A stretch of 64,000 bases of DNA from Sphingomonas natans (GTDB lineage: Bacteria; Pseudomonadota; Alphaproteobacteria; Sphingomonadales; Sphingomonadaceae), in contig NZ_JAUOTP010000005.1 of NCBI RefSeq assembly GCF_030546695.1, positions 248,001 to 312,000 on the forward strand, written 5' to 3'. The position numbers were made by a program, and so were the translations under genes. Positions 1-64,000 of this stretch are shown piece by piece. The notes beneath the pieces were generated by a model that saw nothing but the letters and a program-made list of their open reading frames with translations, did not search any database and was not told where the DNA came from. Within the stretch, counting starts at the first letter, position 1. Each line of letters opens with the position of its first letter.

Positions 1-398
1 GGCGATGTCTCACCCGCCCGGATGAGGTCGTGGCCGACAGTTACGACGGCGAGAGCTCTTTCCCCGTCGCCCTTCCTGACAATGTCCAGAAGTGTGCTTC
101 GCCGCTCGACGATATCGCCGACGATCAGATCCTGATGATAGGAAACCGTCCGGCCGCCGAGCATCAGCCTGGGGAGACCGAGATCCGGCATGACGACGCC
201 GAGCCCTGGAAAACCGTCCGTGCGCAGGTCCGAACGGCGAATGATCGCGGGCATCAACGGAAAATGCCATCCCCGCGGCAGAATTGAGCCGTGAGCGACC
301 GTCGAGGGATCGATGTCCAGCATAGCAGCAATGCGCTTCACCAGCGAGTGGCCGAGCACTTCCTGACTGACCGTCGCAGGCGCAGCGGCTCCCGTCAT
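1..398 (-). CDS. FAS1/MaoC-like dehydratase, N-terminal part (cut by window edge)
   Basis: The reading frame is open from an ATG at 398 down to base 1, giving 132 codons and no stop, so the C-terminal part lies outside the window. The visible residues (start MTGAAAPATVSQ; then RGWHFPLMP around residues 42-50, and GLPRLMLGGRTVSYH) resemble the N-terminal hot-dog domain of HTD2/3-methylfumaryl-CoA (mesaconyl-C4-CoA) hydratase-type enzymes. These hydrate or dehydrate acyl-CoA thioesters in the cytoplasm. It is divergent from the IclR gene that starts near 692, so that regulator may control it. The family call rests on the pattern of the N-terminal domain only. The catalytic part is not visible, and the CoA substrate cannot be stated. 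Confidence 0.7.
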   Translation of the reverse strand, partial: MTGAAAPATVSQEVLGHSLVKRIAAMLDIDPSTVAHGSILPRGWHFPLMPAIIRRSDLRTDGFPGLGVVMPDLGLPRLMLGGRTVSYHQDLIVGDIVERRSTLLDIVRKGDGERALAVVTVGHDLIRAGETS

Positions 399-691
399 GA
401 CCCTAGCTCGCTTGCACGCCGGATCATGGGAGGCGGGCGCCCATCGGACAGGCGGGACGTGGGGTGCAAATCATTGCCGATCCTCACGGCGCCCTCTTTT
501 ATCTGCGAATTACGCATTTCATAGACACTCACAACGCGCATTGCCAATGTCTTTCGAACCGCGGCCGTCCAGACTTGCGAATGCGCATGATCCGGTTGGT
601 TTCATGCGCGCCGCTTGTGCCATTCTCAGTTTTGCATATAAAACGAAGACAGCGCAAAATGGCAAAATGTTCGCGTGTGCAAGACGACGGG
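399..691. promoter_or_regulatory. Divergent intergenic region between dehydratase and IclR gene
   Basis: This stretch separates two divergently transcribed genes and must hold both promoters. It becomes AT-richer towards the IclR side (tttgcatataaaacg at about 630-645), a plausible -10 neighbourhood. I see no clear long palindrome that could be named as an IclR operator. Frames that run through it carry no recognisable protein. Confidence 0.4.
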
Positions 692-1492
692 ATGAACGTG
701 ATAACCAAGAAGACAGATCCAAAGAGCGTTACAGAGTCTGCCGCTAGCCGGACCTATTCGGCGCCAGCTCTCGACAAGGGGCTCGATATTTTGGAATTGC
801 TGGCTGAGGTGGAAACCACTCTAAGCCAACGTGAAATCGCGAAGCGCCTTGGTCGAAGTGTCGGCGAGATATATCGCATGCTCGCTCGGTTGGTTGACCG
901 AAAATATATTTCGCTCGTTAACGAGAATTACCATCTCACCACAAAATTGTTCGAGCTCGCGCATCGAAATCCCCCGACGCAACGCTTGCTGGTGGAAGCA
1001 CGGCCGATCATGCAGGCCTTGTCGACAGCGCTCGGCCAGTCGTGCCATCTCACCGTGTATGGGCAAGGCAAGCAGGTAGTCATTGCGAAGGTAGATGTTC
1101 CTAATGGCATGGGGTTCAGCGTCCGCGTGGGCGCTGAATTGGATCTTATCGTCTCCGTCTCTGGCCGAATATTGCTAGCGTTCCAGGACGGAGCCACGCA
1201 GAAGTTGCGCATCGCCGAAGCCGTTGCCCGTTCTCCCGAGCATGCCAATACGCTGATCGTCACTTTGCTCGACAAGATCAGGGAGCGGGGGTTCGAATCT
1301 GCATCCAGCGTCCAGGTCCGGGGCCTGTACGCCGTCAGCTTCCCGATCATGGATTCGCAAGGCCATGCCGTCGCCGCACTAACGGTTCCTTATGCCGAGA
1401 GGATCGACCTCCCCGACCGCAAGACGATCGCGGACGTCGAAAACACCTTGGGAAAGGCGGCGAAGCATCTGTCGGCTCTCATCGGCGGATAG
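692..1492 (+). CDS. IclR-family transcriptional regulator
   Basis: Predicted DNA-binding regulator of about 266 residues, the usual IclR length. The N-terminal winged helix-turn-helix follows the family opening (SAPALDKGLDILELLAE, then LSQREIAKRLGRSVGEIYRMLARLV). The C-terminal effector domain ends in the usual pattern SVQVRGLYAVSFPIMD followed by AALTVPY. The start at 692 (MNVITKK) was chosen because of family length. An in-frame ATG at 659 would add 11 residues, and the frame is open further upstream, so the start is uncertain. IclR proteins in aromatic-degradation islands commonly sense the pathway substrate. Candidate targets are the divergent dehydratase, TonB receptor 1 and the salicylate/gentisate operon at 4.8 kb. 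No binding site was identified. Confidence 0.85.
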   Translation: MNVITKKTDPKSVTESAASRTYSAPALDKGLDILELLAEVETTLSQREIAKRLGRSVGEIYRMLARLVDRKYISLVNENYHLTTKLFELAHRNPPTQRLLVEARPIMQALSTALGQSCHLTVYGQGKQVVIAKVDVPNGMGFSVRVGAELDLIVSVSGRILLAFQDGATQKLRIAEAVARSPEHANTLIVTLLDKIRERGFESASSVQVRGLYAVSFPIMDSQGHAVAALTVPYAERIDLPDRKTIADVENTLGKAAKHLSALIGG

Positions 1493-1792
1493 GCCCTCCG
1501 CTCGCAGTACCGACGCCGAGTTGCGGCCTTAGGGCAGCCGCGCTCTGGCCGGGACCTACCGCATATCAGGCGCCCCGGTTCCAGCTCAGATCGAGCGTAC
1601 ACGCCTGCGAACGCTGCGACCAACTCTTCTGCACGTTAGCGGTCGCTCGGCACTGCGCATGACGGCTGCACAGGTGCCGTATAACGGAGAGGCGCCGCGC
1701 CTAACCGTGTGTCGCACGGCTAGGCCAACGGCAGCGGTGTGGCGCCGGATCCCACCCGCTCCGGCCAAATCAAGGGTGCAGCCGCGCCGACA
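1493..1792. other. Convergent intergenic gap, no gene recognised
   Basis: A 300-base stretch between the stop of the IclR gene and the stop of TonB receptor 1, which run towards each other. It is GC-rich, contains only short frames without family features, and shows no convincing stem-loop with a T-run. Confidence 0.5.
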
Positions 1793-4369
1793 TCAGAACT
1801 TGAAGCCGGCGCGGACATACCACTCGACTGGACGATTATAGGTTCCGATGATCGCGCCGAACGCCGGAATGGCGCTCCCCGAGATCAAGTAGCGCTTGTT
1901 GGTCAGATTGGTGCCGCCAGCGGAGATCGTGTAATGATCCGAAGGATCTTTCCAAGTAATGCTCGCATTCACAAGCGACACGCTTGGCCGATGCAGCACA
2001 TATGTGCGCTCGACATTATTATCCATCGACCCGATGTAAGTATAATCGGCCAGGAGCGTTATCGCCCCGTGCTCGCCCAACGGCACGTCCAGCTTCGGAC
2101 TGATGTTGACCTTCCACTTAGGAGTCTTGGGAAGCGGCGCACCGACGAAGGCACCGGCCTGCAGCGCGTTGGGCCCGCTTACCACAGCCACCGCCGCATC
2201 CAGATCCGTATAATATGCGTCCGTGTAGCCGAGCGCCATGTTGATGGTGAGTGGCCGCATCGGACGTGCCACGATCTCCAGTTCACCGCCCTTGATGCGC
2301 CCATCGCCGACATTGGCTATCGTCGGCGAGCCACCGACCTGGTAGTTGAGCTGAATACCCTTGTAGTTCGTCAGGAAAAGCGCGCCGTTCACCAACAGCT
2401 TCCGATCGAACAGCGTCGATTTCACGCCTATCTCGTAGGTTGTGGCCTTCTCCGGATCGAAGCTGCTTACCGTTGTTTGCGGCGTCGAGTATCGCGTCGT
2501 CCAGCCACCCGTCTTGTAACCTTTTGACCAGGACGCATACGCCATCACCTGGTCGCTCGGATATAGCTGCAAGCCCGCCTTCGGGGAGAAGTTGTTGAAC
2601 GAGAGGTGATTGATCCCGCCCGGATACAAGCGCAGCGGATTGTTGGGATCGGGATGGTTGTTGGCGACACGGCACGTTTGCCCGTTCGGCAGCACGGCAT
2701 TGGGGAATATATTGCCGGCTGCATCGGAGCAAGGCGAACCCGCGAGCTTGTAAAACAGCCCGTTCAGTTCTTGCTGCCCGCCCTCGAACCGCTTCTTCTC
2801 GTCGGTATAGCGGCCACCGACCGTGATCCCGATGAGATCGGAGAGCCGGTAATCGGCTTGGCCGAAGACGGCGTAATTCCTCGTCTTGAACCAGTTCGGT
2901 CCGTCGATGACGTAGATACCCTCACCCGATTCGACATAGTCCCGCAGAAATCCCTTTTCCTCGAAATAATAGGCTCCGAGTACGTAGTTAAGCTTGTGGT
3001 TCAGCGCATTGCCGACAAGCTGAAACTCTTGGCTGAATTGGCTCTGACGCTGGTTGAAACTGTAGTTCGACATATTGATCGGCGAACCGTCGCCATCCAA
3101 TCCGCTGTTCCACCGGCTGCGTCGATACGCTGTGATCGATTTCAAGAGGAGCGTGTCGGCGAGATCATATTCACCATTCGCGGTCAGGCCCCAATTGCGC
3201 AGCTTGGAGAAATTGTTTCCCGTCGCGTAGCTCGTGTCCTTCGAGCCGGTCACAAATCGGCTGTCATACGGGAGCAGATTGTTGCCGGGATTGCCGTCCA
3301 CGTTGACGCTCCCGAAGCCGGCAAGCCGATTGACCGCGAAGCGTTGATCGTGGACCTGGGACGGGAACTGGGTTCCGTACGAACTGCACACGTTGGCAAG
3401 GCCGGCGCCGGCCAACGCCGCTTGCGGAAGTCCGATACAGGCATTGTAGAGCCCGGCAAACGATCCGGCGACATTCTCGGTGGTGAGCAACAGCTTGGTG
3501 GGAGCGGCACCGTCTGAATATTGATAGTCGCCGCCCGCCGTGATCCGGAGGGCTTCACCATCATATTTGATCTTCCCGCGCAGCGTGCGCGTACTCTCGT
3601 CTCCTTCGCGGCTCGGGGACTCGTAAGCAGCGGCAGGGTAAGCGGTATAAGGACGCGAATTGGGCACGAGAGCGCTCGGATAAGCGAGACGCCTGCCATA
3701 GCCGTTGCGCGTCTTCACGTCGGCCGTGAAGAGTGTGGAAATGTCGCTTGTGACCGGCATGTCGACCGCCACTCGGCCTTGGACAAGATCGAACCGGCCG
3801 AACGTGAGGTCGCCGCGAACCTGGAACGTCTTGGCAGGGTCGCGCGTCACGATCGACACGGCGCCGCCCACGGTGTTCCGGCCAAACAGCGTGCCTTGCG
3901 GCCCCTTCAGGATCTCGATCCGTTGGACGTCGAGGAGGTCCTGGTTCGCGCCGACCGAGCGGGCGAGATACACACCATCCACGTAGATGCCGACCGCTGG
4001 ATCGATGTTGAAGGCGAAATCGCTGGCGCCGATGCCGCGAATCGAGGCGGCGAGAACCGCGGACGAGGCCGTGAAGGCCACGCCGGAATCCAGAGTCACG
4101 TTGGGCGAGACGGCGGTGAGTTGGCTGACGCTTGCGATCGCGCGTTCCTGGAGCGAAGCGCCATCGAAAGCAGAAATCGAAATTGGCACACGCTGCACGC
4201 TCTCGGCACGCTTTTGTGCAGTAACGACGATTTCGTGGACACCGCCTTCCTCATCGTTCGGTGTAATGCCGGCGGGAGAAGGCGCACTACCCTGAGCAAA
4301 TGCTACTGAGGCGCTGAAGCAACAGACAAGCGCGGACACGCCCCCGCATGTGGGAAACAATTTAGCCAT
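1793..4369 (-). CDS. TonB-dependent outer-membrane receptor 1
   Basis: Predicted outer-membrane beta-barrel of 858 residues that would import a ligand using TonB energy. The start at 4369 (MAKLFPTCGG) is preceded by a strong ribosome site (GGGGAGGATATCG). Residues 1 to about 27 form a signal peptide (LVCCFSASVAFAQ). A TonB-box-like segment (HEIVVTAQKRAESVQ) leads into the plug domain (VPISISAFDG, then GIYVDGVYLARSVG, LKGPQGTLFGRNTVGGAVSI). The C-terminus ends in aromatic GFKF, as expected for a barrel strand. It is divergent from the salicylate/gentisate operon across 400 bases, which suggests uptake of that pathway's substrate. The ligand is inferred from context only. Confidence 0.93.
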   Translation of the reverse strand: MAKLFPTCGGVSALVCCFSASVAFAQGSAPSPAGITPNDEEGGVHEIVVTAQKRAESVQRVPISISAFDGASLQERAIASVSQLTAVSPNVTLDSGVAFTASSAVLAASIRGIGASDFAFNIDPAVGIYVDGVYLARSVGANQDLLDVQRIEILKGPQGTLFGRNTVGGAVSIVTRDPAKTFQVRGDLTFGRFDLVQGRVAVDMPVTSDISTLFTADVKTRNGYGRRLAYPSALVPNSRPYTAYPAAAYESPSREGDESTRTLRGKIKYDGEALRITAGGDYQYSDGAAPTKLLLTTENVAGSFAGLYNACIGLPQAALAGAGLANVCSSYGTQFPSQVHDQRFAVNRLAGFGSVNVDGNPGNNLLPYDSRFVTGSKDTSYATGNNFSKLRNWGLTANGEYDLADTLLLKSITAYRRSRWNSGLDGDGSPINMSNYSFNQRQSQFSQEFQLVGNALNHKLNYVLGAYYFEEKGFLRDYVESGEGIYVIDGPNWFKTRNYAVFGQADYRLSDLIGITVGGRYTDEKKRFEGGQQELNGLFYKLAGSPCSDAAGNIFPNAVLPNGQTCRVANNHPDPNNPLRLYPGGINHLSFNNFSPKAGLQLYPSDQVMAYASWSKGYKTGGWTTRYSTPQTTVSSFDPEKATTYEIGVKSTLFDRKLLVNGALFLTNYKGIQLNYQVGGSPTIANVGDGRIKGGELEIVARPMRPLTINMALGYTDAYYTDLDAAVAVVSGPNALQAGAFVGAPLPKTPKWKVNISPKLDVPLGEHGAITLLADYTYIGSMDNNVERTYVLHRPSVSLVNASITWKDPSDHYTISAGGTNLTNKRYLISGSAIPAFGAIIGTYNRPVEWYVRAGFKF

Positions 4370-4770
4370 CGATATCCTCCCCAAAGGACGCTGCTTGATC
4401 TTCTTAGTTTATGTTTTTGACTTGCCGACACGCAGTGACAACGCGCCTTCTGGCAACGTTCATTCACTCGCACAGACCAGCCCTTTGCCGGTCGCATGGA
4501 CAAGCTATGGCTGGAGTTTCTCTATGTCAAATCGATTCCGCCTCGACTAACACCGCGTCGACTGTGCGACTTCGTATCCCTCATTCGCGGTTGGTTGCCG
4601 TGCGTCGCGCCGGATCGTGCTTCACAGCTGCCGATCAGCTAGTCCGGCGAGCGCGGGAAGGCTCTTCCGAACGTCGTCCCTCTTGATTAGAAAATTACTC
4701 AGTGTACAATCCATTCCGGTCTGAGAAAGCCCGCGCAGCGGGGCGAAGGCGAACGGACGAGAGGTTGTTC
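4370..4770. promoter_or_regulatory. Divergent regulatory region, TonB receptor 1 / salicylate operon
   Basis: A 401-base non-coding region between two divergent transcription units. The right part holds a near-consensus promoter for the + strand operon (listed separately at 4683-4710). The TonB-side part (about 4395-4425, ttcttagtttatgttttt) is AT-rich and may hold the receptor promoter. No gene is recognised; a GTG-initiated extension of the oxygenase frame back to 4702 overlaps the predicted -10 and is not used. Confidence 0.5.
4683..4710 (+). promoter_or_regulatory. Sigma70-like promoter of the salicylate/gentisate operon
   Basis: TTGATT at 4683-4688 and TACAAT at 4705-4710 are separated by 16 bases, close to the TTGACA-N17-TATAAT consensus. 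Transcription would start near 4717, about 54 bases before the oxygenase ATG at 4771. The prediction rests on pattern only. Confidence 0.5.
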
Positions 4771-6027
4771 ATGAACGTGGCGCAGGTGACACCGGTTGGC
4801 GCGGATCCCGTGACCCCGTGGGCGAACGACGGCTGCAGCCGTATCCCCGCCAGAGTCTATACGGACCCGCATATCTACGCGCGCGAGCTGGAGCGCATTT
4901 TTTACGGTCGGCATTGGAGCTATGTCGGGCTGGAGGCGGAAGTTCCGGACGCGGGTTCGTTCAAGCGCACCGCGATTGGCGAACGATCCGTGATCATGAT
5001 CCGAAATCGCAAGGGTGAGATCAACGTCCTGGAGAATCGCTGCGCACATCGTGCGATGCAGTTTTGCCAGGAGCGCTCGGGCAAGGTCAAAACGCTGGTC
5101 TGTCCGTACCACCAGTGGAACTACAATTACGATGGCAAGCTGCTGGGCGTGCCCTTCCAGCGCGGCGTGAAGGGACAGGGCGGAATGCCCACCGACTTCG
5201 CGCTGGAGGATCGATCCCTGAACAAGCTTCAGGTCGCGGTTCGAAACGGGATCGTTTTTGCCAGCTTCGCAAGCGACGTCGAGCCGTTCGAGGCGTATGT
5301 CGGCGACGAGGTCCTGAAGTATTTCGATCGAACATTCGACGGTCGCAAGCTCAGGGTTCACGGTTACTCGCGTCAGCGCATTCCTGGAAATTGGAAGCTG
5401 ATGATGGAGAACATCAAGGACCCCTACCATCCGGGCCTTCTCCACACCTGGTTCGTGACCTTCGGCCTCTGGCGGGCGGACAACAAATCCGAGCTGAAGA
5501 TGGACGCGGAGGGTCGTCATGCCTGCATGATTTCCCGTCGCAGCGAGACGCTGGACAAGGATGTAACCCAGGGCGTCTCGAGCTTTCGTGAGAATATGAA
5601 GCTTAATGACATGCGCCTGCTCGACATCGTCCACGAGCCTTGGTGGGGCCAGCCCACGGTCTGCATGACGACGATCTTTCCAAGTGTCGTTTTGCAGCAG
5701 CAGGTCAATTCGCTTTCGACCCGGCAGATCATCCCGGTCAGTCCCGACAAATTCGATTTCGTCTGGACGCACTTCGGCTTTGAGGATGACGATGCCGCGA
5801 TGACGGAGCGGCGCTTGCGTCAGGCCAATCTCTTTGGTCCGGCCGGTTTCGTTTCGGCGGATGACGGGGAGGTGATCGAGTTCAGCCAGGATGGCTTCAG
5901 GCAAGACCCTGCCTTCGAGACGCTTTGCGAGTTGGGTGGAACGGACGTCGGCGACACCGATCACATGGTCACGGAGACCTTGATCAGGGGTATGTATCGC
6001 TACTGGCGCAAAGTGATGGAACTGTGA
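4771..6027 (+). CDS. nagG: Rieske oxygenase large subunit, probable salicylate 5-hydroxylase
   Basis: Terminal oxygenase alpha subunit, 418 residues. The Rieske [2Fe-2S] ligands are visible as C91-x-H93 and C111-x2-H114 (CAHRAMQFC and CPYHQWNY). The mononuclear iron motif is D217-x2-H220-x4-H225 (DPYHPGLLH). The ATG at 4771 follows GAGAGG and gives the expected length; the frame stays open upstream to a GTG at 4702, which lacks support. It overlaps the small-subunit start (TGATG) and is followed by a ferredoxin and then three gentisate-pathway enzymes. That order resembles nagGH-type salicylate 5-hydroxylase loci, so hydroxylation of salicylate to gentisate is the most economical role. Anthranilate- or other benzoate-type oxygenases share these motifs, so the substrate is inferred from the neighbours. 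Confidence 0.85.
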   Translation: MNVAQVTPVGADPVTPWANDGCSRIPARVYTDPHIYARELERIFYGRHWSYVGLEAEVPDAGSFKRTAIGERSVIMIRNRKGEINVLENRCAHRAMQFCQERSGKVKTLVCPYHQWNYNYDGKLLGVPFQRGVKGQGGMPTDFALEDRSLNKLQVAVRNGIVFASFASDVEPFEAYVGDEVLKYFDRTFDGRKLRVHGYSRQRIPGNWKLMMENIKDPYHPGLLHTWFVTFGLWRADNKSELKMDAEGRHACMISRRSETLDKDVTQGVSSFRENMKLNDMRLLDIVHEPWWGQPTVCMTTIFPSVVLQQQVNSLSTRQIIPVSPDKFDFVWTHFGFEDDDAAMTERRLRQANLFGPAGFVSADDGEVIEFSQDGFRQDPAFETLCELGGTDVGDTDHMVTETLIRGMYRYWRKVMEL

Positions 6028-6500
6028 TGCTTCCGGTTGAACGCCGCGCCGAACTGCTGGATCTGTATTCTGCTTATGCCGCCTGTCTCGATGACGGCCG
6101 CTTCGGCGAGTGGCCCGATCTCTTCGTGGAGGATTGTCATTACCGGGTCGTTCCGAGAGAGAATTACGACCACGATCTTCCGCTGAGCACGATGGAGTTG
6201 CACGGAACCGGCATGCTTCGGGACCGTGTCTACGGTGTCGAAAGCACGCTTTTCCACGCACCTTATTACCAGCGTCACATCATAGGCATTCCCCGCATCC
6301 TTGATTATTCCGATGACGAAATCGCCGTCGAGGCCAACTATTTGGTGATCCGGACCAAGCGAGATCAGCCGAGCGAGGTGTTCAACGCGGGGCGCTACCT
6401 CGATACGGTCGTGACTACACAGCAGGGACTGAAGTTCAGGCAGAAGTTCTGTGTATTCGACAGCGAATTGATACCGAACTCCCTGATTTATCCGATCTGA
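6027..6500 (+). CDS. nagH: Ring-hydroxylating dioxygenase small (beta) subunit
   Basis: 157-residue structural subunit of the terminal oxygenase, with the cone-shaped SnoaL/NTF2-like fold typical of the family. Recognisable pieces are the opening LPVERRAELLDLYSAYAACLD, the acidic DLFVEDCHYRVV and the ending YPI. The ATG at 6027 shares bases with the stop codon of the large subunit, so translation is probably coupled. Length matches known small subunits of about 160 residues. It has no catalytic metal site and would form an alpha3beta3 assembly with the preceding gene product. Confidence 0.85.
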   Translation: MLPVERRAELLDLYSAYAACLDDGRFGEWPDLFVEDCHYRVVPRENYDHDLPLSTMELHGTGMLRDRVYGVESTLFHAPYYQRHIIGIPRILDYSDDEIAVEANYLVIRTKRDQPSEVFNAGRYLDTVVTTQQGLKFRQKFCVFDSELIPNSLIYPI

Positions 6501-6533
6501 ATGTCCTCGGCTGGATCAGGAAGGGAAAGCTCT

Positions 6534-6851
6534 ATGGTTTTCATCGAGATTACCGACCGCCAGGGCAATGCATCGTCTGCCAACGGCCAGGTCGGCGGGA
6601 GCCTGATGGACGCCATTTGCCGCTCGGTCGCGAGCGAAACCTTCGCGACCTGCGGTGGCTGCCTCTCTTGCGCCACGTGCCACGTTTATATCGGACCCAC
6701 GAGCGAAGGCCGGCTTTCGCCTGCAGGGGAGGAAGAGCGCGACCTTCTGTCCGCTTTGCGGTTCCGAAACGAGCGATCCCGGCTGTCGTGCCAGGTTCCC
6801 ATTTTCGCCGACACACCCCTTTGGCGCGTAACGATCGCGCCTGAGGAATGA
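6534..6851 (+). CDS. [2Fe-2S] ferredoxin, adrenodoxin/plant-like type
   Basis: Electron carrier of 105 residues, predicted to reduce the preceding oxygenase. Cluster ligands are C40, C46, C49 (CGGCLSCATCHVYI, with an additional Cys at 43) and C86 in RLSCQVPI. The ATG at 6534 has an upstream AGGAAGGGA; an in-frame ATG at 6501 lies directly after the small-subunit stop and lacks one. Unlike the Rieske-type ferredoxin of classical Nag/Nah systems, this one belongs to the adrenodoxin/putidaredoxin class, which normally needs a separate FAD ferredoxin reductase. No such reductase gene lies in this operon; it must be supplied from elsewhere. Confidence 0.85.
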   Translation: MVFIEITDRQGNASSANGQVGGSLMDAICRSVASETFATCGGCLSCATCHVYIGPTSEGRLSPAGEEERDLLSALRFRNERSRLSCQVPIFADTPLWRVTIAPEE

Positions 6852-6887
6852 CGCGATGATCCAGACAAAGATCAGGAGAGAAGCGCT

Positions 6888-7940
6888 GTGAGCGAGCGTC
6901 TAGACAATGACCAGCGTGCGCAGTTGCAGGCGCTGTACGCGGACATGGCGCCGGAAGGGCTTACGCCTCTGTGGGAAGTGCTGAGTGCGTTGGTGCCGAA
7001 AACGCCAGAAAGCCCTGCCACGGTGCATCGTTGGCGATATTCGTCCGCACGCGACTATCTGCTGCGCGCGGGTGACCTCATCTCGGCGGAGCAGGCAGAG
7101 CGCAGGGTGCTAATCTTGGAGAATCCCGGTCTGCAGGGGCTCTCGTCGATCACCCCCAGCCTATATGCCGGGCTCCAGATGATATTACCCGGCGAGGTCG
7201 CGCCGTGCCATCGCCATTCCCAATGTGCGCTGCGTTTCGTGATGGAGGGCAGCGGCGCCTATACAGCGGTGGATGGCGAGAAGGCGGTCATGGAGCGCTA
7301 TGATCTTGTCCTAACTCCGGGGGGGCAGTGGCACGATCACGGCAATCCGACGTCCCAGCCCATGATCTGGCTCGATGGCCTCGACATACCCACGGTTCGT
7401 CATTTCGATGCGGGCTTCGCGGAGAAGCTGTCCGAGTCCGTCCATCCGGAAACCGTTCCCCCGGGGGATACTCTGGCGCGATATGGCCACAATATGCGGC
7501 CCATGCGGGGTGGGACCGCCGATAGGCGCCCCTCGCACCAGCCGCTCTTTCACTACCGCTTTGCGGATTGGCGGCCCGCGCTGGAAACCTTGGCGGCGAA
7601 TGCCGAGATCGATCCTCACCTAGGCCATGCGCTCGAATTCCTGAACCCCGCCGATGGCGGGCCCGTGATGCCGACGATCGCAGCTCATGTGCGCCTGCTA
7701 CCGTCGGGCTTCGAGACACGCGAGCGGCGCAGTTCCGACGGGACCATTTTCGTCGTTGTGGAGGGACAGGGCACGGCCCTCATCGGCGAAACCAGTATCG
7801 CGCTTGAGCACCATGACGTGCTTGTGGTGCCCTCCTGGCGGCCGTTGCGCCTTCGGGCGGACACCAAATTGGTCCTGTTCGGCTTTTCGGACAGGGCATC
7901 CCAGGAAAAGCTCAATTTATACAAGGAGGAGTTGGCGTGA
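6888..7940 (+). CDS. nagI: Gentisate 1,2-dioxygenase
   Basis: Ring-cleaving bicupin enzyme of 350 residues that converts gentisate plus O2 to maleylpyruvate in the cytoplasm. The N-terminal cupin holds the iron-binding histidines H108 and H110 (PCHRHSQCALRFVMEG) with the later His pair near H149/H151 (GGQWHDHGNP). The C-terminal cupin (TIFVVVEGQGTALIG) lacks the full ligand set, as is usual in the family. The GTG start at 6888 is preceded by CAGGAGAG. The gene overlaps the next start by four bases (GTGA), showing tight operon structure with the hydrolase that acts two steps later. Confidence 0.93.
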   Translation: MSERLDNDQRAQLQALYADMAPEGLTPLWEVLSALVPKTPESPATVHRWRYSSARDYLLRAGDLISAEQAERRVLILENPGLQGLSSITPSLYAGLQMILPGEVAPCHRHSQCALRFVMEGSGAYTAVDGEKAVMERYDLVLTPGGQWHDHGNPTSQPMIWLDGLDIPTVRHFDAGFAEKLSESVHPETVPPGDTLARYGHNMRPMRGGTADRRPSHQPLFHYRFADWRPALETLAANAEIDPHLGHALEFLNPADGGPVMPTIAAHVRLLPSGFETRERRSSDGTIFVVVEGQGTALIGETSIALEHHDVLVVPSWRPLRLRADTKLVLFGFSDRASQEKLNLYKEELA

Positions 7941-8635
7941 GCCTGTCGTTTGAGATCCCGAGTGCCCCGGTTGCCGCGAGTTCGGATGGGACCGGATTTC
8001 CCGTGCGCCGCGTTTTCTGCGTCGGCCGCAACTATGCCGCGCACGCCCGCGAAATGGGCCGCGATCCGGATCGCGAACCGCCCTTCTTCTTCACCAAATG
8101 GGCTGAAACCGTCGTGCCGACCGGGTCGACCATCGCCTACCCGCAGGAAACCCAAGACTTCCAGTATGAGGCCGAACTCGTCGTTGCGATCGGCAAGGGT
8201 GGACGAAATATCGCCGTCGAGCATGCGCTGGAGCATGTCTACGGCTATGCAACCGGGCTGGACATGACGCGGCGTGACCTTCAGCTCGCCGCGCGCGGAC
8301 AGGGCCGCCCGTGGGATACGGGCAAGAATGTCGAGCAATCCTCGCCACTGGGCCTCATTCACAGCGTGGCGGAAGTCGGGCATCCGGCCACCGGAGCCAT
8401 CACCCTGACCGTGAATGGGCAGACGAAACAGGAAGCCGATCTCGCCGATCTGATCTGGCCGGTCTCCGACGTCATCTCTTTCCTGAGCGGCCTATACCGG
8501 ATCGAACCCGGCGATCTGATCTATACGGGCACCCCGGCGGGCGTCGGGCCCGTGGTGACGGGCGACGTGATCGTGGTCGAGATCGCCGGGCTCGAGCCGA
8601 CCACCATCACCATCGGTGGTCCGCCGCAGGATTGA
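7937..8635 (+). CDS. nagK: Fumarylpyruvate hydrolase (FAH family)
   Basis: FAH-superfamily hydrolase of 232 residues that would cleave fumarylpyruvate to fumarate and pyruvate. The conserved opening VFCVGRNYAAHAREMG is followed by metal-ligand acidic residues E78 and E80 (YEAELVVAIG) and D109 (ATGLDMTRRDLQ). The segment GDLIYTGTPAGVGPV is the family C-terminal signature. The short form, genomic overlap with gentisate dioxygenase and the following isomerase together support fumarylpyruvate rather than fumarylacetoacetate as substrate. Confidence 0.9.
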   Translation: MSLSFEIPSAPVAASSDGTGFPVRRVFCVGRNYAAHAREMGRDPDREPPFFFTKWAETVVPTGSTIAYPQETQDFQYEAELVVAIGKGGRNIAVEHALEHVYGYATGLDMTRRDLQLAARGQGRPWDTGKNVEQSSPLGLIHSVAEVGHPATGAITLTVNGQTKQEADLADLIWPVSDVISFLSGLYRIEPGDLIYTGTPAGVGPVVTGDVIVVEIAGLEPTTITIGGPPQD

Positions 8636-8642
8636 TCGTCGC

Positions 8643-8672
8643 AGGCAGGCGCCGCCCCGCCGGCGCCTGCCT
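8643..8672. other. Strong stem-loop between nagK and nagL
   Basis: The arms AGGCAGGCGCC (8643-8653) and GGCGCCTGCCT (8662-8672) are perfect 11-base inverted repeats around an 8-base loop, and one further G-C pair can form inside. It lies in the 56-base gap between the hydrolase stop and the isomerase start, with no T-run behind it. It could protect or process the polycistronic mRNA, or attenuate expression of the last gene. It is unlikely to be a full intrinsic terminator. Confidence 0.6.
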
Positions 8673-8691
8673 CGATATTGGGAGCTGATCG

Positions 8692-9318
8692 TTGAAGCTG
8701 CATGGCTATTATCGCTCGACCGCATCCTATCGCGTGCGGATCGCGCTCAATCTCAAGGGCGTCGCCTACAGTGACGTTTTCCACCATCTGCGCAAGAACG
8801 AGCAGAATGCACCCTCTTATCTGACGATCAACCCACAGGGGTTGCTCCCGTCGCTGGAGGGGGATTTCGGCTTTCTCACCCAGTCGCTGGCGATCTGCGA
8901 ATATCTCGAGGAAACGGTGCCCCAGCCGCCGTTGCTGCCCGCCGATCCTGTGCTGCGTGCGCGCGCGCGCGCCTTCGCGCAGGTCATCGCCTGCGACGTT
9001 CATCCGGTGCAGAATCTCAAGATCCTCGCCCGGCTCCGCGCGCTGGGGATGGACGAGTCTCACGTCGTCGAATGGGCGCACACCGCAATCGTCGAGGGGC
9101 TGGCCGCGTGCGCCGCGCTGATTGCCGATCGTGACGATCCCTATTGCTTCGGCGCCACGCCGGGGCTGGCTGACATCTGTCTCGTCGCACAGCTCGTCAA
9201 CGCCCGGCGCTTCGGCGTCGAGCTTGTCTGGCCGCGGCTGATAGAGATCGAAGCGCGCTGCCTTGCGCTCGATGCGTTCGACCGAGCGAAACCCGAGAAT
9301 CAGGCCGACGCAGAATAG
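8692..9318 (+). CDS. nagL: Maleylpyruvate isomerase, zeta-class GST
   Basis: 208-residue glutathione-dependent cis-trans isomerase, predicted to turn maleylpyruvate into fumarylpyruvate. The N-terminal thioredoxin-like domain opens LHGYYRSTASYRVRIALNLKG, the zeta-class active-site region (usually SSCSxRVRIAL), followed by NPQGLLPSLEG and LTQSLAICEYLEE for glutathione binding. The C-terminal helical domain includes CDVHPVQNLKIL. The start is TTG at 8692, preceded by GGGAGC. The typical Ser-rich SSCS motif is altered to RSTAS, retaining one Ser. It is the last gene of the operon and ends 27 bases from the convergent serine hydrolase gene. Confidence 0.88.
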   Translation: MKLHGYYRSTASYRVRIALNLKGVAYSDVFHHLRKNEQNAPSYLTINPQGLLPSLEGDFGFLTQSLAICEYLEETVPQPPLLPADPVLRARARAFAQVIACDVHPVQNLKILARLRALGMDESHVVEWAHTAIVEGLAACAALIADRDDPYCFGATPGLADICLVAQLVNARRFGVELVWPRLIEIEARCLALDAFDRAKPENQADAE

Positions 9319-9345
9319 CGCTGTGGCATGAGGGCGCTCGCCTGC

Positions 9346-10419
9346 CTATTTTCGGGGAGGCGGGCTGTCGGCGGCAATCACCTCGCGCACGATCATGCTC
9401 GTCTCGGGCAACAGCCGGAACGCGTCGTTCTTCTCGTACAGGAACACCATCCCATATAGGCCCGAAGGTCGGTCGATCCACGGAAAGACGCCCCAGGCGC
9501 CAAGGCTCGAACTGCGGGTGCAGCGTCCATCGCCGCCCCAGGTCTCACACCAATTGCCCAGTGCATAATGGGCGTTGGCCAGCATCGGTACGCCGGCCGG
9601 TGTCATCGTCGCAGCGGCGGTCTGGTCGGTCAGCATCGTTTCGACCGCGGCATGCGTCAGCACGCGCCGCCCCTCGTAAATGCCGTCGCCGGCAAGCATC
9701 GCGAGGAAATGCATATAGTCCTCGGTGGTGCTGAACGCGCCGCCCTGCAGCACCGGGTTCCGCGTCTGCGCGACCTCCGCAGGCTCGGTGGAGCCGATAT
9801 GCGTCCAGAAGGTGCGGCGCATCGCCAGCGGGCCGCCGATCCGTTCCTGGAAGACGTCCTGCCAGCGCTTGCCGGTCACCGCTTCGACCACCGCCCCCGC
9901 GACCTGGAAGCCGGGGCCGCCATAGACGAACACCGTGCCGGGCCGATGCGCGAGCGGAGCGTCGGTGACTTCCTTGGCCGATTGCGCGAGCGTGATCCGG
10001 TAATCCTGTTTCATCTCGGCGCCCGCCATGCCGAGTCCCGAGGTCTGCGACAGCAACTGGCGCAGCGTGATCGCGCCCGCATCAGGCGCGAGCGACGGCA
10101 GCCACGTCGAGATCGGCTTGTCGAGCGACAGCTTGCCCTCGCCGACCAGCTGCATCACGACCGCAGCGGTGAGCCATTTGGATGCAGACGCGATCGGCAG
10201 TTGCGCCGCGGCGTCGATCTTGCCGAAGCTTTCCTGCGCGATCCCGCGTCCCTGGCGTCCCACGACAACCGTCACGCCCGGCACGCCCTTCGCGACGATG
10301 GCGCCCGCCGCCTGGCGCGCCTTTGCGGGCAGAGGGCGCAGTTCTGCCGCCCTTGCACCGCAAGAACCCGCTGCAATGGCGACCACCGCAAGCGGCCCGG
10401 CCAGATACGTGTATCTCAT
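9346..10419 (-). CDS. Serine hydrolase, beta-lactamase/class C esterase family
   Basis: 357-residue secreted or periplasmic serine hydrolase. A signal peptide covers about residues 1-24 (AVVAIAAGSCGARAA). The SxxK nucleophile motif is SASK (about residues 78-81), with a YGG motif (VFVYGGPGFQ) in the position of the second catalytic Tyr. Family members include esterases (EstB-like) and penicillin-binding-protein-like enzymes rather than true beta-lactamases. Ribosome site GAGGGGACG precedes the ATG. It lies between the salicylate operon and the aryl-alcohol dehydrogenase gene, so ester hydrolysis of an aromatic pro-substrate is conceivable but unproven. Confidence 0.82.
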   Translation of the reverse strand: MRYTYLAGPLAVVAIAAGSCGARAAELRPLPAKARQAAGAIVAKGVPGVTVVVGRQGRGIAQESFGKIDAAAQLPIASASKWLTAAVVMQLVGEGKLSLDKPISTWLPSLAPDAGAITLRQLLSQTSGLGMAGAEMKQDYRITLAQSAKEVTDAPLAHRPGTVFVYGGPGFQVAGAVVEAVTGKRWQDVFQERIGGPLAMRRTFWTHIGSTEPAEVAQTRNPVLQGGAFSTTEDYMHFLAMLAGDGIYEGRRVLTHAAVETMLTDQTAAATMTPAGVPMLANAHYALGNWCETWGGDGRCTRSSSLGAWGVFPWIDRPSGLYGMVFLYEKNDAFRLLPETSMIVREVIAADSPPPRK

Positions 10420-10482
10420 GCCAACGTCCCCTCTGTCGCGCCGAGAAGACGGCCGGACGCATCGAGCCCGGCCGCGATCCCG

Positions 10483-11610
10483 TCAGACCGTGCCGATCCG
10501 CAGCACGGGCTTTATGGTACGCCCGCTTTCGCTATCTTCCATCGCCTGGTTGATATCGGCGAAATCGTAGTATTTGATCAGGCGATCGAACGGAAAGCGC
10601 CCCTGCCGATAATATTCGATCAGCGTCGGAATGAATATGTCGGAGATAACGTCGCCTTGAACGATGCCCATGATCCGCTTGCCGGGGATCATCACGCCAT
10701 TCACGTCGATTGGGACTTCGCTGCCGATAGGCTGAGCGCCGACAATTCCGCACGTGCCGAAAAAGCCCAAGCAGTCGACCGCCTGGCGAAGCACTTCGGG
10801 GCGCCCGCTGCATTCCAGGGCGAAATCCGCTCCTATGCCCGTAATTTCCATGATCTTCGCGACTGGATCGCCATCGCGCGAATTGATCACATGCGTCGCG
10901 CCGAGCTCCTCGGCGAGTTTCAGGCGCTCGGGGTTGACGTCTACCGCGATAACCTTCGTCGCGCCGGCGATCTTGCCGGCCATGATTGCGGCGAGCCCGA
11001 CGGCGCCCGCGCCGAAGGCGACGAACGTCGAACCGGGACGAACCTTCAGTGCATTGAGCACCGCGCCCGAACCGGTCTGGAGGCCACAGCCCAACGGAGC
11101 CAGCATCTCGAGCGGCAGGTCCGAAGGGACCCTGATCACGTTATTCTCGTTCGCCAGCGACAACTGGGCGAACGAAGATTGGCCGAAGAAGTGATCGTGG
11201 AGCGGCTTGCCCTCTGCGTCCTCGATGGAGATCGAACCATCCAGCCGGCTGCCGCCGAAGCAGATGGGAAAGACATTGACGCAATGCGCGGGATGCCCGG
11301 TTTCGCAGGAACGGCACTTGCCGCAAAAAGCATAGCTCATCACGACATGATCGCCCGGCGCCACCTTGGTGACGTCCGCGCCGACCGCCTCGACGACCCC
11401 AGCGCCCTCGTGCCCGAAGACCGCCGGCAGCGGTGAGTTATAGCCCTGATCGCGGACCACGATGTCGGTGTGACAGATGCCCGTCGCCACGACCCGGACG
11501 AGGACCTCGTCGCGTCGAGGCTGTTCCAGCGTGACATCCTCGATTTGCAGTGGTTGGCCCGCCTGCCGCACGACGGCTGCCTTCATCTGTCGCCTGGATA
11601 CCTCAGCCAT
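10483..11610 (-). CDS. Zinc-dependent aryl-alcohol dehydrogenase (copy 1)
   Basis: 375-residue medium-chain NAD-dependent alcohol dehydrogenase. Catalytic zinc ligands are C46 (GICHTD), H67-E68 (GHEG) and C175 (LGCG). The structural zinc site is C96-x2-C99-x2-C102-x7-C110. The nucleotide motif GAGAVG follows. The start at 11610 (MAEVSRRQ) has a clear AAGGAGAG site. The closest described type is benzyl-alcohol dehydrogenase (XylB/AreB-like), which oxidises aryl alcohols to aldehydes. It is divergent from an aldehyde dehydrogenase expected to perform the next step, and a close paralog lies at 50456-51595. Confidence 0.9.
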   Translation of the reverse strand: MAEVSRRQMKAAVVRQAGQPLQIEDVTLEQPRRDEVLVRVVATGICHTDIVVRDQGYNSPLPAVFGHEGAGVVEAVGADVTKVAPGDHVVMSYAFCGKCRSCETGHPAHCVNVFPICFGGSRLDGSISIEDAEGKPLHDHFFGQSSFAQLSLANENNVIRVPSDLPLEMLAPLGCGLQTGSGAVLNALKVRPGSTFVAFGAGAVGLAAIMAGKIAGATKVIAVDVNPERLKLAEELGATHVINSRDGDPVAKIMEITGIGADFALECSGRPEVLRQAVDCLGFFGTCGIVGAQPIGSEVPIDVNGVMIPGKRIMGIVQGDVISDIFIPTLIEYYRQGRFPFDRLIKYYDFADINQAMEDSESGRTIKPVLRIGTV

Positions 11611-11624
11611 ACTCTCTCCTTGAA

Positions 11625-11680
11625 CCTGTCGATCCATCTTTCGGGCGCACTCTAGCGTTGCTGCTGCCAAGATCGACAGG
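11625..11680. promoter_or_regulatory. Interrupted inverted repeat in the dehydrogenase divergent promoter
   Basis: CCTGTCGATC at 11625-11634 and GATCGACAGG at 11671-11680 are perfect 10-base inverted repeats 36 bases apart. They sit in the 161-base region between the divergent alcohol and aldehyde dehydrogenase genes. The arrangement suits a dimeric regulator bound at two half sites, or a leader hairpin in the alcohol dehydrogenase mRNA. No regulator can be named from the sequence. Confidence 0.5.
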
Positions 11681-11701
11681 TGACAGATCGTTTGATTTAA
11701 G

Positions 11702-11713
11702 GCAATACATTGC
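11702..11713. promoter_or_regulatory. Short palindrome GCAAT-AC-ATTGC
   Basis: A perfect 5+2+5 palindrome in the same divergent region, about 60 bases before the aldehyde dehydrogenase start. The half site GCAAT recurs in the corresponding region of the paralogous locus (near 50353), hinting at a shared operator. Confidence 0.35.
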
Positions 11714-11771
11714 ACGAATGCGAAATCCGATCGGGTCGGAAAAGCGCATCGCGATTACGAGGGAGAGGATC

Positions 11772-13223
11772 TTGGACGTTCGTCTGGTCATCGATAACGA
11801 GCATATCGGCGCAAGCGATGGCGCCATATTCGAACGGCGGAATCCTTTGAGCGGGAGCACGGTCACGAAGGCCGCCGCCGCCACTGTCGAAGATGCGCGG
11901 CGCGCTGCGGCATCGGCCCAAGAGGCGTTCAAGCTCTGGTCGCGAACCGGGCCTACCGAGCGGCGAAAAATCTTGCTCGGAGCCGCCGACAAGTTGGAAG
12001 CCAAGGTTCAGGACATCAGCGCCGCCATGGCGGCGGAGGTCGGCGCCTCCGGGCTCTGGGGCGGGTTCAACGTGTTCGCTGCCGCCGGCCTGATCCGCGA
12101 GGCGGCGTCCCTGACGACCCAGATCCAGGGCGAGACGATCCCCACGGACAAGCCGGGGGCTTTGTCCATGACGTTGCGTCAGCCGGTGGGCGTCGTGCTG
12201 AGCATCGTGCCGTGGAACGGACCGGTCATCCTGGCGGCGCGTGCGATCGCCTATCCTATCGCGTGCGGCAATTCGGTTATCTTCCGCGCTTCGGAGATGA
12301 GCCCGGCGACCCACGCTCTGATCGCCGAGGCGTTTTATGAGGCAGGCCTCCCCGCCGGAGTGCTCAACTTCATCGCCAATGCGCCGGAGACCGCGCCGGA
12401 AATCATCGAGGCGCTTATCTCGCATCCCGCGGTACGTCGGATCAATTTCACGGGGTCCACGCGCGTGGGCAGGATCATCGCGGAAACGGCGGCTCGCAAT
12501 CTGAAGCGCTGCCTTCTGGAATTGGGCGGCAAGGCACCCTTCGTCGTTCTGGATGACGCCGACGTCGATGCCGCGGTCAATGCGGCGATCTTCGGCGCCT
12601 TTCTTTATCAAGGGCAGATTTGCATGTCGACGGAGCGCTTTGTCGTCGACGAAGCGGTCGCCGATGCGTTCGTCGCGAAGTTCGCCGAACGGGCGGCACA
12701 ACTGGTCGCGGGCGATCCGATGTCCAATCCGGCCTGCGTGATTGGGCCGATGATCGACGCGGGCGCGGGCAAGCGCATCAATTCGATGATCGAAGACGCC
12801 GTGGCGAAAGGCGCGAAGATCGTCGTCGGTGGGCCGGCTGATGGCGTGTCCATGGAGGCCACGATCGTCGATCACGTCAAGCCGGGCATGACGATCTACG
12901 CCGAGGAGACCTTCGGTCCGGTGACCACCATCGTGCGCGTCAGCGGCGTGGACGAGGCGATCCGCGTCGCCAACGATACCGAATATGGGCTCGCGGCCGC
13001 CGTCTTCGGGCGAGATGTGCTGCGTGCACTGGAAGTCGCCAAACAGATCGATGCCGGCCATGTCCACGTCAACGGCGCAACAGTCCAAAATGAACCGCAA
13101 GCGCCCTACGGCGGCATGAAAAGCAGCGGCTATGGCCGTTTCGACGGCCGTGCCGTGATCGATGAATTTACCGAGCTGAAGTGGGTTACGCTCGAGCCGG
13201 CCGATCAGCCCTATCCGATTTGA
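11772..13223 (+). CDS. Aryl-aldehyde dehydrogenase (copy 1)
   Basis: 483-residue NAD(P)-dependent aldehyde dehydrogenase, expected to oxidise benzaldehyde- or salicylaldehyde-type aldehydes to the acid. Visible active-site residues are N149 (PWNG), E250 (LLELGGKAPF) and C284 (GQICMSTERF). The start is read as TTG at 11772, preceded by GAGGGAGAGGA, giving (M)DVRLVIDNE. The paralog at 48799-50250 begins ATG-DVRLIIDNE and has the identical length, which decides this start; the upstream ATG at 11718 would add 18 unmatched residues. The cofactor loop has FRASE instead of the usual FKPSE. It is divergent from the alcohol dehydrogenase gene. Confidence 0.92.
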   Translation: MDVRLVIDNEHIGASDGAIFERRNPLSGSTVTKAAAATVEDARRAAASAQEAFKLWSRTGPTERRKILLGAADKLEAKVQDISAAMAAEVGASGLWGGFNVFAAAGLIREAASLTTQIQGETIPTDKPGALSMTLRQPVGVVLSIVPWNGPVILAARAIAYPIACGNSVIFRASEMSPATHALIAEAFYEAGLPAGVLNFIANAPETAPEIIEALISHPAVRRINFTGSTRVGRIIAETAARNLKRCLLELGGKAPFVVLDDADVDAAVNAAIFGAFLYQGQICMSTERFVVDEAVADAFVAKFAERAAQLVAGDPMSNPACVIGPMIDAGAGKRINSMIEDAVAKGAKIVVGGPADGVSMEATIVDHVKPGMTIYAEETFGPVTTIVRVSGVDEAIRVANDTEYGLAAAVFGRDVLRALEVAKQIDAGHVHVNGATVQNEPQAPYGGMKSSGYGRFDGRAVIDEFTELKWVTLEPADQPYPI

Positions 13224-13253
13224 AGCCGTCGGCGGAGGCTTGGGGACCTGGCC

Positions 13254-13281
13254 CGAGGGGGGCAGTTTCATGCCCCCCTCG
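13254..13281 (+). terminator. Stem-loop downstream of aldehyde dehydrogenase 1
   Basis: CGAGGGGGGCA (13254-13264), loop GTTTCA, TGCCCCCCTCG (13271-13281): a perfect 11-base-pair hairpin starting 31 bases after the stop codon. There is no long T-run, so a partly Rho-dependent or bidirectional role is possible, but the position and strength fit a terminator. Confidence 0.6.
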
Positions 13282-13716
13282 CCTTAAGCTGCCGGGCAGC
13301 CGACACGCATAAGCGGATAAAGCCGGCTGCGCCACGCACGGCGTTGACACCGAAGATGACCTCAATGCGCCGTGTCGCCCCGCATGCTGACGGGCTGATC
13401 GTGTCAGGTCGTTGGCCCGGTGGGGCGCTCATGGCCTTTGCCGGGCGGCGGGGCGAGCCCGACATCGCGCAGCCGAGCGTTCCGGCGGGAATCTGCTGGT
13501 TCGTGCGAGCATGATCCGGCCGTCGGGGTAGGAGAAGCCTGGCGGGCTTGCGATCGGCTAGCCAGAGCGGACCTTCTGGCAACGCCTCACGCCGGGCGTC
13601 GGGGCATTCCGTCTGGGGGCCAAGAAACCTCGCTCGTGCGCGATTTTGTCGCGGGCCTGCTGCGACGCTTCGCCAGGCGCCCTGAAGCCGTAGCGCCGAC
13701 CTTATCTACCGCCGCG
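13282..13716. other. Gap without a recognisable gene
   Basis: About 435 bases between the hairpin after the aldehyde dehydrogenase and the convergent carboxylesterase stop. A minus-strand frame (13268-13582, 104 codons) runs through it but has no family features, an Arg/Pro-rich composition and overlaps the hairpin. The stretch may be the remains of a lost gene; I cannot identify it. Confidence 0.4.
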
Positions 13717-15297
13717 TCAGAATATCGACACCGCCCCGCCCTTCGCGACATAGGCGCGAAAATGATTGAGCGCCTCCGGGCGCATCGCCGGCCGCGCGCC
13801 GAACGCCGCACCCAGTTCCATCAACTGGTTTGGAGAGTCATTGCGCGGCCAGGAAACGAGGCCCGCCGCGTTGGGGTTGCCGGTTTTGATGAAGCTAGCC
13901 CAATATTGTCCCATCGCCTCCGAGACGCGTTCATCTTCAGGCGTGACGGAGCGCTCCGGTGCCTTGTCCAGCGTTCCCAACACATAAGGGATCTCGCTCG
14001 AATGGAAGGCACCGTATTTCGCGCGCTCCGGGCCTGGCTCGGCACGGGTGAACAGGTAGCGCCAGATCGGAAAGCGGCTCGTCTTCGCGCGCGCCTCGGA
14101 CCAGAAAAGCAGCCCGGCGATCCCGCGGTCCCGCTGCATCGCCGGCAGCGATGATGTCGGTTGGGAAGCCGGGTAAAGTGTGGCGAAGCTTGCGGCGTCG
14201 GCTCCGAACCGTTGATTGAGGATATCTCCATACGCTTGCGCATCCGTCGGGCGGTAGATTGGCATGAAGCCGCTACCCTCATCGGCGTTGAGCCCGGTCA
14301 GGATCGGCGTGTCATTATACCTGCCCTCGTCCAACGCCTTGTCGGGATCGGTCGGCAGAACGGTGCCATCAGCGATCGGTGCAAAGCGCAGCATGCCTGC
14401 TCCGGGCCTGGCCGATTTCGTCAGCGCGATCTTGATCTGCGCCGTCGTCAGCGCGCGCAGGTCCGCGATCGAACGAGCGCCCGATGCCGCAAGGATGGCC
14501 TTCCCATCCGTTTCCGCCGCGGCAAGCGTTATCGGCGGGAGCCCCATCCCCGATCCGCTCTGTGCGATCGCCCGCTGGAACAAGCCCTTGGCGAGCGGCG
14601 ACAGGATCAGATCGTTGACCGACATTGCGCCTGCGGATTGGCCGGCGATCGTCACTTGGGCGGGATCCCCGCCGAAGGCCGCGGCGTTGCGCTGCACCCA
14701 GCGAAGCGCCGCGATCTGATCGAGCAACCCGAAATTGCCGTTGCCGCCCCCCGGCTGTCCGGCCAACTCGGGATGCGCGAGAAAACCATAGATGCCGAGA
14801 CGATAGTTGATGCTGATCACTACCACGCCCCGCATCGCCATCGCAGCCGCGTCATAGATTGCGACCGAAGCGCCGCCGCTGTTAAATCCCCCGCCGTGGA
14901 TCCATACCATCACCGGCAGGCGCGCCGTAGAGCGCTTCGCAGGCGTCCAGACGTTCAGATAGAGGCAGTCCTCGCTGATCGGGCCGGTGATGTTGTATTC
15001 GTGCGTCCACGGTCCGAACCCATTGGGCGGTGGGGCATCCTGCTGGCAGCTTGCGCCAAAGCCGGTCGCAGCGCGTACACCCTTCCACGCAGCCGCGGGC
15101 TGCGGTGCCCGCCACCGCATCGCTCCGGTCGGTGCGGCCGCGAAAGGGATTCCCAGGAAACGAGCGACCTCGTGTGTGACGGCGCCCCGAACGGCCCCCT
15201 GCTCGACATTGACCATACCCAATTTTGCGGAGGCAGGCGGAGCAGCAGCAATCGCGATCAACGTTGCGAGGCGAAGTGTTGTTCTCCGGTGATTCAT
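13717..15297 (-). CDS. Type-B carboxylesterase, secreted
   Basis: 526-residue alpha/beta hydrolase of the carboxylesterase/para-nitrobenzyl-esterase family that would hydrolyse ester bonds. Residues 1-24 form a signal peptide (LATLIAIAAAPPASA). The family block EDCLYLNVWTP (about 109-119) is followed by oxyanion-hole HGGGF (134-138) and nucleophile S221 in GQSAGA. It is the last gene of an operon after two Nif3-like genes, four bases downstream of the nearer one (overlapping codons around 15294-15297). The neighbouring alcohol/aldehyde dehydrogenases and salicylate genes suggest an aryl ester substrate, but this is inference from context. Confidence 0.9.
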   Translation of the reverse strand: MNHRRTTLRLATLIAIAAAPPASAKLGMVNVEQGAVRGAVTHEVARFLGIPFAAAPTGAMRWRAPQPAAAWKGVRAATGFGASCQQDAPPPNGFGPWTHEYNITGPISEDCLYLNVWTPAKRSTARLPVMVWIHGGGFNSGGASVAIYDAAAMAMRGVVVISINYRLGIYGFLAHPELAGQPGGGNGNFGLLDQIAALRWVQRNAAAFGGDPAQVTIAGQSAGAMSVNDLILSPLAKGLFQRAIAQSGSGMGLPPITLAAAETDGKAILAASGARSIADLRALTTAQIKIALTKSARPGAGMLRFAPIADGTVLPTDPDKALDEGRYNDTPILTGLNADEGSGFMPIYRPTDAQAYGDILNQRFGADAASFATLYPASQPTSSLPAMQRDRGIAGLLFWSEARAKTSRFPIWRYLFTRAEPGPERAKYGAFHSSEIPYVLGTLDKAPERSVTPEDERVSEAMGQYWASFIKTGNPNAAGLVSWPRNDSPNQLMELGAAFGARPAMRPEALNHFRAYVAKGGAVSIF

Positions 15298-16223
15298 GCT
15301 GTCCTCGCTGGATCGGTTGAGGCCGTCGGCGTCCAGAACGGCTCGCCCGAGGGAATATATCGAACTGGTACGTCGCGGACATGGCGACGCAGCCAGTGCG
15401 CACAGGCATCCATGCCATCTGCCTCGCCGCGCTCGTGCGCCATCAGGATCAGAGCCTTGGGCGCGCCGCTTTCGACAAGATCGCGGAGATAGCTGCCCGT
15501 GTCGAATTCGCGCACTTCGGGTACGATCAGCACGTCGTTGCTTTCCAGCCCGAGCACCACGCTGTCGAGATTGTGTCCGCCGAACCCGATCCTGGATACG
15601 GCGATGTCGTCCCGGCCGATCACGCGGAGGCTGCGGCTTGGCAACCGGTCGCGTAGTTCGCTCAGGAGCGCGGACAGGGGCATCACCGGGCGACGATATC
15701 GTGCTTCGAAGCCGGAGGCGCCGCCCTCAATGAGATAGCGCTCCCACCCCAGCCGGGCACGCGTCGCGGCGCTCATCGGTTCCGGCTTGGTCTGATGCCA
15801 ATGATCGTGAAACCGGAAGATCGCGAGCTTGTTGCGATCGATGAAGTCCATCTTCGCGCGGTAGACCGGGTCGTTCACCCACTCGACCGTGGTATCGCCG
15901 TGGCTCCAGAAGGTGGGCTCGTGCGAGATGATCAAATTGGCCCCCGATCCCACCGCCTTTCGCAACAAGCTGAGCGTGGACATGAAGGTCACAGCGATCG
16001 CGCGGACCGGCATGTCCTGGTCACCCGCCTTCAGCGTGTCGACGGTTTGCGCCGACCATGCGATGCCCTCTGCGGCGCAACTGGCACGGATGCTGGCCAG
16101 CACCTGGTCGACTGTCGGGGCGCGCACTGCCCCGATGGCGGGCATAGCGAGCGTGGCAGCGCTGGCGGCGATGCCGAGGCTGAACCCGCGACGAGAGAGA
16201 AAGGCGGCATCGGACACAGCCAT
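15294..16223 (-). CDS. Nif3-like protein with Tat-type signal
   Basis: About 309 residues, related to the Nif3/YbgI dinuclear-metal family. The N-terminus carries a twin-arginine-type signal (LSRRGFSLGIAASAATLAMPAIG, given in part: SRRGFSLG), unusual for a family that is normally cytoplasmic. Candidate metal ligands are in LIISHEPTFWSHGD (compare the usual HHPxF), FRFHDHWHQ and, near the C-terminus, LMAHERGE. The ribosome site GAGGAGG abuts the ATG at 16223, so a GTG two codons later (16217) may be the real start. The function of Nif3 proteins is poorly defined; linkage to an esterase hints at a hydrolase role, which is speculative. Confidence 0.72.
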   Translation of the reverse strand: MAVSDAAFLSRRGFSLGIAASAATLAMPAIGAVRAPTVDQVLASIRASCAAEGIAWSAQTVDTLKAGDQDMPVRAIAVTFMSTLSLLRKAVGSGANLIISHEPTFWSHGDTTVEWVNDPVYRAKMDFIDRNKLAIFRFHDHWHQTKPEPMSAATRARLGWERYLIEGGASGFEARYRRPVMPLSALLSELRDRLPSRSLRVIGRDDIAVSRIGFGGHNLDSVVLGLESNDVLIVPEVREFDTGSYLRDLVESGAPKALILMAHERGEADGMDACAHWLRRHVRDVPVRYIPSGEPFWTPTASTDPARTA

Positions 16224-16228
16224 CCTCC

Positions 16229-17038
16229 TCACGCCGCGTCGCGGACGAGATCGGGCTGCGAAAGCCACAGCACGGGATAGTCCGGGAAGATCGTGCGCGC
16301 CCACGCTGCCACGTGCGCCCCGAGCGGCGCCATCGACGCATCGAAGCCGGCGAGCATCAACGCGGCACTGCGGCCTGTCGCGACAACGTCTTCCATGTAC
16401 GGCGTGGCTTCCCACTCGATCGCGTCGCCGGCGATGACCATGTCTATCGTCGGATCACGCAAGATCCCCGCGAGCGTGGCGGGTGCCAACATCCCCGCCT
16501 TCACGCCAATCCGCGTGGCGCGGGTAGTCGGCGCGCCCACGACCCGCAATCCATTAAAGCCGCGCGGCACAAGCGAGGCGGCCAGTGCCAGCGAAGTCGT
16601 TCCGGGAACGGAGCAGACGACATGGTCGGCTCGCGGTTCCGGCGATCCCAGGTGCAACTGCGAAGCGAAGGCGAGCGATGCCGAAAGCGGATGCCTGCTT
16701 TCCCAGGCGCTGCGGATCCGCACGATATTGATCCCATGTTCGGCGATGAACGCCCGCTTGGCCACCGTTGCCGGCGCATTGAGCACGATTTCCGGCTTGG
16801 AGATCTGGGTACTCCACACAGCATCGTACAGATGGAAGGGATGGCCGTCGCACAAGATCAGGTTGGCGCCTGTCGCCGCTGCGGCTTTCAGCACATTCAT
16901 GGATGGCACCGTACAGGCGGCGATGGACGCAATCTGGCAATTCTCGGCGCCCGCCACCAGCCCTTCGAGTGCCATGTCAGCCGGGCCACCTAATGAGGCG
17001 TAAAGCTGCGCGACCGCCTCCTTCACCAACATCGCCAT
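16229..17038 (-). CDS. Nif3-like protein, second paralog
   Basis: 269-residue protein of the same Nif3-like superfamily as the next gene. It shows the family opening (VAQLYASLGG) and the ANLILCDGHPFHLYDAVW block that corresponds to the metal-binding HHPxF segment. A mid-protein GLRVVGAPTTRATRIGV resembles the region preceding the C-terminal domain, which ends with IAGDAIEWEATPYMED. No signal peptide is seen, so it should stay in the cytoplasm. It is the first gene of the operon 17038-13717 and ends six bases from the following ATG. The exact reaction is unknown. Confidence 0.65.
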   Translation of the reverse strand: MAMLVKEAVAQLYASLGGPADMALEGLVAGAENCQIASIAACTVPSMNVLKAAAATGANLILCDGHPFHLYDAVWSTQISKPEIVLNAPATVAKRAFIAEHGINIVRIRSAWESRHPLSASLAFASQLHLGSPEPRADHVVCSVPGTTSLALAASLVPRGFNGLRVVGAPTTRATRIGVKAGMLAPATLAGILRDPTIDMVIAGDAIEWEATPYMEDVVATGRSAALMLAGFDASMAPLGAHVAAWARTIFPDYPVLWLSQPDLVRDAA

Positions 17039-17234
17039 CTCCAGATTATTATCCTATATAAAATCCATTATGCACAGAGCGATGTGGCGTGTCCATGCAC
17101 CGGATCGCTGCGGTATCGATCGAGACGTGCCACTCAACGCGAAAATCAACAGGTCCGGGTGACTTGTGCCCGACGCCGTTTGCGGGAAACCGTGCTCGTG
17201 CAGCTGGGAGCTCGCCAACACCTTGGAGCCGCCT
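17039..17234. promoter_or_regulatory. Upstream region of the Nif3/esterase operon
   Basis: AT-rich bases directly upstream of the first Nif3-like gene (attattatcctatataaa at about 17045-17063) could hold its promoter. The remainder shows no gene and leads into gene debris. Confidence 0.35.
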
Positions 17235-17361
17235 CTCGATCCGCTGGTGGTAGCGGCACCGGCCTCGAGCCTACTTGTACAAGACGGTGGCAGTAGCGTT
17301 GTCGCAATCGCGAAAGCGCCTGAACGTGCATCCCAGCGCACCCCGTCTCCGTTATGCTGCC
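17235..17361 (+). pseudogene. LysR-type regulator fragment, related to the catabolic LysR at 42806
   Basis: About 127 bases align by eye over their whole length, without large gaps, to the effector-domain part of the LysR gene near 43293-43415. Shared blocks include CTGGT(A/G)GTAGCGG, ATCGCGAA and ATCCCAGCGCACC. In one frame it reads LVVAAPASSLLVQDGG beside LVVAVPASSPLGQDGR in the intact gene. Small indels shift the frame, and sequence on both sides does not continue the similarity. It is therefore a dead remnant of a second CatR/BenM-type regulator, left next to the Nif3/esterase operon. Confidence 0.7.
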
Positions 17362-17682
17362 AGGCAACAGCAACTGGAGCCGTCCGGTCGCTGAGGGGCT
17401 ATCTTCCACCGCAGCCGTGCTTGCCGCCGCACTAACAGACTGCCTGCGAGGTAAGCGGGCCAGCGCTGCCAAATGGTTGATCCGGCGCGACCCATTTGAC
17501 GTGCGCAGTGATCAGTGTTCCGAGCGCCCCATAGTTACTCTTGCGCGCCAGGGACCGGGACAGAGAGCGGCTAGCCAACCAAGGCCGCATAAGTGACAAT
17601 CACGACGGCCGGCTCGCGGGCGCGGCGGCAGCACCGAACAGTGCGGCGAGCGCAAACGTGTTTGAAGTGAGATCCCGACTTT
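17362..17682. other. Gap between two gene remnants
   Basis: About 320 bases with no recognisable gene. It lies between the LysR fragment and the oxidoreductase tail, and is most simply read as decayed coding sequence. Confidence 0.45.
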
Positions 17683-17869
17683 TCATCTATCTTTTGCCGT
17701 GCTCGTGACCATCACGATTTTGCCCGTCGCCCGATTGCTCTCTATCAGCCGACGACCTTCGAGGATTTCGTCATCGTAAAGACCCGTCCAATTTGCACCG
17801 CCAGCGAGCCGCGCGCGACCTGATCCAGAAGCGACTGCAGCGGCATCGCCAATGCTTGCGCTCGTCCTA
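17683..17869 (-). pseudogene. C-terminal remnant of a zinc-type alcohol dehydrogenase / quinone oxidoreductase
   Basis: Read on the minus strand, the part next to the stop (TGA at 17685-17683) gives LEGRRLIESNRATGKIVMV, the typical end of MDR-family oxidoreductases. The part before it (SLLDQVARGSLAVQIGRVF) fits the preceding strand-helix segment but lies in another frame, so there is a frameshift near 17780. Nothing upstream continues the gene because an intact hydrolase gene ends at 17870. It is a truncated, frameshifted relic. Confidence 0.65.
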
Positions 17870-18487
17870 TCAGTCAGGCTTGGGAATTAGCAGATCTGTG
17901 AGAAACTGGCAGGCCATCGTCGCGCCGGCCGAGGAGATCGAGTGTCCCAGCGCGGGCAGCTCGTGAAGGCGCACCGAGATTCCATGGCGGGTGAGCGCAT
18001 CGCGCGCCTCGCGTGCCTCTTCCACCCCAATGATCGCGTCCTCCGCACCATGCACCATTAGAATCTGCGTGGGGACGTGCGGGTGTCGCTCGGCGGATGT
18101 CGCGAGGCGGCCGGAAAAGGCGACAATTCCAGCTACCGGCCAGCGACCCGAGACGACAGCATCGAGCGCCATGATTGAGCCTTGTGAGAAGCCCACGAAC
18201 GCGATGCGGTCGAGCCGCCCTTCAAACCCGTGTCGGGTGATGATCGCGCTGAGTGTCGCGTCGAAGGCGGCGCGCGCGCTCACGATACGATCCGCTCGGT
18301 TTGCACGCGTAACCCCGTTCACGCTGAACCATTGGTGCCCGGCGGGTCCCATATCGAACGGCGCCGGACCGTCCGGAGCGACGAAGTGGCTGTCCGGCAA
18401 CAGGCGGCGCCATTGTCCGGCCAGCGCACCGAGATCGGCGCCTTGACTGCCAACGCCGTGAAGGAAGATGATCAGCGAATTGCTCAC
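17870..18487 (-). CDS. Alpha/beta hydrolase, phospholipase/carboxylesterase type
   Basis: 205-residue cytoplasmic serine hydrolase of the YpfH/carboxylesterase group. It opens with LIIFLHGVGSQG. The catalytic triad is visible as S101 (GFSQGS), D150 (HGAEDAIIG) and H182 (ALGHS). The GTG start at 18487 overlaps the stop of the preceding glutathione-hydroquinone reductase gene (GTGA), so the two are co-translated. The substrate is unknown; small acyl or aryl esters are typical for the family. Confidence 0.82.
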   Translation of the reverse strand: MSNSLIIFLHGVGSQGADLGALAGQWRRLLPDSHFVAPDGPAPFDMGPAGHQWFSVNGVTRANRADRIVSARAAFDATLSAIITRHGFEGRLDRIAFVGFSQGSIMALDAVVSGRWPVAGIVAFSGRLATSAERHPHVPTQILMVHGAEDAIIGVEEAREARDALTRHGISVRLHELPALGHSISSAGATMACQFLTDLLIPKPD

Positions 18488-19467
18488 GATGCGGCAGCGC
18501 CGAAGGCGGCCGGATCGAGCGTCAACAGATCGGGTCCCAAGGGAACGATGCCGCTCGGATTGAGCGCTTTGATGGAATAATAGCCGCGCTTGATGTGATC
18601 GATGCTGACAGTCTCGACGACCCCAGGTAGGCTCATCACACGGAGTGCATAAGCCTGAAGCGCCGGATAGTCCCGCACGCGCTTCTGGTTGCATTTGAAC
18701 AGACCGAAATAGGCTGCATCAAACCGCACGAGGGTTACGAACAGGCGGATATCGGCCTCGGTGAAGCGCTCACCGAATAAGAAAGGGCCATCCTGCCCCA
18801 GGCGCCGCTCGAGTTCGTCAAGCATACCAAAAACGTCGCGATAGGCTTCTTCATACGCGATCTGCGTGGTCGCGAACCCAGCCCGATAAACGCCGTTATT
18901 CAACCGCGGATAAATTTCGGCGTTCAGCGCGTCGATCTGGTCGCGCAGCTCGAACGGATACAGATCGAGATCGGACCGCGCGATCGCGCCAAAGCCTGCG
19001 TTGAGCATCCTGACGATGTCCGCGGATTCGTTGTTTACCGGGCGATCCGTCTGCTTGTCCCACAGCACCGGCACCGTGGCACGACCCGTGTAGGTCGGAT
19101 CGGCGCGCGTGTAGAGCTCGTGCATATACTGAGCGGCATGGATCGGATCTCTGCCGGAACCGGGATAGTCGCCAAATTGCCAGCCTTCGTCGGTCAAGGT
19201 CGGTTCGACAACGGTCACTGAGATCGCATCATCGAGGCCCTTGAGTTTGCGGGCCATCAAGGTGCGCGATGCCCATGGGCAGATCAAAGCGACATACAGA
19301 TGATAACGACCTGCTTCGGCCTTGAAGCCCCCTTCCCCGGTCGGTCCCGCATGCCCATCCGGTGTCACCCAGTTGCGGAAGCCGGAAGTCTGACGGACGA
19401 AGCCTCCTTTGTCGTCGGTCGCCTGAACAGGCTGCCAATCGGCACTCCACTTGCCGTTTACGAGCAT
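18484..19467 (-). CDS. Glutathionyl-hydroquinone reductase (Xi-class GST)
   Basis: 327-residue enzyme of the YqjG/PcpF/ECM4 family, which removes glutathione from S-glutathionyl-hydroquinones formed when quinones react with GSH. The catalytic cysteine is C63 in the signature ICPWASRT. The N-terminal part (MLVNGKWSADW, FRNWVTPDG) and the C-terminal helical domain (RFTEADIRLFVTLVRFDAAYFGLFKCN) are typical. The ATG at 19467 follows CAGGAG. In an island full of catechols, hydroquinones and gentisate it plausibly rescues quinone adducts. Confidence 0.9.
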   Translation of the reverse strand: MLVNGKWSADWQPVQATDDKGGFVRQTSGFRNWVTPDGHAGPTGEGGFKAEAGRYHLYVALICPWASRTLMARKLKGLDDAISVTVVEPTLTDEGWQFGDYPGSGRDPIHAAQYMHELYTRADPTYTGRATVPVLWDKQTDRPVNNESADIVRMLNAGFGAIARSDLDLYPFELRDQIDALNAEIYPRLNNGVYRAGFATTQIAYEEAYRDVFGMLDELERRLGQDGPFLFGERFTEADIRLFVTLVRFDAAYFGLFKCNQKRVRDYPALQAYALRVMSLPGVVETVSIDHIKRGYYSIKALNPSGIVPLGPDLLTLDPAAFGAAAS

Positions 19468-19673
19468 CAAAAAACTCCTGACCCGATCCGGCTCGGCCGT
19501 GTGACCGCGGCTGAGCGTCGATATTGATGGCGAGCCCCCAATCGCGGGGAAAGCCAGCGGAGAAGGGCGCCCGCCCGCGGATGGGATTGCCAACGCGATG
19601 GCGGCCGCCCTCTGTTCGTAGTGCAGCGCGGACCGACGATGCGGTGGCCTTCCGCCGCGTCGTCGGGCGCCGT

Positions 19674-20279
19674 TCAGTTGGTCTTCTCGAAAGCCGCGCT
19701 GATCTTGAGCGTCACCTCGTCGGAGACCGCCGGGACGTACTTCGTGATTCCGAAGTCCGAGCGTTTGAGCGTGCCCACGGCGCTGAACCCGACCGTGTAG
19801 GCCTTGTCCATCATGTTGATGCCGGCACCGCCGAGGGTGGCTTCGAGCACCATCGGCTTGGTGACGCCGTGCATCGTGATTGTGCCTGAAATACGGGCGG
19901 TCCGCGCGCCGGTCGCGACGACTTTTTGCGATACAAAGCGGATCGTTGGATATTTCGCGGCGTCGAACCAATCCGCGCTTTTCAGTTCACCGTCGAGCGT
20001 CGCATTGGTCGTCGAAATCCCGTTCACGGGAAGCGAGACGTCAAGCTTGGTGCCCGAGAGCGCCTTCGGGTCGAGCACCAACGTCCCAGTCGCACGCGGG
20101 ATGATGCCGAAGAAATCGGTAAATCCAAAATGATTGACCGTGAATTCGGCCAGCGTGTGGTTCGTCTCGACCTTGTACGTGCCGGCTTGAACCGCCTGCG
20201 GCGCGATCGGTGCGGCGAGAAGAGAAGTCGGCAAGGCCACAGCGCTCAGGGCGATGGCGGCGAATGGTATCGATTTCAT
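19674..20279 (-). CDS. YceI-family periplasmic lipid-binding protein
   Basis: 201 residues with an N-terminal signal peptide (about 1-22, ALPTSLLAAP) and one YceI domain: YKVETNHTLAEFTVNHFGFTDF opening, RATGTLVLDP, LKSADWFDAAKYPTIRFVS, ISGTITMHGVTKPMVLEA. These proteins form a lipocalin-like barrel that binds isoprenoid or other hydrophobic molecules. The ATG at 20279 follows CAGGAG. It is followed on the same strand by the glutathionyl-hydroquinone reductase gene after 206 bases. Confidence 0.9.
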   Translation of the reverse strand: MKSIPFAAIALSAVALPTSLLAAPIAPQAVQAGTYKVETNHTLAEFTVNHFGFTDFFGIIPRATGTLVLDPKALSGTKLDVSLPVNGISTTNATLDGELKSADWFDAAKYPTIRFVSQKVVATGARTARISGTITMHGVTKPMVLEATLGGAGINMMDKAYTVGFSAVGTLKRSDFGITKYVPAVSDEVTLKISAAFEKTN

Positions 20280-20432
20280 GGTTGGCTCCTGACAAAAGCG
20301 GGCCGACAGACCGTGAGCAACAGGCTCACGAGAAGGCCGTCGTCCGACCGGGTGGAGCCCGATATGGCATTTCACCTGCGATGCGATAATCCGCGCTTTA
20401 TGCGCATGTCTTTCAACCAGGAGTGTTTAAAC

Positions 20433-21341
20433 TCACCAGTCTTTGGCGAGGTCCGGCATCCGCTCGGCGAGGAAGTCGATCCACGCGCGCGTTTTTGCAG
20501 CAGGACGCCGCGTCGCGTGCGTGACCGCGTAGATCGCACCGAGATCGAGCAAGGGCATGCCAATCTCCAGCTCGACCAGATCACCTGCCGCGATGAAACC
20601 GGCCGTCATGAAACGGGGCGCGTAGACAATCCCCTGACCTGCTTGCGCAGCGCTGACGAGCGCTTCGCCATTGTTGGCGTTTAGCGTGCCGCGGATCGGT
20701 ATCTTGACGCTGCCATCGCGCTCGAAGCCCCAATGGGTCGCTCCGACCAAAGGCGCCAGCGTGTAGCCAAGGCAATTGTGCTGACCGAGTTCATCAATCG
20801 ACCCCGGCGTCCCGCGCCGCGCTAGATAACCAGGCGCAGCACAGACGCTCAAGCGGGCGGAGGCCAGCTTGCGCGCGATGAGCGAGCTGTCGGCCAGACG
20901 CCCTATGCGAATGGCGACATCCCATCGCTCCTCTAGCAGATCGACATAACGGTCATTCAAGCCCAGTTCGATGGTCACACCCGGTTGGCGGGCGCAGAAC
21001 TCCGCGATGAGAGGCGCGAGATGCATGACGCCGAACGAAGCGGGCGCGCTCACCCGTAGGGTTCCTTCGATCGTGATCGACCGGGCGGACACGTCACTTT
21101 CCGCTTCCCGCAGATCGACCAGGATACGCTCGGCTCTGTCGAGATAGCTCACGCCTGCCTCAGTCAGGGACAGCCGACGCGTGGTACGATTGACCAGCGT
21201 CGCGCCCAGCCGCGCTTCGAGTGCTCCCAGATGCTTGGCGGCCATGGCCGCCGACATCCCCATACTGCGTGCCGCGGCGGACAGGCTGCCGAGCCGCACG
21301 GCGAGCGCGAACACTTCGATCCCGGTCAATCGATCGGCCAT
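20433..21341 (-). CDS. LysR-family regulator, divergent from DODA-type dioxygenase
   Basis: 302-residue LysR-type activator/repressor. The helix-turn-helix is near residues 18-37 (LSAAARSMGMSAAMAAKHLG), then ATLVNRTTRRLSLTEAG. The effector domain resembles the CrgA/AaeR-like subgroup that usually controls a divergent neighbouring gene. Here the neighbour starts 92 bases away at 21433, so the DODA-type dioxygenase and FMN reductase genes are the likely targets. Confidence 0.9.
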   Translation of the reverse strand: MADRLTGIEVFALAVRLGSLSAAARSMGMSAAMAAKHLGALEARLGATLVNRTTRRLSLTEAGVSYLDRAERILVDLREAESDVSARSITIEGTLRVSAPASFGVMHLAPLIAEFCARQPGVTIELGLNDRYVDLLEERWDVAIRIGRLADSSLIARKLASARLSVCAAPGYLARRGTPGSIDELGQHNCLGYTLAPLVGATHWGFERDGSVKIPIRGTLNANNGEALVSAAQAGQGIVYAPRFMTAGFIAAGDLVELEIGMPLLDLGAIYAVTHATRRPAAKTRAWIDFLAERMPDLAKDW

Positions 21342-21432
21342 GACTTCCTACTGCTGGTTGAAGGGCATAGTCTCAGAAGCGCTATTATCGGTCAGGGATC
21401 AACACGCCATATCGCTGCGGAGAGGAAGTCCG

Positions 21433-22224
21433 ATGCAGCGCCAACCCACATTCTTCATTCCGCACGGCGGCGGCCCATGCTTTTTCATGGACGATCCACA
21501 GGGAACCTGGACGGGGATGGCGCAGTTTCTGCGCGCTTTGCCCGCCACGCTCGGCGAGGCCCCGTTGGCGATCCTGATCGTGTCTGGACATTGGGAAACG
21601 CACGGAGGTTTCGCGTTTACCGGTCGTTCACGGCCGGAGTTGATCTTCGATTATTCAGGCTTCCCGGCACATACCTATGCCCTGCGCTACGACGCACCGG
21701 GTGCGCCGTCGCTTGCGGAGCGCGCCGCGGCCTTGGTGAACGCCGCCGGTCTTTCTGCTAAGGTGGACCCGCAGCGCGGCCTCGATCATGGAGTCTTCGT
21801 ACCCCTCAAGGTCATGTGGCCGGATGCGGCGGTTCCCATCGTCGAGATGTCGATTGAGCGCGGTTTGGACCCGAGCCGTCATCTGGCGCTCGGACGCGCG
21901 CTCGCGCCATTGCGCGATGAAGGCGTGCTGATCATCGGTGCTGGCATGAGCTTTCACAACATGCGCGGCTATGGCGATCCGCGTTTCACTCATCCGTCAG
22001 AAGATTTCGACGCCTGGCTGGGCGAAACGGTTGCGATGGCGCCGGCCGAGCGGACCGCGCGACTTATTGAATGGGAAGGAGCGCCTGCCGCGCGCCTGTC
22101 TCATCCCCGCGAAGAACATCTCTTGCCGCTGCTCGTTGCCGCAGGCGCAGCCGACGGTCCGGGGGAGCGCGTGTATACCGAGCGCGTGATGCAAACCGCG
22201 CTCTCCGGATATCGATTCCAATAA
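21433..22224 (+). CDS. DODA-type class III extradiol dioxygenase (LigB superfamily)
   Basis: 263-residue non-haem enzyme related to 4,5-DOPA dioxygenase (YgiD). The metal-binding histidines lie in IPHGGGPCFF (about residue 11), VSGHWE, GLDHGVFVPLKVM and the later ISFHN-like GMSFHNMRG. The ATG at 21433 has GAGAGGAAG upstream. Members cleave catechol-type rings or act as flavin-independent reductant-like proteins; the true substrate is often unknown. It is immediately followed by an FMN reductase gene (21 bases). Confidence 0.87.
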   Translation: MQRQPTFFIPHGGGPCFFMDDPQGTWTGMAQFLRALPATLGEAPLAILIVSGHWETHGGFAFTGRSRPELIFDYSGFPAHTYALRYDAPGAPSLAERAAALVNAAGLSAKVDPQRGLDHGVFVPLKVMWPDAAVPIVEMSIERGLDPSRHLALGRALAPLRDEGVLIIGAGMSFHNMRGYGDPRFTHPSEDFDAWLGETVAMAPAERTARLIEWEGAPAARLSHPREEHLLPLLVAAGAADGPGERVYTERVMQTALSGYRFQ

Positions 22225-22245
22225 TCCTTCACTTGAGGAACTCAT

Positions 22246-22812
22246 ATGATCGAGCAGCCAACACTCCGCCTCGTAACGATGGTCGGCAGCCTGCGCCAAG
22301 GCTCCTACAGCGCAGCGATCGCGCGAACGCTCGCCGCGCTTGCTCCGGACGACGTGGTGATCGAGCCATTGGCATCGATCGGCGATCTTCCCCACTATAA
22401 TGCGGACACCCAGGCGGATGGATTTCCGGCAGCGGTTCTCGCCATGGCTGAAGCGATCCAAGGCGCCGATGGCGTCATCATCGTGACGCCAGAATATAAT
22501 TACTCGTTCCCCGGTGTTCTAAAGAACGCGCTCGATTGGCTATCGCGGGTCTCGCCGTCACCATTTGCCCGAAAGCCGGTCGCGCTGCAAAGCTCTTCGC
22601 CCGGCCTGCTGGGCGGTTCGCGGGCCCAGTATCAGCTTCGCCAGGTCTTCATCTTTCTCGACGCGATGATGCTCAACAAGCCCGAAGTCATGATCGGCCA
22701 GGTGGCGACCAAAGTGGCCGGCGATCCCGCGATGCTGACGGACGCTCCGACGCGCGACTTTGTGGCGGGCCAGATCGCCACATTCGCGGAATTCATCCGT
22801 CGCCACGGCTGA
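22246..22812 (+). CDS. NADPH-dependent FMN reductase
   Basis: 188-residue flavodoxin-fold reductase of the chromate/quinone reductase group. The FMN-binding motifs GSLRQGSYS (residues about 14-22) and TPEYNYSFPGVLKNALDWLS are intact. The start at 22246 has TTGAGGAAC upstream. It probably reduces quinones, azo compounds or flavin, protecting from redox cycling; co-transcription with the dioxygenase gene fits this. Confidence 0.9.
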   Translation: MIEQPTLRLVTMVGSLRQGSYSAAIARTLAALAPDDVVIEPLASIGDLPHYNADTQADGFPAAVLAMAEAIQGADGVIIVTPEYNYSFPGVLKNALDWLSRVSPSPFARKPVALQSSSPGLLGGSRAQYQLRQVFIFLDAMMLNKPEVMIGQVATKVAGDPAMLTDAPTRDFVAGQIATFAEFIRRHG

Positions 22813-22877
22813 GCGGTTGTCTCGCCGCTCGCCTCACGGCCCGCCTGGATCTGTTTGCCGCAATGGGGGCTCGCGCT

Positions 22878-23765
22878 TCACTCGGCCGCGTCGAGCGCGC
22901 CCTGCAGGTGAGCCTTGAGGCGATCGACCAAAAGCCGCACGCGCGCGAGTTGCTGGCGATGCTGAGGGTAGACGGCCCATATCGGCTCATTGCCGGCCTC
23001 GAAACTTTCGAGGAGGAGCATCAGGCGTCCTTCCTTGATCGCTCTGCGGACGTAAAAGTCCGGGAGCTGGCAGATTCCCATGCCATCGAGGGCCGCCTCC
23101 ATGACCGAAAGACCGCTGTTACAGCGCCAGCGGCCTTTCACGCGATGCGTGATTTCCTTGCCCTTTGCCGAGAAGGTCCAGACGTCATTGGTCCCGATCA
23201 GGCACTCGTGGTCTTTAAGGTCATGAATCTCGCGCGGCGGCGAGTGCCGCGCCAGATAGCCAGGGGCAGCACAGACGTGCAGCCTGCGCGACGCCAGGCG
23301 TGTGGCAATGAGGCGGCTGTCGGCTAGATCGCCGGTCCGGATCGCAACATCGAAGCCCTCGCCGACAAGATCCACGAGGCGATTGGTGAGCTCGATCCGG
23401 ACGCTAATGCCGGGATGCGATGCCGCAAAGCTGCGAACGATCGGGACCACGAACCGTTCGCCGAGCGCCATGGAGCAGGTAAGCCTGACTTCTCCGCGGG
23501 GATCGCCGGCGCCGGACATGCGGGCGAACGCTTCATCGCGATCCTCAATGACGCGCTTGAGACCTTCAACAAGGGTCCGGCCATCGTCGGTCAAAACCAC
23601 GCGCCGTGTCGTGCGATAGAAGATCTGCACCTGAAGCTGCGCTTCGAGACGGGCGACGGCACGGCTCACATGCGAACTCGAAAGGCCAAGCGCGGCAGCA
23701 GCGCCGGCGAACGATCCCGCCGCCTCCACAGCCACCACTTCCTCGATACCATCCCAGTTCGTCAT
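22878..23765 (-). CDS. LysR-family regulator, divergent from formaldehyde genes
   Basis: 295-residue LysR protein. HTH near residues 18-37 (GAAAALGLSSSHVSRAVARLE), followed by QIFYRTTRRVVLTDDG. The gene is divergent from the formaldehyde dehydrogenase gene, whose ATG is 95 bases away, so it is the natural candidate to control the formaldehyde operon. The effector cannot be predicted. Confidence 0.9.
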   Translation of the reverse strand: MTNWDGIEEVVAVEAAGSFAGAAAALGLSSSHVSRAVARLEAQLQVQIFYRTTRRVVLTDDGRTLVEGLKRVIEDRDEAFARMSGAGDPRGEVRLTCSMALGERFVVPIVRSFAASHPGISVRIELTNRLVDLVGEGFDVAIRTGDLADSRLIATRLASRRLHVCAAPGYLARHSPPREIHDLKDHECLIGTNDVWTFSAKGKEITHRVKGRWRCNSGLSVMEAALDGMGICQLPDFYVRRAIKEGRLMLLLESFEAGNEPIWAVYPQHRQQLARVRLLVDRLKAHLQGALDAAE

Positions 23766-23860
23766 TGTCCCCGCATAGCACGAATGAATTGCTTTCTGGG
23801 GGTGTTATCCCGTTCTGAGCCAGAGCTTATGTAGCGCATCAGGTGATATTGGAGACTGAA

Positions 23861-24970
23861 ATGAAAACGCGTGCCGCAGTCGCTTTCGAGCCAAAAAGGC
23901 CGCTCGAGATCATTGAGGTGGATCTCGAAGGCCCCAAGGCAGGCGAGGTCCTCGTCGAGATCATGGCGACCGGGATTTGTCACACCGATGCCTACACGCT
24001 CGGAGGGCTCGATTCCGAAGGACTGTTTCCAAGCATTCTCGGTCACGAGGGCGCCGGTATTGTCCGTGAGGTCGGCCCCGGCGTCCGCTCGGTAAAACCG
24101 GGCGATCATGTCATCCCCCTGTACACACCCGAATGCCGGCAGTGTAAGTCGTGCCTCAGTGGAAAAACCAACCTGTGTACGGCGATCCGGGCCACTCAGG
24201 GCAAGGGTGTGATGCCCGACGGCACGACGCGGTTCAGTTACAAGGGCCAGCCGATATTTCACTACATGGGCTGTTCGACCTTCTCGAACTTCACCGTCTT
24301 GCCCGAGATCGCGGTCGCAAAAATTCGCGAGGACGCTCCGTTCGACAAGAGCTGTTACATTGGTTGCGGTGTCACCACCGGCGTCGGTGCGGTCGTCAAC
24401 AGCGCCAAAGTTCAGGTCGGCAATACGGTCATCGTCTTCGGACTGGGCGGCATCGGTCTCAACGTCATTCAAGGCGCCCGGATGGTCGGTGCCGACATGA
24501 TCGTCGGGGTCGATCTCAACGACGATAAGGAAGCGTGGGGTCGCCGTTTCGGAATGACCCATTTCGTCAATCCCGCCAAGATCGATGGCGATATCGTCCA
24601 GCACCTGGTCTCGCTCACCGACGGCGGCGCTGACTACACGTTCGACTGCACCGGCAACACCACGGTTATGCGTCAGGCGCTCGAGGCCTGCCATCGGGGA
24701 TGGGGTGTCTCAACGGTCATCGGCGTCGCGGAGGCGGGCAAGGAGATATCGACGCGCCCCTTCCAGCTAGTCACCGGCCGGGTGTGGCAGGGCAGCGCGT
24801 TTGGCGGAGCAAAGGGGCGCACGGACGTTCCCAAGATTGTCGACTGGTACATGAACGGGAAAATCGAGATCGACCCGATGATCACGCACGTCCTCACCTT
24901 GGATGAAATCAACAAGGGGTTCGACCTCATGCATGCCGGCGAGAGCATCCGCTCGGTCGTCGTTTACTGA
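23861..24970 (+). CDS. frmA: S-(hydroxymethyl)glutathione dehydrogenase, class III ADH
   Basis: 369-residue zinc enzyme that oxidises S-hydroxymethylglutathione to S-formylglutathione with NAD. Catalytic zinc ligands C40 (GICHTD) and H62-E63 (GHEG), structural zinc C92, C95, C98, C106. The class III hallmark segments [15 protein letters not shown] and [23 protein letters not shown] are present. The ATG at 23861 follows TTGGAGAC; an ATT-started extension is not needed. The next two genes supply the steps before and after. Confidence 0.95.
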
Positions 24971-25002
24971 TTAAGCGCGCCACGCAGAGTTTGGAGCCTA
25001 TC

Positions 25003-25569
25003 ATGACCATCGCACTACATCCCGCGCTCGACGCGGATCTGTCGTTTCATCCTACGGCGTTCACCGGCGGCGCGTTAAGCTGCCACTGCCAGGCCGACCC
25101 GGTACGCGTCACAATCGACAGCGCGATCGCCCACAACCATGCATGTGGTTGCACCAAATGCTGGAAGCCGCAGGGCGCCGTCTTCGCGGTCATCGGCGTC
25201 GTCCCTCGCGACGGGGTAACCGTCGTTGCGGGGCAAGAAAAGTTGACCATTGTCGACCAGAAGATGACCATCCAGCGCCATGCCTGCCGCGCGTGCGGCG
25301 TGCATATGTATGGTCGAATCGAAGACCCCAGCCACGCTTTTTTCGGCCTCGACTTCGTCCATGCGGAACTGCTTGACGGAAGCGAAGTACCCCCTCCTGG
25401 CTTTGCCGCCTTCGTCTCGTCAATCATCGAGGGCGGCGTCGACCCGGGCGAGATGAACGCCGTGCGCGAACAGATCAGGCGGCTCGGTCTCGAGCCCTAT
25501 GATTGTCTCGATCCCGTGCTGATGGATACGCTCGCGACGCATGCCTTCAGGCAGCGGCACGCCGCCTGA
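25003..25569 (+). CDS. gfa: S-(hydroxymethyl)glutathione synthase (Gfa)
   Basis: 188-residue zinc protein that speeds condensation of formaldehyde with glutathione. Zinc cysteines are visible at C27, C29, C48, C50, C53, C95 and C98 (SCHCQ, CGCTKC, HACRACGVHM). The length matches Paracoccus-type Gfa. The start at 25003 is preceded by TTGGAG. It lies 32 bases after the dehydrogenase gene and one codon before the hydrolase gene, forming a formaldehyde operon. Confidence 0.93.
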   Translation: MTIALHPALDADLSFHPTAFTGGALSCHCQADPVRVTIDSAIAHNHACGCTKCWKPQGAVFAVIGVVPRDGVTVVAGQEKLTIVDQKMTIQRHACRACGVHMYGRIEDPSHAFFGLDFVHAELLDGSEVPPPGFAAFVSSIIEGGVDPGEMNAVREQIRRLGLEPYDCLDPVLMDTLATHAFRQRHAA

Positions 25570-25570
25570 G

Positions 25571-26434
25571 ATGCTCGAGACGATTTCGACCAATCGGGCC
25601 CACGGCGGCACCCAAAGCGTCTACCGCCACGCGTCCACCGCGACGGGTTCGGAGATGACCTTCTCGGTCTACGTGCCGCCGCATCAGCCCGGACAGAAAC
25701 TGCCGGTCGTCTGGTTTCTTTCGGGGCTTTCCTGCACCCACGCCAATGTGACGGAAAAGGGGGAGTTCCGAGCGGCCTGCGCCGCACTCGGGCTGATTTT
25801 CGTGGCGCCCGACACCAGCCCTCGTGGTGAGTCGGTCCCGGACGACCCGGCAGGAGCTTATGATTTCGGCTTGAGTGCCGGCTTCTACGTGGATGCCACC
25901 GAACCCCCTTTTGCCCGCCAATATCGAATGTGGACCTATGTCACGGAGGAACTGCCAGCGCTTATTTTCGCACATTTTCCGGCCGACCCGGCGATGCAGT
26001 CGATCATGGGTCATTCGATGGGCGGTCACGGTGCGCTGACAATCGGGCTGACCTTTCCTGAGCGCTTCCGCGCGATTTCAGCGTTCGCTCCGATCGTTGC
26101 CCCAAGCCAAGTACCCTGGGGCGAAAAGGCATTGGGGGGCTACTTGGGGGGCGATCGAGAGACATGGCGCCGCCATGATGCGGTTGCGCTTATCGAGGAT
26201 GGCGCGCGGGCTGAAGCCATCCTCGTCGACCAAGGGTTGGCCGACCCGTTTCTAGAGCAGCAGCTGCGACCGGAGCTGTTGGAAGCCGCATGCGCGTCCG
26301 CTGGGATCACGCTCACGCTCACGCGCCGCCCGCATTATGACCATAGTTATTATTTCATTTCGACCTTCATGACCGATCATCTGCGGTGGCACGCGAAGCG
26401 GCTGGATAAGAGTTTGAATGCCGCGCCCGCATGA
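25571..26434 (+). CDS. fghA: S-formylglutathione hydrolase
   Basis: 287-residue esterase D family enzyme that hydrolyses S-formylglutathione to formate and glutathione. Landmarks are PVVWFLSGLSCTHANVTEKG, the nucleophile S149 in GHSMGGHGA and the C-terminal HYDHSYYFISTFM with the catalytic His. The ATG at 25571 immediately follows the Gfa stop; an in-frame start at 25541 inside Gfa is possible. It completes the glutathione-dependent formaldehyde pathway, useful where aromatic O-demethylation releases formaldehyde. Confidence 0.94.
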   Translation: MLETISTNRAHGGTQSVYRHASTATGSEMTFSVYVPPHQPGQKLPVVWFLSGLSCTHANVTEKGEFRAACAALGLIFVAPDTSPRGESVPDDPAGAYDFGLSAGFYVDATEPPFARQYRMWTYVTEELPALIFAHFPADPAMQSIMGHSMGGHGALTIGLTFPERFRAISAFAPIVAPSQVPWGEKALGGYLGGDRETWRRHDAVALIEDGARAEAILVDQGLADPFLEQQLRPELLEAACASAGITLTLTRRPHYDHSYYFISTFMTDHLRWHAKRLDKSLNAAPA

Positions 26435-26446
26435 ACAGCGGACATC

Positions 26447-27355
26447 TCACCCGAGATGCCCGAGCGCGGCTTGCTGGATCAGCTCGTCGACGACATAGCG
26501 CACGCGCGGGCTGAGTCTAGCCCGGCGCGGCCAAACCGCATGGACGTCGACGAGGGCGCCTGCGAAGGCTTCAAGAACCGGCTGCAGCTCCCCGCGCGCC
26601 AACTGGTTGCGAACGATCGACACCGGGACCTGACAGATGCCCAATCCGGCGGTCGCCGCGTCGACCATCGCCTGCCCGTCACTCAGCTGGTGGGTGACAG
26701 GCGGGCTGATGCGCTTCTCCTCGCCGGCTTCTATTACGAACCATGCAAGGGGTGGCCCCTTCGCCGCCCCCAGAACGCACCGGTGGTGACGAAGATCGGC
26801 GAGGCTGGTCGGGACTCCGTGGCGAGCCAGATAGGCCGGAGAGGCGCAGATGATGCGAGGCTGGCTCACAAGATGCCGCGCGACCAGGTTGGTACTGTCC
26901 CTGAGCACACCGAAGCGGATCGCGAGATCTACATCGTCCTGAAGAATGTCGCTGGTGGCGTCCGTGAAGTTCAGCGTTAGGGTCAATTCCGGATGCGCTC
27001 GGGTCAAATCGATCAGGATCGGAAGCAGCACGGCCCGTCCGAATGCGACGGGCATGTCGATATGGAGGCGACCGCTCAAGACCCGGCTGCTCGTTGAAAG
27101 TGCCTCCTGCGCGGCGTTGATTTCCTCGAGTGCCGTCGAGCACGCCGCAAGATAGGCCTCGCCGTCGGCCGTCAGCCGAAATGAGCGCGTTGTTCGGTTG
27201 AACAGCTTCACCCCCAGACGGTCCTCGAGCCGCGCGACGGTTTTGCCGACCGCTGACTTCGTCACGCCCAACCGCTCGGCTGCTAGCGTGAAACTGCCGA
27301 GCCGCGCTGCGGCAACAAAAACCGAAACGCCGGTTAACGGATCAATATCAGCCAT
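26447..27355 (-). CDS. LysR-family regulator, divergent from quinol monooxygenase-like gene
   Basis: 302-residue LysR protein starting MADIDPLTGVSVFVAAARLG, HTH near residues 19-38 (FTLAAERLGVTKSAVGKTVARLE). The effector domain (RLHIDMPVAFGRAVLLPIL) is of the CrgA-like group. It ends 12 bases from the convergent hydrolase stop and is divergent, across 98 bases, from the small monooxygenase gene at 27454, its probable target together with the following dehydrogenase gene. Confidence 0.9.
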   Translation of the reverse strand: MADIDPLTGVSVFVAAARLGSFTLAAERLGVTKSAVGKTVARLEDRLGVKLFNRTTRSFRLTADGEAYLAACSTALEEINAAQEALSTSSRVLSGRLHIDMPVAFGRAVLLPILIDLTRAHPELTLTLNFTDATSDILQDDVDLAIRFGVLRDSTNLVARHLVSQPRIICASPAYLARHGVPTSLADLRHHRCVLGAAKGPPLAWFVIEAGEEKRISPPVTHQLSDGQAMVDAATAGLGICQVPVSIVRNQLARGELQPVLEAFAGALVDVHAVWPRRARLSPRVRYVVDELIQQAALGHLG

Positions 27356-27453
27356 TGTATCTCGCTGGTATACTATTTGTCGCCCGCGCACGGCTTTAAC
27401 GATCCCTGCTCTACGGTAAAGCGGCGAACATAGCTTCAGATAGGATAACCCCC

Positions 27454-27807
27454 ATGCAAAACGAGATTCTCTCCATCTACCATCTCTCGACCCGGCCGGA
27501 GGAATTCGATCAGTTCAAGGCTTTGATCGACAAGATTGTCGCCGCCTCGCATGAGGAGCCGGACACCCTGACCTACGAATATGTCGTCAACGCTGACCGC
27601 ACGGCGGTACATATCGTCGAGCGCTATCGTATGGCCGGCGTACTGCCGCATGTGGAAGAGACGTTCGCTCCCTACGCTGCGGAATTCCTGGCGTTTGCCA
27701 CGATCGACTATCTCTTCGTTTACGGGGAGCCGACCGCTGAGATCCGCAAGAAGCTCGATGGTTTCGGAGCCATCTATTTTGCGCCGTTCGCAGGTTTCAC
27801 CAAATAG
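27454..27807 (+). CDS. Antibiotic-biosynthesis-monooxygenase-domain protein
   Basis: 117-residue ferredoxin-like (dimeric alpha/beta barrel) protein, related to quinol monooxygenase YgiN. The ABM pattern is seen in LSIYHLSTRPEEFDQFKALIDKIV, HEEPDTLTYEYVVN and VHIVERYRMAGVLPHVE. Such proteins oxidise quinols without added cofactors, or act in unknown small reactions. No cofactor-binding motif is present. It precedes a short-chain dehydrogenase gene by 170 bases on the same strand. Confidence 0.8.
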   Translation: MQNEILSIYHLSTRPEEFDQFKALIDKIVAASHEEPDTLTYEYVVNADRTAVHIVERYRMAGVLPHVEETFAPYAAEFLAFATIDYLFVYGEPTAEIRKKLDGFGAIYFAPFAGFTK

Positions 27808-27977
27808 GATCCCGCAATTACAAATGCGGAAGCTGCGTGATCACAGCAGCCGATCAATGACCTACATCAACTTTAGGTCGCAGCAGCGCACGCCCGGCAC
27901 GCCAACATCATCATCAGTGGAATCGTCGTCGCGCTATCGTCCTGCGGCCGACACTCTGCGAGACAAAGGAACAATGG

Positions 27978-28664
27978 ATGAGCAATTTCAAGACCGCCCT
28001 CGTCGCGGGGGCATCACGCGGGATCGGCCTGGGCCTTGTCCGGGAGTATCTGAGCCGCGGCTGGACTGTCGTCGCGACCGAACGGCAGCCGGGTGCTTCG
28101 GCAGACCTGGCGGCGCTCGCTTGTGACGCACTGCGCGTCGAAGCGCTCGACATCAATGAAGAGGCCAGCATCGCGTCGCTCGCCGGGCGCCTGTCGGCGA
28201 CGAGCCTCGATCTCTTGTTTGTGAACGCCGGCGTAAGCGACGATCCCACGACGCCCATCGGAGAGGTCACCACGGAAGAATTCGACCGGGTGATGCGCAC
28301 CAACGCGCTGGGGCCAATGCGAGTCATCGAACAGTTGAGCGATCGTGTGAGGCCAAACGGGACTATCGCCGCAATGACGTCAGCGCTCGGAAGCATCTCC
28401 GTCGAACCGGCCGTCAGCTACGAGCTCTACGGCGCTAGCAAGGCCGCGCTGAACCGCCTTTTGCGCGGCTACGCGGTCCGCGCTGGTGGTGATCGCGCCG
28501 TGCTCGCGATTATGCCCGGCTGGGTGAAGACAGACATGGGCGGCGACCAGGCACCGCTCGAGGTCGAGACGAGCGTCCGCGGCATCGCGGACGCGATCGA
28601 GGCTCGGGCCGGCAGCCGCGGCAGCTGCTTCATCGATTATCAGAACAGCGTTCTGCCGTGGTGA
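27978..28664 (+). CDS. Short-chain dehydrogenase/reductase
   Basis: 228-residue classical SDR. The NAD(P) motif is GASRGIGLG (about residues 11-19), NAGVSDD follows, and the catalytic Y-x3-K is YGASK. The sequence around MPGWVKTDMGG is typical of the csgA-like/carbonyl-reductase group. The substrate is unknown. It probably shares the promoter of the preceding gene. Confidence 0.87.
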   Translation: MSNFKTALVAGASRGIGLGLVREYLSRGWTVVATERQPGASADLAALACDALRVEALDINEEASIASLAGRLSATSLDLLFVNAGVSDDPTTPIGEVTTEEFDRVMRTNALGPMRVIEQLSDRVRPNGTIAAMTSALGSISVEPAVSYELYGASKAALNRLLRGYAVRAGGDRAVLAIMPGWVKTDMGGDQAPLEVETSVRGIADAIEARAGSRGSCFIDYQNSVLPW

Positions 28665-29572
28665 CAGCCGGCAAATCCAACGCGATGCGCCGCGCCTGGC
28701 GGGTGTAGCCCTGCTCCTTGGGCCGGTCATTCGGGCCGGTCCGACGTGCGGAGGTGGCGATCGCTCGCGCCCTCGTCTCTACACATGTCGTGCCGCAATG
28801 AGCGAACGGAAGCTGCGCGGTATCTATGCCCCGGGGCCGCGTGTTTGAACCGGGGGCTGGGCCAGTTCGGTCGGGGCGGCGCCGCTGCGCATCCAACAAG
28901 GCGTTGCGTCCGGCCCGCCCGAGGGCGCCGTCGCGGCATCGTACTATGTGAGCTCCGTCAAATGCAGCAACCCTGCCGGTATCGGGTTGCTGATCTGGCC
29001 GGTTTCAGACCCGGCGGAACCGACGTCGCTCAAAACCGATCGCGTGCCGCGGAGCGAGAGATATTCGTGACCCGAAAGCGGCAGTTTTTTTACCGAACAG
29101 TGTCGAAAGCCGGCGCGACCTCTCCATGTTTTGCAGCACCGTTTACCCGACGGCTGCCCCGGATTTACTGATGGCAAGTGGCGTCATCGCCCGCCCCGTC
29201 CTCGTCGATCGACACTTTGAAGGTATCGGCCGCATACGGGATCTGTATTGGACGGCATTTCACGGCCCCCGTTACCTTCCCCAATGCTGAACCGTCCAAA
29301 GTCGGTCGCAATATCACGATGACCAACATCGTAAGTAATGGAGAGGAGGCGATCGGCTGACCACAACAACTGGATATCCAGTCTCACGAAAATTGGCACG
29401 CGGACGAACCTTCGAATAGAGGATCGTCACTCTTGTACGCGCGTCGGCGTTGTGCCGGGACGTTGTCTACTCTGACTTCCAGTATTGGGTCGGCCAATCC
29501 GAAAACATCACAACAATAACGCCCCGCGCCGCGCATCATCTTGAGCGCAGGCCGGGCGAAAAGGAGGGAAGA
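28665..29572. other. Long gap before TonB receptor 2, no gene recognised
   Basis: About 908 bases. It contains several short frames on both strands, Arg-rich and without family features. A 9-base direct repeat GGGCCGGTC occurs at about 28721 and 28734. A poly-T tract follows GCGGCAG at about 29080-29090. The last 150 bases probably contain the receptor promoter and end in a strong ribosome site (AAGGAGGGAAG). The low coding signal suggests decayed or inserted DNA. Confidence 0.4.
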
Positions 29573-32089
29573 ATGATCCAAAAGCCGAACCTTGCGACCC
29601 GGCTGCAACGCACAGCGTCAGCAACTTCGCTCGCCATCGCATTGGGCTGTACTCCAACCGTGGCATCGGCGCAAAGCGCTCCCGACGTGACCGCGACGCT
29701 GCCACCTGCAGCCGCGACGGACGGCAGTCCTGCCGGTGGCATCGGCGACATCATCGTAACGGCACGGCGCCGCGAGGAAAGTATTCAGAATGTGCCGATC
29801 TCAGTTGCTGCTTTTGGCGGCAATACGCTTGCCGAGCGCCAGATTGATTCCGCCGATAAGCTCACGCAACTCGCGCCGAACGTGCAGTTCAGCGCTGTCG
29901 CCCCCGCCTCCGGCAACAGCTCCTCGTCCGCAATCTTCATCCGCGGCGTGGGGCAAACCGACTTCCTCGCTTCAACTGATCCAGGCGTGGGTTTCTATGT
30001 TGACGGAGTCTATTTCGCCCGCGCGAGTGGGACAGCTATCTCGCTGTTGGATGTAGACCGCGTCGAAGTTCTGCGTGGCCCGCAGGGAACATTGTTCGGC
30101 CGCAACACCGTCGGCGGCGCCATCCAGATTTTCTCGGCTCGCCCCAATTTCAACGGCGTGTCGGGAAACATCGGAGCTACTCTGGGCGATTATAGTCGGC
30201 GCGATGTCAAGGGCGTGTTGAATCTTCCGATCACCGATACGTTGGCGCTCCGTTTCGCAGCAACCAAGCGTGATCGCAAAGGCTACGTGACCAATATCTT
30301 GAGCGGTCGCCATCTTGGCGACGTCGATACCTTCGCCGGCCGCGCAAGTCTCCTGTGGAAGCCCAGCGACAAATTCGAAGCCCTGCTCATCGGGGACTAT
30401 ACCCGCGACAGTGTCAACGGATCACCGACCGTGTTCGGCGGCATCAACACGAGCGCCGCCTTCGTCCGGTTTGCGTCTGCAATCGCCGGCTGCCCCGGTT
30501 TCGCGCTGACGACACCTGTCACCCTCGTCCCCGAGAATAATGACCGCCGTTGCGCCAACAACCAGTATCTGGCGCTTGGGCCGTACAAGGTCGCATCCGA
30601 GGCGCCCAGCAAGTCACAGCTCGAAATGTACGGCGCCGGGCTGACACTCAAATATGAGCCCGCGGACTGGATAAGCGTCAAGTCCATAACGGCCTATCGA
30701 AAGACGAAGCCCTTTTCAATTCGAGATGCCGACAATACGCCACTCCTGATCCTAGAGACGGTTAACAAGGATAATATCAAGCAGTTTACGCAAGAAGTTC
30801 AGTTTGTGGGAGAAACTGCAAACAGCCGCCTTAAGTATCTATTTGGTGCATATTATTTCCGCGAGACTGACTATCAGTTCTACCCGGTCTTCCTGCCTTC
30901 CCAAATCAGTGCCACGACCGGCGAGGAATTGCGGGTCGGCGGCCTCAACAACAACGCTTCTATCAAGAACCAGTCGATCGCGCTATTCACTCAGGAGTCG
31001 TTCGCGGTCACGGATAAGCTGAACGTAACGGTCGGCCTGCGCTACACGCGGGACAAAAAGGAGGCGACTCCGTACGAGACCGCTGCCGGCTCGGGTTACG
31101 GCTATACGAATGTCGGCTACAACGTCGCCTACCCCGCCCCGTTAAATGCCCAGATGGTATGCCTAGGCGCTCCGCGCACCGGTGCGCCGGCCGCCGCCTG
31201 CAGGGGGTCAAACATCTATCTGTTCAATCCGGTGTTGAACTCCAAGACGAGCAGCAAGGTGACGCCTGCCGCGACGCTGCAATATCAGTGGACACCCGAG
31301 CTTATGACTTATGCGAGCTATTCGCAGGGCTTCAAAAGCGGCGGGTTCAACACGCGTATCGTTCAGCCTGTGATTTCGGCGAACGCGCCGACCGGGCGCG
31401 AATTCCTGCCGGAGTTTGACCCGGAAAGGGTCGCAACCTACGAGCTCGGCGGCAAATTGTTGGTCGGTCGGACGTTGCGGCTCTCGGTGGCCGGATTCCA
31501 CTCGAAATATGACGATATCCAGATCGTTGTTCGTGAGGGTGTCGCACCCGTGGTACGCAACGCTGGCAAGGCAACGATCAATGGCTTCGAGGTCGAAGGC
31601 ACATTCAGCCCCATATCACCGATGCTGATCAACTTCGGCGTCGGCTATACGCATTTCGAATATGACAGCTTTACGCCCGCGCTCCTTGCCGGTCAGATCG
31701 GGTTGGCGCCGCATGCGCTGGGCGTCGTCGATCTCGATGACAAGCAGGCTTATTCGCCGGATTGGAGCCTAAACGGCGGCGTCGCGTACCGCGTCCCTGT
31801 CGGGCAAGGCGCGATCACGCCTCGGGCCGACGTCGCGTTCCGGAGCAAGACCTACTTCGATGCGCCGAATACCGAGCAGATCGCTCAGGGCAAATACGCG
31901 CTGGTCAATATCAGCATTCGCTATCAAGCACCCGAAAATCGGTTCAGCGTGGCGGCCGGCATCACAAACCTGACCGATAAGGCGTATCGGGGCAGCGGCA
32001 ACTCCTCTCTCACCGCCTCCTCCGGCTATGCCGAAGTCACTTACGGCCCACCGCGGATGTTCACGGTGGAAGGCACTTATAATTTCTGA
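29573..32089 (+). CDS. TonB-dependent outer-membrane receptor 2
   Basis: 838-residue receptor. Signal peptide about 1-34 (SLAIALGCTPTVASAQ), TonB-box-like IGDIIVTARRREESIQ, plug domain with VPISVAAFGG, GFYVDGVYFARASG and LRGPQGTLFGRNTVGGAIQIF, then beta-barrel ending EGTYNF. The ATG at 29573 has AAGGAGGGAAG. It is followed by an EamA-family permease gene and the benzoate/catechol gene train lies beyond in the opposite direction, so it may import an aromatic acid. The ligand is not deducible. Confidence 0.93.
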   Translation: MIQKPNLATRLQRTASATSLAIALGCTPTVASAQSAPDVTATLPPAAATDGSPAGGIGDIIVTARRREESIQNVPISVAAFGGNTLAERQIDSADKLTQLAPNVQFSAVAPASGNSSSSAIFIRGVGQTDFLASTDPGVGFYVDGVYFARASGTAISLLDVDRVEVLRGPQGTLFGRNTVGGAIQIFSARPNFNGVSGNIGATLGDYSRRDVKGVLNLPITDTLALRFAATKRDRKGYVTNILSGRHLGDVDTFAGRASLLWKPSDKFEALLIGDYTRDSVNGSPTVFGGINTSAAFVRFASAIAGCPGFALTTPVTLVPENNDRRCANNQYLALGPYKVASEAPSKSQLEMYGAGLTLKYEPADWISVKSITAYRKTKPFSIRDADNTPLLILETVNKDNIKQFTQEVQFVGETANSRLKYLFGAYYFRETDYQFYPVFLPSQISATTGEELRVGGLNNNASIKNQSIALFTQESFAVTDKLNVTVGLRYTRDKKEATPYETAAGSGYGYTNVGYNVAYPAPLNAQMVCLGAPRTGAPAAACRGSNIYLFNPVLNSKTSSKVTPAATLQYQWTPELMTYASYSQGFKSGGFNTRIVQPVISANAPTGREFLPEFDPERVATYELGGKLLVGRTLRLSVAGFHSKYDDIQIVVREGVAPVVRNAGKATINGFEVEGTFSPISPMLINFGVGYTHFEYDSFTPALLAGQIGLAPHALGVVDLDDKQAYSPDWSLNGGVAYRVPVGQGAITPRADVAFRSKTYFDAPNTEQIAQGKYALVNISIRYQAPENRFSVAAGITNLTDKAYRGSGNSSLTASSGYAEVTYGPPRMFTVEGTYNF

Positions 32090-32105
32090 AGACATCTCCC
32101 TCCAG

Positions 32106-32996
32106 GTGACGACGAGGCCAGCCTCGCCGTCGCACTGCCTCGAGACGGCCGCCCCGATGCTGTTCGTTAGCATCTGGGCGACCGGCTTTTTGGTCGCACG
32201 GCTCATCGGCGGACACGCCGACCCGTTGACGTTTCTGACGATTCGCTTCGCGCTTACGGCCTGCATCTTCGTAGCGCTGACGATGGCCGCGGGCATATCC
32301 TGGCCAAGGTCGCCGAGGGTTTGGCGTGATTGTGCCCTCGCCGGAGCCCTCATGCAGGGTGTCTATCTTGCGGGCGTCTTTTGGTCGGTGAGCCATGGAT
32401 TGCCTGCAGCTGTCTGCGCGCTGATCACCGGCCTGCAGCCGCTGCTGACGGCCGCTTTGGCGGAGCCCCTGCTCGGCGAGCGCGTCACGCGCAAGCAATG
32501 GCTCGGCATCCTGATCGGCTTCGTCGGTGCAGGCTTGGTCTTAGTGCCGCAATTTGCCTCGTCCCTTCACTCTGCAGCGCCGATTACGATCGCGCTCGCC
32601 GGCATCGCGACGGTCGCCATCACCTTGGGCACGATCTGGCAAAAGCATACGGGCAGCCGGATCGACCTTCGCGCCGGCGCCGCGATCCAATTTGGTGCAT
32701 CGGCGGTCATCGTGGGAGCGCTGGCTGCTCTGACCGAGGTGGGCCGCTTCGACATGACATGGCAGGCCATCGTCGGGCTCGGCTGGTCGGTCGCCGGCCT
32801 GTCTGTCGGCGGCATGACGTTGCTGCTCCTCATGATCGGACGCAGCGCGGTCTCGTCTGTCGCGTCGATGTTCTACCTTGTCCCTCCGGTCGTCGCGATT
32901 ATTGCCTTCGCGATCTTCGGCGAAGCCCTGACCATCCTGCAGATCTGCGGTCTCGTGACGGCGGCCATCGGGGTTGCGGTTGCGACTCGCGTATAA
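32106..32996 (+). CDS. EamA/DMT-family permease
   Basis: About 296 residues with ten predicted hydrophobic segments and two EamA repeats, the drug/metabolite transporter pattern (APMLFVSIWATGFLVARL opening; later FYLVPPVVAIIAFAIFGE). The GTG at 32106 avoids overlap with the receptor gene, but the start is uncertain; an ATG at 32158 would remove about 17 residues. Members usually export metabolites or amino acids. It is 16 bases behind the receptor gene and probably co-transcribed with it. Confidence 0.8.
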   Translation: MTTRPASPSHCLETAAPMLFVSIWATGFLVARLIGGHADPLTFLTIRFALTACIFVALTMAAGISWPRSPRVWRDCALAGALMQGVYLAGVFWSVSHGLPAAVCALITGLQPLLTAALAEPLLGERVTRKQWLGILIGFVGAGLVLVPQFASSLHSAAPITIALAGIATVAITLGTIWQKHTGSRIDLRAGAAIQFGASAVIVGALAALTEVGRFDMTWQAIVGLGWSVAGLSVGGMTLLLLMIGRSAVSSVASMFYLVPPVVAIIAFAIFGEALTILQICGLVTAAIGVAVATRV

Positions 32997-33124
32997 GTCA
33001 CAGCGACAGGCCTCAGCAGCGAAGCAGCGCGTGATAACGGAATTTTCCTACCGCTTCGATCAGATCCACAGCTTCGATCTGCCGGAGGCGCTCGCAGCGA
33101 TGCGGACGACCGACAGCGGGTGGA

Positions 33125-34327
33125 TCAGACCCGCTCCAGCATGAGCGCGAGCCCCTGGCCGACACCGATGCACATGAAGGCCAGCGCATAGCGCCCGCCG
33201 CTACGGTGCAGCTCTTCGACTGCGGTCATGGCAATCCTCGCACCGGACATTCCAAGCGGATGACCGAGCGCGATCGCGCCGCCGTTGCGATTGACGCGGG
33301 GATCATCCTGCTCGACGCCCAAGTCACGTAGCGTCGCAATCGCCTGACTGGCGAACGCCTCGTTGAGCTCGATCACGTCGAGCTTGTCGATGCCAATGCC
33401 GGTGCGGTGGGACAGCTTGCGTGCCGCCTCGATTGGTCCGACCCCCATAATTCTGGGCGCCACGCCGGCGGCCGCCATCCCCAAGATACGCGCTCGCGGG
33501 CTCAAGCCCTGCTTGGCGGCCGCGCTTTCCGAGGCAATCAGCATCGCGGCTGAACCGTCATTCAAACCCGAGGCGTTGCCCGCGGTGACGGTTCCATCAC
33601 TGCGTATGACCGGCTTGAGTCTCGCCAACGCCTCAGCGCTCGTCGCGCGCGGATGCTCGTCTGTGTCGAAGATGATCGGATCGCCGCGTTTCTGGGCGAG
33701 CGTGACGGACACAATCTCCGCAGCCATGCGCCCGCTGGCAATCGCGCGCGCCGCCTTTTCCTGGCTGGCAAGCGCAAAGCGATCCTGGTCGTCCCGGCTC
33801 ACCCGCCACAGCTCGGCGACATTCTCACCCGTCTGGGGCATCGTATCGACGCCATAGGCCGCACGCATGGCCGGATTGACGAACCGCCAACCGAGTGTGG
33901 TGTCCTCGATCGTCTGTGTGCGATCGAAGGGTGCCGACGCCTTGCCCATCACATAGGGCGCCCGCGTCATGCTCTCCACGCCGCCGGCGATCAGAAAGGT
34001 CGCATCGCCCGAGCGAATGGCCTGGGCGGCGATCCCGACGGCGTTGAGGCCCGAAGCACAGAGCCGGTTCACCGTCGCGCCCGGGACTGCCTCGGGCAGT
34101 CCACTGAGCAGAACCGCCATTCGCGCTACGTTGCGATTGTCTTCGCCCGCCTGGTTCGCACAGCCGAGCAGCGTGTCATCGAGGGCAGCCCAGTCGACAT
34201 CGGGGTTACGCGCCATCAAGGCGCGGATCGGGATTGCCGCCAGATCGTCAGCCCTTACCGACGAGAGCGCGCCGTTGAGCTTGCCGATAGGCGTCCGGAT
34301 CGCGTCACAAATGAAGGCGTCTGCCAT
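33125..34327 (-). CDS. pcaF: 3-oxoadipyl-CoA thiolase
   Basis: 400-residue thiolase that splits 3-oxoadipyl-CoA with CoA into succinyl-CoA and acetyl-CoA. The acylated nucleophile is C90 (NRLCASGLNAVG), with GHPLGMSGAR and CIGVGQG blocks carrying the catalytic His and second Cys. It is the last gene of the benzoate train and starts six bases after the preceding pcaD-like stop. Context supports the 3-oxoadipyl substrate over acetoacetyl-CoA. Confidence 0.94.
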   Translation of the reverse strand: MADAFICDAIRTPIGKLNGALSSVRADDLAAIPIRALMARNPDVDWAALDDTLLGCANQAGEDNRNVARMAVLLSGLPEAVPGATVNRLCASGLNAVGIAAQAIRSGDATFLIAGGVESMTRAPYVMGKASAPFDRTQTIEDTTLGWRFVNPAMRAAYGVDTMPQTGENVAELWRVSRDDQDRFALASQEKAARAIASGRMAAEIVSVTLAQKRGDPIIFDTDEHPRATSAEALARLKPVIRSDGTVTAGNASGLNDGSAAMLIASESAAAKQGLSPRARILGMAAAGVAPRIMGVGPIEAARKLSHRTGIGIDKLDVIELNEAFASQAIATLRDLGVEQDDPRVNRNGGAIALGHPLGMSGARIAMTAVEELHRSGGRYALAFMCIGVGQGLALMLERV

Positions 34328-34333
34328 GAAACC

Positions 34334-35113
34334 TCAGGGTTTTAGAAAATCGATTATCGCAGCGGCAAGATCGTCCGGTGCTTCGAGCGGTGCCAGATGT
34401 GCGGCATCCAGCGCGACATGCACCGCCCCGTCAATCGCGGCGATCAGATGTTCGCCATGTCCGTCATGCGGGGTCGAGGAATCTTTCCGACCGGTCACGG
34501 TCAGCGTCGGGACCTGGATATTCGCGAGCCGGGCAGCCAGGTTCATGTCGCGAATGGCGGCCGCGCACCCGGCGTAGCCGGCCGGATCCATATTGAGCAG
34601 TCCGCGCAGGACCGTCGCGGCGACGTCCGGTCGCTCGGCTGCAAAGTCCGGCGACAGGAAGCGCGACATTGCGAGATCCGCGATCCCGGCCATTCCCTCG
34701 GCGCGGACCTTATCGACCCGCGCTGTCCACGCGAATCTGTCCATGGTTGACGAGGTGCAGACGAGAACGAGGCTGGTAACCCGACCTGGCACGTCGAGGG
34801 CAAGCTGCATCGCGATCATGCCGCCCAGAGAAACGCCCGCGATAGCGCCGGCGCGCACATCCGCCGCATCCATTGCTGCCCGCACGTCCGCCGCCAGCAG
34901 AGCCAGCTCGTAATCGCACATCGACACGTCCGAGGCACCGTGTCCGCGTGTATCGATGCGGAGGAGCGAGAATTCGCGCCGAAGCGGGACCAGGGCCTCC
35001 GCCCAGAGATCCATGTCGGTTCCGATCGAATTGAGCAGGACCAAGGGCCGCTTTTGCGGATCGCCCTCGACCTTCCAGTAGATATTTGCGCCCTGCGAGC
35101 GAACGAAGGGCAT
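34334..35113 (-). CDS. pcaD: 3-oxoadipate enol-lactonase
   Basis: 259-residue alpha/beta hydrolase that opens the enol-lactone to 3-oxoadipate. Landmarks are PLVLLNSIGTDMDLW, RIDTRGHGASD, and nucleophile S95 in GVSLGGM; the catalytic His is in DAAHLAPLEAP. The start ATG at 35113 shares a base with the stop of the CoA-transferase beta gene (TGATG). A longer frame upstream only overlaps that gene. It receives the muconolactone isomerase product. Confidence 0.93.
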   Translation of the reverse strand: MPFVRSQGANIYWKVEGDPQKRPLVLLNSIGTDMDLWAEALVPLRREFSLLRIDTRGHGASDVSMCDYELALLAADVRAAMDAADVRAGAIAGVSLGGMIAMQLALDVPGRVTSLVLVCTSSTMDRFAWTARVDKVRAEGMAGIADLAMSRFLSPDFAAERPDVAATVLRGLLNMDPAGYAGCAAAIRDMNLAARLANIQVPTLTVTGRKDSSTPHDGHGEHLIAAIDGAVHVALDAAHLAPLEAPDDLAAAIIDFLKP

Positions 35114-35766
35114 CAGGCCGAGTCCGCCGGAACAGGCTCTGCCGCGAAGGCCACGCCGGTCTTCGTGCGCACCTCCTGGAGCGACACGCCAGGGGCGAGC
35201 TCGAGAAGCCGCAGACCCGGCTTGTCGCACGCCATGACGCACAAATCCGTGATGATGAGATCGACGCACGCCTTGCCCGTCAACGGCAACGTGCACTGCG
35301 CAAGGATCTTCGGGTCGCCCGCTTTGTTGGCATGATCCATGACGACGACCACGCGTTTCACGCCCGCGACCAGGTCCATGGCACCCCCCATCCCCTTCAC
35401 CATCTTCCCGGGGATGGTCCAATTGGCGATATCGCCTGCCTCGCTGACCTCCATCGCCCCCAGTACCGCCATGTCGATATGCCCGCCGCGGATCATCGCG
35501 AAGCTGTCCGCCGACGAGAAGAAACTCGAAGTCGGCAACGCCGTGATCGTCTGCTTGCCCGCATTGATCAAGTCCGGATCGACGGCCTCGCGGTCCGGAA
35601 ACGGCCCGATCCCCAGCATTCCGTTTTCCGACTGGAGCGTGACGTCCAACCCCGCCGGCACGTAATTGGCGACGAGGGTCGGAATGCCAATCCCCAGATT
35701 GACGTAAAACCCGTCTTGCAACTCAGTGGCAGCGCGGGCCGCCATCTGTTCGCGTGTCCATGGCAT
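35113..35766 (-). CDS. pcaJ: 3-oxoadipate CoA-transferase subunit B
   Basis: 217-residue beta subunit of the succinyl-CoA:3-oxoadipate CoA-transferase. The catalytic glutamate is E47 in the SENG motif ([11 protein letters not shown]). Other family blocks are [15 protein letters not shown] and [18 protein letters not shown]. Its start abuts the stop of the alpha-subunit gene at 35766, so the two are made together. Confidence 0.94.
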
Positions 35767-36476
35767 CAGGCGGCTTCCCGCTGACGTACGGTCAGTTTCT
35801 CGATCCGTTTTTCATTGATCGTACTCAACACAACCCGATCGACATAGATGCCTGGCGTATGAATGCAGTCGGGGTCAAAGCTTCCGGCCTCGACGATCTC
35901 CTCAACCTCGGCGACGGTTACGCGCCCAGCCGTGGCCATGTTCGGATTGAAATTGCGGGCTGTCTTCCGGAACATCAGATTGCCGGCCGGATCGGCGCGC
36001 CACGCCTTCACGATTGCGAGGTCAGCACGCAACCAGGTTTCGCGGACATAGTCCTCGCCGTCGAACGTCTCGACCGGTTTGCCCTCTGCCACCAGCGTCC
36101 CGACGCCGGTCTTGGTATAGAAAGCCGGGATACCTGCGCCGCCAGCCCGGATGCGCTCGGCGAGCGTGCCTTGTGGCGTGAGTTCGAGTTCGAGATCGCC
36201 CGATAGATATTGCTGTTCGAACAGTTTGTTCTCGCCGACGTAGGACGAGATCATTTTGCGGATCTGTCGGGTTTCGAGGAGCATCCAGAGGCCGAAGCCG
36301 TCCGCCCCGGCATTGTTCGAAATCACGGTCAGATCTTTGACGCCGCTTGCCCGGATTTCCGGGATGAGACTCTCCGGATTGCCCGACAAGCCGAACCCCC
36401 CGGACATGATCGTCATGCCATCGAAAAGCACGCCTTCAAGCGCCGCTGCCGGGCTGTCATAGGTCTTCTTCTTCAT
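35766..36476 (-). CDS. pcaI: 3-oxoadipate CoA-transferase subunit A
   Basis: 236-residue alpha subunit. The CoA-binding glycine loop is [12 protein letters not shown] (about residues 24-35), followed by LTVISNNAG and [10 protein letters not shown]. It starts 124 bases after the benD-type stop; that spacer holds no recognisable gene. It activates 3-oxoadipate with CoA for the thiolase. Confidence 0.94.
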
Positions 36477-36600
36477 GGCTTGTCCTCGCGCGCGCCTTGG
36501 AAGGCGACGAATAATTGATTGACCGGCACTATCCCGAGCAGGCTTGCGCCGAGAAGCAGCGGGGCCGCCGCGGTCCGGGGATGGTTGTCATCGCCCTCTG

Positions 36601-37377
36601 TCAACCGAGATCGCCGCCGGCCACGGGCAGGACCGACCCGGTGATGTAGGACGCCTCGTCCGAGGCCAGAAAAAGGATCGGGGCGACTTGTTCGTCGAGG
36701 GTGGCGTATCGTTTGACGAAGGTCGAGTTCGTTACCTGTTCGACCGCTTCCGCCATCCAGGCCTGCTCGCGGGCATTGTCGCCTTCGGGATTTCGCGGCA
36801 CCCGGCGGGCCGGGGCGGTCGTTCCACCGGGCGCAGTCGCCACGACCCGGATGCCGTGCTGGGCATATTCCATCGCCAGGCTCTGGGTGACCGCGTTGAT
36901 TCCGCCTTTTGCTGCTGAATATGGCACGCGCCGGATGCCACGTGTCGCGTTGGACGAGACGTTGACGATCGTCCCGCCGCCTTGGCTGATCATGATCGGC
37001 AGGACCGCGTGACACGCCCATAAGGTCGGCATCAGCGAGCGCCGGATCTCGTCCTCGATCTGCGCGGGTGTGAATTCGGCGAAGGGACGCATCCGGATGG
37101 CTCCCCCGACATTGTTGATGAGAATGTCGATCCGGCCGAATGTCGCCACGGCCTCGCGCATGGCGGCGGCCGCGCCCTCGCTTTCCTCAAGGTCACAAGA
37201 GAACGACGCGGCCCGCGGGCCGGCTTCGGCCGCAACGTCGGATACGAACCCAGCTTTGTCGACGAGGAGCACGTGAGCCCCCTCGGCGGAAGCGCGCAAA
37301 GCGACGCCGCGGCCAATGCCCTGCGCCGCCCCGGTGACCACGATGACTTTCCCGGTGAACCGGTCAGAAAAGATCAT
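36601..37377 (-). CDS. benD: Benzoate cis-diol dehydrogenase
   Basis: 258-residue SDR that oxidises and decarboxylates the benzoate cis-1,2-diol to catechol. NAD motif GAAQGIGRG (residues 16-24), NNVGG, catalytic Ser near 141-142 and Y153-x3-K157 (YSAAKGG). The ATG overlaps the benC stop by four bases (ATGA). The RPFAEFTPAQIEDEIRRSL segment is typical of BenD-like enzymes. Confidence 0.92.
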   Translation of the reverse strand: MIFSDRFTGKVIVVTGAAQGIGRGVALRASAEGAHVLLVDKAGFVSDVAAEAGPRAASFSCDLEESEGAAAAMREAVATFGRIDILINNVGGAIRMRPFAEFTPAQIEDEIRRSLMPTLWACHAVLPIMISQGGGTIVNVSSNATRGIRRVPYSAAKGGINAVTQSLAMEYAQHGIRVVATAPGGTTAPARRVPRNPEGDNAREQAWMAEAVEQVTNSTFVKRYATLDEQVAPILFLASDEASYITGSVLPVAGGDLG

Positions 37378-38408
37378 GCGACCTCCACCTTCGGCTGTGC
37401 GGGGATGAACTTCTCGTAATAGAAGTTTGCCGGCGTGACGCCGAGCTCCGCAACATGCAGCCGAACGGTTTCTACCATCTCGGGCGGCCCACACAGGTAG
37501 ATGTCGACGTTGCCCTCGGCCAGATGCATTGCGTCGAGATGCGCAATCACCCGGCCGGTGCGGGTGTGGACCTCACCCAGGCCAGAGCAGGTCGTGATGA
37601 TGGTGAGGTCCGGGATGCGCGTTGCAAGCCTGGCGATCTGCTCCATCCCGACCAGATCGGTTACGTTACGTACGCCGTAGATCAGGGTGACCGGGTGCCC
37701 AGCGGTCCCTTCAGCGGCCAGCACCTCCAGCATCGACAGGATCGGCGCAATGCCTGTTCCCCCTGCGACGAACAGCAATGGCCGCTGCGGCGCACGCAGG
37801 TAGAAACTGCCGAGCGGGCCGCGCAACGTCAGCCGGTCGCCAGCCTTCGCCATCTTCTCCAGATGGCGGCTCATCAATCCACCCGCGACGTTCCCGATCA
37901 CAAATGTGCCAGTATCGGCGCCGGGCCGCGAACTAAACGAGTAGGACCGCGTCTCATCAGCGGCCCCCGGCACCGCAATGTTCACATATTGACCGGCCAG
38001 AAAGTCCGGCAAGCTTCCGCTTGCCGCGCGGACCGCCAGACCGAGACGGCGGTTCGAAAGCTGATCGACCGCAACGATCTCGACCGCAATATCCTCGGCC
38101 TTCAGCTTCAACGCCCCGGACGGCACGGGTACGGCGATGACGCAATCGGAGGAGACCTCCATCTGACAGGTGAGCACAAGGCCCTCGGCGGCCTCGGCTG
38201 CCGTCAGGGCATCATCGATATACTCATCGCCGAGTTCATATTCGCCCTGCTCGCAGCGGCATTTGCAGGTGCCGCATACGCCATCCGAGCAGTCCATCGG
38301 CAGGTTGATCTTATTGCGAAATGCTGCGTCCAGCACTTTCTCGCCTGCGTTGCAGTCGATGAAGCGAGTTGCACCATCCTCAAAATTCAAAGCAATACGA
38401 AAACTCAT
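37374..38408 (-). CDS. benC: Benzoate dioxygenase reductase (ferredoxin + FAD/NADH)
   Basis: 344-residue one-component electron-transfer protein. An N-terminal plant-type [2Fe-2S] ferredoxin domain has ligands C40, C45, C48 and C81 (DCSDGVCGTCKC). Then an FAD domain with RSYSFSSRP and an NAD domain with VAGGTGIAP and CGPPEM. The order ferredoxin-FAD-NAD is that of BenC. It should serve BenAB; whether it can also reduce the salicylate-5-hydroxylase ferredoxin is unlikely but open. Confidence 0.94.
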   Translation of the reverse strand: MSFRIALNFEDGATRFIDCNAGEKVLDAAFRNKINLPMDCSDGVCGTCKCRCEQGEYELGDEYIDDALTAAEAAEGLVLTCQMEVSSDCVIAVPVPSGALKLKAEDIAVEIVAVDQLSNRRLGLAVRAASGSLPDFLAGQYVNIAVPGAADETRSYSFSSRPGADTGTFVIGNVAGGLMSRHLEKMAKAGDRLTLRGPLGSFYLRAPQRPLLFVAGGTGIAPILSMLEVLAAEGTAGHPVTLIYGVRNVTDLVGMEQIARLATRIPDLTIITTCSGLGEVHTRTGRVIAHLDAMHLAEGNVDIYLCGPPEMVETVRLHVAELGVTPANFYYEKFIPAQPKVEVA

Positions 38409-38429
38409 GGCGACCTCTCGACCAGACGA

Positions 38430-38918
38430 TCAGACGTGATAAACGTCGATAACCTGGTGAATGTAATCGTTCTTTAACACGATCTTCTTGTTAGTGATTA
38501 GCAGCGTATCGCCGCTAGCGTCGATCGCGTAGAAGGATGTGCCGAAAAAACTGTGCGTTTCCTTGTAGCGGTGGCTGAGAGTGTGCCAGTTGAAGCGCAC
38601 ATTGATCGCGTCTCCCTGCTCGCCAAGCACCTCGATGTTCGTGACATGGTGGTTGGTACGCGGCTCGGGCATGCTCGCGCTTGAACGCTCTGTTTTGATG
38701 CGAAACACCCGATCTTCAAGCCCGTCGCGGTTCGGGTAATAGATCAGCGAGATTTCCCGCTGCGGATCCTCCACGATCCGATCGTCATCATCCCACGCCG
38801 GCATCCAGAAGACAGCGGTTGGCGCGTAGCAGTCCAGCCACGCTTCCCAATCCCGATCATCAAGCAACCGGGCCTCGCGATACAGGAAATCGACGATTTG
38901 CTGATAGGACGGCTTCAT
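38430..38918 (-). CDS. benB: Benzoate dioxygenase small subunit
   Basis: 162-residue beta subunit; opens with [27 protein letters not shown] and has the conserved WMPAWDDDD and NHHVTNIEV pieces. The ATG overlaps the benA stop by four bases (ATGA at 38915-38918). Structural role in the alpha3beta3 oxygenase. Confidence 0.94.
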
Positions 38919-40297
38919 GCGGCCACCTTCAGCCCACCGCCGGGCCGGACGGCATTCCCGCCATTGTCGCCCCCATTCCGATCGATGGCGGCCAGCAAGG
39001 CCCTCGCCCAATATTCGTGCTGCCGGACGAAAAGACCCTCGTCTTCGCTGCGCGAGCCGCTCAGACGTGGCTCGAGGCCCTGCGCCCTGGCATTGTCATC
39101 CGGGCCCGGGAGCCAGTGTCCGGCGCCACGGCTGAGATCGTTCCACAAGTCGCCGGCACCTTCATACGCGACCTGGCAGGCGCGGAATTCCTCCAGGTCG
39201 TCTGGCGTCCCCATGCCGCTGACGTTGAAGAAATCCTCATATTGCCGGATCCGCAGCGCGCGCTCCGACGCGGCCTCGTTTTTCGGTGCGAAACAGTAGA
39301 TCGTGACCTCGGTCTGATTGACGCTGATGGGCCGGACGACACGGATCTGTGTCGAAAACTGATCCATCAGATAGACGTTGGGATACAGACCGAGATTGCG
39401 GGTTTGACCGAGAATGCGATCGGCACGCTCCTGACCCAGCCGGGCGGCCATTTCCGCGCGGTGGGGATAGTTGGGGCGCACTTCCGGATTGAGTACGTTG
39501 GTCCACAGCAGAATATGGCCATGATCGAACGCGTAAACGCCGCCGACGCTCTTCGACCATCCGTTGGCATCAACCGTGGGCGTGCCAGCGGCTTCATAAT
39601 TGCGGCGCCCCATCGTGGCCGAATAGTTCCAGTGAACCGAACTGACATGATAGCCGTCCGCCCCGTTCTCCATCTGCAGCTTCCAATTGCCATCATAGAT
39701 ATAGGACGAGTTGCCGCGCAGAACCTCAAGTCCGTCGACCGCTTGATCCACCATCTGGTCAATGATGAAGCGGGTGGTTCCGAGGTGGTGTTCAAGCGGA
39801 AGGACATCAGGATTAAGGCTGCCAAAGAGGAAGCCGCGATAGCTCTCGAACCGTGCGACCTTGGTCAGGTCATGTGAACCGTCAGTGTTGAATGTTCGCG
39901 GATAGTCGCCCGTCTTGCCGTCCTTGACCTTCAGCAAACGGCCCGTATTGGCGAACGTCCAACCGTGAAACGGACAGGTGAAGCTCGTCTTGTTCCCATG
40001 CTTGCGGCGGCACAGCATCGCGCCGCGATGCGCACAGGCGTTGATGACAGCATGAAGTTCGCCGCTTTTGTCGCGGCTAATGATGACCGGCTGTCGACCA
40101 ATCATGGTCGTATAATAGTCGTTCGTGTCTGGGATCTGGCTTTCGTGCGCCAGATACACCCAATTGCCCTCGAAAATGTGCTTCATCTCGAGCTCGAAAA
40201 GATCCGGATCGGTGAAGACGTCCCGCCGGCACCGGAACAAGCCAGCCTCGGCATCTTCAACCACTGCGGTCTCGAGGCGTTCGCGAAGAAGTTCCAT
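38915..40297 (-). CDS. benA: Benzoate 1,2-dioxygenase large subunit
   Basis: 460-residue Rieske oxygenase alpha subunit that converts benzoate to its cis-1,2-dihydrodiol. Rieske ligands C88-x-H90 and C108-x2-H111 ([17 protein letters not shown]). Mononuclear iron ligands D214-x2-H217-x4-H222 (DGYHVSSVH). It lies 23 bases after catA, and the downstream benB, benC and benD complete the enzyme. Close to the BenA length (about 450). Toluate dioxygenase XylX is the main alternative and is not separable by motif alone. Confidence 0.94.
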
Positions 40298-40320
40298 GAG
40301 ATTAGCTCCCTCGATTGGAT

Positions 40321-41214
40321 TCAGGCGACTTCGAGTCTGATTCGGCTCGATATCTGCTGCTCGTGACGGTCCTCGGCCCTCTGCAGTCTGAAGTCGAAAG
40401 CGATGTAAGCAGAATCGCCCTGGCGGTTGGGAACAGGCAGGAGACCCTCGCGCGTACCGAAGGCAAAATCGTCCGCTGCGAAGGGGTCGTCGCCAAAATT
40501 GATTTGCGTCGTCAGGTGGCGATAGCCCGGCGCCTCGACGAAAAAGTGCACATGAGCCGGGCGATTGCCGTGGCGACCGAGCGCGATCATAAGCTGATCT
40601 GCCGAGCCCCCCGGCGGAACGCTGTAGCCGTTCGGCATTTTCGAATGGAACGCGTAGCGACCATCCGCGCCGAGCTTGATGCGGCGGCGATTGTTGAACG
40701 GCGTCTGCGCGCTCGTCGGGTCAAAGTGCGAATAAAAACCTTTCGAGTTCGCATGCCAGACATGGACGATGGCGTTCTCGACGGGCTCATTGTCCGGCCC
40801 TATGATCCGGCCCGTCATGTAAAGTGTACAAGTATCATCGGGGTCAGACGAAAGATCGGCGTCGTTCTCAACCAGTGGCGCCCCCTCGACATAAAGCGGC
40901 CCCTCAATGGTGCGCGGCGTTCCGCCGGTCAGCCCTGCTTCGGCGTCCTTTGCGTCCATGTAGAGGTCGAGGAAATGCTCGAGACCGACACCGGGCATGA
41001 GCAGGCCGAATTCGGGCGCGCCGGCCTGGAGAAAGCTGACGGCACCCCACATCTCGTCTTCGGAAATGTCGTGACAAACGATGAGAGCCATCAGCGACTC
41101 AACAAGGTCGCGCAAGATTGCTTTGAGTCGAGGGTTTCCCTGATCCGACTCCGCGCCAACCACGCGATCTAACAGACGTTGGACCTCGTCAGTCTTTACG
41201 AAACTCGTATCCAT
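40321..41214 (-). CDS. catA: Catechol 1,2-dioxygenase
   Basis: 297-residue intradiol enzyme that opens catechol to cis,cis-muconate using Fe(III). Iron ligands fit the family spacing: Y161 (GFYSHFD), Y197 (GYSVP), H221 and H223 (PAHVHFFV). The N-terminal helical dimerisation segment is present. It follows catC by 30 bases. Hydroxyquinol dioxygenase is a related alternative, but the location between catC and benA supports catechol. Confidence 0.94.
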
Positions 41215-41244
41215 GAACGCTCTCCTGATTATCGTGTTGGCCGA

Positions 41245-41535
41245 TCAGCGATCGTTGTCGCGGATGGAAGAGGGATGGCGACACAGCGCCGTCACACGAA
41301 CGTCCATGAACGGATAAAGCGGAAGCCCCATCAGGACGTCGTGGAGCTCAGCGTTGTCCTCGACGTCGAAAATACTCACATTTGCGTATTGCCCGACGAC
41401 CCGCCAGATGTGGCGCCAGACGCCCTTTTCCTGGAGGTCTTGCGAGAGCTTCTTTTCCGCGGTCTTCAGTCGGTTGAACTCATCCTGATCGAACCCGATC
41501 GGGACGTTCACGTCCATCTCAACCTGGAACAGCAT
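41245..41535 (-). CDS. catC: Muconolactone isomerase
   Basis: 96-residue enzyme that shifts the double bond of muconolactone to give 3-oxoadipate enol-lactone. The family opening MLFQVEMDVNVP is followed by WRHIWRVVGQYANVSIFDV and LPLYPFMDVRVTALCRHPS. The length matches CatC (about 96). Starts two bases after the catB stop. Confidence 0.95.
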   Translation of the reverse strand: MLFQVEMDVNVPIGFDQDEFNRLKTAEKKLSQDLQEKGVWRHIWRVVGQYANVSIFDVEDNAELHDVLMGLPLYPFMDVRVTALCRHPSSIRDNDR

Positions 41536-41537
41536 GA

Positions 41538-42695
41538 TCAGGACCTCTCGGAGACAGCGTGAAGACGAGGAGCAACCCGGTCGCGCCGGTAGAAATCGAC
41601 ACGATCCGCGTCGAGCGTGACGCCGAGGCCCGGTCCATCCGGCACCTCCAGTTCGAAATCGGCGTAGCGTAGGGGCTCGGCGAGGATCTCTTCGGTCAGC
41701 AACAGTGGTCCGAAAAGCTCGGTACCCCATTCGAGCGAGGGCAGCGTGGCACAAAGATGTGCCGATGCGGCTGTGCCGACTCCGGCCTCGAGCATCGTGC
41801 CCCCATACAGCCCAACGCCGGCGGCTTGCGCGATCGTGGCAACCGCATGCGCGGGAAGAAGCCCCCCCGACTGCGCGATCTTGACCGCGAAAATCCGCGC
41901 GCCCGCTCGTGATGCGATCGCAAAAGCGTCGAGCGGCCCGTGCAGCGCCTCGTCCGCCATCAGCGGAATGATGTGCTTGGCCGACAGGCGCGCCATTGCC
42001 GAGATGTCACCACGTCTCACCGGCTGCTCGACCAGGTCCACGCCCGCATCTTGCAGCATCCGCATCCCCAGATCGGCCTGCGCTTCGCTCCAATGTTGAT
42101 TTACATCGACCCGCACGCTGCCGCGATCGCCGATCGCGCGCTTGATCTCCGCGACATGGGCGACGTCGTCGCGTACCGCGTGCTTGCCGATCTTGAGCTT
42201 GAAGATGCGGTGCCGCCTCGCTGTCAGGACGCGCTCCGCTTCCTCGATGTCGCGTCCCGTATCGCCGCTGGCGAGCGTCCAGGCGACGGGGAGCCGGTCG
42301 CGGACCCTGCCACCGCCAATAAGCTCGGAGACCGGGATGCCCAACCGCCGTCCGGCCATGTCGAGAAGGGCCGTCTCGACCGCGCACTTGGCGATATGGT
42401 TGCCCGCGACGCTCTTGCCGATGGTCGCCATCGCTAGGCCAACACGGGTCGGGTCACACGTCTTCAAGATGGGCGCGATATATGTGTCGATCGCGAGCTT
42501 GATGCTCTCGGGACTCTCTTCGCCGTAGCTGAGACCCCCAATGGTCGTCCCCTCGCCTACACCCTCGATACCGTCCGCATCACGGATCCGGACGAGGACG
42601 ATCGATTGGTGGCGCATCGTCGTCATCGCAAGAACGTGCGGCCGAATAGTCGGCACATCTACGATGAAGGTATCGATCTCTCCGATCGGGGCCAT
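41538..42695 (-). CDS. catB: Muconate cycloisomerase
   Basis: 385-residue enolase-superfamily enzyme that converts cis,cis-muconate to muconolactone with Mn2+. Catalytic residues match the family spacing: K167-x-K169 (FKLKIGK), metal ligands D198, E224 and D248, and K272 (FAVKIAQSGG). First gene of the train; its ATG lies about 91-105 bases from the ATAC-N7-GTAT site in the divergent region. Confidence 0.95.
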   Translation of the reverse strand: MAPIGEIDTFIVDVPTIRPHVLAMTTMRHQSIVLVRIRDADGIEGVGEGTTIGGLSYGEESPESIKLAIDTYIAPILKTCDPTRVGLAMATIGKSVAGNHIAKCAVETALLDMAGRRLGIPVSELIGGGRVRDRLPVAWTLASGDTGRDIEEAERVLTARRHRIFKLKIGKHAVRDDVAHVAEIKRAIGDRGSVRVDVNQHWSEAQADLGMRMLQDAGVDLVEQPVRRGDISAMARLSAKHIIPLMADEALHGPLDAFAIASRAGARIFAVKIAQSGGLLPAHAVATIAQAAGVGLYGGTMLEAGVGTAASAHLCATLPSLEWGTELFGPLLLTEEILAEPLRYADFELEVPDGPGLGVTLDADRVDFYRRDRVAPRLHAVSERS

Positions 42696-42785
42696 AGACC
42701 TCGGACATCCTTGCTTTTATATTTGCTAAGGGCGAGGTTATGCCGCGCTCCCGAGGCAGGCAAAGATCATTGCGGTCTGAAGGGC

Positions 42786-42800
42786 ATACTCGGAAGGTAT
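42786..42800. promoter_or_regulatory. ATAC-N7-GTAT operator (BenM/CatM-type)
   Basis: ATAC at 42786-42789, seven bases, GTAT at 42797-42800, perfectly palindromic and extended to CATAC/GTATG. This is the consensus of the muconate-responsive LysR regulators BenM and CatM of Acinetobacter. It lies in the catB/LysR divergent region, five bases before the LysR GTG start, overlapping its ribosome site, so it could serve activation of catB and autorepression. An AAATATAAAAGC segment nearer catB (about 42716-42727 on the minus strand) is a plausible catB -10. Confidence 0.7.
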
Positions 42801-42805
42801 GAACG

Positions 42806-43732
42806 GTGGATCTTCGGCAGCTTCGATATTTCGTCACGCTTGCCGCAGAGAAGAATTTCAACAAGGCGGCTGAGCGCCTCAACATGGCGCAGCCGCCCCT
42901 CAGCCGCTCCGTTCAGCAGCTTGAAGCTGAGCTTGGCGCAGATCTTGTGGATCGAACGAGCCGGCCCCTGGCGTTAACCCCGGTAGGCCAGCTGTTCCAC
43001 GATCAGGCTGTTCAGGTGCTCCGCCGGGTCGATGACATGCGGACGATGATGCGCAGCGCGATCGCGACCGAGCGGCGCCGCTTCACGATCGGGTTCGTCG
43101 CCTCGACCATTTATGCGCGGCTACCCGCCCTCATCCGCGAATTTCGTGCGGAATTGCCAAGCGTCGATCTCTCCTTGGTGGAAAGCACGACACTCGATCA
43201 GATTGCGGCGCTCAAGGAGGGCAGGATCGATATTGGTTTCGGGCGCATCCGCTTCGAAGATTCCGCGGTTCGCCGTACTGTCCTGCGGCTTGAGCCGCTG
43301 GTAGTAGCGGTGCCGGCATCAAGCCCGCTTGGACAGGACGGGCGGGCGGTACCGCTGTCGGTGATCGCGAAGGAACGCCTGATCGTGTATCCCAGCGCAC
43401 CGCGACCCAGTTATGCGGATCAGGTGATCTCGTTGTTCCGCGACAACGGCTTAGAACCGAACGTGGTGCATGAAGCCCGTGAACTGCAGATCGCGATCGG
43501 ACTGATTGCCGCGGAGGAAGGAGTGGCCGTCATTCCTGAATCTGTCCGACGCGCGAGAAGCGACGACGTGCGTTATATAGAACTGGCAGAATCTGCTTGG
43601 TCCCCTATCATCATGAGCCATCGAGACGGCGATTTTTCTCCTGAGATCGTAGCGTTCATGCGCATCATCGCCCGCAAATATAGCGACTGGGGCTACCCGG
43701 TCCCTGAGGCACTGCTGCCGCCGGAGTCCTGA
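42806..43732 (+). CDS. catR: LysR-type regulator of the cat/ben train, CatR/BenM-like
   Basis: 308-residue LysR protein. Helix-turn-helix near residues 17-36 (FNKAAERLNMAQPPLSRSVQQLE), with the BenM/CatM-like opening MDLRQLRYFVTLAAEKNF. The effector domain has FTIGFVASTIYARLPALI and SIVESTT-like LSLVESTTLDQ, as in muconate-responsive members. The GTG start at 42806 follows GGAAGG. It is divergent from catB and its start is directly downstream of the palindromic site. Effector muconate (and possibly benzoate) is inferred from family. Confidence 0.9.
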   Translation: MDLRQLRYFVTLAAEKNFNKAAERLNMAQPPLSRSVQQLEAELGADLVDRTSRPLALTPVGQLFHDQAVQVLRRVDDMRTMMRSAIATERRRFTIGFVASTIYARLPALIREFRAELPSVDLSLVESTTLDQIAALKEGRIDIGFGRIRFEDSAVRRTVLRLEPLVVAVPASSPLGQDGRAVPLSVIAKERLIVYPSAPRPSYADQVISLFRDNGLEPNVVHEARELQIAIGLIAAEEGVAVIPESVRRARSDDVRYIELAESAWSPIIMSHRDGDFSPEIVAFMRIIARKYSDWGYPVPEALLPPES

Positions 43733-43801
43733 TCGCCGCCGCAATAATCCGCCCGCGAAGGCTGCGGCGCTCGAAGAAGCCGGCCACCGCCTGCCAAATG
43801 G

Positions 43802-44605
43802 TCAATCGGGCCCGAGCCACCCGACTTCCGCACTAATCTGCAGACAGAGCGACCCGAGCTCTAAAACAGACGCTTCGCGCGCCGCGACGTCGTCGATCGC
43901 CGTGAGCGCCGTCACGACTAGGGTCGCGCGCCCTTGCAGATCGAAGATCGGGAATGCGGTGGCGTGCAGGCCGGGAATCACCGTTCCCGATTCAATCGCC
44001 TTTCCCGTGCGCTCGATGCTTTCGCGAATCTCATTCAGCTGGCTCTCTTCCATCAGCTGACGCTGCTGTTCGCTCTTCACCAGCGCGGCCGTTTCCGATG
44101 GTGGCACGAAGGCGAGGAATACGCGCCCCGTCGCAGAGCTGAGCAAGGGCAGAATCGCCCCGACGTGAAGCGTGGTCAGAAGCGCCGGACGACCATTATA
44201 GATCCGCACGATGGTGGGACCGGTCGCGCTAAGTGCCGAGATTTGCACAGTTTGTCCGGAGCGTTCGACAAACCCGCTCATCTCCCGATCGACGACCTTG
44301 AAAACGTCGGTCCGGGAGAGAGCGATCAGTCCTAGCCTCAAGGCTGCGGGGCCCAGATCATAATGGCCGGAGGCGGGGTCCTGACGTGCCATACCCGAGG
44401 CAATGAGGCTTTGCAGGTATCGATGAACCTGGGGTCCGGGGATCGACACTCCCTGCGCGATCGCGCCCAACGGGGACGCGCCTAAGACACCGAGCGCCTC
44501 GACGATACGCATGCCGATCTCGATGGACTGGATGCTGCGCCGCCTGGGCGCGGCGGTGTCATCGTCATGGGCCACGGCGCACGCTCCTTCGGTGCCGGAG
44601 GTCAT
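43802..44605 (-). CDS. IclR-family transcriptional regulator
   Basis: 267-residue IclR protein. Winged HTH near residues 25-85 (RSIQSIEIGMRIVEALG, then PQVHRYLQSLIASGM), followed by the effector domain with TVQISALSATGPTIVRIYNG and HATAFPIFDLQGRATLV. It is the last gene of the minus-strand unit that begins with the aldehyde dehydrogenase, so it probably controls the efflux/dehydrogenase genes and itself. It ends 69 bases from the convergent LysR stop. Confidence 0.88.
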   Translation of the reverse strand: MTSGTEGACAVAHDDDTAAPRRRSIQSIEIGMRIVEALGVLGASPLGAIAQGVSIPGPQVHRYLQSLIASGMARQDPASGHYDLGPAALRLGLIALSRTDVFKVVDREMSGFVERSGQTVQISALSATGPTIVRIYNGRPALLTTLHVGAILPLLSSATGRVFLAFVPPSETAALVKSEQQRQLMEESQLNEIRESIERTGKAIESGTVIPGLHATAFPIFDLQGRATLVVTALTAIDDVAAREASVLELGSLCLQISAEVGWLGPD

Positions 44606-44676
44606 AGTGGAAGAATCTCCAGCCGCTCAGCCTTGTGTCACCGTTGACAGCCGCCCTGCCCTCCGTCGAGCGAAGT

Positions 44677-46215
44677 TTAGGAATTTCGGTGCGAAAATTT
44701 CGCCAGCGGATGGGGGGGAGTCGCCCGGAGGAAAATCGCCAGAACCAAGGCTCCAAGGGCAACGCAAAAGCAGAACTGATAGGCGTCGATGAACGCCAGC
44801 ACATAGGCTTCGCGGCGCACGATCCCCGCCAGAGCGGACGGGGAATGATCGAGCGCCGCCGCCCGCACCCGATCCACTGCGCTGCCCGTCAGCACCGAAT
44901 GAAGGGCTTCGCGTTTGCGAACCAACGTCGTCAGAACTGCGGCCGCGATGTTCGGACCGATCACCCGAGGGATCTGAATGTACGCGACCAAGGCGATCAG
45001 CTCTTCGCGGGCAGCGTTCGCGACTGTGAGTGCGATGCAGGTGAGCAGGACGACGGAATTTCCCGCGCCGATCAGCACGCTCATTATCGTGAAATTGTCG
45101 GCGCGCCACACGTTGGTGAGGCCGGTGCCAAGCCAGCAACCGATCATCACGAGCACGAGGCCGACCGCGAGGCTCAATCGCAGATCACCGCGCCGGATCG
45201 ACCAGAATGCCAGCGGGATCGCCGCCAGCTGGACAAGATCGATCCACCATAAGGCCGACCCCGACTGTTCGGGCTTGAGGCGGCCCAGTGTCGCCAGAAA
45301 ATTGGGAATGAGCAGCGACGTGGCAGCACTGGTCATGCCGAACAGAGTGACGATCACGAGCGGAATTATGATGTTCGGTCGCAACAATGCGCGCGGATGT
45401 GCGAACGGAACAGGAGAGACGAACTGCCAGACGAACGCGGTGACAATCAGCACGCCTCCGCCGGCAAAAAGCGCGACGATCGTTCCCGAAGTGAGCCAGT
45501 CGAGCCGATTGGCCTGATCGAGGGCGGCGTAGATCAGCGTCAGCCCAACACAATAACAGGCAACCTCACCTTTGTTGGTCCGCCGCCACAGGTCCCACGC
45601 CGGTAATCGATCGGGAAAGCTCACTAGCGAGAGCAACAAAAATGCCGCGCCAAACGCGGTCGCCTGCCAGTAGATCGCTTGCCAGCCGAGATCTTCGACG
45701 AACCAGCCGCTCAGCGATACGCCGGTGTGAAGCGCGAGCGTGAGGCGCACCGAATACAGGGCAAGCGCGAGCAACCAGTAACGAGGCGACAGGTTTGCAA
45801 AGACGATCGCGAGCGTCGCCGGGACGAAGCACCCCAGAAGAAAGCCGTCGATCGCGTGCAAGGCAAAGATTGCCGGCAATCCGGATGCCAGGGGTGTCGC
45901 CAGCGTCGCAGGAATAAAGGTCGCGGCAGCGCTCACCAGCACCCTGCGCGCGCCGAACATAACCACGAGCAGCGGAACGGCCGGTGCGGACAACAATTGC
46001 GCGGCATTGGTAACCGTATTGAGCCACGCGCCTTCGTCGACACTGAGGCCATAGGCGCCTCGGATGTCGGCCAGGGAAATGCCGAAATCTCGCGTGAACA
46101 GGCTCGTCATGAACGTGCCGAGAAGAACGGCGATGACCGCTCCAAGGGGTTTCGCTTCGAGGTCTCCCCTGACCACAGCTCGCCAGAGTCGGACCGGCCT
46201 TGCGGACGTGATCAT
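44677..46215 (-). CDS. MFS efflux pump, EmrB/DHA2 type
   Basis: 512-residue inner-membrane transporter with about 14 predicted membrane segments. It resembles the EmrB group in length and layout (GAVIAVLLGTFMTSLFTRDFG near the start, GWQAIYWQATAFGAAFLLL mid-protein). It sits directly behind the HlyD-type adaptor gene and an outer-membrane factor gene, so it forms a tripartite proton-driven exporter. Substrate is unknown; export of toxic aromatic acids, alcohols or aldehydes is a reasonable inference from linkage to an aldehyde dehydrogenase. Confidence 0.9.
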   Translation of the reverse strand: MITSARPVRLWRAVVRGDLEAKPLGAVIAVLLGTFMTSLFTRDFGISLADIRGAYGLSVDEGAWLNTVTNAAQLLSAPAVPLLVVMFGARRVLVSAAATFIPATLATPLASGLPAIFALHAIDGFLLGCFVPATLAIVFANLSPRYWLLALALYSVRLTLALHTGVSLSGWFVEDLGWQAIYWQATAFGAAFLLLSLVSFPDRLPAWDLWRRTNKGEVACYCVGLTLIYAALDQANRLDWLTSGTIVALFAGGGVLIVTAFVWQFVSPVPFAHPRALLRPNIIIPLVIVTLFGMTSAATSLLIPNFLATLGRLKPEQSGSALWWIDLVQLAAIPLAFWSIRRGDLRLSLAVGLVLVMIGCWLGTGLTNVWRADNFTIMSVLIGAGNSVVLLTCIALTVANAAREELIALVAYIQIPRVIGPNIAAAVLTTLVRKREALHSVLTGSAVDRVRAAALDHSPSALAGIVRREAYVLAFIDAYQFCFCVALGALVLAIFLRATPPHPLAKFSHRNS

Positions 46216-46216
46216 C

Positions 46217-47335
46217 TTAGTCTCGCGTCGCTATCCGGGTGGTGACCGACATGCCTGCACGCAATCGACCGGCAAGCGCCTGCCCGGGAAGCAAGTCGAT
46301 CCGCAAGGGCACGCGCTGGGTCACCTTGGTGAAATTGCCCGTCGCATTGTCAGCGGGAACCGCTGAGAACGTCGCTCCGCTCGCCGGCGAGAGGCGAGAC
46401 ACCCGTCCGCGCAGGGTAACTCCGGGGAAACTGTCGACCGTGATTTCAACTCGTTGTCCAGGCGCGATCCGCGATAATTGGGTCTCTTTGTAGTTCGCGA
46501 CAACGTAGGGTGGTGTTCGTGCAACGAAATTGACGACCGCCGTGCCCGGATTGAGGAGACTGCCCGGTTGAACGAGGCGCTGGCCGATCGTCCCGTCACC
46601 CGGTGCCACGATCCGCGTGTACGATAGCGTAATGCGCGCGCTCTCAAGCGCTGCTTGCGCGGCCAAGACGTCGGCCTGTCGCTGGGCGCGGAGCCCCTGC
46701 ATGACCTCCAGCTGCCGCTGTTGCAGCGACACGGCGCCCACGCTGCCAACCTGGGTCGCGCGGACGACGGCAACGTTGGTGCGTGCGCTGTCTGCCTCCT
46801 GCCCTGTCACGGCACCGGACTCTGACAGACCGGAAAAGCGACGATCGTCTTCGACAGCGAGCCGCAGCTTACTGGCCGCGCCGTTGGCATTTGCCTGGGC
46901 TTGCGCAACCATAGCACGCTGAGCGGCCAATTCGTTGTCGAGGTTGGCCAGAATGGCTTGCGACTTCGCCAGGGTGGCCTCGGCATGCGCTACGCCCGCC
47001 TCAAATTCGCGGTCGTCAAGCTGCACCAGCACGTCACCGGCGTGGACGGTCTGGAAATCCGTGAAGGCCACGGAGCGTACATATCCGGAAACCTTGGCGT
47101 CGAGCACGGCTGTGTCTGCTTGGACCGTCGCATTGTCGGTCGTCTGGACGCTGCGATCGGCTTCGAACCGATCCCACCGAACCGCAACGAGGATGACCCC
47201 GGCAATCACAGCGGTCAGGATCATCCAAGGCACCCAGCGCACCCAGGAACTCTCGCCATGCCCCGCCTTCCCGCCCTCAAGCGGCTTCGGTTGAGCTGGG
47301 GAGGCCTGTGGCATCGTTTTATCGATTTGGGTCAT
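46217..47335 (-). CDS. HlyD-family membrane fusion protein, EmrA-like
   Basis: 372-residue periplasmic adaptor. One N-terminal membrane anchor (MILTAVIAGVILVAV, about residues 36-50), biotinyl-lipoyl-like segment (AVLDAKVSGYVRSVAFTD), coiled-coil hairpin (about 105-210) and barrel domain (RIVAPGDGTIGQRLVQPGSLL). Spaced one base from the MFS gene and two bases from the outer-membrane factor gene. Joins the two membranes in the efflux complex. Confidence 0.9.
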   Translation of the reverse strand: MTQIDKTMPQASPAQPKPLEGGKAGHGESSWVRWVPWMILTAVIAGVILVAVRWDRFEADRSVQTTDNATVQADTAVLDAKVSGYVRSVAFTDFQTVHAGDVLVQLDDREFEAGVAHAEATLAKSQAILANLDNELAAQRAMVAQAQANANGAASKLRLAVEDDRRFSGLSESGAVTGQEADSARTNVAVVRATQVGSVGAVSLQQRQLEVMQGLRAQRQADVLAAQAALESARITLSYTRIVAPGDGTIGQRLVQPGSLLNPGTAVVNFVARTPPYVVANYKETQLSRIAPGQRVEITVDSFPGVTLRGRVSRLSPASGATFSAVPADNATGNFTKVTQRVPLRIDLLPGQALAGRLRAGMSVTTRIATRD

Positions 47336-47337
47336 AG

Positions 47338-48750
47338 TCAGGCACCGCCTCCCAGTGCGCGTACGAGGGCGACATCCAGCGAAAAGCGGCGCGTTTCGAG
47401 TTGCGCCACGGTGCGGCGTGTTGCCAAAAGTGTATTTTCCACGGTCAGAACCGTGATATAATTGAGGAGCCCGCCTCGATATCGGGCCGTGGCCGCCAGA
47501 TACGCAATCTCAGCTTCCGTTTGCGCGGCGCGGGCGTGATCCAGCTGGTCGGCAAGGGCTCGCTCGCTCGTGGCGACCTGCGCGACCTCGCTCAAGGCGT
47601 GGAGCAGCGCATCATTATAGCTTGCGACCGCTTCGTCATAATCGGCCCGCGAGCCGCGCAGATTGGCGGCCAGCGCGCCTCCTCTGAAGATTGGCAAACT
47701 GATCGCGGGGCCGAAAGAACCGACTATGGAGGCTGGGTTGAAAAACTGGCTGAGGCCGAGCACCTGAGGACCCGCAAAGCCAGTCAGATTGATACTGGGA
47801 TAAAATCCGGCGCGGGCCTGTTTGATCTGGGCGGCCCGCATTTCGACCCGCAAACGCGACGCACGGACATCGGGGCGGCGACCGATGAGATCGGCGGGAA
47901 GGTTTGCCGGCAGGCCGAAGGAAGCCAGATCGGGGTTAGCGGGCCGTTCGATCAGAAGGCTTTTGTCGGGACCGGCACCAATGATGACGGCCAGTCGAAG
48001 CTTGGACAGGTCGACCAGCTCCGTAGACGCTACGGCAGCCTGGCGAGCGCTTTCCAGCGCACTTTTGGCCTGTGCCTCCGACGCGAGCGTTTCGAGCCCG
48101 CGTTCACGCCGACGCGAAACAAGATCAGCAGTTCGTTCACGAATGCGCACGCTCTCCTGCGCGAGATCGACGTCTCGCATCTGGCCCAAGAGGTCGGCAT
48201 AGGCGCCGGCGAGTGAGGTTGTCAGGATAAGTCTCGCCTGGGCCGCGTCGGCGCGCGCCGCGTCGGCGGCAGACAAAGCCGAAGCGATGGCCGCGCGATT
48301 GCGACCGAAGAAGTCGAGGTTCCAGTCGAGGCTGGCGCGCACGCCCGCAGAATCGTTCACGCCTTTCGGGACACCGGCATAGGGTACGCCGTTCCAGTAG
48401 CTGGCCTTCGCCTCAGCAAAGGATCCACCTAGGGCGATTTGCGGCAGGTCTGCGGCGCGAAATTGGGACGTCACCGCATCGGCACGGCGAACCCGAGCGG
48501 CCGCTACCTCGAGCGTGGGAGAATTGTATAGCGCGTCTGCGATCAAGCGATCGAGTTGCGCGTCCTTATAGCGACGCCACCATTCGTCCGATGGCCAATC
48601 CACGATCGGCGCCTGCATCGTCTCGCGCGCAGCCACCGACGTCACTGGCAGCAGCGACGGCCCCGGCGCGACGTGCGGGACGGACGCGCAACTGGCGAGC
48701 GCGAGGCCGAGGGCGCCGGCAAGCGGGCGGATCGGAGGACGGCGGATCAT
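47338..48750 (-). CDS. Outer-membrane efflux lipoprotein (NodT/OprM family)
   Basis: 470-residue outer-membrane channel. The N-terminus has a lipoprotein signal (LGLALASCASV; lipobox LASC with Cys about residue 21). Two OEP repeats follow (YKDAQLDRLIADALYNSPTLEVAAARV; later LPIFRGGALAANLRGSRADYDEAVASYNDALL). The ATG at 48750 (MIRRPP) is preferred over a start 11 codons upstream. Completes the tripartite pump. Confidence 0.9.
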   Translation of the reverse strand: MIRRPPIRPLAGALGLALASCASVPHVAPGPSLLPVTSVAARETMQAPIVDWPSDEWWRRYKDAQLDRLIADALYNSPTLEVAAARVRRADAVTSQFRAADLPQIALGGSFAEAKASYWNGVPYAGVPKGVNDSAGVRASLDWNLDFFGRNRAAIASALSAADAARADAAQARLILTTSLAGAYADLLGQMRDVDLAQESVRIRERTADLVSRRRERGLETLASEAQAKSALESARQAAVASTELVDLSKLRLAVIIGAGPDKSLLIERPANPDLASFGLPANLPADLIGRRPDVRASRLRVEMRAAQIKQARAGFYPSINLTGFAGPQVLGLSQFFNPASIVGSFGPAISLPIFRGGALAANLRGSRADYDEAVASYNDALLHALSEVAQVATSERALADQLDHARAAQTEAEIAYLAATARYRGGLLNYITVLTVENTLLATRRTVAQLETRRFSLDVALVRALGGGA

Positions 48751-48798
48751 GGCTTTCTCGTCAAAAGAGGCGGCCGGGACCACCGGCCGCCGCGATCC

Positions 48799-50250
48799 TC
48801 AGAACGGATAAGCCTGGTCGGCCGGCTCGATCGTGACCCACTTGAGCTCGGTGAACTCGTCGATCACGGCAAGACCGTCGAACCGGCCGTAGCCGCTCTG
48901 CTTCATGCCGCCATACGGCGCCTGCGGCTCGTTCTGGACGGTCGCGCCATTGATGTGCACGCATCCCGCGTCGATGCGACGGGCAACGGCCAGCGCCCGC
49001 GTCACATCGCGCCCGAATACCGCCGAAGACAGGCCATATAGCGTGTCATTGGCGACCCGGATGGCCTCTTCGACACCGTCGACGCGGACAATCGTCGTGA
49101 TGGGCCCGAAGGTCTCCTCGTCGTAGATCGCCATACCGGGCGCAACGTGATCGACGAGCGTGGCAGGCATGATCGCATCCTGCGCCTTGCCACCGGTCAC
49201 GATAGTCGCGCCCTTGGCGACCGCGTCGTCGATCAGAGCATTGATGCGCGCGCCGGAGCGACCGTCCACCAGGGGGCCGATCACGGACGCCGGATTGGAA
49301 ACGGGATCGCCAGCCGCCAGCGTCGCCACCTTGGCGGCGAACTTGGCCACGAACGTGTCCGCGATCGACCGATCGACCACGAACCGTTCCGTCGACATGC
49401 AAATTTGGCCCTGGTACATGAACGAGCCGAACGCAGCGGCGTTGACCGCGCCGTCGAGATCGGCGTCGTCGAGAACGACGAAGGGTGCCTTGCCACCAAG
49501 CTCGAGCAGGCAGCGCTTCAGCTGGGCCGCGCACTTCTCTGCGATGATCCGGCCGACCTTGGTCGAACCGGTGAAATTCACCCGCCGAATCGCCGGATGG
49601 GCGATGAGCGCGTCGATCACGGCCGGAGCGTCGTCCGGAGCGTTGACGATGAAATTGAGGACGCCCGCAGGAAGACCGGCTTCATAAAAGGCTTCGGCGA
49701 TGAGCGAATGGGTCCGCGGGCTTGCCTCCGAGGCGCGGAACAGAACCGCGTTTCCAAAGGCGATCGGATAAGCGATCGCACGGGCAGCAAGCAGCACCGG
49801 GCCGTTCCATGGGACGATGCTGAGCACCACGCCGACCGGCTGACGCAAGGTCATCGACAACGTGCCAGGCTTGTCCGTTGGGATCGTCGCGCCCTGCGCC
49901 TGAGTCACGAGGCCAGCGGCCTCGCGGAACAGGGCGGCCGAGCCGAACACGTTGAAGTCGGCCCACAGCGCCGATGCGCCCACCTCTTCCGCCATAGCTG
50001 TGCGGATTTCATCGCGCTTCGCCTCGAGCTTGTCAGCCGCCGCGAGGAGCAGCCGCCGCCGCTCGCTCGGCGCGCTGTTCGACCAGTTGGCGAACGCCAG
50101 CTCCGCGGACGCTGCGGCGCGCTGGACGTCAACGACCCCCGCCGCTGCGGCGTTGGTGACGACCTCATGCGAAACCGGGTTACGGCGCTCGAATTGGCGG
50201 CCGTTTGCAGCATCGACCGGCTCGTTATCGATGATCAGACGAACGTCCAT
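48799..50250 (-). CDS. Aryl-aldehyde dehydrogenase (copy 2)
   Basis: 483-residue aldehyde dehydrogenase with the same length and start (MDVRLIIDNE) as the copy at 11772-13223, and most residues identical by eye. Active-site residues lie in PWNG (N149), LLELGGKAPF (E250) and GQICMSTERF (C284). It heads a minus-strand unit with the efflux trio and IclR gene, and is divergent from alcohol dehydrogenase copy 2. Near the benzoate train it could supply benzoate from benzaldehyde. Confidence 0.93.
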   Translation of the reverse strand: MDVRLIIDNEPVDAANGRQFERRNPVSHEVVTNAAAAGVVDVQRAAASAELAFANWSNSAPSERRRLLLAAADKLEAKRDEIRTAMAEEVGASALWADFNVFGSAALFREAAGLVTQAQGATIPTDKPGTLSMTLRQPVGVVLSIVPWNGPVLLAARAIAYPIAFGNAVLFRASEASPRTHSLIAEAFYEAGLPAGVLNFIVNAPDDAPAVIDALIAHPAIRRVNFTGSTKVGRIIAEKCAAQLKRCLLELGGKAPFVVLDDADLDGAVNAAAFGSFMYQGQICMSTERFVVDRSIADTFVAKFAAKVATLAAGDPVSNPASVIGPLVDGRSGARINALIDDAVAKGATIVTGGKAQDAIMPATLVDHVAPGMAIYDEETFGPITTIVRVDGVEEAIRVANDTLYGLSSAVFGRDVTRALAVARRIDAGCVHINGATVQNEPQAPYGGMKQSGYGRFDGLAVIDEFTELKWVTIEPADQAYPF

Positions 50251-50349
50251 GCAATTTCTCCATCCGGGCGCGGCACATTGTCGCGCGCATCGGCAGCCAG
50301 TCGCCCATGCCACCTCGGCTCGCTGCCGCCGCCCCAGATAGGCCGACGA

Positions 50350-50405
50350 TACGCAATGTCAAATGTAGTACGCATTGAAGAATGTTTGAATGGGCGTTAC
50401 GCATC
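50350..50405. promoter_or_regulatory. TACGCA direct repeats in the divergent promoter
   Basis: TACGCA occurs at 50350, 50369 and 50398 in the region between aldehyde dehydrogenase copy 2 and alcohol dehydrogenase copy 2. The first two are 19 bases apart, followed by AAT and ATT. Repeats of this kind could be half sites for a regulator such as the IclR protein of this unit. The assignment is tentative. Confidence 0.35.
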
Positions 50406-50455
50406 ACCCCGAACCTTGGCTCGCCGCGCTTGGCGGTCCTGTGCGGAGAAAGAGA

Positions 50456-51595
50456 ATGTGTGAGGCTTTGGGCGGTCAGCAGATGAGAGCCGCGGTCGTG
50501 CGCGTGGCCGGGGGCCCGTTCCTGATCGAAAACGTGAAGCTTGGATCTCTCAAGCCAACCGAAGTGCTCGTTCGCGTCGTCGCGACAGGGGTTTGTCACA
50601 CAGATATGGTTGTCCGAAATCAGGACTTTACAACGCCCTTACCGATGATCCTCGGACATGAGGGTTCCGGTATTGTCGAGGCGGTCGGCACCGACGTGAC
50701 CACGATCAAACTCGGCGACCATGTCGTCATGACCTATATGTCGTGCGGTCTGTGTGACACGTGTGAGTCCGGCCACCCGGCGCACTGCGAGTATATGGGA
50801 CCACTCAATTTCGGCGGCGCAAGACTCGATGGTTCGAGTGGCGTCACCGACCGGGAAGGCGGCGAGCTACACGACCATTTCTTCGGCCAATCGGCCTTTG
50901 CGGAATATGCCCTCGCCAGCGAGCGCAACGTTGTGCGCGTTCCGAAGGATGTACCGCTCGAATTGATGGGGCCGTTGGGATGCGGGATCCAGACCGGCGC
51001 GGGATCCGTCCTGAACGCGCTCAACGTCCATGCCGGTTCGAGCTTTGTGGCCTTCGGAGCCGGCGCGGTCGGCCTGAGCGCGATCATGGCCGCCAAGGTC
51101 GCGGGCGCAACAACGATCATTGCCGCCGACCTGAACGAGGCGCGTCTGGCCCTGGCGCTAGAGCTGGGCGCAACGCACGTCATCAATAGCGCCTCAGAGG
51201 ATCCGGTCGCGCGTGTCCGCGAAATCACGCAAAAGGGTGCCGATTTCACTCTGGAATGCAGCGGCCGGGGCGCGGTTTTGCGCCAAGCGATCGACTGTCT
51301 TGGCATCTTCGGCGTCTGCGGCATCGTCGGCGCAACCAAGGAGGGGACCGAAGTCGCTTTCAACGTCAACGACGTGATGATCCCTGGCCGCCGCATCATG
51401 GGGATTGTGCAGGGTGACGTCGTTGCGAAAACGTTCATTCCTGTCCTCGTCGACCTCTACAAGCAGGGCCGTTTTCCGTTCGATCGGCTCGTGCGCTTTT
51501 ACGACTTCGCCGAGATCAACCAGGCCGTTGAGGATTCCGAACGTGGCGTGGCGATCAAGCCAATCTTGCGCATCGCCGCTGCATCCGACGCGTGA
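50456..51595 (+). CDS. Zinc-dependent aryl-alcohol dehydrogenase (copy 2)
   Basis: 379-residue MDR enzyme, close paralog of 10483-11610. Catalytic zinc ligands in GVCHTD, GHEG and LGCG; structural zinc in CGLCDTCESGHPAHC; nucleotide motif GAGAVG. The ATG at 50456 follows GCGGAGAAAGAG; the frame is open 22 codons upstream. Predicted to oxidise benzyl-type alcohols. It is divergent from aldehyde dehydrogenase copy 2, in mirror orientation to the first locus. Confidence 0.9.
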   Translation: MCEALGGQQMRAAVVRVAGGPFLIENVKLGSLKPTEVLVRVVATGVCHTDMVVRNQDFTTPLPMILGHEGSGIVEAVGTDVTTIKLGDHVVMTYMSCGLCDTCESGHPAHCEYMGPLNFGGARLDGSSGVTDREGGELHDHFFGQSAFAEYALASERNVVRVPKDVPLELMGPLGCGIQTGAGSVLNALNVHAGSSFVAFGAGAVGLSAIMAAKVAGATTIIAADLNEARLALALELGATHVINSASEDPVARVREITQKGADFTLECSGRGAVLRQAIDCLGIFGVCGIVGATKEGTEVAFNVNDVMIPGRRIMGIVQGDVVAKTFIPVLVDLYKQGRFPFDRLVRFYDFAEINQAVEDSERGVAIKPILRIAAASDA

Positions 51596-51643
51596 TTCTA
51601 GCCTCGCGTCACGATGATGCAGCTGTGACGCCCTGAGTGCCTG

Positions 51644-51679
51644 GCCCGGGACAGACATGTTCCGGGCGGGCATCGTTTT
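51644..51679 (+). terminator. Intrinsic terminator after alcohol dehydrogenase 2
   Basis: GCCCGGGACA (51644-51653), loop GACA, TGTTCCGGGC (51658-51667): ten pairs including one G-U, followed a few bases later by TTTT at 51676-51679. It lies 49 bases behind the stop codon. Confidence 0.65.
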
Positions 51680-51985
51680 GCATGCGAACGGCCGGCGTGG
51701 TCGCTCGGCTGACGCCGACAGGCTCGTGATGCTCATTCCGGGGAGCCGGCAGATGCTCGATCACAGACCGCTATCGTCAACCAGCGATGCGATTGCGTTG
51801 CCCGAAATGACAATGATGCCGGAACGAGGCGCGGTCGGAACTTGATTCGCAGACACAAGGACAGACGCCCGCCGCGCAAGATCATGCCGAAGACCCGACG
51901 CCCATCAACATCGCTCTCGAATGACCCTGCATAAGGTGGGTTCTAACGTCCTTGCGTCGCCGATCCGTGTCGCTGAAATTTGGCT
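51680..51985. other. Gap without a recognisable gene
   Basis: About 305 bases between the terminator and a degenerate minus-strand frame. Only short, Arg-rich frames are visible. I see no family signature. Confidence 0.4.
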
Positions 51986-52183
51986 TTACGGGATGCCGCC
52001 CACGATGACTGAGCCGAGCTCACGTCGGTACAACAGCACCCGACCACCGATATTGATCCGCGTCGGTTTGACAGTCTTGACTCGGAGGGTCCGAATTGTC
52101 GCCGCGGATCGAAACTCCCTGCCAGCCGGCTGCCATACGAACAGCTCGAAAAGGAGGTTGTCGTCGAACCGGAGTACATATCT
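51986..52183 (-). pseudogene. Unidentified gene remnant
   Basis: A minus-strand frame of 65 codons plus TAA (51988-51986) reads like real protein: RYVLRFDDNLLFELFVWQ, later PTRINIGGRVLLYRRELG. There is no start codon in frame. A neighbouring frame upstream (MLADRDDVMSTAG, from about 52247) could be its former beginning, implying a frameshift near 52185. I do not recognise the family. Confidence 0.35.
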
Positions 52184-52429
52184 GCTGGCGCACCGGCAGG
52201 CCGCACTGTCCCGCTGTCGACATCACGTCGTCGCGGTCCGCCAGCATTGGCTCCGCCTCATCAGGTCGCTGAATGCATCACGGAAATCATCCGGCTTAGG
52301 CGTGAGGGCGTTGATCGATCAGAAGATTGACGTTGGGCGCTCGATCATTGAGGTCAATTTCACGCTGCAGCCCCATTACAGCAGCGTTAATCTGAGACAG
52401 TCGGACGCGTCTCGAAAGGCAGAATAGCA
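52184..52429. promoter_or_regulatory. Upstream region of the TetR gene
   Basis: About 246 bases before the TetR start. It should hold the TetR promoter and operator, but no clear palindrome was found. Confidence 0.3.
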
Positions 52430-53104
52430 ATGGACCAGCGGCCGGAATGCGCTCCGTCTTTAGACAGCGCGCCTCGCCAAGCGATCGCGCGACGGACGCG
52501 AGAGGCGAAGAGAAACGATAAGCGCGATGCCATTATCGCAATCGCTCGGCGCATGTTCTTGGAGCGAGGATATGCGGCCACGTCGATGTCCGCTATCGCT
52601 GCTGAGCTTGGAGGCTCGAAGGGAACGCTCTGGGCACATTTTGCTTCGAAAGATGCCTTGTTCGCAGCTGTCGTGACGGCAGCGGCAGAGGATTTTCGGT
52701 CGCACCTGATAGCCTTGTTTCAGCCTTGTGGTGATCTGGAAGCCACGCTGCTTTCGTTCGCGCGCGCCTTCACGCGCACTCTTGTCGCTCCATCCGTATT
52801 AGGTTTGCATCGCATCGTCGTATCGGAGTCGATCCGGCATCCCGAGATTGGAGCCATCTTTTACGAAAACGCGCCATTCGCAACACAGACAACGCTGGCC
52901 CGATTTCTCGAACAGCAGGTTAAAGCTGGGCGCCTCGAGATCGATGACCCTTGGGCCGCGGGCCGCGCGTTCCTGAGGTTGTGTATTGGGCCGCAGCAGC
53001 AGGCACTCTGGGGCCGACCGGTGCTCCAATCGACAGAGCTCGATCGGGAAGCGGGATTCGCCGTCGAGACATTTCTCAAAGCGTTCGGCACGGCCAGCCG
53101 ATAA
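52430..53104 (+). CDS. TetR/AcrR-family regulator
   Basis: 224-residue repressor-type protein. HTH near residues 36-80 (RDAIIAIARRMFLERGYAATSMSAIAAELGGSKGTLWAHFASKDALF). The C-terminal ligand domain includes HRIVVSESIRHPEIGAIFYEN, a TetR_C pattern seen in AefR-like proteins. Preceded by GAAAGGC. It lies upstream of an amidohydrolase gene on the same strand and may control it or the large catabolic cluster beyond. Confidence 0.88.
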   Translation: MDQRPECAPSLDSAPRQAIARRTREAKRNDKRDAIIAIARRMFLERGYAATSMSAIAAELGGSKGTLWAHFASKDALFAAVVTAAAEDFRSHLIALFQPCGDLEATLLSFARAFTRTLVAPSVLGLHRIVVSESIRHPEIGAIFYENAPFATQTTLARFLEQQVKAGRLEIDDPWAAGRAFLRLCIGPQQQALWGRPVLQSTELDREAGFAVETFLKAFGTASR

Positions 53105-53423
53105 GTGGCAGAGCGCCTCGCCGTGCTGGCTTCTCTATGTTGTCGGTAACACACTGCGAAGTCAGACATGCTCGAACTGATCCGCGGGCGGGTGACCTGC
53201 GGATGTGGTACGATGCTGCGAACTAGCGTTTGTGGATGCCGTGGTGACCGGTTCACTGCAATGCAGTAAACAGGTCTGCGCTGCAGGGGAAAGCTCACGC
53301 GGCAACAGCGGCCAGCCGATGCTATCAAACGACGTCACATTCTTCGCTGGAGTCGCAATGAGCTCTATCGTCACCTCTTGCCGCAGTCCCCTTCCGGTTT
53401 CCTTTAAGTCCCGGGGACGACAT
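53105..53423. promoter_or_regulatory. Region between TetR and amidohydrolase genes
   Basis: 319 bases. The amidohydrolase frame extends back to 53205, but the added part has no family match and MVIDIHCHLG at 53424 is the natural start. The stretch therefore likely holds a promoter. No named site is visible. Confidence 0.4.
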
Positions 53424-54434
53424 ATGGTAATCGACATTCATTGTCACCTTGGCATCCCGGAGGCCGATGCGATTGTCCAGGCGCGATATCCGGGCCCGCC
53501 GCCTGGCATCAACGATTTTGCCAGCGCCAGGACACTCGAGGTCAATCGCACCCAGTTCGAAGCGATCGGCCGAACGCTGAACACGATCGACACGCGCCTC
53601 GCAGACATGGATCGTCTAGGCATTGATGTGCAGGCCCTCTCGCCTAATCCGGGACAATATTATTATCACACGGATGCAGAAACGGGGCGCGAGGCGGCGA
53701 GAGCTGTTAACGACGGTATGGCGGCCGCTGTCGCCCAACACCCGGATCGGCTCATCGCGATGGGGACGGTTCCGCTCCAGAACATCGAGATGGCGGTCGA
53801 GGAGATGCGCCGCTGCGTGAAGGAACTCGATCTGCGCGGGATCGAAATCAGCTCGAACGTCGGCGGGCTGGACTATGATGCGGCGGAGTTTCGGCCGTTC
53901 TTCGCCGCGGCGGAGGAGCTAAGCATTCTCCTCTTCATCCATCCACTGGGATTTACGCATGCACAGCGAATGAGCGACTATTATTTCAATAATCTGATCG
54001 GAAACCCGGTCGAATCGACTTTGGCGATTGGCCATCTCATCTTCGGCGGCGTGCTCGATCGCTTCCCCGGGCTGAAGATCTGCGTCGCGCACGGCGGAGG
54101 ATATATGCCGGGCTATTGGGGCCGGATGGACCATGGATGGCGTGCGCGCTCTGACTGTGCCGAACGGTGCCAGAATCTGCCCTCCTCCTATCTCCGCAAG
54201 CTGTGGCTGGACACGCTGGTGTTCGATCAGGACCAGCTAGAAAGCCTGGTTCGTACGCATGGCGCCGATCGCCTGTGCTTAGGCAGCGACTATCCGTTCG
54301 ACATGGCCGAGCCCGATCCGGTTGGTTTCCATGGCCGCCTTAGCGAACGGGATCAGGCGCTTATACTCGGGCTCAACGCCGCTGACCTGCTGGGGCTGAC
54401 GCGGCTCCACGGCGCTACAGCGACCGCTTCATAG
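53424..54434 (+). CDS. ACMSD-type amidohydrolase / decarboxylase
   Basis: 336-residue TIM-barrel metal enzyme of the amidohydrolase-2 (ACMSD) group. Metal ligands are H6 and H8 (DIHCHLG), His in FIHPLGF, His in CVAHGGGYMPG, and Asp in LGSDYPFDM. Members decarboxylate aminocarboxymuconate semialdehyde, gamma-resorcylate, 5-carboxyvanillate or similar acids. The start follows GGGGAC. It ends overlapping the convergent MFS gene by 20 bases. It may feed a decarboxylated phenol to the nearby cluster, but the substrate is unknown. Confidence 0.87.
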   Translation: MVIDIHCHLGIPEADAIVQARYPGPPPGINDFASARTLEVNRTQFEAIGRTLNTIDTRLADMDRLGIDVQALSPNPGQYYYHTDAETGREAARAVNDGMAAAVAQHPDRLIAMGTVPLQNIEMAVEEMRRCVKELDLRGIEISSNVGGLDYDAAEFRPFFAAAEELSILLFIHPLGFTHAQRMSDYYFNNLIGNPVESTLAIGHLIFGGVLDRFPGLKICVAHGGGYMPGYWGRMDHGWRARSDCAERCQNLPSSYLRKLWLDTLVFDQDQLESLVRTHGADRLCLGSDYPFDMAEPDPVGFHGRLSERDQALILGLNAADLLGLTRLHGATATAS

Positions 54435-55620
54435 CGATCGACGAGGGCTGGCGCGGACGAACGCGCGGAAGCCGCAAGAACAGCAGGATCGCAACGACGA
54501 GCCCGGCAGCGGCAACGAAAAGCGGTGCCCGGTAGCTGCTGGTACGATCGGCCAGCGCGCCGACCCATACCGGCCCGACGCCCGCCATCAACATGAAGCT
54601 CGCATATTGGAGGGCGTAGAGCCGGCCGTAGCGCGCCATCCCGAAATAGCGCGCAGTAAGATAGCCGATCAGGTCCGCTTCGGCGCCCATCGCGCTGCCA
54701 AGTGCGATCGCTCCGACCCAGGCGAGCGGGGTTCCGCCAAGGGCCAGCGTCAGGCATCCAGCCGCGCAGATCGCACAGCAGCCGGCCGCGACACGGGGCG
54801 CTTCATAGCGGTCACTGAGCCAGCCCACGATCAGTCGGCTGACGATGACCGACGCTCCGATCAGTCCCGCGACTTGGCCCGCGCTGCGCGCCTCCATCCC
54901 GGACTCTCGCAGCATCGGCACGAAGTGAGGCAGAAAACCGGCGAAGGCGAGCGCCATCGCGCCGAACGCTGTGAGCAGCAGCAAAAAGGTGGAAGAAGAA
55001 AAAGCAGCCCGAGGCTCGGGCGTTTGCGAGGCTAGAATGAGGCTTCGCGGTAGGCGCGAAGCTGGAATCGTGCCTGCCAGCGCGATAAGCGCGAGCAGCT
55101 TGTAGCCTGCCTGCCACCCGTTCGTCGCCACCGTAGCGGCCACGATCGGCGGCACCACCATCGCGGCGACGCCGATGCCCGACTGGGTGAGGCCGAGCGC
55201 TAGACCGCGCGAGCGATCGAAGGCTCCACTCACCGCGCGCATATACGCAACGGGCGCCGAGAAGGCGCCGCCGAAGCCGACGAGCGCCATCACGATCATG
55301 TAAGCTGGCACCGACTGGACGAACGTGCCCAAGGCAAGGAAACCCGCCGAAAGCGCCACCGCACCGAACATGGCGGGCCAGCGCGGCCCGTAGCGATCCA
55401 CGAGCCTGCCGACGATCGGCAGCGCGCATGCCAGCGCGATCGTGGAGAGGAAGAAGGCCGTGCCCAATTGCGTGCGCGTAAGGCCGATAGCGGTCTGCAG
55501 GTCTTTCGCGAAGATGCCGGCCGTGTAGGTCAGCAGCCCTGCAATACCGAGCCCCACTCCGGGCGCCGCGGCGGCCACGATCGGCCAACCGCGGCGGAGT
55601 TCTAATGGAGCGTCGCTCAA
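54415..55620 (-). CDS. MFS transporter
   Basis: 401-residue major facilitator with 12 predicted membrane segments and the loop motif GRLVDRYGPRW. It resembles the oxalate/formate- and monocarboxylate-transporter-like group (TQSGIGVAAMVVPPI). The TTG start at 55620 overlaps the stop of TonB receptor 3 (TTGA). A longer upstream frame is antisense to nothing functional and is rejected. As last gene of the cluster it probably moves the aromatic substrate or an organic acid across the inner membrane. Confidence 0.85.
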   Translation of the reverse strand: MSDAPLELRRGWPIVAAAAPGVGLGIAGLLTYTAGIFAKDLQTAIGLTRTQLGTAFFLSTIALACALPIVGRLVDRYGPRWPAMFGAVALSAGFLALGTFVQSVPAYMIVMALVGFGGAFSAPVAYMRAVSGAFDRSRGLALGLTQSGIGVAAMVVPPIVAATVATNGWQAGYKLLALIALAGTIPASRLPRSLILASQTPEPRAAFSSSTFLLLLTAFGAMALAFAGFLPHFVPMLRESGMEARSAGQVAGLIGASVIVSRLIVGWLSDRYEAPRVAAGCCAICAAGCLTLALGGTPLAWVGAIALGSAMGAEADLIGYLTARYFGMARYGRLYALQYASFMLMAGVGPVWVGALADRTSSYRAPLFVAAAGLVVAILLFLRLPRVRPRQPSSIAMKRSL

Positions 55621-57953
55621 TAGTGGACGCCTACGCGCACGCCATAGGTACGCGGCGGGGTGACGGTCAGGATCGTGGTGTTGACGATCGGTCGGGTCAG
55701 GCCGCCCGCTTTGACGACATTGTCTTCCACGTTGTTGACAAAGCCCGTGATCGACCAGCGACCGTCCGGCGCCGTGAGGGTCAGATAGGCGTCGGAGGTC
55801 GAATAGCCGCCGCGCTTTTGATACGAGAGATAATCGAGGTTGAGCCAGGCGGACGTCTCGAGCCGGCTGCGCGCGCCCGCAATCAGTTCGTACTTTCCGC
55901 CGAGCGCGAAGCGATGCTCGTAGCTGACATTGGCAGTCCATTTCGGCGAATACACGCCGGGCTTGCCCGAACAATCGACAACGAACAGTCGGGTCGGGGG
56001 CGTGGGCCGCCGTGCATCGTTCGCCACCGTGCAGCTCGTCACCAGCGGCGCGCCGCTGGTGGAGATGCCGTTATAGACGAGGCTTTGATAGCGCGCGTTG
56101 AGATATTGAACAGTCGCCCCGAACGTGTCGCGCTGCGTGGGCTGGAAGACCAGTTCGGCCTCGGCGCCGTACATCCGCGCCTTGCCCGCATTCACCGTCA
56201 CGCCGGCCTGCGCGAAATTGCCCGGCGTCGCCTCGATCGGGCCGACATAGCTGATCTGCTGATCCCGATAACGCCAGTAGAACGCCTCCAAATTAAGCTG
56301 CAGCTTGTTTTCGAAAAAGCGGTTCTTCGATCCCAGCGTGTAGGCGGTCAAGGTCTCGGGCTTGTAGGTGTTGGCCCCGGCGGACGGGTAGAAGCCGCCA
56401 GCCTTGAAGCCGGTCGAGACGTTACCATAGACGAGCGAGCGCGGCCCGGCGTCCCACTCGAAGCCGCCCTTCCAGGTAAACTTGTCGAAGGACAGATCGC
56501 CATTGATCGGCACGGATGGCGGGTTGGGTATGAAAAAGCTTGTATTCCGGGTCGTGCCCGTCAGCGACTTGTCTTCCTTTGTGTAGCGCCCGCCACCGAC
56601 CAGACGAAATCCGTCGGCCAGCGCATATGTAAGTTGTCCGAAAACGGCCTTGCTGGTCGTCTCCAGGCGGGGATAATATTCGGTATTGGCAAGCAGGCCC
56701 TGGTTATAGTTGTTGTAGCCGTTCTGCTTCTCCCAAAAGTAGAAAGCGCCGAGAACATAGCGCAGGGGCCCGGTGTCCTTCGAGGACAGACGGATCTCGG
56801 CGGACATCTGATCATCGTCCTCGACAAGACGTCCCGGGAACCCAGGCGCATAGGTGAGGATGTCGGGCTTGCTTTTGCGATAAGCGAGGATGGTTGTGAG
56901 GTCTGCAAAACCCATATCGCCGTTTGTGGTGAGCGATGTACCGTAGAAATCGCTGCGCTGGTAACCGTTCTGCGCCGGAACGGTAACGACGTTGCGGATC
57001 GTAGCCGGAGGCAGGCTCGAGAACGGCGGAATGAAGCTGAACTGGTTGAAGGTCACTTGCTGCAGCTGCGCAGTGATCGTGGGATCGGCAGCGCCGACCC
57101 GCTGGCCTGGCGACGGAACATTGGGCGTCACCGGCGAGGCGAACAGCACGCCGCCCACACCCTTGCCACCTTGGTGCGCATAGTCGGCTGCGAGGAGCAT
57201 GGAGAAGTCGCTGCTCGGCTGGAACAGGATGCTCGCACGGACCGCCTGGGACTTCTCATCGTTATAACCGTCGGACAGATAGCCGTCGCGATCGACGACC
57301 TGCCCGGCCACGCGGATCGCAACCGTCTGTCCCAAAGGCAGGTTGATTCCTCCCTGGACCTTCTTGCTGTCGAAATTACCATATTCGGCAGTCAGATCCG
57401 CGCCGAAGCTGTTGAGCTTTGGAAGGCGCGGGATCACATTGATCGCGCCACCGGTTGCGTTGCGGCCGTACAGCGTGCCCTGCGGCCCCTTAAGAACCTC
57501 GACGCGGTCAAGGTCGTAGAAGGTAGCGGCCGGCGCTGTCGGACGCGCGTAAAACACGCCGCCGACCGAAAACGCCACGGCATTTTCCTGAAAGGAATTG
57601 ATCGCGGTCGCACCGACGCCGCGGATGAAAAAGCTGGACGAGATACCGACAGGTTGCACCGTCAAGGCCGGTATCAGCTTGGTCAGCTGGGAAGGGTCGC
57701 TGACGCCGGCGTTGACCAGCGCATTGCCGGTAACCGCCGTGGCAGCAATAGCCGCGCGCTGTAGGCTTTCCGAGCGGCGCTGCGCCGTAACGACGATGTC
57801 AGTGATGCCCTGCATATCTTGCTCAGGCGCCGGCGGGGCGTCCGCCGCTCCCTGCTGTCCGGATGCCGGTTCGCTCGCTTGCGGCTGCGCCAGCGCAACT
57901 CCGCTCCAAAGCATTGCACTCAAGGCGACGCCGCCGACCAGCTGCTTGCGCAC
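55617..57953 (-). CDS. TonB-dependent outer-membrane receptor 3
   Basis: 778-residue receptor. The start is GTG at 57953 with GGGAGGGTTGGA upstream. Signal peptide about 1-22 (AMLWSGVALAQ), TonB-box-like ITDIVVTAQRRSESLQ, plug domain with AVAFSVGGVFYARP and LKGPQGTLYGRNATGGAINVI, and a beta-barrel ending GVRVGVHY. Its stop overlaps the MFS start, joining outer-membrane and inner-membrane uptake in one unit with the catabolic cluster upstream. Confidence 0.93.
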   Translation of the reverse strand: MRKQLVGGVALSAMLWSGVALAQPQASEPASGQQGAADAPPAPEQDMQGITDIVVTAQRRSESLQRAAIAATAVTGNALVNAGVSDPSQLTKLIPALTVQPVGISSSFFIRGVGATAINSFQENAVAFSVGGVFYARPTAPAATFYDLDRVEVLKGPQGTLYGRNATGGAINVIPRLPKLNSFGADLTAEYGNFDSKKVQGGINLPLGQTVAIRVAGQVVDRDGYLSDGYNDEKSQAVRASILFQPSSDFSMLLAADYAHQGGKGVGGVLFASPVTPNVPSPGQRVGAADPTITAQLQQVTFNQFSFIPPFSSLPPATIRNVVTVPAQNGYQRSDFYGTSLTTNGDMGFADLTTILAYRKSKPDILTYAPGFPGRLVEDDDQMSAEIRLSSKDTGPLRYVLGAFYFWEKQNGYNNYNQGLLANTEYYPRLETTSKAVFGQLTYALADGFRLVGGGRYTKEDKSLTGTTRNTSFFIPNPPSVPINGDLSFDKFTWKGGFEWDAGPRSLVYGNVSTGFKAGGFYPSAGANTYKPETLTAYTLGSKNRFFENKLQLNLEAFYWRYRDQQISYVGPIEATPGNFAQAGVTVNAGKARMYGAEAELVFQPTQRDTFGATVQYLNARYQSLVYNGISTSGAPLVTSCTVANDARRPTPPTRLFVVDCSGKPGVYSPKWTANVSYEHRFALGGKYELIAGARSRLETSAWLNLDYLSYQKRGGYSTSDAYLTLTAPDGRWSITGFVNNVEDNVVKAGGLTRPIVNTTILTVTPPRTYGVRVGVHY

Positions 57954-58219
57954 TCCAACCCTCCCATTTCTGCTTATTATTGGCCCGCCGTAACACTCCC
58001 AAAGCATCAGGAAAAATTGAGATATCGGATGCTCAGCTATCTATTCGATAAATACTTGATGCGCTGTGCGGCGGCGAGCATGGATGGCGCCAAGCTTCGA
58101 GCGGTCCAGACCGCTGGTCCCGCATGCCGGGTTATCGCGGCCGTTGATACACGCGCGTTATCGCTGCATAGTTGCAGCGCTTCCCGGGTCCGTTTGGGCG
58201 CGATATGCGCGCCAGCACA
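57954..58219. promoter_or_regulatory. Gap between FAH-family gene and TonB receptor 3
   Basis: 266 bases without a gene. It is partly AT-rich (about 57965-58065) and could hold a separate promoter for the receptor/MFS pair, so the receptor may not depend only on the upstream operon. Confidence 0.4.
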
Positions 58220-59179
58220 TTAAGCCTGGACGATCCGCTGCTCGAGAATGCCGAACAAGAGCACGTCGTCGATACCACGCGCTTCCATCCGCACGGTCTC
58301 GCCGAAGCGAAGAAACGGCGTTTGCGGGTTGCCGCCGGCGACGATCTCCGCACCGCGTCGCTCGGAAATGCAGGTTGAGCCGACTGTCGCCTGATCGTCA
58401 TTCGAAACCGTGCCCGAGCCGATGATCGTGCCGGCCGGCAGCGATCGGGTGCGCGCGGCGTGCGCGATCAGCTCATGAAACCCGAATGCCATCTCGGACC
58501 CGTTGGGCTCACCGAACAGCGCACCATCGCGCCATACGCGCAGCGGGAGGCTGATCCGCCCATTTGACCAGGCCGCGCCCAGCAAATCGGGCGTGATCGC
58601 GACCGGCGCGACACTGCAGCAGGGCTTGGCCTGAACCCATCCAAAGCCGGTCTTCATCTCGATCGGCGCGATGGCGCGTAGCGACCAGTCATTGATCTGC
58701 ACGACCAGCTTGATGTGCGACATCGCGTCCGCAGCCGAGACGCCCATGGGCACCGCATCGGTAATGATCCCGAACTCGCCTTCGAAATCGATGCCGTCGG
58801 CCTCGCTCGGGAAAGGAACGTCGTCCGTCCCGCTCAGGAACTGGTGCGACATGCCCTGGTACATCAGCGGCAGATCCGTCTCGATCGGTGGCAGGTGGAA
58901 CGCCTTCTGCATCATCGCGCCGTGGCTCGGGAAAGCGGACCCGTCGAGCCACTGCCAGGCGCGCGGAAGCGGGGCGGCAAAGGTCCGGTCGCCCAGCGGC
59001 TCGCCGCCGCCGGATGCGAGCTGATCCGCGCCGGCGGCCAGCGTCGCCTGGAGCGCATTCCACTGCTCCAGCGCCTGCTGCAGGGTCGCCACGGGGCCCG
59101 GGAGGATCCGCGCATGATCGTCCGAGACCAGCACCAGCCGGCCATCGGGCGATCCGTCGTGAAGCGTTGCGAGCCTCAT
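58220..59179 (-). CDS. FAH-family hydrolase
   Basis: 319-residue protein with an N-terminal domain (MRLATLHDGSPDGRLVLVS) and the FAH catalytic domain. Family blocks are SDGIDFEGEFGIITD-like (ADGIDFEGEFGIITD, acidic metal ligands), INDWSLRAIAPIEMKTGFGW and GSGTVSNDDQA. Predicted to hydrolyse a C-C bond in a 1,3-diketo acid, as fumarylacetoacetase does. Its ATG overlaps the cyclase-family stop by four bases. In this cluster it would act after ring cleavage. Confidence 0.85.
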   Translation of the reverse strand: MRLATLHDGSPDGRLVLVSDDHARILPGPVATLQQALEQWNALQATLAAGADQLASGGGEPLGDRTFAAPLPRAWQWLDGSAFPSHGAMMQKAFHLPPIETDLPLMYQGMSHQFLSGTDDVPFPSEADGIDFEGEFGIITDAVPMGVSAADAMSHIKLVVQINDWSLRAIAPIEMKTGFGWVQAKPCCSVAPVAITPDLLGAAWSNGRISLPLRVWRDGALFGEPNGSEMAFGFHELIAHAARTRSLPAGTIIGSGTVSNDDQATVGSTCISERRGAEIVAGGNPQTPFLRFGETVRMEARGIDDVLLFGILEQRIVQA

Positions 59180-59955
59180 TCCTCAATAATCGCGACAGCA
59201 CGGGTCCAGCCCGCCGAGGCGCCCTTGATCTTGTGTGGGAAGCAGCTGACGGTGAAGCCGTGGCCGGGCAGCGCTTCCAAATTGTGCAGCTTCTCGAGGT
59301 GACAGTAGCCGATGTCGCGGCCAGCCTTGTGCCCCTCCCAGATCAGCGATGTGTCCCCGGTCTCGGCGACCTTCTTGGCCGTATAGCTGAAGGGCGCATC
59401 CCAGCTCCACGCGTCGGTGCCGGTCACCCGAACGCCGCGCGTAGTCAGATACATCGTCGCCTCGTAGCCCATGCCACAGCCGACATTGACGAAATTCGGG
59501 TCGCCAAGCGCCCCGCCCGCGGCCGTGTTGACCAGGACGATGTCCAAGGGCTGCAGATCGTGGCCGATCCGCACCAGCTCGGCTTCGACATCCGCCGCTG
59601 TCACGACGTAGCCATCCGGGAAGTGGCGGAAGTCGAGCTTCACGCCGGGGCGAAAACACCAGTCCAGCGGGACTTCGTCGATCGTGATCGCACGTTGCCC
59701 GCCGTCCATCGTCGGGTGGAAATGATAGGGGGCGTCGAGATGCGTGCCGTTGTGTGTGGTCAGCGTCACCCATTCCGCCGCGGCGAAGCCCGCGCCGTCG
59801 GGCGTCTGCTCGGCCGTGACGCCAGGGAAGAAATGTCCCAACTCCCCAACCGTCTCGCTGTGCGTCTGATAGGTGATCTTAGGCCTCATGAAAGGCGGAT
59901 CGGTGATGACGTCATTCTCCAGCAGAATGGAGAGATCGATGAACTGGCGGGTCAT
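59176..59955 (-). CDS. Cyclase-family metal hydrolase (kynurenine formamidase-like)
   Basis: 259-residue member of the cyclase (PF04199) family. The metal motif H-x3-H-x-D-x3-H is visible as H68, H72, D74 and H78 (THNGTHLDAPYH). Such enzymes include kynurenine formamidase and isatin hydrolase, cleaving amide bonds. The ATG overlaps the stop of the small membrane protein (ATGA). Its role in the cluster is unknown; it could open a lactam or lactone intermediate. Confidence 0.87.
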   Translation of the reverse strand: MTRQFIDLSILLENDVITDPPFMRPKITYQTHSETVGELGHFFPGVTAEQTPDGAGFAAAEWVTLTTHNGTHLDAPYHFHPTMDGGQRAITIDEVPLDWCFRPGVKLDFRHFPDGYVVTAADVEAELVRIGHDLQPLDIVLVNTAAGGALGDPNFVNVGCGMGYEATMYLTTRGVRVTGTDAWSWDAPFSYTAKKVAETGDTSLIWEGHKAGRDIGYCHLEKLHNLEALPGHGFTVSCFPHKIKGASAGWTRAVAIIEE

Positions 59956-60383
59956 GGCTTGGCCTGTTGTGCAGAGTTGAAAAGAAGGCGCAGCGCGATC
60001 GGCGTGACGATCGCAGCGAGGATGCCGCCGAACACAGCCTTGAGGGGCAGCATCGACGCGAGCGGGAGCAGCGTTGCGGGATGTGTGGCGAACCACCGCC
60101 AGCCAAGGCCGCCGGCGATCGCTGCGGACAGGATGGCGATCCCAAGGCAGCGCAGCACGATCGGCCGGATCCCACCGCCGAGCCGGCGATTTGCGATCAG
60201 CGAGGGCACCAGCGTGCCCATCAACGCGACCATGAAGGACTGGGGAAAGAAATCGGGCCCCACCGCGCCCAGCGCGAAGGGCCCCCGGGTGCCGAACAGC
60301 CCCACGAAGAAGCCGATGCTCAGCACAACATTGATGACGACGCTGATCACGGTCTCGCGCAGGATCAGCGTTCGCCGGTTCAT
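59952..60383 (-). CDS. Small four-helix membrane protein
   Basis: 143 residues with about four hydrophobic segments (IGFFVGLFG, MVALMGTLVPSLI, GIAILSAAIAGGLGW, AVFGGILAAIVTPIAL). No family is recognised. Both starts and stops overlap its neighbours by four bases, so it is a genuine operon member. It may be an accessory transport or stability subunit. Confidence 0.75.
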   Translation of the reverse strand: MNRRTLILRETVISVVINVVLSIGFFVGLFGTRGPFALGAVGPDFFPQSFMVALMGTLVPSLIANRRLGGGIRPIVLRCLGIAILSAAIAGGLGWRWFATHPATLLPLASMLPLKAVFGGILAAIVTPIALRLLFNSAQQAKP

Positions 60384-61537
60384 GCCGTGTGGCCGCCCAG
60401 CTTTTCCGCGAACCAGTCCGCGATATAATCGCGGCCGAAGCTCATATTATCAGCTCCGACATGCTCGACGCCGCCCTCGCGCGGGGTGAAGATCTTAAGT
60501 TCGCGATCCGAAGTGCCGGTCAACTGGTCATAGCTGCGGTGCGCATAGTCCAGCGCGATCTGCCGATCGGATTCGCCATGCGTGACCAGGAACGGCACAC
60601 GGATCCGCTCCATGACGCTGTCCAGCGTCATGCCCCGCGACTTTGCATGGAAGTCCTCCATGTCGGCGGCACCGAAGACCCACATCACGTGCGCCCAATA
60701 ATGCGGAACCGGATTCTCGCTCTCGCGCCGGAGCCTCTTCTGCTGCACTTCGGCCCAATCGTGGTTTGCGCCCCACACGGCGCCGGCCGCAAAGCGCGGC
60801 TCGAACGCCACGGCGCGCGGGGCGAAATAGCCGCCGAGCGAAATGCCGGTCATGCCAATGCGCGCGGGATCGACGAACGGTTGCGTTTCGGCCCAGTCGA
60901 CCCACTTGGACGCCCAGAGCTCGGCCTCGTGCGTGACCGGAATTCCCTGCAAGCGGATCGCCTCGCCGGTACCCGGCTGATCGACGCAGAGCGTGGAAAT
61001 GCCGCGCTTCGCCAGCGCATGCGGCAGCCAGGAAAAATAAAGCAGCTCCTTGCTGCTATCGAGCCCGTTGCAATAGATCACCAATGGCGACGGCCCGTCG
61101 CCCGGCGCGCGGGTCAGCAGGCCTGCGATATCGCTGCCCTCATAGGGGATCGTGACCCGCTCGACATTGTCGCCAGCCATCGCCGTGCCCCGCGCAAAGG
61201 CGTCGAGCGCCTTGGCGTAGGTTTCCTGCCGGCCGGGATGGCCGTGGCCCTGCATGCGCTCGGCGGTCGTGTAGTAGAGCGATGCGCGCTTCAGTTTCTG
61301 GCCCGCCGAATAGCGGCGCCCCCTTCCCTCGTCTTCTTGCGCAAGGCTGGACAGCTTGTCGGCCATCTTCACCCATTCGCGCATGAACGCTGGCGTGCCT
61401 GCATCGCCCCCGCTTGCCGCCGCGTCCTTGATCGGCGCACACATGTCGACGATCTCGCCGATCTTGCCGCCGCTCTCGAGCGCAATCGCGAGGCTCAAAT
61501 TCCAGATATAGTTCGGGAAATATTCGAACAGGGCCAT
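60380..61537 (-). CDS. Alpha/beta hydrolase, dihydroxypseudooxynicotine-hydrolase-like
   Basis: 385-residue hydrolase with a helical N-terminal domain (about 1-120) and a catalytic domain (PLVIYCNGLDSSKE opening). The nucleophile is S233 (GISLGG), with Asp in VTHGESDRQI and His near VEHVGADN. The layout resembles 2,6-dihydroxypseudooxynicotine hydrolase and FrsA-like enzymes, which cut C-C bonds next to a carbonyl. It follows the extradiol dioxygenase gene by four bases, the expected place for a ring-fission-product hydrolase. Confidence 0.85.
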   Translation of the reverse strand: MALFEYFPNYIWNLSLAIALESGGKIGEIVDMCAPIKDAAASGGDAGTPAFMREWVKMADKLSSLAQEDEGRGRRYSAGQKLKRASLYYTTAERMQGHGHPGRQETYAKALDAFARGTAMAGDNVERVTIPYEGSDIAGLLTRAPGDGPSPLVIYCNGLDSSKELLYFSWLPHALAKRGISTLCVDQPGTGEAIRLQGIPVTHEAELWASKWVDWAETQPFVDPARIGMTGISLGGYFAPRAVAFEPRFAAGAVWGANHDWAEVQQKRLRRESENPVPHYWAHVMWVFGAADMEDFHAKSRGMTLDSVMERIRVPFLVTHGESDRQIALDYAHRSYDQLTGTSDRELKIFTPREGGVEHVGADNMSFGRDYIADWFAEKLGGHTA

Positions 61538-61541
61538 GCGA

Positions 61542-62447
61542 CTACACCTCGACCGCCTGGAACAGGCCCTTGTCCGGCTCAGGATGCGGCATAGTTTGCG
61601 GTCCGCCCACGCCGGTGCCCCACTGGTCCATCACCTGCGGCCCCGGAACGTGGACCTGATGCTGGTGCAAGTCGTCGTCCACATCGTCGAGCTCGGACGT
61701 ATATTCGATCGCGAAGCCGTTCGGGGACACGAAATAGCTGAACGTGTTGTTGCCCGCCGTATGCCGCCCAGGACCCCATTTGATACCGGTGCCCATCTTG
61801 TTGAGACGGCTGACGCCGCGCATCATGTCGTCAACGCTCAACATGTCGTAGGCGACATGGTTGAGGCAGGGCGGCCCGGGCAGGATCGCAAGCCGATGAT
61901 GCGCCGAATTGCAGCGCAAGAAGCACATGAAATCGCCGAGCCAATCCGACACGCGAAAGCCGAGCACATCGGTGAAGAACTTCACCGCCGCCTGATGATC
62001 GGGTGAGTGCAGCACGATGTGGCTGATCTTCTGCGGCACGCCTTCCCAGCGCACCATCTCCCGCTTCTGCCCGCGCTCGACATCGCTCGACACTTCGAAC
62101 GGCAGGCCATCCGGCGAGAAGAAGCGAAAGCCGTAGCCGCCGCCCAATTGGGTAAGGTCGCGAGGCGCGAAGATGATCCGGCAGCCGGCATCGCGGACCT
62201 GCGCGAACAACGCATCGGAGTCGGCACGGCTGGCGGCGGCGAGCGCGATCACATCGACGCGCTTCTCCTCGGACGGGCGCAGCCGGACGACATAGGGTTC
62301 GTCGTGACCATGCGTGGCGAAATAGACGAGCCCGTCCTGCTCGGCCGCTTCGCGCAAGCCCCAGGTGTCCCGATAGAATTCGCGCTCGGTCGCCAAGTCG
62401 GGAACGCCATAACCGACGTACCGGATCTCATTCACTCGTGCCATCAT
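61542..62447 (-). CDS. Type I extradiol dioxygenase (VOC fold)
   Basis: 301-residue two-domain VOC enzyme. Fe(II) ligands match the 2,3-dihydroxybiphenyl dioxygenase pattern: H143 (ISHIVLHSPD), H197 (LNHVAYDM) and E248 (FAIEYTSEL). Full metal set suggests an active ring-cleaving enzyme. It is directly behind the FAD monooxygenase gene. The substrate, a catechol-like ring, cannot be read from sequence. Confidence 0.9.
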   Translation of the reverse strand: MMARVNEIRYVGYGVPDLATEREFYRDTWGLREAAEQDGLVYFATHGHDEPYVVRLRPSEEKRVDVIALAAASRADSDALFAQVRDAGCRIIFAPRDLTQLGGGYGFRFFSPDGLPFEVSSDVERGQKREMVRWEGVPQKISHIVLHSPDHQAAVKFFTDVLGFRVSDWLGDFMCFLRCNSAHHRLAILPGPPCLNHVAYDMLSVDDMMRGVSRLNKMGTGIKWGPGRHTAGNNTFSYFVSPNGFAIEYTSELDDVDDDLHQHQVHVPGPQVMDQWGTGVGGPQTMPHPEPDKGLFQAVEV

Positions 62448-62466
62448 ATACTCCTTGGCTGTCCGA

Positions 62467-63582
62467 TCAGATCGGTTGAGCCACGACTTCGAACATGCCG
62501 CGGGTCGCGGCGCTTTGGTCCACCGGCTCGCCGTTCACCTGCGCGTCACAGATCGCGAGCGACGCCTCGACGATGTAACGACAGCGCTCGAAGCGGCGGT
62601 TTCGATACGCGGTGAACGCCGTCTCCGGATCGTCGGCGCGTCCCAATTCCTCGGCAAGCACCAGCGAATCTTCGATCGCCATGCCGGCGCCCTGGCCCAG
62701 ATGGGGGGTCGTCGCATGGATCGCGTCGCCCAAGAGCACGATCCGCCCCTTGTGCCAGTCGCCTTGCAGAAACAGCATCTCGAGCGGCTTGTAGACCACC
62801 GCATCATCATCAACGATCTGATCGGCTAGCGCGTTGATCGCCGGCGCTGATCCGGCGAGCTTGTCGCGCATCGCCGCCGCAAGGCCCTCGCGCGGGTACC
62901 GCGGATTGCCCGGCTCGGGCGTGGTCACGAACAGATACATCAGTTCGTTCGACAGCGGCACGAGCCCAATGCCCTTGGGGCCTTCATATATCTGGAGAGC
63001 GTCCATGTCCGCCGGACGGGGGAAATTATAGCGCCACACGCTCTGCCCGACGAACTTCGGGTCGGGCGAGTCGACGAAGATCATCTTTCGCGTTTCGGAA
63101 TAGAGGCCGTCCGCTCCCACTACGATGTCCCATCGCCCGGTGGTGCCGTCGGACAGCGTCACGTCGACGCCTGTGCCGTCATCGTCTAGCCGCGTGGCGC
63201 TGACGCCCAGGCGGATATTCGCACCTGACAAAACAGCGCGGTCGCCCAACACCTTTTGCAATGCGCGGCGGCCAATGCCGACATTGGCTGGATAGGCTTC
63301 CGTCAGCTTGGGGGTTGGGAAGCGGGCGACGCGTTGCCCGCTTGGAATATAGATTTCGATATCGCTGAATGGGAAACCGGCACCGACATAATCGTCGAGG
63401 ATGCCAAGCTCCGCGACGGCGCGCACGACGTTCGCCTGCTGAATGATGCCGACCCCATAGACTGACCAGTCAGGATCGCGCTCGATGACATCTACCGAAA
63501 AGCCCTTGCGGCCCAGGGCGATCGCAGCGGTCAGCCCGCCAATGCCACCGCCGATGACCAACACACGGCTGATTGACGACAT
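62467..63582 (-). CDS. FAD-dependent aromatic monooxygenase
   Basis: 371-residue flavoprotein of the salicylate/6-hydroxynicotinate 3-monooxygenase class. The N-terminal GxGxxG is VIGGGIGGLTAAIALG, the middle GADG motif is VVGADGLYSETR, and the C-terminal GD motif is LLGDAIHATTPHLGQG. Start at 63582 (MSSISRVL) is preferred over an upstream GTG by CAGGATAG spacing. First gene of the cluster; hydroxylation would produce the diol for the dioxygenase. A LysR gene lies 116 bases upstream in the same direction. Confidence 0.88.
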   Translation of the reverse strand: MSSISRVLVIGGGIGGLTAAIALGRKGFSVDVIERDPDWSVYGVGIIQQANVVRAVAELGILDDYVGAGFPFSDIEIYIPSGQRVARFPTPKLTEAYPANVGIGRRALQKVLGDRAVLSGANIRLGVSATRLDDDGTGVDVTLSDGTTGRWDIVVGADGLYSETRKMIFVDSPDPKFVGQSVWRYNFPRPADMDALQIYEGPKGIGLVPLSNELMYLFVTTPEPGNPRYPREGLAAAMRDKLAGSAPAINALADQIVDDDAVVYKPLEMLFLQGDWHKGRIVLLGDAIHATTPHLGQGAGMAIEDSLVLAEELGRADDPETAFTAYRNRRFERCRYIVEASLAICDAQVNGEPVDQSAATRGMFEVVAQPI

Positions 63583-63698
63583 ACTATCCTGCCTCACCCT
63601 GATCGTTCGTGCTTGTCGATGCAGAATTTAGCTGAGCCTCTCAGGCCCAAGAAGTTGATTGTTTTGATCCATATCCATGAATTTCGTGAATACCTCGG

Positions 63699-64000
63699 CT
63701 ATCGAGCGGCCGCCTCTCGAATTTGTGAGATCAACCACTGAAGGCCTATGTCGGTGACGCGGGTCCGATGATACTGCGCCATCTCGTGCATGTCGGGGAA
63801 AGCGAAGGGCAGCGCGGCGTGGGTGATCGCAACATGGTCAGCCATCATCACGGCAAGCCGCCGGTGCATGACGGCAAGGCGATCAGTGCCGACCAGCATC
63901 CAAGGCACCATCATGAAAGAAGAGACGACCGCCTCGATCCGCCGATCATATTTGAGCAGCTCGATCTGCCGGTCCCCGAATGTCGTCGTACGGTGGGTAC
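63699..64000 (-). CDS. LysR-type regulator, C-terminal part (cut by window edge)
   Basis: The minus-strand frame runs from the window end to a TAG at 63701-63699. The visible part (about 100 residues) has HRRLAVMMADHVAITHAALPFAFPDMHEMAQYHR and ends DIGLQWLISQI, typical of NahR/NodD-group LysR effector domains. NahR-like proteins respond to salicylate-type aromatics. It is upstream of the FAD monooxygenase gene and is the obvious regulator of that cluster; the DNA-binding part lies outside the window. Confidence 0.85.
   Translation of the reverse strand, partial: THRTTTFGDRQIELLKYDRRIEAVVSSFMMVPWMLVGTDRLAVMHRRLAVMMADHVAITHAALPFAFPDMHEMAQYHRTRVTDIGLQWLISQIREAAAR

Follow-up and report, generated by a model that had tools for sequence, protein, structure and literature searches.

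The eight-gene operon near the end of the 64,000-nucleotide stretch of Sphingomonas natans DNA analysed here (the window) is probably a sphingomonad variant of the fde/ifc-type operons for meta-cleavage of the flavonoid A-ring, with a substrate, regiochemistry, uptake route and set of reactions that we infer below. The observed basis of this assignment consists of the gene order, the protein families, the active-site residues, an association with glycoside genes, and the fact that four enzymes and the regulator have homologous counterparts in fde-like clusters. Flavonoids serve plants as important signals and defence compounds and, if correct, the assignment offers candidate functions for a solved structure (PDB 3b59) and for a cyclase-family hydrolase.

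Organization of the Operon

All eight operon ORFs are located on the minus strand, from 63582 to 54415, and each carries the family given in the initial annotation (Table 1). The ORF map and family models agree with its description of eight same-strand genes of named families behind a LysR-type regulator, and its view of an aromatic-degradation operon with an FAD-dependent hydroxylase (FMO) and an extradiol dioxygenase of the VOC type is borne out. The regulator gene is present and runs in the same direction as the operon, but only its 3' end lies inside the window. A family-model search confirmed that the operon lacks hydratase, aldolase and semialdehyde dehydrogenase genes. From the FMO to the FAH gene, the spacing consists of gaps of 19 and 4 bases followed by three 4-base overlaps; 212 bases separate the FAH and TonB receptor genes, and about 23-38 bases the latter and the MFS transporter gene. 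Codon-usage gene calls were trained on these same genes and give them no independent support. A comparison of sphingomonad loci showed that the set recurs at the 46 first examined; thus, the operon is no chance array.

Table 1. The operon and its regulator, in window coordinates.
Feature	Position	Strand	Remarks
LysR-type regulator, 3' end only	63699..63998	-	whole gene is L032:3699-4763, continuing past the window edge
FMO, FAD-dependent aromatic hydroxylase, 371 aa	62467..63582	-	NF005313/PRK06847 subfamily
VOC-type extradiol dioxygenase, 301 aa	61542..62447	-	not FdeC-like; homologue of PDB 3b59
Alpha/beta hydrolase, FrsA/DHPON-hydrolase type, 385 aa	60380..61537	-	PF06500 FrsA-like
Hydrophobic protein, 143 aa	59952..60383	-	no family match
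Cyclase-family hydrolase, 259 aa	59176..59955	-	PF04199
FAH family protein, 319 aa	58220..59179	-	PF01557 + PF18288
TonB-dependent outer-membrane receptor	55617..58007	-	start uncertain, 57953 also possible
MFS transporter	54415 to about 55593	-	start uncertain

An ACMSD-like amidohydrolase gene (53424-54434) adjoins the operon on the opposite strand. It was rejected as an operon member on account of its orientation and its presence, at >60% identity, at only one of the 46 loci; its relatives at 80-82% identity are found in another cluster type. A GH3 glycosidase gene is located 2.5 kb beyond the window LysR gene. Benzoate and gentisate routes are also encoded in the window.

The Enzymes and Their Relatives

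The FMO scores 466 bits against the NCBIfam model NF005313 (cut-off 372), and the FMOs of three fde-like clusters score 500-553 bits; the model is not specific, as the FMO of a paralogous cluster (L160) also passes with 439 bits. The protein has the motifs GxGxxG at 11 and GDAxHxxxPxxxxG at 285, and no F motif. Its identity to the FMOs of the fde-like clusters of Azospirillum, Burkholderia and Massilia is 39-41%, a level of sequence similarity that is too low for the transfer of substrate or position. Closer FMOs (49-52%) are encoded at 14 of 18 Pseudomonas loci, 13 of which have an FdeC-like VOC, a Rieske protein and the hydrolase.

In an alignment of the VOC dioxygenase with BphC, residues H143, H197, E248, H184, H229 and Y238 line up, which we take to be the 2-His-1-Glu iron ligands and the catalytic His and Tyr; the full set of iron ligands that had been claimed is thereby confirmed. 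PDB 3b59 is a near-full-length homologue (E 6e-145), whose entry name, glyoxalase/dioxygenase family protein, gives no substrate. The HpaD, catechol 2,3-dioxygenase, BphC and HsaC models all score far under their cut-offs. The protein is not FdeC-like either: compared with FdeC-like proteins rather than FdeC itself, it shows 33-39% identity over 126-128 residues, in the C-terminal half only, and the profile alignment spans 125 columns. Judged by these alignments, it belongs to a different subfamily.

The best PDB matches of the alpha/beta hydrolase are Ayg1-like 8qd7 and DHPON hydrolase 2jbw (E 2e-16 each), and it is 55-58% identical to proteins of the Azospirillum, Burkholderia and Massilia clusters and 63% to an Alloyangia protein. 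The FAH protein has a PDB homologue, 3lzk, and is 45-54% identical to the FAHs of the former three clusters. The models assign no family to the 143-aa protein, in which four helices were read from the sequence by eye, not computed; matches to it occur at 11 of the 46 sphingomonad loci, the window included. Some TonB receptor match is found at 34 of them.

Counterparts in fde/ifc-Like Clusters

The combination of genes had been considered unassigned, a view that does not hold, since four enzymes and the LysR regulator have homologues in fde/ifc-like clusters. Counterparts of the hydrolase, FAH and FMO occur in such clusters of Azospirillum, Burkholderia and Massilia, of the cyclase in the first two, and of the regulator in Azospirillum; all three clusters also have a VOC and a Rieske protein. 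Among 84 named loci chosen by their FdeC-like VOC (the best 80 of 512 relatives, none of them labelled Herbaspirillum, plus four plasmid loci), the hydrolase is found at 74, the FMO at 75, the Rieske protein at 78, the cyclase at 47 and the FAH at 52. At one bridging locus (L077), the FMO, hydrolase and cyclase are 65, 72 and 79% identical, respectively, to those of the window, and their neighbours include an FdeC-like VOC and a Rieske protein. A hydrolase-led search yielded four further contexts, picked by hand, with a VOC gene close by in all four and an FMO match in three; the Deinococcus context also contains a C-glycoside deglycosidase pair and a GMC gene. In a phylum sample, the FdeC-like VOC was present in 6 of 398 genomes, one of which matches Paraburkholderia metrosideri without a difference across 3921 bases. 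FdeE has been described together with the Rieske protein FdeD (PMC8552027). With the Azospirillum Rieske ferredoxin as query, tblastn found no match in the 32 kb around the window locus, nor at the other 45 loci.

An aromatic acid had been suggested as inducer on the basis of a NahR-type LysR. This suggestion is weak, because no NahR model appears among the NCBIfam hits listed for the regulator, which shares 40% identity with its counterpart in the Azospirillum cluster, and because FdeR, also of the LysR type, is reported to respond to naringenin, chrysin and daidzein (PMC10799723).

Distribution and Association with C-Glycoside Genes

Of 298 Sphingomonadaceae genomes, 36 carry an orthologue of the VOC gene, mostly with partner genes. 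Hence, if the proposed assignment is true, about one in eight of the sampled members of this family carry a recognizable flavonoid-type ring-cleavage gene, partly together with sugar-removing genes. At the 46 sphingomonad loci, with matches counted anywhere in the fetched stretch, the hydrolase was matched at 44, the FAH at 41 and the FMO at 39. The C-glycoside deglycosidase family PF19906 is present in 16 of the 298 genomes. Fifteen of these belong to the 36 that carry the VOC orthologue (Fisher p 1e-14; 10 of 11 when counted by genus, p 8e-8), and the family is absent from all 13 genomes having only the paralogous VOC. In 5 of these 15 genomes, it lies within 20 kb of the VOC locus; the window's own genome has none. 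Sugar-processing genes (GMC, Gfo/Idh, sugar-isomerase-like, GH3 or C-glycoside deglycosidase) occur at 11 of the 46 loci, including four of the nine plasmid loci, and at the other 35 none of those tested is nearby.

Novosphingobium has been reported to degrade naringenin and to protect bark beetles, in a paper whose main text nowhere uses the phrase 'gene cluster' (PMC6064089). Judged by titles and the beginnings of abstracts, no description of a sphingomonad flavonoid cluster was recognized among the papers listed from an open-access library.

The Cyclase-Family Enzyme and a Possible Cupin Alternative

The cyclase-family enzyme has the motif HxGTHxDxPxH at residue 68 and is 77, 73 and 61% identical to proteins of the Azospirillum, Burkholderia and Alloyangia clusters, respectively. 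Its relatives at 73-90% identity, as far as examined, are all located within clusters with VOC, hydrolase and FAH genes. The family is wider than such clusters: 103 plasmid records match, and three relatives at 67-69% adjoin transporter, FAH-type or transposase genes, without an FMO or VOC.

At 51 sphingomonad loci, the cyclase is present at 27 and one cupin subfamily, delimited at 60% identity to a Croceicoccus protein, a cut-off chosen after the values had been seen, at 20, and never both; this mutual exclusion is a new observation. Neither is found at four loci, i.e., L175, which ends at a contig end, L179, L180 and L196, and at eleven cyclase loci, L190 among them, a further cupin homologue of lower identity (36-53%) lies nearby. 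At the window locus, two cupin queries, IfcD not among them, found no cupin in 32 kb. The VOC tree (43 rows, of which one pair is identical and plasmid and genome records may overlap) implies five switches between cyclase and cupin, at least two of them forced by well-supported branches; the loci added last (L190 and L194-L197) are in the 51-locus count and were left off the tree. Outside the sphingomonads, cyclase and cupin occur together at 28 of the 84 loci, which counts against the idea of replacement.

Proposed Pathway and Alternatives

In the proposed pathway, the TonB receptor and the MFS transporter would import a flavonoid-type polyphenol. As a first step, the FMO is predicted to hydroxylate the A-ring beside an existing hydroxyl, in flavonoids converting a 7-OH into a 7,8-catechol. 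The VOC would then split this catechol next to the ring-oxygen carbon (C8-C8a), leaving the C-ring as a lactone with an oxo-acid side chain, and the FrsA/DHPON-type protein, a predicted C-C hydrolase, would cut C4a-C5. If the A-ring bears a 5-hydroxyl, oxaloacetate would be set free as the C4 acid, and hydratase, aldolase and semialdehyde dehydrogenase would not be needed. The cyclase-family enzyme, a putative pyranone lactonase, would open the residual 4-hydroxy-2-pyranone lactone, the FAH enzyme would cleave or decarboxylate the resulting oxo-acid, and the B-ring part would exit as an aryl acid or ketone. A cupin double mutant of Variovorax is reported to accumulate 2-hydroxy-5-(4-hydroxyphenyl)-4H-pyran-4-one (PMC11069340). 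By our own reasoning, this pyranone would be a tautomeric form of the predicted lactone. Evidence against the proposal is that disruption of the DHPON-like hydrolase gene of Variovorax is reported to have left daidzein degradation unaffected (PMC11069340). A bolder version, in which the A-ring pathway has been rebuilt with a non-FdeC, 3b59-like VOC and no Rieske protein, with unrelated cyclase and cupin enzymes replacing one another at the pyranone-lactone step, and with coupling to C-glycoside deglycosylation, is put forward tentatively, as we would not yet bet on it.

The same chemistry might act on another polyphenol, such as a xanthone, anthraquinone, coumarin, stilbene or acylphloroglucinol, with the VOC adapted to it. 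The VOC subfamily does differ from the FdeC-like one, and soil C-glycoside deglycosidases are reported to accept xanthone and anthraquinone as well as flavonoid C-glycosides (PMC8563793); yet the FdeC-like clusters have the hydrolase, cyclase and FAH too, so that very similar products of ring cleavage are to be expected, and this option is rather unlikely. A route for simple lignin-derived phenolic acids (hydroxybenzoates or hydroxyphenylpropanoids) would suit the generality of the FMO and VOC families and the benzoate and gentisate routes mentioned above. Nevertheless, such a meta-pathway was rejected on the family-model results for the VOC and, given also the missing hydratase, aldolase and dehydrogenase and the association with C-glycoside genes, is highly improbable.

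The initial annotation had taken the cyclase as a hint of a nitrogen heterocycle, lactam or lactone. A lactone is plausible. PF04199 includes kynurenine formamidase, and a weak match to isatin hydrolase (4j0n) and the neighbouring ACMSD-like gene would likewise fit a cyclase acting as amidase on a nitrogen heterocycle or a kynurenine/quinoline-type substrate, as would the role of DHPON hydrolase in nicotine degradation (PMC11069340). However, the enzyme scores 28 bits against the arylformamidase model TIGR03035, far under the cut-off of 223, on which this reading was rejected. As the context of the cyclase relatives also disfavours it and the ACMSD-like gene is so rarely present, we give it very little credence.

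Comparison with Known Systems

2,6-Dihydroxypseudooxynicotine hydrolase (2jbw) and the Ayg1-like protein (8qd7) belong to the same sequence family as the window hydrolase but are distant, and another substrate is expected. The ifc loci of Variovorax V35 (isoflavones; IfcA, IfcB, IfcD1/D2) contain an FMO, a glyoxalase (VOC), a DHPON-hydrolase-like protein and cupins, all reported to be similar to fde genes, and their pathway has a pyranone intermediate (PMC11069340). The likeness to the window operon follows from this reported composition, not from V35 sequences, and the window differs in its cyclase-family enzyme, with no cupin found, and in a VOC unlike that of the FdeC-like loci. The fde system of Herbaspirillum seropedicae SmR1 (naringenin; FdeE, FdeC, FdeD, FdeR) is alike in FMO-led A-ring hydroxylation, ring cleavage by a VOC and a LysR-type regulator. 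Loci of fde composition, in a comparison that did not include the H. seropedicae sequences themselves, have hydrolase, FAH, FMO and partly cyclase and LysR homologues in common with the window, whereas the window VOC is unlike the type that adjoins Rieske genes and no Rieske gene was found there. By its sequences, the sphingomonad set looks like a variant of this known operon type with a different ring-opening VOC.

The operon and its surroundings

The eight same-strand genes recognized in the initial annotation were recovered, with families and order as it described them. From the FAD hydroxylase (FMO) to the fumarylacetoacetate-hydrolase-family (FAH) gene, successive genes are separated by 19 and 4 bases and thereafter overlap three times by 4 bases each. 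The LysR gene upstream has its final 300 bases inside the window and its remainder in L032, the adjacent DNA.

Features of the operon, its surroundings and two plasmid loci compared with it
Feature	Position	Strand	Remarks
FMO, extradiol (VOC) dioxygenase, FrsA/DHPON-type hydrolase (HYD), 143-aa hydrophobic protein, cyclase-family hydrolase (CYC), FAH-family protein, TonB receptor, MFS transporter	63582 to 54415	minus	eight genes, in this order
ACMSD-like amidohydrolase	53424-54434	plus	shares 20 bases with MFS end
Benzoate to catechol to β-ketoadipate route	33125-42695		BenC, muconate cycloisomerase, CoA transferase B and 3-oxoadipyl-CoA thiolase exceed cut-offs
Salicylate/gentisate-type cluster	4771-9318		AndAc-like Rieske dioxygenase α subunit (below cut-off), ring-hydroxylating β subunit, gentisate 1,2-dioxygenase (above cut-off), FAH-family protein, GST-like protein
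Second TonB receptor	L032:4749-7121	opposite to operon	beyond LysR gene
GH3 glycoside hydrolase	L032:7264-9786	opposite to operon	beyond LysR gene
VanA-type Rieske oxygenase	L032:11438-12613		~7 kb from operon's regulator
TIM-barrel protein + C-glycoside deglycosidase β subunit, a pair on each side of the ring-cleavage genes	L154:1438-19011		Croceicoccus marinus plasmid; first pair by Pfam, second by annotation and tblastn
C-glycoside deglycosidase pair, GMC, VOC, cyclase, FAH, HYD, two FAD oxidoreductases, SMP-30, epimerase	L188:2037-14207		single run on Deinococcus aetherius plasmid

Relatives of the VanA-type oxygenase (68-69%) lie near the same ring-cleavage genes at three other loci (L037, L066, L166); its presence would suit methoxylated polyphenols. 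The ACMSD-like protein is 80-82% identical to the product of a gene in a second, paralogous cluster type (L048-L050, L160). In the benzoate route, the benzoate dioxygenase large subunit (730 bits against 781) and catechol 1,2-dioxygenase (326 against 392) score below their cut-offs; an unsubstituted B-ring could be channelled into this route.

Catalytic residues

The window VOC aligns with BphC at the ligands and catalytic residues, and its alignment with PDB 3b59 covers nearly its full length. HYD, which retains a GISLGGY motif, best matches Ayg1-like 8qd7 and the DHPON hydrolase 2jbw, both C-C bond hydrolases. CYC carries the motif HNGTHLDAPYH. In the FMO, GxGxxG and GDAxHxxxPxxxxG are present and the F motif is missing, as PMC9422121 reports for FdeE; since such motifs are common, this is weak evidence.

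Relatives in fde-like clusters

With VOC and HYD as queries against named plasmids, the same set was found in Sphingobium, Novosphingobium, Sphingomonas and Croceicoccus. The same queries also led to HYD relatives from Azospirillum, Burkholderia and Massilia, which lie within clusters with VOC, Rieske, FMO, FAH and LysR genes, some of which also contain cyclase, cupin and epimerase genes. Identities to the window proteins are, respectively, 58, 57 and 55% for HYD, 47, 54 and 45% for FAH and 41, 39 and 40% for FMO; CYC is 77 and 73% identical in the first two and had no match at the Massilia locus, and for VOC the match is limited to 126-128 residues at 33-39%. A genome scan with the FdeC-like VOC of these clusters, from which the best 80 loci of 512 relatives were taken, gave with four plasmid loci 84 loci, all selected by that VOC, with HYD at 74, FMO at 75, Rieske at 78, CYC at 47, FAH at 52 and cupin at 34. 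We call them fde-like because their make-up fits the Variovorax V35 isoflavone (ifc) cluster, whose genes PMC11069340 reports to resemble fde genes, and the FdeE/FdeD pair described in PMC8552027; the label is based on composition and not on H. seropedicae or Variovorax V35 sequences.

Some loci combine both types. In L077, from a SAR86-cluster MAG, an FdeC-like VOC and a Rieske gene lie no more than 10 kb from window-type FMO (65%), HYD (72%) and CYC (79%). In Pseudomonas, an FMO 49-52% identical to that of the window occurs at 14 of 18 loci, 13 of which also have FdeC-like VOC, Rieske and HYD. Window-like FMO or HYD genes adjoin FdeC-like VOC and Rieske genes in P. chlororaphis, P. brassicacearum, P. 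kilonensis and P. thivervalensis (L105, L132, L141-L143 and other Pseudomonas loci). Among four control HYD relatives from outside these groups, a VOC gene was close by in all four and an FMO match in three; the one from Deinococcus aetherius is also accompanied by a C-glycoside deglycosidase pair and a GMC oxidoreductase.

CYC matches 103 plasmid records. In N. resinovorum and in Novosphingobium P6W, the further CYC copy is inside a second copy of the set, while relatives at 67-69% in Aminobacter, Mesorhizobium and Variovorax boronicumulans lie in other contexts, beside transporter, FAH-type or transposase genes; thus, the cyclase family extends beyond this pathway.

Distribution and link to glycosides

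Among 298 Sphingomonadaceae genomes (family inferred from named relatives), a VOC match reaches E ≤ 1e-60 in 49; its identity is at least 63% in 36, including the window's genome, and only 48-56% in 13. PF19906, the C-glycoside deglycosidase β subunit, occurs in 16 genomes, 15 of which are among the 36 (p = 1e-14) and none among the 13 (36 versus 13, p = 0.0035). By genus, 10 of the 11 with PF19906 are among the 19 of 96 with the set (p = 8e-8), in hand-made tallies, and shared ancestry or lifestyle is not fully removed by any of these tests. The two genes lie within 20 kb in five of the 15 genomes and within 75 kb in eight; in the others, they are over 1,000,000 bases apart or on different contigs. 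PF19906 is absent from the genome of the window itself.

Of 46 loci, 11 have one or more of the tested sugar genes close to the set. The eight paralogous clusters (L048-L053, L160, L161) gave no sugar-gene matches, a number too small to tell, and no cyclase match; their VOC and FMO are 47-56% and 35-42% identical to those of the window. Two copies of the set are present in one genome, G036 (L040, L041), and on each of two Novosphingobium plasmids (L155/L190, L156/L194); the second P6W copy is near tannase-like, GH3 and GH43 genes.

Cyclase or cupin

At these 46 loci, i.e., all 37 from the 36 genomes and nine from plasmids, CYC was found at 23 and a cupin sharing 60% identity or more with the Croceicoccus protein at 20; three have neither and none has both. 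Five further plasmid loci (CYC at four, neither at one) bring the counts to 27, 20, four and none of 51. The VOC tree, restricted to the 43 rows with CYC or cupin, implies five label changes, of which well-supported branches require two or more. According to PMC11069340, the Variovorax cupins IfcD1/D2 act on the pyranone, yielding C10H10O3 and C10H10O4; by our arithmetic, the former has the mass of pyranone plus H2O minus CO2. One simple interpretation would have CYC and the cupin each opening the pyranone. However, the two occur together at 28 of the 84 loci outside sphingomonads, and a more distant cupin lies near CYC at 11 cyclase loci, which argues against this interpretation.

Proposed pathway and comparison with known systems

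The combination of genes, previously regarded as unassigned, is mostly explained by the fde-like relatives, and the novelty lies in the sphingomonad variant, with a different VOC, no Rieske gene and either cyclase or cupin. Because FdeC-like VOC, Rieske and cupin genes were sought at the operon's locus and not found, we do not class the operon as an fde operon, though it most likely works like one. By analogy with established chemistry and the ifc result, cleavage of a 7,8-catechol at C8-C8a would make C8a a lactone carbonyl bound to the ring oxygen. Subsequent hydrolysis at C4a-C5 would leave a 4-hydroxy-2-pyranone and release C5-C8, as oxaloacetate if C5 bears a hydroxyl group, which would account for the absence of pentadienoate hydratase, aldolase and semialdehyde dehydrogenase. 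The C-C hydrolase step is unproven, since mutating the hydrolase of the ifc cluster caused no phenotype (PMC11069340). The Variovorax ifc intermediate is the isoflavone counterpart of the 4-hydroxy-2-pyranone proposed here.
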